A stretch of 33,667 nucleotides of DNA. Origin: Eggerthellaceae bacterium. Its GTDB lineage: Bacteria; Actinomycetota; Coriobacteriia; Coriobacteriales; Eggerthellaceae. The stretch lies in contig JALCHN010000020.1 of the NCBI GenBank assembly GCA_022644775.1, positions 1 to 33,667 of the forward strand. Direction: 5' to 3'. The number at the start of each line of letters is the position of its first letter. The first letter of the stretch is position 1. Shown in pieces: positions 1 to 33,667 of this stretch. The position numbers and the translations under genes were made by a program. The notes under the pieces were generated by a model that did no database searches, was not told the DNA's origin, and saw only the letters and a program-made list of their open reading frames with translations.

Positions 1-26
1 ACAACATCACGCGCCCCCGTTGTCAC
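1..26. repeat. Palindromic intergenic unit, truncated by window edge
   Basis: This is the right part of a 29-base unit with ends GTGACAAC and GTTGTCAC. The first three bases fall outside the window. The same unit recurs near 7682, 11641, 25185, 26428 and 30221. Here it lies just beyond the terminator of the molybdoenzyme operon. Confidence 0.85.
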
Positions 27-29
27 AAA

Positions 30-60
30 GCGGCCCCGAGGCGGGATGCCTCGGGGCCGC
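30..60 (-). terminator. Hairpin terminator of the molybdoenzyme operon
   Basis: A perfect 12-bp stem (30-41 with 49-60) encloses a 7-base loop, 24 bases beyond the stop codon of the NrfD-like gene. Read on the minus strand it is followed by only three Ts, so the hairpin is strong but the U-tract is weak. Confidence 0.75.
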
Positions 61-83
61 ACGCCCTCACGCGTATGCGCGCG

Positions 84-965
84 CTAGAGCCAAGCCACGG
101 TGAGCGTGATCGGCAGGGCCGCCATCACGATCATCATACGCAGCAGGTAGCCGCCGACGAGCACGCCGGCCTCGCTGCCGATGCCGAGCGCGCGTTCGTT
201 GGCGCCCTTGGCACGCTGCAGGTAGGTTTCCACCAACGTGGGTCCCACCAGGCCGATGATGACGAAGCCCAGCCAGAAGGCCGGCGCCCAGGCGCCCGAA
301 AGCAGCGAGGTCACCGACGCGTGAGCCGCTTCGCCGGCGCTGTTCACGATGAACAGCATGGCCACGACGAGCACCAGCTCGACCACGGGCAGCCAGTAAT
401 GGAAGCCCTTCAGGTCGTCGAGCTTGTCGGCTTCCTCGGGCGCCGCGATCAGCGACGCCAGGATCACGGCCGCGATGCCCGTGGAAATGGCCGACACCAG
501 GAAGAGCACCGGCAGGATCGCGTTGTTCCACAGCGGGAAGGTCTTCACCACGCCGAGCAGGCAGCCCGTGTAGGCGCCCACGCACACGCCGAAGACCGAA
601 CCGGCGACTTCAAGCCACATCGGCACCGTGCGCTTGACGATTTCGAGGATGGCCGCGATAAGGGCGATCACCTCGAAGGCCGCCAGGAAGATCACGCCCC
701 AGGTCATAACCGACCCCAGGTTGTGCAGCAGCAGGGCGAAGCGCAGCGGATGATGGAAGCCGCCCTGAGCGTCGAGCATCAGCAGCACCAGGCCCACGGC
801 CACCACCACGGGGGCGATGAAGTGGCCCGCCTTGCGCGTGACCTCGGCGTCGGGATTCTTCCAATGCACGAACGCGGACGCGATGAACGCACCGCCGCCC
901 AAGCCCGCGAGGAAGAGGTAGAGGGCGATGGGCACGCCCCAGATGGGTTCGAATTGCATATCCAT
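84..965 (-). CDS. NrfD/PsrC-type membrane anchor subunit
   Basis: The 293-residue protein is almost entirely hydrophobic, with about eight membrane segments. Its N-terminus (PIWGVPIALYLFLAGLGGGA) is typical of the NrfD/PsrC/DmsC-like family, which passes electrons between the quinone pool and an extracytoplasmic Fe-S subunit. A GTG one codon earlier (968) is possible. The ATG at 965 is preferred because it shares one base with the upstream TGA, the translational-coupling pattern also seen one gene upstream. It is the last gene of the operon and is followed by a hairpin terminator. The family is clear; whether the complex oxidises or reduces quinone cannot be told from sequence. Confidence 0.88.
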   Translation of the reverse strand: MDMQFEPIWGVPIALYLFLAGLGGGAFIASAFVHWKNPDAEVTRKAGHFIAPVVVAVGLVLLMLDAQGGFHHPLRFALLLHNLGSVMTWGVIFLAAFEVIALIAAILEIVKRTVPMWLEVAGSVFGVCVGAYTGCLLGVVKTFPLWNNAILPVLFLVSAISTGIAAVILASLIAAPEEADKLDDLKGFHYWLPVVELVLVVAMLFIVNSAGEAAHASVTSLLSGAWAPAFWLGFVIIGLVGPTLVETYLQRAKGANERALGIGSEAGVLVGGYLLRMMIVMAALPITLTVAWL

Positions 966-1504
966 CACCTCACGTAGAATACTTTGGACTTCGTGAGATC
1001 GCCGGCGATAGGCTGAGCGTTGAGCTCGGCAATGGCCTTCGAGATCTCGCTGTCCGGGTCGTCCAAGTCACCGAAGATGCGCGCACCCGTGGGGCATGCC
1101 TCAACGCAGCTGCACATGGCCGTGCCGTCGTTGGCCGACACCGTGCAGAAGCGGCACTTGTCCACCGTGCCCGTTTCCTCGTTGACCACACGCACCTGGT
1201 AGGGGCAGGCGGCCATGCAGTACTTGCAACCGATGCAGCGGCCCTGGTCGACCTGCACGATGCCGTCGGTGCCGATATGCGCGGCGCCCGTGGGGCACAC
1301 CGCGGCGCACGGGGCGTCCTCGCAATGCATGCATTGCAGGGGAATCGTCTCGACGCTCAACGTGGGATAGGTGCCCGTTTCGCGCTCCTCGAACCGGATG
1401 AACTGCTCGCTGGGCAGCAGGTTGTTCTGACGCTGGCAGGCAGCCACGCAGGTATAGCAGCCCACGCACTTCTTGGTGTTGATGAGCATTCCGTAACGAG
1501 CCAT
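965..1504 (-). CDS. 4Fe-4S electron-transfer subunit (PsrB/DmsB-like)
   Basis: The 179-residue protein has four ferredoxin-type cysteine groups: CVGCYTCVAAC near the N-terminus, CMHCEDAPCAAVCP, CIGCKYCMAACP, and a split C-x2-C/C-x3-C group (KCRFC, then CSCVEACP). This is the usual four-cluster layout of subunits linking a Mo-bisPGD enzyme to an NrfD-type anchor. The ATG at 1504 overlaps the TAA of the catalytic gene by one base; an in-frame ATG ten codons earlier would overlap that gene and is unlikely. There is no signal peptide of its own, so export would depend on the Tat signal of the catalytic partner, as is known for this family. Confidence 0.92.
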   Translation of the reverse strand: MARYGMLINTKKCVGCYTCVAACQRQNNLLPSEQFIRFEERETGTYPTLSVETIPLQCMHCEDAPCAAVCPTGAAHIGTDGIVQVDQGRCIGCKYCMAACPYQVRVVNEETGTVDKCRFCTVSANDGTAMCSCVEACPTGARIFGDLDDPDSEISKAIAELNAQPIAGDLTKSKVFYVR

Positions 1505-3699
1505 TACGCATTCACCTTCTTCACCGTCACGCAAACCTCATGCGCCATGGCCGACCCATACCCGGGCTCGAGCTTGAACGCCAAGAAGTCGGCAGGGCGC
1601 AAACCCACACCGTAGGCGGTATGCTGGTCTTCCACCGTCACGCCGTAGGCGGAAGGCAGATAGAGAGCGCCCGGCACGATGCGGTCGGTCACATGCACGC
1701 CGATCTTTCCGGTGTACTTCTCGTTGGATACCTCGATCGTATCGCCGTCGGCGATACCCAGGTTTTCGGCGAACGAGCGGTTAATCCAAGCGCGCGTGAG
1801 GTCGTATTTCTTCGTGATTCCCATAAGCGTTTCGTTGTTGGCCGTCATCGTATGGCTGTGAATGGGCTGCTTGGCCTCGATAAGGCGCAGCTCATTGCCC
1901 ATGGGCATCACGTCCGGCTCGATCCAGGAAGGAACGGCCTCGTATCCCGCCTTCTTGCAGGCGTCGCTTGCGAACTGAATCTTTCCCGTGGGTGTCTTCC
2001 AGTTTGGCGTCGAACCGTACGAGAAAGCCTTGTCGTTGAAGTAGACCGTGCCCATCTGGCGCGCGGCGTCCACATCAACGCCCACGCTCGCAAGCTGGGC
2101 AGCGGCGAGCTCGTCCATCGTGAAGTCGAAGTACTGACCCACCCCGCATGCCTGCGCGAGTTCGGTGAAAATCTCGTCGACGGGCTTGGTATTGGGATGG
2201 ACCACGTCGATAACCTGCGTGCGCATCGACACGCTCGGCACCGCTCCGCCCGCGAACGCCGGCAGCTCCGACCGTTCCAGATAGCTCGTGTCGGGCAGCA
2301 CGTACTGGCAGGCAGCCGCCGTCTCGCTCATCTGCACGTCGACGCACACCGACAGATCGCACCCCGATACCACCTGGGCCAGGTAGGAGGGGTTCGAATA
2401 ACCCCCTACCATATTGGAGTTGTAGAAGAAGAAGCCCTTCACACTGCCTTCGGAAGCGGCCTTTACCGCCGCAAGGGCCGAACCATCCACCGCAAGAGGG
2501 AACTCGTCGGAACCGACTTGCGCCGCCTGAGGCTTGGGAGGAGAGGGGAACTTGCCCTCATCGAGCTTGCCGGCCGACACGCTCGGGTAGAGCAAGGCGC
2601 CGCCTTTTTGGTTGTAGACCCCCAAAAGCGCGTTGAAGCAGGCCACGGCACGGGCCAGCTCGCCGGAATTCTTGTACTGGCAACCGGAAGGACCGCGCCA
2701 ACCCGACTCGATCGAGCAAGCCGGCGCTGCCTGGGCCATTTGATGGGCCAAGCGCTTGATGGTCGTTTCATCGATGCCGGTCTTTTCGGCGGCCCAACGA
2801 GGCGTGTACTGAGCGATGCTTTCGCGGAACTCGTCGAAGCCCACGCTGTTCGCCGCAACGTAGTCGGCATCGTAGAGGTCTTCGGTGGTCACGACCTGGC
2901 ACAGGGCGAGCACAAGGGCCAAATCGGTGCCCGGAGTGATAGGCACCCATTCGTCGGCGAACTTCTGCGAATTGGTGAAGCGCGGGTCGACAAGGACGAT
3001 ATGGGACCCTGCCTCATGCGCCTTTTCCATCGCCATGAGGGCAGAAGGGCGCAGGCCATCGGCATAGCTGCGGCCGATGAAGATGGTCATCTGGGCGTTG
3101 GCAACGTCGCTTGTCCAACTGTTGGCGCCGATCACCTGCTTGATGCCCGATTCGCGCGACTCGTAGCAAGCCGCACCATGGGTGTAGACGTTCGGCGAGC
3201 CCAGGGCGCTCATGAAGCGCTTCGCATAGTAGGACCCCGACGGGCGCGGGTCCTGCACCATCGCAAGCGCGCCGGGACCGTCGGAAGAGACGATCTGCTG
3301 CACCTTGGCGCCGATTTCCGAAAGAGCCTGTTCCCACGAAATCGCTTCGAACTGGCCTTTGTCGTTTTTCTTGAGCGGGTCGGTCAAGCGGTCCTTCGAA
3401 TAGGCGATTTCCGCGTACGCGTAACCGCGTGCGCACAACTTGCCCTTCGCCATGGGATGCCGCTCATCGCCGATGAGCTTGCGCAGCTTCCCGTCGACCA
3501 CATACGCCGTGAACCCGCATTTGTTCGAGCAGCCGTTGCACGTAGAGTGCACCGTGCTGACGGTACCGTGTGTATCGGAATCGTCAGCGTACGCCCGCTC
3601 CCACGCGTCGAAGCTCATGTAGCCGGCAAGTCCCGCAGCGCCGATGACGCCCGCGGTGCCAGCCAGAAAGCCGCGCCTGGTTATAGCGTTTCCTGACAT
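1504..3699 (-). CDS. Mo-bisPGD oxidoreductase, PsrA/PhsA-type catalytic subunit
   Basis: The 731-residue protein begins with a Tat signal (TRRGFL at residues 7-12, then a hydrophobic stretch). A C-x2-C-x3-C-x27-C motif follows at C54, C57, C61 and C89 for one 4Fe-4S cluster. Cys178, in HGAACYE, sits where polysulfide/thiosulfate reductases have their molybdenum-ligand cysteine. Length and partners (Fe-S subunit, NrfD anchor, TorD chaperone) fit a membrane-bound, outward-facing respiratory reductase of the DMSO-reductase superfamily. The ATG at 3699 is chosen because it has an AGAGGAAA ribosome site and starts right before the Tat motif; an upstream ATG at 3738 lies inside the chaperone gene. 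The substrate is not predictable: sulfur compounds are the family default, but Coriobacteriia have many divergent paralogues acting on organic substrates. Confidence 0.88.
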   Translation of the reverse strand: MSGNAITRRGFLAGTAGVIGAAGLAGYMSFDAWERAYADDSDTHGTVSTVHSTCNGCSNKCGFTAYVVDGKLRKLIGDERHPMAKGKLCARGYAYAEIAYSKDRLTDPLKKNDKGQFEAISWEQALSEIGAKVQQIVSSDGPGALAMVQDPRPSGSYYAKRFMSALGSPNVYTHGAACYESRESGIKQVIGANSWTSDVANAQMTIFIGRSYADGLRPSALMAMEKAHEAGSHIVLVDPRFTNSQKFADEWVPITPGTDLALVLALCQVVTTEDLYDADYVAANSVGFDEFRESIAQYTPRWAAEKTGIDETTIKRLAHQMAQAAPACSIESGWRGPSGCQYKNSGELARAVACFNALLGVYNQKGGALLYPSVSAGKLDEGKFPSPPKPQAAQVGSDEFPLAVDGSALAAVKAASEGSVKGFFFYNSNMVGGYSNPSYLAQVVSGCDLSVCVDVQMSETAAACQYVLPDTSYLERSELPAFAGGAVPSVSMRTQVIDVVHPNTKPVDEIFTELAQACGVGQYFDFTMDELAAAQLASVGVDVDAARQMGTVYFNDKAFSYGSTPNWKTPTGKIQFASDACKKAGYEAVPSWIEPDVMPMGNELRLIEAKQPIHSHTMTANNETLMGITKKYDLTRAWINRSFAENLGIADGDTIEVSNEKYTGKIGVHVTDRIVPGALYLPSAYGVTVEDQHTAYGVGLRPADFLAFKLEPGYGSAMAHEVCVTVKKVNA

Positions 3700-3700
3700 G

Positions 3701-4342
3701 TCATTTCCTCTCGAGGTTGTTCGTTGATACTGCCTCATGCCTGCCCGACCTTATGCATTCGACGAGGGCGACGATGACATCGACGAGCGCGCAGAAGAAC
3801 ATGCGTTCATCGTCGTCGAGCGCCACCAGCGCCAGCCTGAAGTCGGCAAGCCACGTAAAGCGTTCGGATACGAAGGAATCGGCAAGGTTCGCGTCGGACC
3901 GATAGAGCAGAGCGGCCATGCCAGCTTCCACCGCCAAATGGTCGGGCGTGGAAGCGAAGCGGGCGGGCAGCTCGAGCCCCATCGATGAGGCCAAATCCCC
4001 CATATAGCGGGCAGAAGGACCGCCGTATGCAGGAACCTGGGAAGGATTCGTCCGATAAAGCGATTCAACGGGCACGACGCTCTGCGGGAGCCCGCCCGTG
4101 AAATGCCGCGCAGCGAACGAGCGCACCGCCTCGTAATCGAGGGGATGGCGCAGGGCATCGAGTTCCCCGGACGCAAGTAGGTCGGAGAGCACGGCGCATT
4201 CGTCGCGCGCAATCGAACTGCAGGCGTCAAGGTAGCCCGACCAAGTCGAAAACGCCGCCAAAGCGATCCACGCATCGCGCTCGGCAGGAGCAAAGCTCGC
4301 GCGCGCCACTTCGAATACGAGCGCCTTCTTTTCCGCGTCCAT
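3701..4342 (-). CDS. TorD/DmsD-family molybdoenzyme chaperone
   Basis: This 213-residue, mainly helical protein has the TorD-family layout, including a central segment with YRTNPSQVPAYGGPSARYMGDLA. Such cytoplasmic chaperones bind the Tat signal of the apo-catalytic subunit until cofactor is loaded. The gene sits directly upstream of the Tat-bearing catalytic gene; its TGA (3703-3701) is one base from that gene's ATG, and the ribosome site of the next gene lies inside it. Its own ATG follows AGAAGGGAACC. Sequence conservation in this family is low, so the assignment rests on the local motif, length and position together. Confidence 0.82.
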   Translation of the reverse strand: MDAEKKALVFEVARASFAPAERDAWIALAAFSTWSGYLDACSSIARDECAVLSDLLASGELDALRHPLDYEAVRSFAARHFTGGLPQSVVPVESLYRTNPSQVPAYGGPSARYMGDLASSMGLELPARFASTPDHLAVEAGMAALLYRSDANLADSFVSERFTWLADFRLALVALDDDERMFFCALVDVIVALVECIRSGRHEAVSTNNLERK

Positions 4343-4387
4343 GGTTCCCTTCTTCCTTGCCTCTTTCGCAGCCGAACCGTTTCCGAA

Positions 4388-5131
4388 CTAGCTTCCCTGG
4401 TACGGACGCACCAGGTCGCCGGTGAGCTCGGCGGTGTTGATAATGCCCTTGGAAAGCGCCTCTTCGGCGATGTCCTGCCAATCGATGAACTTGATGGCTC
4501 CGTTGGGGCACTGCTCGGCGCAACGGCCGCAGGAAATGCACTTGGTCGAACGGCCGGTCTCGCTGCTCACCACGGGGATGTTCCAGGGGCAGGCCTCGTG
4601 GCACATGCCGCAGCCGATGCAGACGTCGGTGTCGATCACGCGGGCGCCCGTCTTCTCGTCGGAATGGATCGCGTGCACCGGGCAGTACTTGACGCACCAG
4701 GCGTCCTCGCACTGCTTGCAGGCCTTGATGGTGAACTGGCAGTTGCCGTAGATGCCGTCTTCGGTATCGGGGCTCGCGCCGAAGTTGTAGCTTTCCCACA
4801 CGCGCACGCGGGCCGTCTCCTGCGAGACCCAGCCGTCGTTGCGCAGGCTGCACATCATCTCGCAGCGCTGGCAGCCGGAGCAGCGGCCTCGGTCGGTGAC
4901 GATCATCTTCTGCGGGGTGGTGGAAAGGTCGATGCGGCCGGACGCGATCGCGTCTTCGGTCACGCCCCACTTCGCCACCACGCCGCCGACGACCAAGCCG
5001 GCGACGCCGCACCCGCACATGGCGAGCACGTCGCGGCGCGTGAAGTTCTTCTTGGTATTGGTGGAGTCGGCGGCCTTCGGTTTGTCCTCCGTGGCCGTCG
5101 CGGCGTCGTTGTTCAGATTCTGCTCTGACAT
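4388..5131 (-). CDS. Tat-exported four-cluster ferredoxin, YdhY-like
   Basis: The 247-residue protein has a hydrophilic leader, then FTRRDVLAM (residues 30-38) and a hydrophobic segment, a Tat signal. Four cysteine groups follow: C84/87/90/94, C138/141/146/150, C171/174/177/181 and C198/201/204/208. The stretches around SGRIDLSTTPQKMIVT, CSGCQRCEMMC and the final CxxCGxCAxxCPxGAxKxIxW closely match my recollection of E. coli YdhY, the Fe-S protein encoded with the AOR-family enzyme YdhV. It is the first gene of the molybdoenzyme operon (45 bases before the chaperone) and is divergent from the YdhV-like AOR1, so it could serve either enzyme. The start follows a GGAGGAGA ribosome site. Confidence 0.85.
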   Translation of the reverse strand: MSEQNLNNDAATATEDKPKAADSTNTKKNFTRRDVLAMCGCGVAGLVVGGVVAKWGVTEDAIASGRIDLSTTPQKMIVTDRGRCSGCQRCEMMCSLRNDGWVSQETARVRVWESYNFGASPDTEDGIYGNCQFTIKACKQCEDAWCVKYCPVHAIHSDEKTGARVIDTDVCIGCGMCHEACPWNIPVVSSETGRSTKCISCGRCAEQCPNGAIKFIDWQDIAEEALSKGIINTAELTGDLVRPYQGS

Positions 5132-5489
5132 ACGGACTTCTCCTCCTCACTTCCTCCTCTAAAAGCTCCGCTCTCCACGGAACTTTGTTCTTCCAGAAAG
5201 CGCCGTCTGCGGCGCTCCTCCCTCCTCGTTGTCCCTTGGCATTCGGTTCGCACAACGCTTCGCATCATGCGCCCGCGCACATCTCTTCCAGCCCCTCTTT
5301 CGGGGTAATTGCGGCTTTTACCTGCGGTTTTTCGAAATTACCCTGAAAGAGGGTACAGGGGCGGAAGGCCTCGGGCGATACTTGCGGCAAGCAAATCGAG
5401 GCGCCGCGGCATGCGTGCGCCCGATACGCGGCTCCATCGTTTCCCGGTTTCGCACAACAATCGAAAATCGAGGAGATTTGGAGAACAAC
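5132..5489. promoter_or_regulatory. Divergent control region between ferredoxin operon and AOR1
   Basis: This 358-base gap separates the minus-strand ferredoxin operon from plus-strand AOR1. It holds a small 7-bp hairpin (5199-5216), an inverted pair of dyad motifs (5290-5356, listed separately) and the AOR1 ribosome site at 5480-5483. An open frame extends through part of it (from 5229), but it has no ribosome site and is not shared with AOR2, so it is treated as non-coding. I see no confident -35/-10 pair. Confidence 0.6.
5290..5356. promoter_or_regulatory. Inverted pair of putative LuxR-type operators
   Basis: Site 1 (5290-5308, minus strand) reads TTACCC-CGAAAGA-GGGGCT. Site 2 (5338-5356, plus strand) reads TTACCC-TGAAAGA-GGGTAC. 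Together they form an 18-base inverted repeat (5293-5310 against 5336-5353) with one mismatch and a 25-base spacer. Similar dyads stand beside both LuxR genes at 9309 and 13539. Calling them operators is inference. Confidence 0.6.
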
Positions 5490-7607
5490 ATGGCTGATGA
5501 AAAGTCATACGGTTGGGCGGGCAAGATGCTCCGCGTCAACCTGACGACGGGCTCCATCACCACCGAGCCGACCGAGCCCTACAAGGACTACATCGGCGGC
5601 ATGGGCTTGGCCAACAAGATCATGTTCGACGAGGTGCCCGCGGGGACCGACCCGCTGTCGCCCGAGAACAAGATCATCTTCGCCGTGGGCCCGCTCACCG
5701 CATCCGGCGTGCCCCTGGCCGGCCGCACCACGATCTGCAGCCTCTCTACCTTCACTAAGGACCACCTGATCGTCGACGCCCACTGCGGCGGCATGATCGG
5801 CGCCCGCATCAAGCAGGCGGGCTACGACGCCATCATCGTCGAGGGCGCCTCGGACAAGCCGGTCTACCTGAACATCGTAAACGACAAGGTCGAGATCAAG
5901 GACGCCGGGTTCGTGTGGGGCCTGGGCACCCGCGCCACCACCGAGGCCCTCTCGCGCGCGGAGTCGACGAAGGCCTGCGTGGCCGCGATCGGCCCGGCCG
6001 GCGAGAACCTGCTGCCCTACTCCTGCATCATCAACTCGCGCAACCACTCCGCCGGCGCCGGCACGGGCGCGGTCATGGGCTCGAAGAAGCTCAAGGCGCT
6101 CGTCGTCGAGGGCAACCGCCCCGTCTACGTGAAGGACCCGCAGGCCGTGGCCGACCTGTCCGACTACATGCTGCGCGAGGTCATCGGCTCGAACAACAAC
6201 CACGTGGTCCCGAGCACCCAGCAGGAATGGGCCGAGTACTACGACGAGGGCTCTCGTTGGACGGCCAAGAAGGGCCTGAATTGGGAGCTGGCCGAAGACG
6301 GCGCCGTGGAAACCGGCGAGCCCAAGCCCGGCGAGCTCAACACCGTGGGCTACCGTTGCATGAAGTCCACCAAGGACCTGGGTGCCGCCGCCAGCGCCTA
6401 CACCATCAAGATGAACGGCTGCCACGGCTGCCCCATCCACTGCTATAGCGACCTGCGCAACCAGGCATCCGCCGACGCGGGCGCCTACGCCACCGCGGGC
6501 AACACCTGCGCGTCGAACTTCCCCTGGCTCTACACCGAGTCGATCATGAAGACCGGCATCACCCAGAAGGCCATGCCGCAGGAGTTCATCAACTGGAACA
6601 ACGCGATCGGCACGACGATGGACGATTTGGGCATGTGGTGCAACTACGCCCAGCTCTACCGCGACATCGGCCACTGCATCAAGGAAGGCATCTGGCAGCG
6701 CGTCCTGCCGGCCGACGAGTACAACATGTTCGACTGGACCAAGTTCAACAAGGACACCCAGGACCCTTCGGTCTACGTGCAGATCCTGAAGCACATCGCC
6801 CAGAACGACAACGAGATGTCCTACGTCGCCCACGGCCCCTTGGTCTGGTGCGAGCGCTGGAACGACCAGGCCTGGTTCGACACCACGGCGTCCTGCCTGA
6901 TCAACTATCGCGGCTGGCCGGTGCACCACGCGCATGAGTGCTTCGCCCAGGTGGGCCTGCTCTACAACATGGTGTTCAACCGCGACGACATGATCCACTC
7001 CGCCGTGAACTTCCGGGGCTGCGGTTTGCCCTTCGACGTGAAGCAGCAGATCGCCGAAGAGGTCTGGGGCGGCGCCGACGCCATCGACCAGAACAAGAAC
7101 TACACGCCCATGAACGAGCACAAGGCCAACTTCGCCTGGTGGAGCGTCGTCACCGACGTCCTGCACGACAGCCTGACCGTGTGCAACTGGGTGTGGCCGA
7201 TGACCATGAGCCCCACCAAGGCCCGCGACTACCGCGGCGACCTCGATCTGGAAGCCAAGTTCTTCAAGGCCGTCACCGGCGAGGACGTCACGACCGACGA
7301 CCTCTACAAGGCGGGCGAGAAGATCATCACCCTGCAGCGCTGCAACACGATGCGGGGCATGGGCACCGACGACTTCCGCAACGTCCATGACACGGTGACC
7401 AAGTGGCCCTTCACCAAGGACCCCGACATCCAGCCGTTCACTGCGGGCACCGACAAGATGGAAGCCAACGATTGGCAGACCGCTCTGACGATGTTCTACA
7501 AGCGCTTCAGCTGGGACGAGCAGAAGGGCTGCCCGACCGCCGAGTACCTCGACGAGAACGGCATGTCCGACGTCAAGGAAGCCATGCAGGCAGCCGGCCT
7601 GATGTAG
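5490..7607 (+). CDS. AOR-family tungsten/molybdenum oxidoreductase, YdhV-like (AOR1)
   Basis: The 705-residue protein matches the aldehyde:ferredoxin oxidoreductase family throughout. It has a GWAGKMLRVNLTTG start, the cluster motif C311-x2-C314-x3-C318 and a fourth candidate ligand C565 in LTVCNWVWPM. The family uses a bis-pterin W or Mo cofactor and one 4Fe-4S cluster to oxidise aldehydes or reduce carboxylates and related compounds. Segments such as NNNHVVPST, KNYTP and RDYRGDL-LEAKFFKA resemble E. coli YdhV, whose physiological substrate is unknown. The start at 5490 is fixed by GGAGAACAAC before the ATG and by the same start in AOR2. It has no signal peptide. A hairpin terminator follows. 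Substrate is unknown. Confidence 0.9.
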   Translation: MADEKSYGWAGKMLRVNLTTGSITTEPTEPYKDYIGGMGLANKIMFDEVPAGTDPLSPENKIIFAVGPLTASGVPLAGRTTICSLSTFTKDHLIVDAHCGGMIGARIKQAGYDAIIVEGASDKPVYLNIVNDKVEIKDAGFVWGLGTRATTEALSRAESTKACVAAIGPAGENLLPYSCIINSRNHSAGAGTGAVMGSKKLKALVVEGNRPVYVKDPQAVADLSDYMLREVIGSNNNHVVPSTQQEWAEYYDEGSRWTAKKGLNWELAEDGAVETGEPKPGELNTVGYRCMKSTKDLGAAASAYTIKMNGCHGCPIHCYSDLRNQASADAGAYATAGNTCASNFPWLYTESIMKTGITQKAMPQEFINWNNAIGTTMDDLGMWCNYAQLYRDIGHCIKEGIWQRVLPADEYNMFDWTKFNKDTQDPSVYVQILKHIAQNDNEMSYVAHGPLVWCERWNDQAWFDTTASCLINYRGWPVHHAHECFAQVGLLYNMVFNRDDMIHSAVNFRGCGLPFDVKQQIAEEVWGGADAIDQNKNYTPMNEHKANFAWWSVVTDVLHDSLTVCNWVWPMTMSPTKARDYRGDLDLEAKFFKAVTGEDVTTDDLYKAGEKIITLQRCNTMRGMGTDDFRNVHDTVTKWPFTKDPDIQPFTAGTDKMEANDWQTALTMFYKRFSWDEQKGCPTAEYLDENGMSDVKEAMQAAGLM

Positions 7608-7626
7608 GGCCCGCCTCCTTCCTCCG

Positions 7627-7662
7627 AAGTCCCCGACCGCATCCTCGCGGCCGGGGACTTTT
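7627..7662 (+). terminator. Intrinsic terminator of AOR1
   Basis: A stem from AAGTCCCCGACCGC to GCGGCCGGGGACTT (7627-7640 with 7647-7660, one A-C mismatch) has a 6-base loop and ends in TTTT. The terminator after AOR2 is nearly the same. Confidence 0.9.
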
Positions 7663-7681
7663 GCATGTGACGACGTCGCAC

Positions 7682-7739
7682 GTGACAACATCACCTGCCC
7701 CGTTGTCACGGTGACAATAGGGGCAGGTGATGTTGTCAC
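7682..7739. repeat. Inverted pair of palindromic intergenic units
   Basis: Two units (7682-7709 and 7711-7739) face each other between the convergent AOR1 and LuxR1 genes. Both are the CCTGCCCC variant rather than the commoner CGCGCCCC form. A short palindrome, GTGACGACGTCGCAC, precedes them at 7667-7681. The LuxR1 stop codon begins four bases further on. Confidence 0.88.
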
Positions 7740-7743
7740 ACAA

Positions 7744-9258
7744 CTACGATGCATGCTCCTTCAGGTAATCGATAATCTCCTGCCTAGAATGCAGATCAGT
7801 CTTGGTGTAAATGCGTTTCACATATTCATGAACCGTTGCAGGAGAAATGAATAGCTGTTCTCCAACGCGCTTCTGGGTAAACCCAAGCGCGTACAAGGCA
7901 ACGACATCGATTTCCCGATCGCTCAAATTGAACCGCCTGCCAAGTTCCTGGGCATTCTCGCGCATTGCGGCGAATCGCACTTCAAACAAATTGTTCGGCG
8001 ACACCTCAAGACCCATAAGACCCTGCAAAACAACGCGTTTTCCCTCAGGCGAATCGTCAAGGTCAAGCTTGTACGTACGCATAATCATCAGCGTCATTAC
8101 TTGACCGGAAGCAGCTACGAACAGCGCAATAGACACCATCATCAGCTGGATGTTCCCCATAATCCCAAACGTGACCATCTGCAGCATTCGCGTCAACGCA
8201 CGCGGGAGAAAGAAGACAAGCCAACCGCCCAAACAGTAGTAAAACGGGTCGCGCCAACCCGAATCCATAAATGCAAGCATTAGATACTGACCGTATGCGA
8301 CCAAAATCGCATTGAGCACGGTCACGACCATCGCGCCCCATTGCAAGTCGTCAGGGAACGCCGCATACAGCAATAGAGAAAGAAAGGCCATCGCTTCAAC
8401 GGCAATCCAAATCTCAACAGACGACCTTCTTTTCCTGCTGGAGAACCCTCGGAGAATTACGACAACGCATGCAGCAACGCAGAGCAGCATATATCCGATA
8501 CGAGCCGACCTTGAAAACACAATTGAAGAGCCATCGGGAAAACCACGCAACAAGCCCACCACAATTGCCATGAGGCCAAGACCAACCCCCGACACCACGC
8601 TGATGCGCAACAGGGAGCTCCCCTTGCGCATGGAGCCCAGGTATTCATTGCGATTGAGGGCTCTGTCAAGAGTGGGAACGTCTGGTTGCTCCTTCGATTT
8701 CCGCACAAGACCCAGCTGGAACAGAGAAGCACATGCGGCGGCCGCATAACCACCAGCTGGCGAAAGAAACACGCAGGGGAAAATCACCAGCTCGCTGAGA
8801 GCTAGAGCCCCAAAGGTAAACAGTATCGACACTTTCGGCCCCGCAGACCGTATGCGCCATACCCAGCACAACATAGCGAGCGAGCCAGCGGCGCAATTTA
8901 GGGAGCACAGGAGAAATCTAATCTGCTGGCTGCCGATTACCCGTACAGAGCAAACGGAAAGCGACGCAAGCGCACCGCTCTCAACGGAAGCACAGACGCA
9001 CAGCAGAAGGCACACCTCTCGGTCGCTTAGCTGGATATCCCTTTTCGCCACAATGACGATCAGCGCAACCATCGCAGCGCCTGCAACAAGGACTGCACCA
9101 TCGCCGAACAATCCGCCATCGCTGCTCTGATAGCTACCGTAGCCACCAACGATGACGCCCATGCGAGAAAAAGAGAGGCCAACGAGCATGGGCCAGATTG
9201 CCGCTGCATACCGGCCCATTTCCGATAGCGTCGCATTGATTTTCCCCTCTTCGGACAC
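7744..9258 (-). CDS. LuxR-type regulator with multi-helix membrane domain (LuxR1)
   Basis: This 504-residue protein has about ten to twelve hydrophobic segments in its first ~400 residues. A C-terminal LuxR/FixJ helix-turn-helix follows (LSDREIDVVALYALGFTQ, then ISPATVHEYVKRIYTKT). Such membrane-LuxR fusions are abundant in Eggerthellaceae, commonly beside one respiratory oxidoreductase each. A GTG start at 9258 is chosen because GAGAGGGG lies just before it and the length then resembles LuxR2; an ATG at 9402 would give a non-homologous leader. It is divergent from AOR2, its likely target. Its codon use is visibly AT-richer than the neighbours, suggesting recent acquisition. The ligand is unknown. 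Confidence 0.85.
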   Translation of the reverse strand: MSEEGKINATLSEMGRYAAAIWPMLVGLSFSRMGVIVGGYGSYQSSDGGLFGDGAVLVAGAAMVALIVIVAKRDIQLSDREVCLLLCVCASVESGALASLSVCSVRVIGSQQIRFLLCSLNCAAGSLAMLCWVWRIRSAGPKVSILFTFGALALSELVIFPCVFLSPAGGYAAAACASLFQLGLVRKSKEQPDVPTLDRALNRNEYLGSMRKGSSLLRISVVSGVGLGLMAIVVGLLRGFPDGSSIVFSRSARIGYMLLCVAACVVVILRGFSSRKRRSSVEIWIAVEAMAFLSLLLYAAFPDDLQWGAMVVTVLNAILVAYGQYLMLAFMDSGWRDPFYYCLGGWLVFFLPRALTRMLQMVTFGIMGNIQLMMVSIALFVAASGQVMTLMIMRTYKLDLDDSPEGKRVVLQGLMGLEVSPNNLFEVRFAAMRENAQELGRRFNLSDREIDVVALYALGFTQKRVGEQLFISPATVHEYVKRIYTKTDLHSRQEIIDYLKEHAS

Positions 9259-9308
9259 AGATACCCCTCTCGCCCGCGTAAATCCTAATACAGCAGGGGA
9301 AACGGCGT

Positions 9309-9329
9309 GTCCCCTCTTTGAGGGGGCAA
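9309..9329 (-). promoter_or_regulatory. Putative operator between LuxR1 and AOR2
   Basis: On the minus strand this reads TTGCCC, nine bases ending in CAAAGA, then GGGGAC. It is a two-base-longer version of the dyads at 5290, 5338 and 13539. A possible LuxR1 -10 box (TATTAG, plus 9285-9290) would put this site over the -35 region. A related half-site pair, ACCCTGAAA and AAAGAGGTGAC, lies at about 9347-9375 nearer AOR2. Function is inferred from position and recurrence. Confidence 0.5.
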
Positions 9330-9475
9330 CCAATCTTGCCGGGTCCCACCCTGAAAATTGTCTTAAAGAGGTGACAGAAAATCCAGAGCATCGTGCCACC
9401 ATAGAATCAATCCCTGTTCCCTTGGTTCACGTCTTCGCACAACGGGTATCTAACGCAGCGAACAAGGAGAACAAC

Positions 9476-11581
9476 ATGGCTGATGAAAAGTCATACGGTT
9501 GGGCGGGCAAGATGCTCCGCGTCAACCTGACGACGGGCTCCATCACCACCGAGCCGACCGAGCCCTACAAGGACTACATCGGCGGCATGGGCTTGGCCAA
9601 CAAGATCATGTTCGACGAGGTGCCCGCGGGGACCGACCCGCTGTCGCCCGAGAACAAGATCATCTTCGCCGTGGGCCCGCTCACCGCATCCGGCGTGCCC
9701 CTGGCCGGCCGCACCACGATCTGCAGCCTCTCTACCTTCACTAAGGACCACCTGATCGTCGACGCCCACTGCGGCGGCATGATCGGCGCCCGCATCAAGC
9801 AGGCGGGCTACGACGCCATCATCGTCGAGGGCGCCTCGGACAAGCCGGTCTACCTGAACATCGTAAACGACAAGGTCGAGATCAAGGACGCCGGGTTCGT
9901 GTGGGGCCTGGGCACCCGCGCCACCACCGAGGCCCTCTCGCGCGCGGAGTCGACGAAGGCCTGCGTGGCCGCGATCGGCCCGGCCGGCGAGAACCTGCTG
10001 CCCTACTCCTGCATCATCAACTCGCGCAACCACTCCGCCGGCGCCGGCACGGGCGCGGTCATGGGCTCGAAGAAGCTCAAGGCGCTCGTCGTCGAGGGCA
10101 ACCGCCCCGTCTACGTGAAGGACCCGCAGGCCGTGGCCGACCTGTCCGACTACATGCTGCGCGAGGTCATCGGCTCGAACAACAACCACGTGGTCCCGAG
10201 CACCCAGCAGGAATGGGCCGAGTACTACGACGAGGGCTCTCGTTGGAATGCGCAGAAGGGTCTAAATTGGGAGCTCGCGGAAGGTGGCCCTGTAGAAACC
10301 GGCGAGCCCAAGCCCGGCGAGCTCAACACCGTAGGCTACCGCTGCCTGCTGAGCGTCCATAAAATGATGCTAGGCTCAGCCGCGGAGCCGTATGTCATCA
10401 AAACGAATGGCTGCCACGGCTGCCCCATCCACTGCTATGCCGACCTGCGCATGCAGTCATCCGCCGATGCTGGTAGTTTCGAGACGAGCGGCAACACTTG
10501 TATGGCGAATGCGGGATTCACATTCATGAACATGATTCTAAAATGGAACGTAGATAAAGATGCAGAACTGCTCATGAATGCAGTCCTAACAAATACAATG
10601 GACGACCTCGGATTCTGGTGCAATTACGGGCAGTTTTACCGCGACTTCGCTCATTGCTATAAAGAAGGCATCTTCCAGCGCGTCCTGCCTGCTGACGAAT
10701 ACGGCTCCATTGACTGGGACAAATTCACCTCTCTCGACCCCTCGTTCTTCATCGACGTCTGCAACAAAATCGTGCGCAACGACTCTGAGCTTTCCTATAT
10801 CGCCCACGGCCCCTTGGTCTGGTGCGAGCGCTGGAACGACCAGGCCTGGTTCGACACCACGGCGTCCTGCCTGATCAACTACCGCGGCTGGCCGGTGCAC
10901 CACGCGCATGAATGCTTTGGGCAAGTCGGAGCTCTCTACAACATGGTCTTTAACCGCGATCCAATGGTCCACTCCGCCGTGAACTTCCAGGGCTGCGGTT
11001 TGCCGATAGACGTAAAAAAGGCCATAGGCGCTGAAGTATGGGGAGGCGAAGACGCTGTCGACCCGGTAAAAGATTACACGCCGATGAACGAGCACAAGGC
11101 CAACTTCGCCTGGTGGAGCGCCGTCACCGACGTCCTTCACGACAGCCTGACCGTGTGCAACTGGGTGTGGCCGATGACCATGAGCCCCACCAAGGCGCGC
11201 GACTACCGCGGCGATTTGGACCTGGAAGCCAAGTTCTTCAAGGCCGTCACCGGCGAGGACGTCACGACCGACGACCTCTACAAGGCGGGCGAGAAGATCA
11301 TGACACTGCAGCGCTGCAACACGATGCGCGGCATGGGCACCGACGACTTCCGCAACGTGCATGACACCATCACGTCATGGCCATTCAACGAGGACCCCGA
11401 TAAACAACCGTTCACCAAAGGCACGAAAAAGCTTGAGAGGAATGATTGGAACTCCGCGTTGACAATGTTCTACAAGCGCTTCAGCTGGGACGAGCAGAAG
11501 GGCTGCCCGACCGCCGAGTACCTCGACGAGAACGGCATGTCCGACGTCAAGGAAGCCATGCAGGCAGCCGGCCTGATGTAG
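9476..11581 (+). CDS. AOR-family oxidoreductase, mosaic paralogue (AOR2)
   Basis: The 701-residue protein has the same family architecture as AOR1: CHGCPIHC cluster motif near residue 311 and the LTVCNWVWPM cysteine. The first 257 residues are identical to AOR1, and the DNA matches from the ribosome site through 10247 with no difference I can see. The middle (10248 to about 10800) and three shorter blocks diverge, with AT-richer codons, for example in 10540-10600. The last ~40 codons and the terminator again match AOR1. The divergent stretches include much of the region after the cluster motif, so substrate specificity may differ. It is transcribed divergently from LuxR1. Start by GGAGAACAAC and identity with AOR1. 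Confidence 0.9.
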   Translation: MADEKSYGWAGKMLRVNLTTGSITTEPTEPYKDYIGGMGLANKIMFDEVPAGTDPLSPENKIIFAVGPLTASGVPLAGRTTICSLSTFTKDHLIVDAHCGGMIGARIKQAGYDAIIVEGASDKPVYLNIVNDKVEIKDAGFVWGLGTRATTEALSRAESTKACVAAIGPAGENLLPYSCIINSRNHSAGAGTGAVMGSKKLKALVVEGNRPVYVKDPQAVADLSDYMLREVIGSNNNHVVPSTQQEWAEYYDEGSRWNAQKGLNWELAEGGPVETGEPKPGELNTVGYRCLLSVHKMMLGSAAEPYVIKTNGCHGCPIHCYADLRMQSSADAGSFETSGNTCMANAGFTFMNMILKWNVDKDAELLMNAVLTNTMDDLGFWCNYGQFYRDFAHCYKEGIFQRVLPADEYGSIDWDKFTSLDPSFFIDVCNKIVRNDSELSYIAHGPLVWCERWNDQAWFDTTASCLINYRGWPVHHAHECFGQVGALYNMVFNRDPMVHSAVNFQGCGLPIDVKKAIGAEVWGGEDAVDPVKDYTPMNEHKANFAWWSAVTDVLHDSLTVCNWVWPMTMSPTKARDYRGDLDLEAKFFKAVTGEDVTTDDLYKAGEKIMTLQRCNTMRGMGTDDFRNVHDTITSWPFNEDPDKQPFTKGTKKLERNDWNSALTMFYKRFSWDEQKGCPTAEYLDENGMSDVKEAMQAAGLM

Positions 11582-11600
11582 GGCCAGCCTCCTTCCTCCG

Positions 11601-11636
11601 AAGCCCCCGACCGCATCCTCGCGGCCGGGGGCTTTT
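11601..11636 (+). terminator. Intrinsic terminator of AOR2
   Basis: The stem AAGCCCCCGACCGC with GCGGCCGGGGGCTT (one A-C mismatch) has loop ATCCTC and ends in TTTT. It is almost identical to the AOR1 terminator; its T-to-C change in one arm is matched by an A-to-G change in the other, so pairing is kept. Confidence 0.9.
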
Positions 11637-11640
11637 CTGT

Positions 11641-11809
11641 GTGACAACAGGGGCGCGTGATGTTGTCACACGGCGGGGCTCGTTTCACAGGGAAATGTCA
11701 CGCCGAACCCGGAAATCCTGCTGGGCGGGTGACAACGGGGGCGCGTGATGTTGTCACGCCCAGCGGTGACAACATCACGCGCCCCCGTTGTCACCCGCCC
11801 CGTTGTCAC
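11641..11809. repeat. Cluster of palindromic intergenic units
   Basis: Three full units lie here: 11641-11669 and 11729-11757 in one orientation and 11766-11794 in the other. A truncated right end follows at about 11796-11809. They fill the gap between the convergent AOR2 and LuxR2 genes; the LuxR2 stop codon begins at the next base but one. Confidence 0.88.
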
Positions 11810-11810
11810 G

Positions 11811-13364
11811 CTATTCCGAATACTGGGCCACGAAATCGAGGATGGCCTGGCGGGAATGCAGGCCCGTCTTCGCATAGATGCGCTTAATGTGGGCGTGCAC
11901 GGTTTCGGGCGATATGACGAGCTCTTCTGCCACCTTGCGCTGCGTGTGGCCCATCGCGTAGAGGGTGAGTACTTCGATCTCGCGGTCGGAAAGCAGAAAG
12001 CGCTCGCCGAGCTTGCGCACGTTGGCTTCCATGGCTTCGGTGCGCAGTTCCTCGAGCGATTGCGGTTTCTTTTCGGCTTCGATGCCCATCACGGCGTGCA
12101 GCACGCGCGACTGACGCTGGGCGAGCACGCGATCGCGCTCGTCCAGCAGCACGCCCACGTAGGCTCCCGTGAGCACGAGAACCGACGCGAACGAAAGAAT
12201 CGAAATGAGCACGAGCATGCGCGGCTCATCGACGCCCCAGGCGGCAAGCAGGGGCTCGCTGATACGCGCCACCGCACGGAAGAACAGGAAGACGACTATG
12301 CCGCCGAGCAGGTAATAGTAGGGGTCGCGCCAGCCGAAGCTCATGAACGCCACGATGAGCGCCCAATCGAACACGACCATGAAGGCGTTGAGGGCCGTGG
12401 TGGCCGCGGCGCCCGCGTCCAGGCGGTCGGGCAGGAAGGCGTACAGGAAGAGCACGACCGTGACGGTGAGCAGCATGACGCCCCACATGGCCAGGGCGAA
12501 GGGAAAGCGCCAGGTGCGGCCCGCCACCGCGACGATAACAATCGCGCACACCGCGACGATCGCCACGAAACAGACGACGCGCATCTCGAGCGAGAAGGGG
12601 ATGGCGAGGCCCGCCGGGAACCCGCGCATAAGGCCGATGGCAAGCGAGAGCGCCGCGATGCACAGGCCGTTGCTGATGAGGAAGCGGGCGATCGAGATGC
12701 GGTCCTTGGACACGTTTTCCAGCAGCTGAGGGCCGCCCGTGTCGATCTCCCAGGCAAGAGGCGCGCGGCGGGCCCGGCGCATAAGGGGGAACTCCGCGAG
12801 CAGCAGAACCGCCGCGGCCACGTTGTCCCACATGCCCGAAAGGAAGGCGCAGGCCAAAAGCTCGACCTCGCTTAAGGCCAAAGCCGAAAACAGCACGACA
12901 GTCACCACGCGCAAGCGGGCCCCGCGCACATAGCGCAACCAGTAGCCGAAGATGATCACGCCAAACAAGGTGTTGACGCCGTTAATGCACAGACGCGCCC
13001 ACACGGGGCCCGAGGCGAGTTGGACGAAACCGGCAACGAGCATAAGGGCGCACTGAGCCGCAACCGTTCCGATCATGATTCGCCGCACCTGCTTCTTTTC
13101 CAGGTGCAAGTCGGGGATGGCGATGACGCAGATGATGATCAACGCAAGCAGAGAAAAGAACAGGGTCGCCCCATCGGTGAAGATGCCGTCGTCGCTGCTC
13201 ACATAGCTCGCGTAGGTGGGCACGATAATCGAGCACCGCCCCACTGCAAGGCCCACAATCACCGGCCACAGCGCCGACGTCGCCTTAAGGCACGCCTTGA
13301 CCTGCGCCCATCCAGTGGATGCCTCACATGCGTCGAGGACAGAGCTCGAGCTCGATTCCGTCAT
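11811..13364 (-). CDS. LuxR-type regulator with multi-helix membrane domain (LuxR2)
   Basis: This 517-residue protein has roughly ten to twelve hydrophobic helices over residues 25-420 and a C-terminal LuxR helix-turn-helix (LSDREIEVLTLYAMGHTQ, then ISPETVHAHIKRIYAKTGLHSRQ). It resembles LuxR1 in architecture and in short motifs such as MRGFPxG and GWRDPxYY, but its GC-rich codon use matches the resident genes. The ATG at 13364 follows GGAGGGG. It is divergent from the acidic protein at 13607 and convergent with AOR2. By analogy with neighbouring-regulator logic, it may control the 13607 gene, AOR1, or both. The sensed signal is unknown. Confidence 0.87.
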   Translation of the reverse strand: MTESSSSSVLDACEASTGWAQVKACLKATSALWPVIVGLAVGRCSIIVPTYASYVSSDDGIFTDGATLFFSLLALIIICVIAIPDLHLEKKQVRRIMIGTVAAQCALMLVAGFVQLASGPVWARLCINGVNTLFGVIIFGYWLRYVRGARLRVVTVVLFSALALSEVELLACAFLSGMWDNVAAAVLLLAEFPLMRRARRAPLAWEIDTGGPQLLENVSKDRISIARFLISNGLCIAALSLAIGLMRGFPAGLAIPFSLEMRVVCFVAIVAVCAIVIVAVAGRTWRFPFALAMWGVMLLTVTVVLFLYAFLPDRLDAGAAATTALNAFMVVFDWALIVAFMSFGWRDPYYYLLGGIVVFLFFRAVARISEPLLAAWGVDEPRMLVLISILSFASVLVLTGAYVGVLLDERDRVLAQRQSRVLHAVMGIEAEKKPQSLEELRTEAMEANVRKLGERFLLSDREIEVLTLYAMGHTQRKVAEELVISPETVHAHIKRIYAKTGLHSRQAILDFVAQYSE

Positions 13365-13538
13365 AAATTATGCCCCTCCAGTGCCAGGGGACGCACCGCG
13401 CGGCCGCACGTCCGATGGACTTCCCTATCGCAAGGCCCTGCGCATCCCCGCCCTCCGCAGGAGATCCGGAGCGTTATGCAGACCGCGGATTCGTCTATCG
13501 TACCCGATTGCGGGTGCATTCCGAAAAGATTTAACACG

Positions 13539-13557
13539 TTACCCCCAAAGAGGGGAC
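13539..13557 (+). promoter_or_regulatory. Putative operator between LuxR2 and the acidic protein
   Basis: TTACCC-CCAAAGA-GGGGAC has the same 6-7-6 dyad and AAAGA core as the sites upstream of AOR1. It lies 50 bases before the plus-strand start codon at 13607. A looser TACCC/GGGT dyad sits nearby at 13501-13515. Confidence 0.55.
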
Positions 13558-13606
13558 GAGGGCGTGCGGGAAACGGGGCATACTGGCGCCGAGAGAAGGA
13601 GGACGT

Positions 13607-14563
13607 ATGAACGATTCGGAAGACCAAGAACCGGCAACCGAGCAGGCGGCGCCCGCGTCCAGCACGCCCCGTCATGCCCCGGCCGACGCGGCGCCCGAAA
13701 ACCCGGCGGGCGCGCCCCGCGAAACCGCCGAAGAGCCCGCAGCGCAGCCCGCCCTCGAAGAGGTCGAGGAGGCGCTTGCGAATGCGTTCGCCGACGTGCG
13801 CACCCAGAGCGCCGACAGCGCGCTCGTGACCCCCGACCGCTGGGAGACCGAGCAGATAGCGCCCGCCGGCATGGACCCCGCCGCCTTCGCCCAGCTCGTC
13901 TTCGACGTGATCGACGCCAACGCCGCGCAGGCGGCCGACGAGCAAGACGAGACGGCCGAAGCCAGCGCCGAAGCCGAAGCCAATGCGGCAGCCGCCTTCG
14001 GCGGGTCCGTGGAAAGCGGCACGGCCGAAACCCTCGCGAACGCCATTCCGGAAAAGCGCGCGACCGATGCCAACGCGCAGACGGAAGCGAACGCCGATGC
14101 GGACGGCGAAGGCGAAGAGGCCCCGTCCCTTCACGACCAGGTGCTCGCCGTCCTGGCCGCCGGCGCCTTCGCCCTGCCCACGGCCGATATCGCGGTGCTC
14201 GAAGGCACCAAGAACCGCTACCTCTATTCCACCGACTTCATGACCGACTCGTTCGCCCACTGGACCTACCTGGCCCTCGAGGACGACAAGGTCGCGACCT
14301 TCGTCGACATCGTCCGCGAGGAAAGCCGCGTGTACCCGCGGCCCATGGTCTACCGCGCCCTGCTCAACGACCCCTTCCGCATGACCGAAGACCAAGTGCT
14401 CGACTGCTGGAAGACCGTGCAGGAAAGCGAGAAGTTCCCCGACATCGCGTCGTGCAGCGCGAGCAACGGCGACGCCTACTTCTATTCCTCCGACTACCTG
14501 AGCGAGGCGCAGGCCAAGGCGCTCGCCGAATACTATTCGGTCGAACGCTGGATGAACCCCTAG
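13607..14563 (+). CDS. Acidic two-part protein of unknown function
   Basis: The 318-residue protein starts after GGAGGACGT. Residues 1 to about 180 are low-complexity, rich in Ala and Glu and strongly acidic, probably disordered. Residues about 182-318 look like a compact domain with many aromatics, including YLYSTDFMTDSFAHWTYLAL and AYFYSSDYLSEAQAKALAEYY. There is no signal peptide or membrane segment. I do not recognise the family. Because the region carries YdhV- and YdhY-like genes, one candidate is a counterpart of the small uncharacterised YdhW/YdhT proteins of that E. coli operon, but I could not confirm this from memory. It shares the putative operator class with AOR1 and is followed by a hairpin terminator. 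Confidence 0.75.
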   Translation: MNDSEDQEPATEQAAPASSTPRHAPADAAPENPAGAPRETAEEPAAQPALEEVEEALANAFADVRTQSADSALVTPDRWETEQIAPAGMDPAAFAQLVFDVIDANAAQAADEQDETAEASAEAEANAAAAFGGSVESGTAETLANAIPEKRATDANAQTEANADADGEGEEAPSLHDQVLAVLAAGAFALPTADIAVLEGTKNRYLYSTDFMTDSFAHWTYLALEDDKVATFVDIVREESRVYPRPMVYRALLNDPFRMTEDQVLDCWKTVQESEKFPDIASCSASNGDAYFYSSDYLSEAQAKALAEYYSVERWMNP

Positions 14564-14615
14564 GCGGGCACGCGGCCCAGAACCCTCTGCCGGGCCGCAC
14601 CCGCATCGCCCTTTT
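14564..14615 (+). terminator. Hairpin terminator after the acidic protein gene
   Basis: GCGGG and GCGGCCC (14564-14578) pair with GGGCCGC and CCCGC (14592-14604), starting right at the stop codon. TTTT follows at 14612. The short gap between stem and T-run makes efficiency uncertain. Confidence 0.6.
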
Positions 14616-14639
14616 CGAACACGCCATTTGGAGGCCCTC

Positions 14640-15230
14640 ATGCAAAACGAAGTGCGCAACGTCTACATGGACATCCCCGACCGCCGCGTGATCCGCACGG
14701 CCGACGTCTACCAGACGCAGACCGAAATCGGCACGCGCGGCTATTCCGACAAGTTGCTGTCGATCGTTGCCGATTTCAAGAACAGCGGCATTCCCGAAGG
14801 CTGCAACGCCGAGGGCATGGCCGGCAAATCGAAGCGCGGCGAAGTCGCCTGCCAACTGTTCGCCGTGATCGACCCCGACACGCGGGTAATCGAGCATATC
14901 GGCTTCCGCAGCCGCGGCTGCCTTGCCATGACCGGCTGCGCGAGCGAGATCTGCGTGCTCGCCTGCGGAAAAACGATCGACGAGGCCCTGAAGCTCACGC
15001 CTGCCGACGTGGTGCGCGCCGTCGACGGCGTCCCAGCCGACAAGAACGACACGCCCGTGTTCGCGGTGGAAGCCCTGCGCGCGGCCATCGGCGACTTCCT
15101 GCTCGCCCGCGGCGGGCTCGAGGAAGCAGACCGCGTGGTCGCCTGCGACCAGGATTCGCTCGACTGCCTGCTCTGCGAGCACTGCAGCCTGCGCGACCTG
15201 CGCATCCAGTGGCTCGTCGACCACCGCTAG
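14640..15230 (+). CDS. IscU/NifU-like iron-sulfur scaffold protein, divergent
   Basis: The 196-residue protein has an IscU/NifU-N-like core. It contains GCNAEGMAGKSKRGEVACQLF and the conserved-looking GFRSRGCLAMTGCASEICVLACGKTIDEAL, corresponding to the FxGxGCxxS...GK segment of scaffolds. The C-terminal part ends in CLLCEHCSLRD, a cysteine-rich extension. Such scaffolds assemble Fe-S clusters and hand them to apo-proteins in the cytoplasm. The usual ligand spacing is altered, so a specialised or degenerate role is possible. The ATG at 14640 follows GGAGG. No desulfurase gene is adjacent; the nearest is at 27653. Its place beside Fe-S-rich oxidoreductases is suggestive only. Confidence 0.65.
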   Translation: MQNEVRNVYMDIPDRRVIRTADVYQTQTEIGTRGYSDKLLSIVADFKNSGIPEGCNAEGMAGKSKRGEVACQLFAVIDPDTRVIEHIGFRSRGCLAMTGCASEICVLACGKTIDEALKLTPADVVRAVDGVPADKNDTPVFAVEALRAAIGDFLLARGGLEEADRVVACDQDSLDCLLCEHCSLRDLRIQWLVDHR

Positions 15231-15531
15231 GCTGCCCTTCCCCTTGCCGCCCCGGTGCGGGCGCGCGGCCCCTCCCCGCGCGCCCGCACCGGGGCGGCGC
15301 GCGTTGGCGGGCTGCGCTTTCCTTGCCTTATGGAGATCGGAGCGGTCGAGGAAAGGCGCGCGTTCGCAGCCGCGCTTTTCAACACAACGCGAGGTCGTGG
15401 CCAACCTTGCACGCGTCCGTTAAAGAATTCGTATCAATTCGCCCACAGGTCCCACCGCCGTAAACGAGACGGGTAAGATGGGTGCTTACTTCAGACTGGC
15501 GGTTCAGCCCTTTCGACGAGTAGGCGGTGTG
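15231..15531. other. Intergenic region with a perfect 23-bp hairpin
   Basis: Bases 15246-15268 pair perfectly with 15276-15298 around a 7-base loop, 15 bases after the scaffold stop codon. No T-run follows, so it is not a textbook intrinsic terminator but may stop transcription or protect the transcript. The rest (15300-15531) is the leader of the zinc-ribbon gene; I see no convincing promoter in it. Confidence 0.7.
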
Positions 15532-16554
15532 ATGACTCCCAATTTCTGCATAAACTGCGGTGAAGCCCTGAAACCGGGTGCCCATTTCTGCTCGAATTGC
15601 GGAGCCCCGATCGAAGAGAACCCGATCTCCGCGGCGGCCGCCGTCGCAGCGCCCCAGCAGGCCGCCGCAGGCGCGTCGAGCGTCGCCGCAGCCGACGCCG
15701 ACTTCAGCGACGTGCCGGTCGAAGACGTCCTCATCGACGGCGCCATGCCCGAAGAGGCCACCGCGCCCATCATGGACGTGCCCTTCATCTCGCCGCGCCC
15801 CCGATCGCTGAACATCCCCACGATCAGCCCGAGCGCCGCCGCTTTCGCCCGCCCCGACATGGAGCACGTGGTCGCCGATGCGCCGGCCCCGCAGAACGCC
15901 GAAGGCGCCCTGGCCAGCCAGGCCACCCAGATGCTCAACTGGTCGACCGACGTGAGCGCCGACGAAACGCGCGTGCTCCACTTCAACACGCCCCTCACCG
16001 ACAACGAGCCGGTCGTTACCGAATCGGCCGACAAGGACCTGTCGGGCTTCGACGTGCCGGCCACGCCCTTCTTCGACGACGACAATTACCTCATCCCCGG
16101 CAACGGCTACGGCCCCAAAGTGGCCGACGCCGCGTCGAGCGCCCAGGGCTTCGGCAGCGCGACCGACGAATGGGCCGCCGAACGCCCCGAAGGCTGGACG
16201 TCGGGCCTCAACCCGCAACGCACGTCGGTCATGACCACCCCGGTGACCAACATGAACCAGCGCGGCGACACCGACATCATGTCGCCGATCACCGACGAAG
16301 CGCGCGAAGCCGCCGGCGTGTTCGGCGCCCCGCAGATCTATTCGGCCCAGAACACCACGAGCCGCCGCTGGTCGGCCGGCAAGATCGCGCTCGTCGTCGC
16401 CGCTATCCTGTGCGCGTTCGCGATCATCTACTACGTGCAGTTCAACCCCTACTGGTTCGAGAACCTGCAGTCGGCCATCCGCGACTGGGGCGCCGAACAA
16501 GGGCAGAACCTCCTGGGGCAGATCGTGCAGCAGCTCAACCAGCTGGGCAAGTAG
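15532..16554 (+). CDS. Zinc-ribbon protein with one C-terminal membrane helix
   Basis: This 340-residue protein begins MTPNFCINCGEALKPGAHFCSNCG, a double CxxC zinc ribbon. A long Ala/Pro-rich, acidic linker follows. One membrane segment (about residues 286-305, KIALVVAAILCAFAIIYYV) leads into a short tail with WFENLQSAIRDWG. The arrangement predicts a single-pass protein with a cytoplasmic zinc ribbon. Many actinobacterial proteins share this plan without known function. The ATG at 15532 is chosen because it directly precedes the ribbon and follows AGGCGGTGTG; an upstream in-frame ATG at 15478 is possible. It stands alone between hairpins. Confidence 0.75.
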   Translation: MTPNFCINCGEALKPGAHFCSNCGAPIEENPISAAAAVAAPQQAAAGASSVAAADADFSDVPVEDVLIDGAMPEEATAPIMDVPFISPRPRSLNIPTISPSAAAFARPDMEHVVADAPAPQNAEGALASQATQMLNWSTDVSADETRVLHFNTPLTDNEPVVTESADKDLSGFDVPATPFFDDDNYLIPGNGYGPKVADAASSAQGFGSATDEWAAERPEGWTSGLNPQRTSVMTTPVTNMNQRGDTDIMSPITDEAREAAGVFGAPQIYSAQNTTSRRWSAGKIALVVAAILCAFAIIYYVQFNPYWFENLQSAIRDWGAEQGQNLLGQIVQQLNQLGK

Positions 16555-16723
16555 CTCGCGCGCGTTGCCGCGTCGCATCTGCGCCGGAAGGGTGCCGCGC
16601 CACGTCCCGTAGCGCGTTTCCGTGCGGCACCCGCGCCGCTTCCGTACGGCATTCGCACCGTCTTTGCGTCGTTCGCGCGCCGCATCCGCGCCGCTTCCGC
16701 ACCATTCCTTCCCGTCAATGCAA

Positions 16724-16754
16724 AGAGCCCGCCGACAACCAGCCGACGGGCTCT
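16724..16754. terminator. Bidirectional hairpin terminator
   Basis: AGAGCCCG pairs with CGGGCTCT between the convergent zinc-ribbon and aminotransferase genes. Downstream on the plus strand is ATTCCTTCTCT, and on the minus strand TTTG, so U-tracts are weak on both sides. The preceding 16555-16720 stretch holds loose repeats of CGCGCCGCTTCCG and no gene. Confidence 0.65.
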
Positions 16755-16783
16755 ATTCCTTCTCTAATCAGGCGCGCCGCGCG

Positions 16784-17962
16784 TTACGCGTAGTCGGCCG
16801 CGAGCGCGGCGAAAGCCGGCTCCGACCGCTCGATCACGCTCTGATCGACGCAGTAGCTCAGGCGCACCCAGCCCGTGCCACCGAATCCGTCGCCCGGCAC
16901 GATGAGCAGCTCGTGCTTCTTTGCCTGGTCGCTGAACTTCTGCGCGTCAGGTTCGAGCGCCTTCACCCACAGGTAGAAGGCCCCGTCGGGCGCGATGTAC
17001 TCGAAGCCGCAACGGTCCATGATGCCGGTGAGCAGATCGCGGTTCACGCGGTACTGGGACACGTCGGCCGAATCGTCGACGCACTTCTGGATGACGCGCT
17101 GGAAGAGCACGGGCGCGCAGATGTAGCCAAGGGCGCGGCCGGCGCCGGCCATCGCGTTGAAGACCGTCCGCCATTCGGTGCAGGTATCGGGCACGAGCAC
17201 CCAGCCGATGCGCTCGCCCGGCAGGCTCAGGGCCTTCGAATAGGAGTAGCACACGATCGTGTTGGCGTAGATCGCGGGCACCCAGGGCACTTCTTTGCCG
17301 TAGGAAATCTCGCGGTAGGGCTCGTCGGAAATGAGGAAAATCGGATGGCCGTAGGCTTTCTGCTTGCGCTCGAGCAGGGCAGCGAACTCCTCGAGGTTTT
17401 CGCGCGTGTACACCGTGCCCACGGGGTTGTTGGGGCTGTTGATGATCACGGCCTTGGTGTGCTCGTCGAGCATACGGTCCATCGCGTCGATATCGATCTG
17501 GAAATCGGACGGGCGCGCAGGGACCTCGATGAAATCGGCCCCGTGGGTCGTGGCCCACACGCGGTATTCGGTGAAGTAGGGGGCGACGGTGGCGATGTTG
17601 TCGCCGTCTTCGATGAGACCCTTGAAAACCATGCTGATCGACGCGGACGCACCGTAGGTAAGGTAGAGGTTTTCGTAGGTGTAGGTGGTGCCCCACTGGC
17701 GGTTGAGCGATTCGGCGACCGTCTGGCGCACGTCGGGATGGCCGGCCGACTGCGAGTAAGCGTGCACGTAGACCGGGTCCTGCTGGGCCAGGTCGCGGAT
17801 GGCTTCGGTCACCGTTTCGGGCGCGGGGGCCGAAGGGTTGCCGATGCTGAAGTCGAAGACCTTGTCGGCGCCGATTTCGGCCTTGCGGGCCGCGCCGTAG
17901 GCGAAAAGCTTGCGAATGGGGCTGGGCGCGACGCCGTAGCCGAGCATATCTTGATTGACCAT
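16784..17962 (-). CDS. Class I/II PLP aminotransferase (aspartate aminotransferase-like)
   Basis: The 392-residue protein is full length for fold-type I aminotransferases. It shows NSPNNPVGTVY, the ISDEPYRE aspartate segment, the PLP-lysine region SYSKALSLPGERIGW, and a C-terminal arginine region (GGTGWVRLSYC). It would transfer an amino group between an amino acid and a 2-oxo acid in the cytoplasm; the exact pair (aspartate, alanine, aromatic) cannot be assigned. The ATG at 17962 follows GGGAGGACAAC. It is divergent from the NAD(P)HX epimerase gene with 94 bases between them. Confidence 0.88.
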   Translation of the reverse strand: MVNQDMLGYGVAPSPIRKLFAYGAARKAEIGADKVFDFSIGNPSAPAPETVTEAIRDLAQQDPVYVHAYSQSAGHPDVRQTVAESLNRQWGTTYTYENLYLTYGASASISMVFKGLIEDGDNIATVAPYFTEYRVWATTHGADFIEVPARPSDFQIDIDAMDRMLDEHTKAVIINSPNNPVGTVYTRENLEEFAALLERKQKAYGHPIFLISDEPYREISYGKEVPWVPAIYANTIVCYSYSKALSLPGERIGWVLVPDTCTEWRTVFNAMAGAGRALGYICAPVLFQRVIQKCVDDSADVSQYRVNRDLLTGIMDRCGFEYIAPDGAFYLWVKALEPDAQKFSDQAKKHELLIVPGDGFGGTGWVRLSYCVDQSVIERSEPAFAALAADYA

Positions 17963-18056
17963 GTTGTCCTCCCTGGTAAGTTTCGCTTTAGCATACTACA
18001 GTGAGACCCAGAGGGGCGCGCAGGCGCCCGAATAGCCCGCAGGAAAGGATACGGCC

Positions 18057-18749
18057 ATGGAACAGATTGCATTGGCGGCCCCCGACGAGGCCCGCGTCCT
18101 CGACGTGCCCCAGGTGGTGGAACTCGAGCAGCGCATCGCCGCCGAAGGGACGTCGCTCGCCACGCTCATGAGCCGGGCCGGCCGGGCGATCGCCCAGGCC
18201 GTCGAGGAACGCTTCCCTGCCGCCGGACGCGCGACCGTGCTCGCCGGCGCCGGTAACAACGGCGGGGACGGCTGGGTCGCCGCCGAACTGCTCGCCGCCC
18301 ACGGCTGGCAGGTGACGCTTGCAACGCCCAAGGCGGCCGCCGACATTTCCGCTCATCCGGCCCGTGAAGCAGCAGCCGAAGCGATCGAGCGCGCAGAGGC
18401 GGGGCTTACGGTGCTCGTGAACCCCGAGCCCGCCGCGCTCGAAGGGGCGCTCGCCGAATCCGCCGTCGTCATCGACGCCCTGCTCGGCACCGGCTTCGAC
18501 GCCGCCGAGGTCCGCGAACCTCTGGCCGGTTGGATCGGCTTGCACAACAGCGTAAAAGAGCGCGCCAGCTTCGCGACCGTCGCCGCCGACGTCCCGAGCG
18601 GCCTTTCGGCCCAGCGCGGCACCGCTGCCCGCGCCTGCATCGTCGCCGACGAGACGATCACGATGCTCGTGGCAAAGCCCGGCCTGCTCGCGCCCGCGGC
18701 GGCCCCCTACACCGGCCGCGTCCGCGTGGCGCTCATCGACCGGGCGTAA
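18057..18749 (+). CDS. nnrE: NAD(P)HX epimerase domain protein (YjeF N-terminal type)
   Basis: The 230-residue protein matches the YjeF N-terminal domain, with GAGNNGGDGWVAA (residues 64-76), DALLGTGFDA and a VAADVPSGLSA loop, all characteristic of NnrE. The enzyme interconverts S- and R-epimers of damaged hydrated NAD(P)H so that a dehydratase can repair them. In many bacteria NnrE is fused to the NnrD dehydratase; here only the epimerase half is present and NnrD is not in the window. The start follows AGGAAAGGATACGGCC. A non-coding repeat region follows. Confidence 0.85.
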   Translation: MEQIALAAPDEARVLDVPQVVELEQRIAAEGTSLATLMSRAGRAIAQAVEERFPAAGRATVLAGAGNNGGDGWVAAELLAAHGWQVTLATPKAAADISAHPAREAAAEAIERAEAGLTVLVNPEPAALEGALAESAVVIDALLGTGFDAAEVREPLAGWIGLHNSVKERASFATVAADVPSGLSAQRGTAARACIVADETITMLVAKPGLLAPAAAPYTGRVRVALIDRA

Positions 18750-18847
18750 GCCGCCGCCGGCGTGACGTACCCGCCGCCGCGGCATACCGCGGCACACCAC
18801 CGGTGCGCACCCCACAGCTAGCCGTGTCCGCCGCCGCGGCGCCAGCT

Positions 18848-19110
18848 CATTAACACGCCTTTCTCAGCCTTTTCGGCGGACTGCCGGAATTTCGTCGAGA
18901 AGGGCGTGTTGCTCACTTGCAGCGGCCGCCTCGCCAACCCATTAACACGCCTTTCTCGCACCTATCGGACCGATTGTCCACTTTCCAACATAAAGGGCGC
19001 GTTATTCGCTCGCGGCGGCGGACGCGCCGCAGCAACGCCGCCCCATTAACACGCCCTTCTCGCATCACATGCCCGAAAAGAGGGCGACTCACCGTGAAAG
19101 GCGCATTAAC
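18848..19110. repeat. Three-fold repeat with inverted arms in a 400-base non-coding region
   Basis: The gap 18750-19149 between the convergent nnrE and SanA-like genes holds CATTAACACGCCTTTCTC at 18848 and 18940, and the one-change form at 19044. Each is followed 30-40 bases later by an inverted arm: GAGAAGGGCGTGTT at 18897, AAAGGGCGCGTTA at 18992 and GTGAAAGGCGCATTAAC at 19094. The copies are 92 and 104 bases apart. Each module could form a long-loop hairpin. No protein, tRNA or known RNA is recognised. Confidence 0.8.
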
Positions 19111-19149
19111 CTGTGCAGCACTATCCGAATCCTACCGTTGGTGCGGCCC

Positions 19150-19836
19150 CTACCAGTCGGTGGAATCACCCGAGCTATCGAGCGAGACGGGCGCGCTCTT
19201 GAAGGCGGCTTCCGCGTTGGTCGCCACGTTGATCATGTCGCTCACGCGCGCGCCCACCTCGCGGACGTCGAAGTAGGGCTGCTTTTCGTAGGTATGCAGG
19301 TCGCTCGTGACGCCGATCGCCTCGATGTTGAACGAATGCGCGTCGAACAGGGCCCGGTACATGTGATAGGTCTGCGTGACCACCACCATCGACTGCGGGT
19401 CGAACACGAACCGGGCCCGGTACATGCTGTCGTAGGTGTCGATACCGGCGTGGTCGCAGAAAATGTCCTCACTCGGCACGCCCTGCTTCACGGCGTACTT
19501 CTTCATGTTCACGACCTCGTTGTAGGTGCGGTCGCTTTCGTTGTCGCCGCTCATGATGATTTTGGGCGCCACGCCCGCCTTGTAGAGCTCGATCGCCACG
19601 TCGAGGCGGTCCTTCAGAATCGTCGACGGCTCGCCGCTCGGCAGCATCGAGGCGCCGAGCACCAAGATGCAGTCGTAGGTCTTCCCCTGCGACGCCGCAT
19701 CCTCGACTTCGCTGGCCGGCCGGATGTTGCCCGACTCGGTCGCCACCTCGTAGGCGTTGGGAACGGCAATCGCCACCGCCGCGACGAGGGCGACGATGGC
19801 GATTGCGCGCACGATAATTGCGAGAACGCGGGGCAT
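19150..19836 (-). CDS. SanA/YdcF-like DUF218 membrane protein
   Basis: The 228-residue protein starts with a single hydrophobic helix (residues about 5-27). A DUF218-type domain follows: DCILVLGASMLPSGEPSTILKDRLDVAIELYKAG, KIIMSGDN and VVVTQTYHMYRALF. SanA, the best-known member, affects envelope permeability and vancomycin sensitivity in E. coli; the biochemical activity is not settled. It starts six bases after the leuS stop codon with no clear ribosome site, so it is probably translated by re-initiation as the second gene of the leuS transcript. Confidence 0.82.
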   Translation of the reverse strand: MPRVLAIIVRAIAIVALVAAVAIAVPNAYEVATESGNIRPASEVEDAASQGKTYDCILVLGASMLPSGEPSTILKDRLDVAIELYKAGVAPKIIMSGDNESDRTYNEVVNMKKYAVKQGVPSEDIFCDHAGIDTYDSMYRARFVFDPQSMVVVTQTYHMYRALFDAHSFNIEAIGVTSDLHTYEKQPYFDVREVGARVSDMINVATNAEAAFKSAPVSLDSSGDSTDW

Positions 19837-19842
19837 CGGCAG

Positions 19843-22419
19843 CTATTTCACCACGATGTTGACAAGACGACCCGGAATCACGATCGCCTTGACGACCTGT
19901 TTGCCTTCGGTATGGGCGGCCACGGCCTCGAGCGCCGCGGCGCGCACGTCGTCTTCGGCGGCGTCGGCGGCCACCGTGATGCGGGCGCGCACCTTGCCGT
20001 TGACCTGCACGGCCAACTCGACCTCGTCGGCCTTCGCCTTTTCAGGATCGAACGTGGGCCAGGACTCGTTGTAGAGGAAGCCCTCATGGCCGAGCACGGT
20101 GTTCCACAGCTCGTCGGCCCAGTGCGGGGCCATCGGCGCGAGCAGCTTGACGATCGTCTCGGCGGCGTCGCGGGCGAGCGCGGCCCATTCGGGGTTGGCA
20201 GCGCGGTCTTCGGCGCTCGTCACGTGCAGGAAGGTGCCCGCGGCGTTGGAGAGCTCCATGATCGCGGCGATCGCGGTGTTGAAGTTGTCGCGCTCCATGT
20301 CGTCGCCCACCTTGCCCACGACGCGATGGCGCTCGCGCAGCAGGGTCTTGGCGGCGTCGGCCGGCTTTTCCTTGCCCTTGTTGGCCGGCTGGTAGAGGGT
20401 GTCCTCGCCGGCGGCGCCCACCAGGTCGTAGACCTGGCGCCACACGCGGTTGAGGAACTTGTAGATGCCGGCCAGGCCCTCTTCGTCCCACTGCAGGTCC
20501 TTGTCGGGCGGAGCCATGAACAGGATGTAGGTGCGCACGGCGTCGGCGCCGTATTCGGCGATCATGTCTTCGGGGGCGATCACGTTACCCTTCGACTTCG
20601 ACATGGTCTCGCCGTTGCTGTCCTTCACCATGCCCTGGCAGAGCAGGTTGGTGAAGGGCTCGTCGAAGTCGACGAGGCCCAAATCGCGCAGGGCCTTGGT
20701 GTAGAAGCGGCTGTAGAGCAGGTGAAGAATCGCATGCTCGATGCCGCCGATGTACTGGTCGACGGGCATCCACGAATTCACCTTGGCCGAATCGAACGGC
20801 GCCTGGTCGTTGTGGGGGTCGGTATAGCGCATGTAGTACCAGCTGGAGCAGGTGAAGGTGTCCATGGTATCAGTCTCGCGCTTGGCCGGACGGCCGCACA
20901 CCGGGCAGGTCGTGTTGATGAATTCCTCATGGGTGGCGAGCGTCTCACCGGCGGCGAGGTCGATGTCCTTGGGCAGCATCACGGGCAGGTCCTCTTCGGG
21001 GACCGGCACGGTGCCGCAGTGCTCGCAATGGATAGCCGGAATCGGGTTGCCCCAATAGCGCTGGCGGCTGATCAGCCAGTCGCGCAGGCGGTACTCGACC
21101 TTGCGGCGGCCGCGGCCCATCTCTTCGAGCGCGGCGACCACGGCGGCCTCGCCTTCGGAATGCTTGCCGCCCACCATGCCCGTGTAGGGGCCCGACTGCA
21201 CCAGACGGCCTTCGGCGGCGTAGGCCTCGTCCCAATCGACCGAGGTCACCACACGGTTCTGCTCATCTTTCAGCGTGTCGTAGAGCGGGTCGTCCTCGCC
21301 CAGGATGATCGGCACGATCGGCAGGTCGTATTTGCGGGCGAACTCGAAGTCACGCTGGTCGCCGCAGGGCACGGCCATGACGGCGCCGGTGCCGTAGTCG
21401 GCCACCACGTAGTCGGCGACCCATACGGGCACCTTCTGGCCGTTGATCGGGTTCATCACGTAGCGGCCGGTGAAGGCGCCGTGCTTTTCATGGTTGCCCT
21501 GGGCGCGCTCGACTGCGGTGACCTTCTTGGCGGCTTCCACCAGGTCCTTCACGGGCTGTTCGTATGCGGTGCCGGCCACGAGCGCGTCGAGCCCCTTGTA
21601 TTCGGGGGCGAGCACGAAGAAGCTGCAGCCGAACAGGGTGTCGGCGCGCGTGGTGAACACGGTGATGATATCGTCGTCGGTAGGGTCGGCGGGCGCGTTG
21701 CCGTCGGCGTCGCACAGGACGAAGTCGACCTCGGCGCCTTCCGAACGGCCGATCCAGTTGGCCTGCTGCTGCTTCACGCGCTCAGGCCAGCCGTCGAGCT
21801 GGTCGAGGTCGTCGAGCAGTTCCTGGGCGTAGTCGGTGATCTTGAAGTACCACTGGGTGAGGTCGCGCTTTTCCACCTCGCTGTGGCAGCGCCAGCAGCG
21901 GCCTTCGATAACCTGCTCGTTGGCGAGCACGGTCTTGCAGCTCGGGCACCAGTTCACCGGGGAGTTGCGGCGCTCGACCAGGCCCTTCTTCCAGAACTGC
22001 TCGAAGATCCACTGGCCCCAGCGATAGTATTCGGGGTCGCAGGCCACCACGGTGCGGTCCCAGTCGTAGGAAAAGCCCATGCGCTTGAAGCTGGACTTCT
22101 GCGTCTCGATGTTGGCGTAGGTCCACTTGGCCGGATGGCTGTGGTGCTTGATCGCGGCGTTTTCGGCGGGCAGGCCGAAGGCGTCCCAGCCCATGGGATG
22201 GAGCACGTCGAAGCCGCGCATGCGGTGGTAACGCGCGAGCACGTCGCCGATCGAATAGTTGCGCACGTGGCCCATGTGGATGTCGCCGGAAGGATACGGG
22301 AACATCTCGAGGATGTACTTCTTGGGCTTGTCGTCGTTGTCGGGCACGTGGAACAGGTCGGCCTTCGCCCATTCCCCTTGCAGCCTCGGCTCAATTTCGT
22401 GCGGATTGTATTCTTTCAT
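19843..22419 (-). CDS. leuS: Leucyl-tRNA synthetase
   Basis: The 858-residue protein is full length for bacterial LeuRS. The HIGH-type motif appears as [10 protein letters not shown] near residue 45 and the KMSKS motif as TMSKSKGNV. The zinc-domain cysteines (NWCPSC, then RCWRC), a CP1 editing insertion and a second cysteine cluster (HCEHC, CPVC) are visible. It charges tRNA-Leu with leucine. The ATG at 22419 follows AGAAGGATCACG and begins [10 protein letters not shown], the normal LeuRS N-terminus. The reading frame stays open for 70 more codons upstream but without homology. A TATAAT box lies at 22475-22480. Confidence 0.97.
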
Positions 22420-22474
22420 CGTGATCCTTCTCGAATCCATGCGTGCCAAGCGAATCGCTTTTCGGATGCGCACC

Positions 22475-22480
22475 ATTATA
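22475..22480 (-). promoter_or_regulatory. -10 box of leuS
   Basis: TATAAT on the minus strand, 55 bases before the leuS ATG, is inside a small palindrome (GCACCA/TGGTGC, 22470-22487). No good -35 box stands 16-18 bases upstream. The rest of the 22420-22708 gap is very GC-rich and holds an 8-bp stem (22601-22608 with 22625-22632) that may end the ECF transcript. Confidence 0.55.
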
Positions 22481-22708
22481 GTGGTGCACCCGTTGAATGG
22501 CACCGAGCGCCCGCGATTCCGCGCGGCGCCTACAATCCCCGGCGAGGATGCGCGAAGGGGCTGGAGCGGAAGCGAGCGGGACGAGGAAGGCCGCGCGTTT
22601 CGGTTGCGCGGCGTCGGCGGGGCACGCAACCGAGGTGGCCGCGCATCGAGCGGCCGGACCGGCCTCCCGCAGGAGCCGCGGCCTCACGCTCGCCCCGCCC
22701 GCGCCCCG

Positions 22709-23464
22709 CTACACGAGAAAGCTCGCGGCGAAGAGCGCGCAGGCCAGCGCGAGCGCACACACATCGCGGCCGGCGAAGGGGTACTCCTTGTAGCCGCTTG
22801 CGCGCGTGCGCAGGTTGAAGCCGCGCACCTCGGCCGCGATGGCGGCGCTGTTGGTCTTGCGCACCGAGCTCACCAGCAGGGGCACGCACAGGGGCACCAT
22901 CAGACGGACCTTCTTGGCGAAGCCGCCGTCGAATTCCACCCCGCGCGCGGTCTGCGCTTCCATGATTCCGCTCATGTCGTTCATGAACACGGGGATGAAG
23001 TGCACCGTCGAGCTGAACACGAACGCGTAGCGATAGGGAACGTGGCATACCTTCACCAGCGCGTTCGAGATGTCGTTGATCTTGGTGACGTAGAAGGTGA
23101 GGAAAAGCGGAATCGCGCAGGCGACCAGGCGCAGCACGATGCGCACGGCCGCCAGGATCGACCCCGTGCCGATGTAGCCCCACGGCAGGGGCGCGAGCAC
23201 CGCGCCGGCAGGCACGGTGAACAGGGCGATGAGCGCGAGAATGGCCGAAAAGCCCGCAACCGCCTTCGTGAGTCCCACGGTCTGCGGCATCATCTTGCAG
23301 TGGGCCGCAAACGCGTAGTCGAGCACGAGGATCGCGATGAGCGCAACGAAGCTCTGCGTGATGAAACAGGCGAAGATGATGAGCAGCGACACGGCCAGCT
23401 TGGCCACCGGGTTCATCTTGTGCAGCAGGCTGTCGCCCGGCACGTATTCCAAAAAGCCCTTCAT
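22709..23464 (-). CDS. ecfT: ECF transporter transmembrane component EcfT
   Basis: The 251-residue protein has the EcfT plan: FLEYVPGDSLLHKMNPVAKL start, five to six membrane helices, and the coupling-helix signature with AxxxRG (EAQTARGVEFDG, and a second AAEVRGFNLR). EcfT joins the substrate-binding S component to the two ATPases. The ATG at 23464 overlaps the stop of the upstream ATPase gene by four bases (ATGA) and follows AAGGAGG, so the three genes are translationally coupled. Confidence 0.92.
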   Translation of the reverse strand: MKGFLEYVPGDSLLHKMNPVAKLAVSLLIIFACFITQSFVALIAILVLDYAFAAHCKMMPQTVGLTKAVAGFSAILALIALFTVPAGAVLAPLPWGYIGTGSILAAVRIVLRLVACAIPLFLTFYVTKINDISNALVKVCHVPYRYAFVFSSTVHFIPVFMNDMSGIMEAQTARGVEFDGGFAKKVRLMVPLCVPLLVSSVRKTNSAAIAAEVRGFNLRTRASGYKEYPFAGRDVCALALACALFAASFLV

Positions 23465-24306
23465 CGTGCGGCCTCCTTCGCGCCGGCGGCGTACGCTTCG
23501 ATCGCCGCGACCATTTCGTCTAAGGTATTGGCGGTGGCAATGGGAGTCCCGGCCAGCTCGGGATGGCGCTCGACCAGGCGCAGCGACACGTCGACGACCT
23601 GGGGCGCGATGAGCCCCGCCCGCTCGAGCACGGCGCGCTGCCGCAGCACCTCGAAGGTGGGCCCCGACGCCACCACTTCGCCGGCGGTCATCACGATCAC
23701 GCGCTCGGCGTAGTCGGCCACCACTTCCATGTCGTGGCAGACCATGACGATGGTCTTGCCGCGCGTGTGCAGGTCGGCGATGGCGCCCATGACCTTTTCG
23801 CATTCGTGGAAATCGAGACCGGTGGTGGGCTCGTCCAAGATGATCGTGTCGGGTTCCATCACGATGATCGAGGCAAGCGCGAGCAGCTGGCGCGTGCCGC
23901 GGTTGAGCAGGTAGGGTTCCGCGTTGGCGTCGAAACCGAAGCGCTCGATCGTCGCGTCGACGCGGGCGCGCGCCTCGTCCGTGAGCGCGTCCTGCGCGCG
24001 GAAGCCGAACTCGAGCTCTTCGCGCACCGTCTTGCAGCAGATCTGCCGATCGGGATTCTGGAAGAGGAATCCCACGCGCCGCGCCAGATCGCTCGTGCGC
24101 AGCTCGGTCGTGGGGACCCCGTCGACCAGGACCCGGCCCGCGGTCGGCTTCAGCAGCCCGTTGCACAGGCGCATCGTCGTCGACTTGCCCGCGCCGTTGG
24201 TGCCCACGAACGCGACGAACTCCCCGTTGTCGATCGTAAAGCTCGCGTCACGCACCACGGGCGTCTGCACGGCGTAGGCCGCCGACACATGGTCGAACCG
24301 GATCAT
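23461..24306 (-). CDS. ecfA2: ECF transporter ATPase EcfA2, degenerate signature motif
   Basis: This 281-residue ABC ATPase has Walker A GTNGAGKST, Q-loop LFQNPDRQ, Walker B TIILDEPTTGLD and the H-loop histidine (MVCHDME). At the signature position it reads LLNRGTRQLLALAS instead of LSGGQ-QR. ECF ATPases power vitamin, metal or amino acid uptake through EcfT and an S component. The ATG at 24306 overlaps the upstream TGA by four bases. It pairs with the ATPase encoded just upstream, which keeps LSGGQ but lacks the H-loop histidine. Confidence 0.92.
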   Translation of the reverse strand: MIRFDHVSAAYAVQTPVVRDASFTIDNGEFVAFVGTNGAGKSTTMRLCNGLLKPTAGRVLVDGVPTTELRTSDLARRVGFLFQNPDRQICCKTVREELEFGFRAQDALTDEARARVDATIERFGFDANAEPYLLNRGTRQLLALASIIVMEPDTIILDEPTTGLDFHECEKVMGAIADLHTRGKTIVMVCHDMEVVADYAERVIVMTAGEVVASGPTFEVLRQRAVLERAGLIAPQVVDVSLRLVERHPELAGTPIATANTLDEMVAAIEAYAAGAKEAAR

Positions 24307-25142
24307 GCGATCACCTCTTCCACCGCCGCCACGGCGTCGTCGACGTTGCGGCACACCGGCCCCGCATAGAGGCCCCGCGCCCGCAGGCGGTTGGCCAGGC
24401 TCGTGGCGCGCGGGCAGTTGATGCCGCTCTCCCGCAGCTCGTCAGCGTGCGCGAGCACGTCCGCGGGCGCGCCGTCCAGATAGACGCCGCCGTCCTTCAC
24501 GATGAGGATGCGGTCGGCGTAGGCCGAAAGCAGGGCGATCTTCTGCTCCACCACCACGACCGTGGTACCGTGGATGCGCGCATAGCGGGCGAGCAGGTCG
24601 AACACGCCCTTCGAGCTGGCCGGGTCGAGTTCGGCGGTCGGCTCGTCGAGCACGAGGACCGCCGGCTCCATGGCCAGGATCGCCGCTACCGCCACCTTCT
24701 GCTTCTGCCCGCCCGACAAACTCGAGATCGCGCGGTCACGCAGGTCGGAAATGCCCATGTCGGCGAGGGCCCGGGTCACGCGACCTTCGATTTCGTCCTT
24801 GGGGAAACCGAAGTTCTCGAGCCCGAATAGCATCTCGTCTTCCACCACGCTCGACACCATCTGCGAATCGATGTCCTGGCAGACGCTGCCCACCAGGCGC
24901 GAGAGGTCGGTGAGCGAGGTTTCGGCGGTGTCGTGGCCGTCGATTCTCACCGCGCCGTAGAAATCGCCCGGGTAGCAGTGCGGCACGATGCCGTTGATGG
25001 CATAGGTGAGCGTCGACTTGCCCGAGCCCGCGGCGCCCGTCACGCCCACGAACTGACCCGAGGGGATGGTAAGGCTCACGTTGCGCAGCGCGAGGTCCTC
25101 GCCTTCGCGATAGCGGAAGCTCAGGTTGCTGATCTCGATCAT
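24303..25142 (-). CDS. ecfA1: ECF transporter ATPase EcfA1, altered H-loop
   Basis: The 279-residue ABC ATPase has Walker A GAAGSGKST, Q-loop VCQDIDSQ, a canonical LSGGQKQ signature and Walker B VLVLDEPTAELD. The H-loop position, where most ATPases have a histidine needed for hydrolysis, reads VVVVEQK, so glutamine replaces it. It is the first of three overlapping genes ecfA1-ecfA2-ecfT. The TrpP-like S component lies upstream beyond a 198-base gap filled by palindromic repeats. Whether all four genes share one transcript from the T-box promoter is likely but not certain. Confidence 0.92.
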   Translation of the reverse strand: MIEISNLSFRYREGEDLALRNVSLTIPSGQFVGVTGAAGSGKSTLTYAINGIVPHCYPGDFYGAVRIDGHDTAETSLTDLSRLVGSVCQDIDSQMVSSVVEDEMLFGLENFGFPKDEIEGRVTRALADMGISDLRDRAISSLSGGQKQKVAVAAILAMEPAVLVLDEPTAELDPASSKGVFDLLARYARIHGTTVVVVEQKIALLSAYADRILIVKDGGVYLDGAPADVLAHADELRESGINCPRATSLANRLRARGLYAGPVCRNVDDAVAAVEEVIA

Positions 25143-25169
25143 CGCTCATCCTTTCTCGACAAGGTGACT

Positions 25170-25317
25170 GTGACAACGGGGCAGGTGACAACAGGGGCGC
25201 GTGATGTCGTCACACGCCATGGTGACAACAGGGGCGCGTGATGTCGTCACACGCCATGGTGACAACAGGGGCGCGCGATGTTGTCACATGGACAACGGGG
25301 GCGCGTGACGTTGTCGC
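25170..25317. repeat. Tandem array of palindromic units, 37-base period
   Basis: Full units stand at 25185-25213, 25222-25250 and 25259-25287, separated by an identical 8-base spacer ACGCCATG. A truncated unit precedes (25170-25184) and a degenerate one follows (25289-25317). All point the same way. They fill the gap between trpP and ecfA1. The first two have GTCGTCAC instead of GTTGTCAC at one end. Confidence 0.88.
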
Positions 25318-25339
25318 GCCGCCGCCTGCCGCGCGTGCG

Positions 25340-25933
25340 CTAGGCCAGCTTGAGGGCCTTCTTCAGAATCGGCGTGAGAATGGCCACCAGAATGGCGTTC
25401 AGCGTGGCGGTACCCAGCACCATGACCGCGTAGGTCACGAACACGGCGGCCACCGGCAGGCCGTTCATCGCGCTGCCCACGATAAGGGCGAACACGTAGC
25501 CCGAGCACACGGTCGCGACGAAGGTGATGACGAAGGGGAACGCGACGTTGTGCAGGCCGGCATTGCCCTTGGCCACGTGCAGGAAGGCGGCGACAAGGAT
25601 GCCACACACGAGCGCGCCCACCAGTTCGGAAGCGATGTTGACCAGCGGCGTGGCGTTGAGCATCGGAATCTGGCTGATGAAGCCCGTGATCAGGCCGATG
25701 ATGCCCGCCTGATAGATTTTCGGGCGCGTGAGGATGATCGCCAGGCAGTACATCGCGATCATGAAGTTCGGCTTCATGCCGGCGAAGGTAAGAAAGCTCG
25801 ACACGGTAAGCTTGAGCACCGCGCCTGCAGCGAGCAGGACGGCGATAAGGATGAGGTCGCGCGTGGAAAAGCCCTTCGCTTCCTCGGTGGCGGTGATGGT
25901 GCGCTTCTGTCCCATTGCTTCGATCGTAGCCAT
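25340..25933 (-). CDS. trpP: TrpP-like ECF S component, probable tryptophan transporter
   Basis: The 197-residue protein has about six membrane helices after a hydrophilic start. Its segment AGMKPNFMIAMYCLAIIL recalls the GMKPD motif of the TrpP tryptophan transporter family. The S component binds substrate; energy would come from the ecfA1-ecfA2-ecfT products encoded just downstream. A T-box leader precedes the gene, and its features favour tRNA-Trp, which supports the substrate. The ATG at 25933 follows GAGGACA. Alternative amino acids cannot be excluded. Confidence 0.75.
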   Translation of the reverse strand: MATIEAMGQKRTITATEEAKGFSTRDLILIAVLLAAGAVLKLTVSSFLTFAGMKPNFMIAMYCLAIILTRPKIYQAGIIGLITGFISQIPMLNATPLVNIASELVGALVCGILVAAFLHVAKGNAGLHNVAFPFVITFVATVCSGYVFALIVGSAMNGLPVAAVFVTYAVMVLGTATLNAILVAILTPILKKALKLA

Positions 25934-26078
25934 TGTCCTCGTTCCTTTCTTGGCGGTTGCCCGCCAACGTGGCCGTGTGGCCGGTGTGCATGTCGGCGAT
26001 TCGAACGAGGATGCGCGCCGGGAAGCTTTCGTCTTACCGCGCCTTGGGCGACTTACGGCGAATGCGGTGCCGCGCTAC

Positions 26079-26374
26079 AAAAAAAGCCTGTCCTTCGAGC
26101 CCTTACGAGCTCCAAAGGACAGGCTTCAAAAACCTGCGGTGCCACCTTTGCTTGGTTCCGGCTAAAGAACCCTCTCACGAACATGCCAACACATGTTCTG
26201 CCCGTAACGTGGGCTCACGGTCCGGATACTCGGCCCTGCGGCCTTTCCCCTTTCACCTCGGCGAACCATTTGCTGACCGGTGTCCTGCGGGATTTCCACC
26301 ATCGCCCGCTCTCTGTGAAGGCCTTTGCCAACGTTACTTTCGCTTCAACGGTTTCAACAGCTATTCAGTTGTTG
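26079..26374 (-). promoter_or_regulatory. T-box leader controlling trpP
   Basis: Read on the minus strand, the leader has an AGTA loop-E motif, an AGAGAG stretch, an AG-bulge-like GATGGTGGAAATC in the distal arm, and the T-box sequence TGGCACCGC (26144-26136). It ends in an intrinsic terminator: AAGCCTGTCCTT (26115-26126) pairs with AAGGACAGGCTT (26084-26095), then seven Ts. I fold Stem I as GCGAA:TTCGC below the specifier loop and GTTGGC:GTCAGC above it, leaving AAATGG on the 3' side. UGG (26268-26266) codes for Trp. The UGGC of the T-box expects discriminator G73, as in bacterial tRNA-Trp. AUG would satisfy the purine rule after the specifier, but tRNA-Met has A73. The 26030-25934 remainder is the trpP leader. 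Confidence 0.88.
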
Positions 26375-26380
26375 GCTGAA

Positions 26381-26409
26381 ACCTTACGAGGGACCCCCAC
26401 ATGCGTCAA
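26381..26409 (-). promoter_or_regulatory. Promoter of the trpP T-box transcript
   Basis: On the minus strand TTGACG (26409-26404) and TAAGGT (26386-26381) are separated by 17 bases and lie just upstream of the first T-box leader hairpin. Confidence 0.65.
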
Positions 26410-26427
26410 GTTAAATCTATGTTTCGT

Positions 26428-26493
26428 ATGACAACGGGGGCGCGTGATGTTGTCACACCATGGTGTGACAACATCACGCGCCCCCGTTGTCAT
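26428..26493. repeat. Perfect 66-base palindrome made of two intergenic units
   Basis: Bases 26428-26460 are the exact reverse complement of 26461-26493. Each arm is one 29-base unit plus four bases of the central CACCATGGTG. It lies two bases beyond the mnmA stop codon and 19 bases before the trpP -35 box, so it could end mnmA transcription, although no T-run follows. Confidence 0.95.
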
Positions 26494-26495
26494 GC

Positions 26496-27653
26496 TCACG
26501 CCACGATGCCGCCGCCCAGGCATTCGTCGCCGCGGTAGATCACGCACGACTGACCGGGCGCCACCGCATCGTGCGGATGTGCGAAGTCGATGCGCAGCGC
26601 ATCCTCCCCCACGGAAAGGCTCGCGTCGCAGAGGACCTCGCCGTGATGCGTGCGCACCTGGCAGACCCCGCCCGTCGGCGCCCCGCCCTCCAGCCAGGCG
26701 GGGTCTTCGAGCACGAGTCCTTCCGCCCGATGGGCCGACGGCTCGCCGTCGCGCACGTAGACCGTGTTCGTGTCCATATCCTTGCGGCACACGTAGTAGC
26801 GCGCCCCGCCGCCGATGCCGAGCCCCTTGCGCTGACCGATCGTGAAGTTAATCGCCCCGTCGTGGTAGCCCACCACGTCGCCCGTGTCCTCGTCGACGAT
26901 CGCTCCCGGCGCCGGCGGCACGTAGAGGCTTAAGAAATCGCGGATGCCCGCCTCTCCCACGAAGCAGATGCCCTGGGAATCGGCCTTGCGGGCGTTGGCC
27001 AGCCCGAAGTCTTCCGCAAGGGCGCGCACGTCGGTCTTCGCAAGCCCGCCCAGGGGAAAGAGCGTGCGCGCCAGGGCGCGCTGCTGCATGCGATAGAGGA
27101 AGAAGGTCTGGTCCTTGCGGGCGTCGGCCGCCTTCAGAAGGCGGGTGGGCTCGGCGGCCGGCGCGCCCGCCATCAGGCCGTTCGCCGTCTCCCACACCGT
27201 CGAGCGCGCGTAGTGGCCCGTGGCGACGAAGTCGAAGCCGTCGTCGAGCGCGGCGTCGAGGAAGATGCCGAATTTCACGTCCTGGTTGCACATGATGTCG
27301 GGATTGGGCGTGCGGCCGGCCTTGTATTCCGCCACCAGATAGTCGACCACGGCCCGCTTGTAGGCGTCTTGGAAATCGTAGACGCGGAAGTCAAGGTCGA
27401 GCCGCACGGCCACGCGCTTGGCGTCGGCCAGGTCGTCGGCCCAGGGGCAGCGCATGCCCGGCACGTCGAGGATCCAGTTCTTCATGTAGGCCCCGGTCAC
27501 CGCAAAGCCCGCCTCGGCCAGAAGCGCGGCCGTCACGCTCGAATCGACGCCGCCGCTCATGCCCACGAGCACGCGCGGCGTGCGGCCGGCCGCCGCCTCC
27601 CAGCGCGCCCGGGCCGTCGCGAGCAGGTTACGGGTTTCTTTCGCCGTTCCCAT
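26496..27653 (-). CDS. mnmA: tRNA-specific 2-thiouridylase MnmA
   Basis: The 385-residue protein shows the PP-loop GMSGGVDSS (about residues 31-39), the first catalytic cysteine in NPDIMCNQDVKFG and the second in DSQGICFVGE, and a typical C-terminal barrel. MnmA puts sulfur on U34 of tRNAs for Lys, Glu and Gln. The ATG at 27653 shares one base with the TGA of the cysteine desulfurase gene, so the sulfur donor and user are translationally coupled. Upstream frame extension to 28169 is only open frame inside the desulfurase gene. Confidence 0.95.
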   Translation of the reverse strand: MGTAKETRNLLATARARWEAAAGRTPRVLVGMSGGVDSSVTAALLAEAGFAVTGAYMKNWILDVPGMRCPWADDLADAKRVAVRLDLDFRVYDFQDAYKRAVVDYLVAEYKAGRTPNPDIMCNQDVKFGIFLDAALDDGFDFVATGHYARSTVWETANGLMAGAPAAEPTRLLKAADARKDQTFFLYRMQQRALARTLFPLGGLAKTDVRALAEDFGLANARKADSQGICFVGEAGIRDFLSLYVPPAPGAIVDEDTGDVVGYHDGAINFTIGQRKGLGIGGGARYYVCRKDMDTNTVYVRDGEPSAHRAEGLVLEDPAWLEGGAPTGGVCQVRTHHGEVLCDASLSVGEDALRIDFAHPHDAVAPGQSCVIYRGDECLGGGIVA

Positions 27654-28813
27654 CAGCGCGCCATCCTTTCGTACTCGCCGCGCACCGCTTCGATGATGAG
27701 GCGGGCGGCGCGGGCGGTGTTCTCTTCGGTCGACAGATGCCCCAGCGTAAGGCGCAGGCTGCCGTCGGCCAACTCGGGCGGCATGCCGATCGCCGTGAGC
27801 ACATGGCTGCGCGTGTCCTTGTTTGCCGCGCAGGCCGCGCCCGTCCCCACGAGCACGCCCACGTCTTCCAGCTTGAACACAATGCGCTCGGCGTCGATGC
27901 CCGGGAAGGCGATGTGCAGGCTGCCCGGCAGACGATGCTTCTTGTGACCCGACACGACTGCCTGGGGAAAGGCCGCGCACAGCTCGCGCTGCAGGGCGTC
28001 CCGCAGGCCCGCGAGCCGTTCGGCCTCGCGCTTGCGGTCGGCCACGGCCAGCGTGAGGGCGCGTGCGAAACCCACGGTGCCGGCCACGTTTTCGGTGCCG
28101 CTGCGCAGGCCGCGCTCCTGGCCGCCGCCCAGCACGCGGGGCTTCAAGCGCACGTCGCGGTGGGCCCACAGAAGCCCCACCTGCTTGGGACCGTAGATCT
28201 TCGCAGCGTTCAGCGTCATCAGGTCGACGCCCAGGGTGGCCGCGTCGGTGTTCACTTGGCCGGCGCCCTGGCTCGCGTCGGTGTGCAGGACGATCGGAAT
28301 CGTGATGCCGTCGCGCAGGCGGCGGGTCCTCTCGGCGCGCACCACTTCGGAAATGGCGCGCAGAGGCTGCACGGTGCCGATCTCGTTGTTGGCCAGTCCC
28401 ACGCTCACGAGCTCGGTGTCGGGCCGGATGGCCGCCGCGATGTCGTCGGGCGACACGAGCCCGTGCTTGTTGACGCGCACGAAGGTGTGGTCGCGCGCCG
28501 CCGCGCAGGCAAGGACCGAAGCGTGCTCGATTTCGAGCACGACCACGTGGCCCGCAAAGGACCCGAAGGCCAGGTTAATCGATTCGGTCGCGCCCGCCGT
28601 GATCACCACTTCGGCCGGCTTTCCGCCGATCGCATGCGCCAGGTCGGCGCGGGCCTGCTCGTAGGCGCGGCGCACCGCCACCGCCGGCGCATAGGGGCTC
28701 GACGGGTTGAAGAAGAGCTCGCTTTCGTAGGGGGCCATGGCCTCCCGCACGCGCGCGTCGAGCGGCGTCGCCGCCGCGTGGTCCAGATAGATGAAGTCGC
28801 GTTCGCTCGTCAT
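27653..28813 (-). CDS. Cysteine desulfurase (IscS/NifS family)
   Basis: The 386-residue PLP enzyme begins FIYLDHAAATPLDARV, normal for the family. It has HTDASQGAG, the PLP-lysine region NAAKIYGPKQVG, the RSGTEN motif, and a probable active-site cysteine in GTGAACAANKD. It takes sulfur from cysteine as a persulfide. Coupling to mnmA suggests its main partner is MnmA, though it may also supply Fe-S assembly; the only scaffold in the window is at 14640. The ATG at 28813 has a distant GAGAGG ribosome site. The 28814-29039 gap is the divergent control region with the C-S lyase gene. Confidence 0.93.
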   Translation of the reverse strand: MTSERDFIYLDHAAATPLDARVREAMAPYESELFFNPSSPYAPAVAVRRAYEQARADLAHAIGGKPAEVVITAGATESINLAFGSFAGHVVVLEIEHASVLACAAARDHTFVRVNKHGLVSPDDIAAAIRPDTELVSVGLANNEIGTVQPLRAISEVVRAERTRRLRDGITIPIVLHTDASQGAGQVNTDAATLGVDLMTLNAAKIYGPKQVGLLWAHRDVRLKPRVLGGGQERGLRSGTENVAGTVGFARALTLAVADRKREAERLAGLRDALQRELCAAFPQAVVSGHKKHRLPGSLHIAFPGIDAERIVFKLEDVGVLVGTGAACAANKDTRSHVLTAIGMPPELADGSLRLTLGHLSTEENTARAARLIIEAVRGEYERMAR

Positions 28814-28999
28814 TGCTGCTTTGCCGCCTCTCGATTGGTCTCGCCTATGATAGCGAATGGCGCGCGGGCTGTCGCTTGCGCGCCCATGCGCACCGCGCTG
28901 CGCCCGGCGCTCCCCACCCGTCCTTCCGCCGCGTCCGTCAGCGCCTCGTCGCCTTTGCCGTGCCGCGGCCTTCCGCGCCGTGCCAGACCGTTTGCTCCG

Positions 29000-29005
29000 T
29001 ATAAT
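29000..29005 (+). promoter_or_regulatory. -10 box of the C-S lyase gene
   Basis: TATAAT lies 35 bases upstream of the ATG at 29040. No good -35 box is visible at the right distance. Confidence 0.5.
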
Positions 29006-29039
29006 GCGAACCGAACGACCCTTCGGCGAATGGAGCGCC

Positions 29040-30224
29040 ATGACCTACAACTTCGACGAACCCGCCCAGCGACGCGGCACCGACTGCTTCAAGTACGACG
29101 CGATGCGCATGGCGCGCGGGCGCGACGACCTCATCCCCCTGTGGATCGCCGACATGGACTTCAAGCTGCCCGCGAGCATCTTGGACCCCCTGCACGACAT
29201 GGTCGATCGGGCGGCCTTCGGCTACACCTTCCCCAGCGACCGGTATTTCGCCGCCGTGCAGGGCTGGTTCGCCAACCGCTTCAGCTGGGAGACGAAGAAG
29301 CGGTGGATCGTCCGCACGCCCGGCGTCGTGTTCGCCGTGGCGCTCGCCCTGCAAACCTACACGCGCCCCGGCGATGCGGTGCTCATCCAGCAGCCCGTGT
29401 ACTACCCCTTCGCCAAGCTCATCGCCCGCAACGGCCGTGCGCTCGTGAACAACGAGCTCGTCTATGAGCACGGCTCCTACCGAATCGACTTCGCCGATTT
29501 CGAGCGGCAGATCGTCGAGCACGACGTGAAGCTTTTCATCCTGTGCAGCCCCCACAACCCCGTGGGTCGCGTGTGGACCGAAGGCGAGCTCGCGCGCATG
29601 GGAGAGATCTGCCGCGCCCACGACGTGCTCGTGGTGGCAGACGAGATTCACGCCGATTTCGTCTACTCCGGGCACACCCACCGCGTCTTCGCCTCCGTCG
29701 ACGAAGATTTCGCCCGTCACTGCCTTGTCTGCACGGCGCCCAGCAAGACCTTCAACCTCGCGGGCCTGCAGGGGTCGAACATCTTCATCCCCGACCCCGA
29801 CCTGCGGAAAGCCTACGTCGATGCGCTCGGCCGGCTCGGCGACCTTTCGGTCAACATGATGGCGATGGCCGCCACGACCGCGGCCTACGAAACGGGAGGC
29901 CCCTGGGTCGACGAGCTCGTGAATTATCTGGCCGGCAACGTCGACGCCGTGCGCGCCGGGCTCGCGCGCGTGCCAGGGGTCGACTTGGTGGAGCCCGAAG
30001 GCACCTACCTCATGTGGCTCGACTGCACGGGGCTCGCCGAGCGCCTAGGCGATACGCCGCTCGACACATTCATGGTCAACGATGCCCGCCTGTGGATGAA
30101 CGCCGGCACCAAGTTCGGCGGTGCCCGCGGCGGAAACTTCGAGCGCATGAACATCGCCACCCAACGCGACACCGTGGAAAAGGCCCTCGGCCAGCTTGCA
30201 ACCGCCGTCGCGCGCGGCGCGTGA
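29040..30224 (+). CDS. MalY/PatB-type aminotransferase, probable C-S beta-lyase
   Basis: The 394-residue PLP enzyme has the MalY/PatB start NFDEPAQRRGTDCFKYD and DLIPLWIADMDF. It also shows CSPHNPVGRVW, the aspartate segment ADEIHADF, the PLP-lysine site APSKTFNLAG and a C-terminal RMNIAT. Members cleave cystathionine or cysteine conjugates to pyruvate, ammonia and a thiol. The ATG at 29040 follows GGAGCGCC and gives the standard N-terminus; the frame is open further upstream without homology. Its TGA stop is inside the first palindromic unit of the cluster at 30221. Confidence 0.9.
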   Translation: MTYNFDEPAQRRGTDCFKYDAMRMARGRDDLIPLWIADMDFKLPASILDPLHDMVDRAAFGYTFPSDRYFAAVQGWFANRFSWETKKRWIVRTPGVVFAVALALQTYTRPGDAVLIQQPVYYPFAKLIARNGRALVNNELVYEHGSYRIDFADFERQIVEHDVKLFILCSPHNPVGRVWTEGELARMGEICRAHDVLVVADEIHADFVYSGHTHRVFASVDEDFARHCLVCTAPSKTFNLAGLQGSNIFIPDPDLRKAYVDALGRLGDLSVNMMAMAATTAAYETGGPWVDELVNYLAGNVDAVRAGLARVPGVDLVEPEGTYLMWLDCTGLAERLGDTPLDTFMVNDARLWMNAGTKFGGARGGNFERMNIATQRDTVEKALGQLATAVARGA

Positions 30225-30321
30225 CAACAGGGGCGCGTGATGTTGTCACACCACGGTGTGACAAAAGGGGCGCGTGATGTTGTCACACCATGTGGCAACG
30301 GGAGGCGGGTGCCGTTTTCAC
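30221..30321. repeat. Palindromic intergenic units between convergent genes
   Basis: Full units occupy 30221-30249 and 30258-30286, the same way round and again 37 bases apart. A decayed third copy runs to about 30321. The stop codon of the C-S lyase gene (30222-30224) is bases 2-4 of the first unit. Confidence 0.88.
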
Positions 30322-30335
30322 GCCGCGGCCCAAAC

Positions 30336-30365
30336 AAAAAGCGGGCCCTCCGAAGAGGGCCCGCT
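30336..30365 (-). terminator. Intrinsic terminator of guaB
   Basis: A perfect 11-bp stem (30340-30350 with 30355-30365) has a UUCG tetraloop on the minus strand. It is followed by TTTTT in the guaB direction. Confidence 0.93.
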
Positions 30366-30392
30366 AGCAAACGATATACGTGCGCCGCGCGC

Positions 30393-31916
30393 TTAGCCGA
30401 TCGTGGAACCCACGAAGCCCGGCGTCTGGTCCTTCTGCAGGACGTCGTGCGCGCCGCCTTCGACGATCGAAGTCGCCGACACGAGCGTGAGCTTGGCGTT
30501 CTTCTGCAGGTCGGGAATCGTGAGGCAGCCGCAGTTGCACATGGTCGACTTCACCTTCGACAGGGTGATCGCCACGTTGTCCTTCAGGCTGCCGGCGTAG
30601 GGCACGTAGGAATCGACGCCCTCGACGAAGGACATCTTCTTCTTTTCGCCGCCCATGTCGTAGCGCTGCCAGTTGCGAGCGCGGGCCGAACCCTCGCCCC
30701 AGTATTCCTTCATGTAGTTGCCGTTGACCGTGACCAGGTTCGACGGCGATTCGTCAAAGCGGGCGAAGTAGCGGCCCAGCATGACGAAGTCGGCGCCCAT
30801 GGCCAAAGCCAGCGTGATGTGGTGGTCGTAGACGATGCCGCCGTCGGAGCAGATCGGCACGTAGACGCCCGTTTCCTCGAAGTACTCGTCGCGCGCCTTG
30901 GCCACTTCGATCGTCGCCGTGGCCTGGCCGCGGCCGATGCCCTTCTGCTCGCGGGTGATGCAGATGGAACCACCGCCGATGCCGATCTTCACGAAGTCGG
31001 CACCCGCTTCGGCCAGGAAGCGGAAGCCGTCGGCGTCGACCACGTTGCCGGCGCCCACCTTGACGGCGTCGCCGTAATGCTCGCGAATCCAGGCGATCGT
31101 ATCGGCCTGCCAGGCGGAATAGCCTTCGGACGAGTCGATGCACAGGCAATCGACGCCCGCTTCTACCAGAGCGGGCACGCGCTCGGCGTAGTCGCGCGAG
31201 TTGATGCCGGCGCCCACCATGTAGCGCTTATGCTCGTCAAGCATTTCGTTGGGGTTGCTCTTATGCGAGTCGTAGTCCTTGCGGAAGACCATGTACATGA
31301 GGTTGTCGTTTTCGTCGACCACCGGCAGGGAGTTGAGTTTGTTGTCCCAGATGATGTCGTTGGCCTGCTTCAAGGTGGTGTCGCCCGGAGCCACGATGAG
31401 CTTCTCGCGCGGGGTCATGAAGGAGGCGACCTTTTCATCGGTGCCCATGCGGGACAGGCGGTAGTCGCGTTCGGTCACCACGCCGAGCAGCTTGCCGTGC
31501 GGGTCGGCGCCTTCGGTCACGGGCATGGTGGAATGGCCCGTTTCGGCCTTGAGCGCAAGCACGTCGCCCAGGGTCATTTCGGGCGACAGGTTCGAGTCGC
31601 TCACGACGAAGCCGGCTTTGTAGGCCTTGACGCGGGCGACCATGGCGGCCTCGTCTTCGATCGACTGGCTGCCGTAGATGAAGCTCATGCCGCCTTCGGT
31701 GGCGAGCGCCACGGCCATGCCGTCGTCGGAGACGGCCTGCATGATGGCCGACACCATGGGGGTGTTCAGGCTGATCGCGGGTTCTTCGCCCTTCTTGAAC
31801 TTCACGAGCGGCGTTTTCAGGCTCACGTTTTCAGGCGTGTTCTCGTGGCCGGTGTAGCCGGGGACGAGCAGGTACTCGTTGAAGGTGCGCGAAGGTTCGT
31901 CGAAAATAAAGGCCAT
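30393..31916 (-). CDS. guaB: IMP dehydrogenase
   Basis: The 507-residue protein shows the IMPDH pattern: an N-terminal barrel part ([16 protein letters not shown]), two CBS domains at about residues 110-235 ([19 protein letters not shown] and [10 protein letters not shown]), the catalytic loop [11 protein letters not shown] with the nucleophilic cysteine, and an IPICSDGGI-like strand ([14 protein letters not shown]). It oxidises IMP to XMP with NAD, the first committed step to GMP. The ATG at 31916 follows AAAGGGATGCATCA. The C-terminal part after the catalytic loop differs somewhat from E. coli GuaB, but the key motifs are present. Confidence 0.93.
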
Positions 31917-31967
31917 TGATGCATCCCTTTCAAAGCGACTCGTTGCGACGTATGGCTTTGGTCAACC

Positions 31968-31973
31968 ATTATA
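31968..31973 (-). promoter_or_regulatory. -10 box of guaB
   Basis: TATAAT on the minus strand, 51 bases before the guaB ATG, with no strong -35 box. The gap 31917-32083 otherwise contains a small GGGCGCC/GGCGCCC stem (32048-32067) just after the aminopeptidase stop codon. Confidence 0.55.
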
Positions 31974-32083
31974 AGCGCGAAAACAGGGCGCGTGCACCCT
32001 CGACAACATGCACAAAACGCGGTTCGAGCGGGGCGTGCGCACAGAACGGGCGCCCCGCAAGGCGCCCGCAGAATCGATCGGTT

Positions 32084-33511
32084 TTACGCGTAGGCCAGAA
32101 ACGCGGTGTAGCACTTCTTGGCTTCGTAGATGTCGGCCTTGCTCGTGACCTCCCAGGGCGCGTGCATCGAGAGCACCGGCACGCCGCAGTCGATGACGTT
32201 CATGCCGTATTTGGCCAGGATGTAGGCGATCGTCCCGCCGCCGCCGACGTCGACCTTGCCGAGCTCGGCGGTCTGGAAGGAGACGCCGCCCTTGTCCATG
32301 ACGGCGCGCACCTTGGCCATGTACTCGGCGTTGGCGTCGTTGCTGCCGCTCTTGCCGCGCGAGCCGGTGAACTTGTTGAAGACCACGCCGCGGCTGAGGA
32401 AAGCGGCATTCTTTTCTTCGAAGGCCGAAAGATAGAGCGGGTCGACGCCGGCGCTCACGTCGCTCGAAAGCATGTTCGACGCCGCCAAGGCGCGGCGCAG
32501 GGCCAACTCACCCGGCTCGCCGGCCAGGTCCATAACCTCGGCGACCGTGTTTTCGAAGAAGCGGCTCGTCATACCGGTAGCGCCCACGCTGCCGATTTCC
32601 TCCTTGTCGACGAGCAGGCACACGGCCGTGCGGTCGAGGTCGTGCGCTTCGAGCTGCGCGACGAGGCTGGGGTAGGCGCACGAACGGTCGTCCTGGCCGT
32701 AGCCCAAGATCATGCTGCGGTCGAAGCCCAGCTCGCGGGCGCGGCCGGCGGGCACCACTTCGAGCTCGGCGGACAAGAAGTCCTCTTCGTCGAAGCCGTA
32801 TTTATCTTGGAAGAGCTTGAGCAGGGCGGCCTTCACCGGCTCCTTGGCGGCCATTTCCTCGATCGAGCCTTCGGCGGCGTTCTTGGCGTCCTCCTTCGAC
32901 ACGGCGAGCGGGCGACCGCCCACGAGCACGTCGAGGTCCTCGCCTTCCACGACCTTGGCGCCCTTCTTCTCGAGCTGCTGGGCACCCAGGTGAATGAGCA
33001 GGTCGGTGACGCAGAAGACCGGGTCGGCAGGGTCTTCGCCCACGTTCAGGGCGACCTTCGTGCCGTCTTCCTTCACGACCACGCCGTGGATAGCGAGCGG
33101 TAGAGTAACCCACTGGTACTTCTTGATGCCGCCGTAATAGTGGGTGTCGAGCAGGGCGAAATCCTTCGATTCGTAGAGCGGGTTCTGCTTGACGTCCATG
33201 CGGGGCGAGTCGATATGGGCGCCCAGGATGTTGAAGCCCTCTTCGAGCGGGGCGGCGCCCAGCTGGACGAGCATGACCGATTTGCCGAAATTGCTCGCGT
33301 AGACCTTGTCGCCGGGAGCGAGCGGCTTGCCCTGGGCGCGGGCCTCTTCGAGGCTCACATAGCCCGCCGCGCGAGCGAGCTCGATCGCGCGGGCCGCTGC
33401 CTCGCGTTCGGTCTTGCAGGTGCTGATGAAATCGATGTAGTCGCAGGCGAGCGATTCGACCGCTTCATCGTCGGCGGCCGTGTAGGCCTTCCAGGCGTTC
33501 TTGCGTTCCAT
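32084..33511 (-). CDS. M18-family zinc aminopeptidase
   Basis: The 475-residue protein matches the M18 (aspartyl aminopeptidase-like) family. It contains LGAHIDSPRMD for the first zinc site, YGQDDRSCAY, the catalytic DKEEIGSVGATG, and a late histidine in SMHAPWEVTSKAD. It removes N-terminal residues from peptides in the cytoplasm, with a preference for acidic residues in studied members. The ATG at 33511 follows AAAGGAACAGG. It is separated from guaB by 167 bases and probably has its own promoter around 33545-33555 (GATAAT). Confidence 0.92.
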   Translation of the reverse strand: MERKNAWKAYTAADDEAVESLACDYIDFISTCKTEREAAARAIELARAAGYVSLEEARAQGKPLAPGDKVYASNFGKSVMLVQLGAAPLEEGFNILGAHIDSPRMDVKQNPLYESKDFALLDTHYYGGIKKYQWVTLPLAIHGVVVKEDGTKVALNVGEDPADPVFCVTDLLIHLGAQQLEKKGAKVVEGEDLDVLVGGRPLAVSKEDAKNAAEGSIEEMAAKEPVKAALLKLFQDKYGFDEEDFLSAELEVVPAGRARELGFDRSMILGYGQDDRSCAYPSLVAQLEAHDLDRTAVCLLVDKEEIGSVGATGMTSRFFENTVAEVMDLAGEPGELALRRALAASNMLSSDVSAGVDPLYLSAFEEKNAAFLSRGVVFNKFTGSRGKSGSNDANAEYMAKVRAVMDKGGVSFQTAELGKVDVGGGGTIAYILAKYGMNVIDCGVPVLSMHAPWEVTSKADIYEAKKCYTAFLAYA

Positions 33512-33615
33512 CCTGTTCCTTTCGCTTGAGATGTGTTTGCGCCTATTATCGCCCCACGAGGGCAGGTACGCCGAACTTTCTACCCGTTCGTTACGCAGCG
33601 CGGGCGAGGTGCGTC

Positions 33616-33667
33616 GGGGGGGGGGGGGGTGTTTTGGGGGGGGGGGGGGCAATGAAACCCCCCCCCC
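33616..33667. other. G and C homopolymer runs at window end
   Basis: Two runs of 14 Gs (33616-33629 and 33636-33649) and a terminal run of ten Cs occur within 52 bases. This is unlike anything else in the window and looks like a poor-quality contig end. Confidence 0.8.

Follow-up and report, generated by a model that had tools for sequence, protein, structure and literature searches.

The genome of an Eggerthellaceae gut bacterium (GenBank GCA_022644775.1) carries two AOR-family genes, for metal-dependent oxidoreductases, in tandem, and the second of them, AOR2, is a mosaic of tracts matching the first, AOR1, and of diverged, AT-richer blocks. Synonymous sites and comparison with a sister species indicate that the matching tracts were copied from AOR1 into AOR2 by gene conversion. 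We consider it very probable that a second, diverged AOR-LuxR unit came to stand beside the resident genes and that its AOR then received tracts from AOR1; we infer that this unit was imported and that the two AORs share their partner subunits.

The AOR locus

The host genome comprises 1.96 Mb in 56 contigs, and the window, that is, the whole stretch of DNA analyzed here, is contig 20 (JALCHN010000020.1; 33,667 nucleotides). One same-genus genome, that of Hugonella massiliensis, served as the sister-species outgroup. The features of the locus are as follows.

84-5131, minus strand: partner genes of the Class V WOR locus (~87% nucleotide identity, syntenic in H. massiliensis), listed singly in the next five lines
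84-968, minus strand: NrfD-like membrane subunit
965-1534, minus strand: FeS protein
1504-3738, minus strand: molybdopterin oxidoreductase
3701-4342, minus strand: TorD-like chaperone
4388-5131, minus strand: WorS, YdhY-like FeS small subunit
5490-7607, plus strand: AOR1, AOR-family large subunit (WorL, YdhV-like, Class V WOR), 705 amino acids; conversion donor
7608-7743, no strand: AOR1 terminator and palindromic repeat element
7744-9402, minus strand: LuxR-A, LuxR-type regulator (Pfam GerE) with a long hydrophobic N-terminal part; GC3, 0.586
9476-11581, plus strand: AOR2, mosaic AOR-family large subunit, 701 amino acids; conversion recipient
11582-11810, no strand: AOR2 terminator (stem as in H. 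massiliensis) and palindromic repeat elements
11811-13364, minus strand: LuxR-B, resident AOR-linked LuxR-type regulator; GC3, 0.840

AOR1 and AOR2 are the only such genes detected in the host genome (n=2). Both contain the Pfam AFOR_N and AFOR_C domains, they score 1052 and 1048 bits, respectively, against NCBIfam NF007354 (YdhV type; cutoff, 868), and their proteins are 86% identical. The gene order is AOR1, LuxR-A, AOR2, LuxR-B. A YdhY-like FeS protein and an NrfD-like protein are encoded near AOR1. Class V (clade 41) tungsten- or molybdenum-containing oxidoreductases, in which WorL equals YdhV, are found in Coriobacteria and have no assigned activity (PMC13328260). The locus resembles them in that WorL-type AOR1 and AOR2 are accompanied by WorS of the YdhY-like kind, by a membrane subunit, and by a further pyranopterin subunit; it differs in pairing a tandem WorL, one copy of which is a mosaic, with one partner set, an arrangement unmentioned in the section of that paper on the class. 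The host genome holds no close second YdhY-like gene (the next best is 41% identical over part of its length), so both large subunits would have to share WorS.

The two LuxR proteins bear their GerE helix-turn-helix at the C terminus (residues 492-546 and 458-510). In Eggerthella and relatives, transmembrane LuxR regulators mediate substrate-responsive activation of neighboring metabolic genes, according to PMC9734109. The regulators with 10 to 12 transmembrane segments in that paper share with LuxR-A and LuxR-B (517 to 552 amino acids) the C-terminal helix-turn-helix, the long hydrophobic N-terminal part, and the adjoining metabolic enzyme gene; for the AORs, such regulation is putative. Each AOR may be controlled by one of the two LuxR genes.

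Mosaic structure of AOR2

The initial annotation had described AOR2 as alternating between AOR1-identical and divergent blocks, with 9466-10247 matching 5480-6261 without a visible difference and with AT-richer codons in the divergent blocks. Direct alignment confirmed that the mosaic is real in the assembled sequence: the match is an exact 782-bp repeat, the proposed block borders were correct to within ~10 bases, and GC3 is 0.535 over AOR2 positions 10248-10810, compared with 0.950 in AOR1. The blocks, all on the plus strand, are as follows.

9466-10247: converted tract 1, equal to 5480-6261 (782 bp, exact), from the ribosome site GGAGAACAAC to codon 257
10248-10799: divergent AOR2 core, GC3 about 0.54
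10295-10332 (38 bases) and 10409-10438 (30 bases, with the CxxCxxxC cluster motif): identical islands within the divergent core
10800-10911: converted tract 2, with a single difference
10912-11083: divergent block, synonymous codon difference of 0.40 over codons 478-540
11084-11358: converted tracts 3, which are patchy, span codons about 540-628, and include the DSLTVC motif
11359-11464: divergent block, synonymous codon difference of 0.41 over codons 628-668
11465-11585: converted 3' tract, 121 bp identical to 7491-7611

The alignment contains further exact repeats of 82 bp (6826-6907 and 10800-10881), 59 bp (7164-7222 and 11138-11196), and 80 bp (7248-7327 and 11222-11301), and between the exact repeats identity drops to 33 to 85% per 60 columns.

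We scored synonymous differences at codons encoding the same residue in AOR1 and AOR2, with 10,000 shuffles. Across codons 2-256, none of 246 comparable codons differs synonymously, while the longest run reached in any shuffle was 79. The five longest remaining runs of synonymous identity span 33, 26, 23, 16, and 15 codons (each P ≤ 0.0044 in the shuffles), and in the divergent blocks a fraction of 0.37 to 0.41 of comparable codons differ synonymously. Identity is higher in the tracts than in the rest of the AOR pair with synonymous sites included. A Fisher test of site patterns inside versus outside the runs is circular, since the runs are defined by AOR1 equaling AOR2, and was left out.

Might purifying selection on the protein, together with codon choice, have kept these blocks alike with no conversion at all, the divergent blocks being simply the variable parts? 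Such an account would draw on the coincidence of divergent blocks 331-372 and 401-445 with the family's least conserved parts and on a GC3 near 0.95, which reduces synonymous variation. However, over the codons of tract 1, where AOR1 and AOR2 show no synonymous difference, AOR1 and the H. massiliensis AOR show 29 of 243, and AORs of other genera share identical runs of just 18 to 32 bases at most with AOR1. We give this account virtually no chance of being correct. As judged from synonymous sites, neither chance nor protein constraint explains the mosaic, and gene conversion between a resident and a divergent paralogue, as first suggested by the alternation of blocks, is well supported by these synonymously frozen tracts; a direction can now be added to it.

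Direction and age of the conversion

The only AOR of H. massiliensis is flanked on the left as AOR1 is and on the right by the LuxR-B orthologue; a block pattern fixed between two orthologous genes of related species, which would have counted against recent conversion, is not seen. AOR1 is 97% identical in amino acid sequence to this syntenic AOR, and identity to it stays level along the gene, at about 95% both within the tracts and beyond them, as expected of a donor left unchanged by nonreciprocal transfer. Within the tracts, the two paralogues are closer to each other than AOR1 is to its sister-species orthologue: in tract 1, AOR2 shares 35 of the 35 differences from H. massiliensis that are private to AOR1, and Met699 (AOR1 numbering), in the 3' tract, occurs only in AOR1 and AOR2, at a position where H. 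massiliensis and 99% of the family have Leu. Over the divergent blocks, AOR2 is as far from AOR1 as from the H. massiliensis AOR. Trees follow the same division; AOR2 groups with AOR1 in the N-terminal tree, and it lies on a long branch outside the group of AOR1, H. massiliensis, G047, G052, and L040 in the core tree.

Since AOR2 carries AOR1-private changes and AOR1 is flat against H. massiliensis, the donor is AOR1, and the comparison with this outgroup shows the direction of conversion to be AOR1 to AOR2. At least the tracts sharing AOR1-private changes were, by the same token, copied after the split from H. massiliensis. Set against each other, the two synonymous counts over tract 1 give the N-terminal copy an age of no more than about one-tenth that of the species split, if the zero count is assigned an upper bound of 3 and assembly is assumed to have smoothed away no small differences.

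A parallel in Parvibacter caecicola

The two AORs of Parvibacter caecicola DSM 22242 (L059), at 8001-10136 and 14125-16260, lie ~6 kb apart and flank a LuxR gene. Synonymous codon differences in this pair fall from 41% over codons 1-540 to 5% over codons 545-630, and a conversion tract at codons about 553-640 includes an identical run of 44 codons (P < 0.0005) and 146 identical bases. Set against the L062 orthologue, these two genes suggest that the downstream AOR was the donor. In the two other AOR pairs checked, no mosaic signal was found (L062/L082, P = 0.24; L035/L084, P = 0.93). Judged by these codons, conversion between AOR paralogues is not unique to the window, and the same C-terminal block has been hit twice, independently; as the best conserved in the family, this block offers recombination an easy start.

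Origin of the AOR2 core and LuxR-A

Against the AOR2 core, the nearest AORs reach about 60 to 64% identity and come from several genera; no close relative of the core protein was found in 398 genomes of the class, the best match outside itself reaching 56 to 57%. For LuxR-A DNA, a search of 397 genomes of the order returned only short stretches (65 to 93% identity); the best protein matches outside the host genome, at 37 to 39%, are AOR-linked regulators. Searches for a donor of the AT-rich parts returned no match on plasmids and none in viral contigs. LuxR-B, in comparison, is 63% identical in amino acid sequence to the regulator adjoining the single AOR of H. massiliensis. LuxR-A has no counterpart in H. 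massiliensis, and comparison of the two genomes shows the whole AOR2-LuxR-A unit to be absent there. The position of LuxR-A in the LuxR tree corresponds to that of the AOR2 core in the AOR tree, and in the best trees both lie outside Hugonella plus three other genera. Because the remainder of AOR2 and LuxR-A are both GC3 poor and have no close relatives, these data suggest that they are one imported AOR-LuxR unit.

The word "acquired" in the initial annotation is thus borne out in part: base composition and the foreign-looking LuxR-A speak for it, but a sister relationship of AOR2 to the Hugonella AOR was not rejected by an AU test (P = 0.30), and an old duplication keeps some probability. Under such a history, AOR2 and LuxR-A would have arisen by duplication within the lineage, been lost in H. 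massiliensis, and been kept and later partly converted here; this competes with the import step alone and leaves conversion unaffected. That trees put AOR2 and LuxR-A near the same clade agrees with it as the AU result does, but it would have to accommodate a GC3 of 0.54 to 0.59 inside a locus of 0.84 to 0.95, the lack of the unit in the other sampled Hugonella, and best trees that place both genes outside Hugonella and three further genera. We regard it as having some weight while being unlikely.

The same final sequence could also result from the reverse order of events, in which a complete duplicate of AOR1 took up, by recombination, patches from a foreign AOR gene to become AOR2, since AOR1-like ends around a foreign core would look alike in either case. 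However, LuxR-A and the 63-base intergenic stretch between LuxR-A and the AOR2 ribosome site are also AT rich, unlike the flank of AOR1. With AT-rich DNA continuous up to tract 1, a foreign gene overwritten by AOR1 fits better than a patched AOR1 copy, and we find the reversed history improbable.

Our preferred reading is of an imported unit with later conversion. The unit of AOR2 and LuxR-A would have been placed, as a second and diverged one, between resident AOR1 and resident LuxR-B, probably in one piece from an AT-richer relative within the Eggerthellaceae. Entry may have been by a single crossover between a circular molecule carrying an AOR and LuxR-A and the resident AOR, for which the order AOR1, LuxR-A, AOR2, LuxR-B is as expected. 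Once the species had parted from H. massiliensis, homologous recombination that left the flanks unexchanged copied AOR1 tracts into AOR2, replacing the N-terminal third with its ribosome site, internal stretches, and the 3' end, and leaving the unconverted remainder with its own AT-richer sequence. Both AORs would yield working large subunits that draw on one shared partner set, each with its own LuxR regulator.

Terminators and palindromic repeats

A single compensating base pair distinguishes the terminator stem of AOR1 (7625-7662) from that of AOR2 (11599-11636): GTCCCC..GGGGAC in the former, GCCCCC..GGGGGC in the latter. The H. massiliensis stem has the AOR2 form, and the AOR1 terminator bears the compensating change, a weak hint that the resident 3' end now stands behind AOR2.

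A palindromic element of ~37 bases around GGGGCGCGTGATGTTGTCAC occurs in 137 copies in the host genome (≤2 mismatches) and 2 in H. massiliensis. In the window it is intergenic, as inverted pairs or tandem units (7682-7739, 11657-11785, 25140-25289, 26420-26495, and 30213-30288), and stands in both convergent AOR-LuxR gaps. From these copy numbers, it looks like a recent, species-specific, REP-like expansion. Each Hugonella genome has one RAYT-like Y1_Tnp gene (G000:C10:20051-20377, L137; G001:C5:53197-53526, L136). As the source of the palindrome this candidate was set aside, there being no copy of the element within 3.3 kb around the host's gene.

Assembly of the locus

The sampled contigs of the host genome begin within the 137-copy palindrome, and the assembly therefore appears to be short read. 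The main caveat is that an exact repeat of 782 bases is longer than typical reads and inserts, so that the placing of the two cores rests on the reads. Bubble merging by the assembler could have erased minor differences, and "exactly" identical may mean "very nearly" identical. The 82-, 80-, and 59-base tracts are readable by single reads, and for the 121-base tract, 150-base reads or pairs can suffice. If the 121-base repeat is correctly phased, the linear order is forced; if it was left unspanned, the cores of AOR1 and AOR2 could each stand in the other's place, which would pair each core with its own LuxR. Either outcome leaves the mosaic and the conversion standing.

A more radical possibility is that the shared tracts are products of repeat resolution or strain mixing and one or both mosaics are chimeric joins, as might be suspected of contigs that start in a short palindromic repeat and yet cross a 782-base exact repeat. 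Against this, chimerism at long shared repeats needs those repeats to exist in two contexts; tracts of 59 to 82 bases, within the size of a single read, place AOR1-private bases in unique AOR2 sequence; and with the 121-base repeat phased, the linear order with both copies is the sole path. We hold an artifact of this kind to be highly improbable.

Function of the mosaic protein

AOR2 retains the CxxCxxxC and DSLTVC motifs. The 4Fe-4S ligands of the former (C311/C314/C318 in AOR1 and C313/C316/C320 in AOR2) are invariant in 72 family rows, and the DDLG motif is conserved though it lies within a divergent block. An AlphaFold model of AOR2 (pLDDT, 82; pTM, 0.87) aligns with AOR/BamB structures, including 4z3w, 9mqx, and 1aor, at Z scores of 29 to 35 over 552 to 575 residues, and a complete AOR fold is thus predicted for the mosaic. 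AOR2 deviates from the family at the near-invariant residues K292L, D296K, T305V, M308T, and P345G (AOR1 numbering), departures that could reflect altered specificity or relaxed constraint.

The initial annotation had further proposed that conversion keeps cofactor and cluster parts common while the substrate region differs, and this the data only suggest. CxxCxxxC lies in an identical island and DSLTVC within 11084-11358, in agreement with it; on the other side, DDLG falls in a divergent block, and the most divergent blocks (331-372 and 401-445) are the family's most variable parts. Selection may have held the cofactor and cluster parts alike, or recombination may simply have taken place where homology was high. 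A broader generalization would have the tandem WorL pairs of Eggerthellaceae undergo recurrent conversion of cofactor- and partner-binding parts from resident genes into imported cores, such that partners are shared while substrates and LuxR sensors differ. We offer it as speculation and think it doubtful.

Relation to known systems and significance

Partial conversion between bacterial tandem paralogues is already known. PMC9484751 describes recombination between copies of the tandem immunity-gene paralogues esaG and tipC in Firmicutes, which are like the AOR pair in being tandem, nonidentical paralogues with shared blocks and homologous recombination; the AOR pair differs in encoding large metalloenzyme subunits and consisting of two copies, one of them GC3 poor and probably imported. 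Similarly, gene conversion between RF1 and RF2 in bacteria, as portrayed in PMC4530459, involves a single domain of old, essential paralogues. There too a stretch of common function was converted, the specificity part was left apart, and two independent lineages were affected, whereas here the tracts are several, probably recent, and in accessory enzymes. A search of open-access titles and abstracts found no report of this AOR locus. Since partial paralogue conversion is documented in these sources, we present the locus as a clean new case rather than a new phenomenon.

As an example it is a clear one, with tract borders, direction, and a sister-species outgroup all in hand. Partly converted paralogues of this kind can mislead trees and orthologue calls: over its first 257 residues AOR2 equals AOR1, and its core makes it an outgroup. 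If the modular reading is true, the block boundaries would map the parts of the Class V WOR large subunit that fit its partners versus those that set specificity, in an enzyme whose function is unassigned (PMC13328260).
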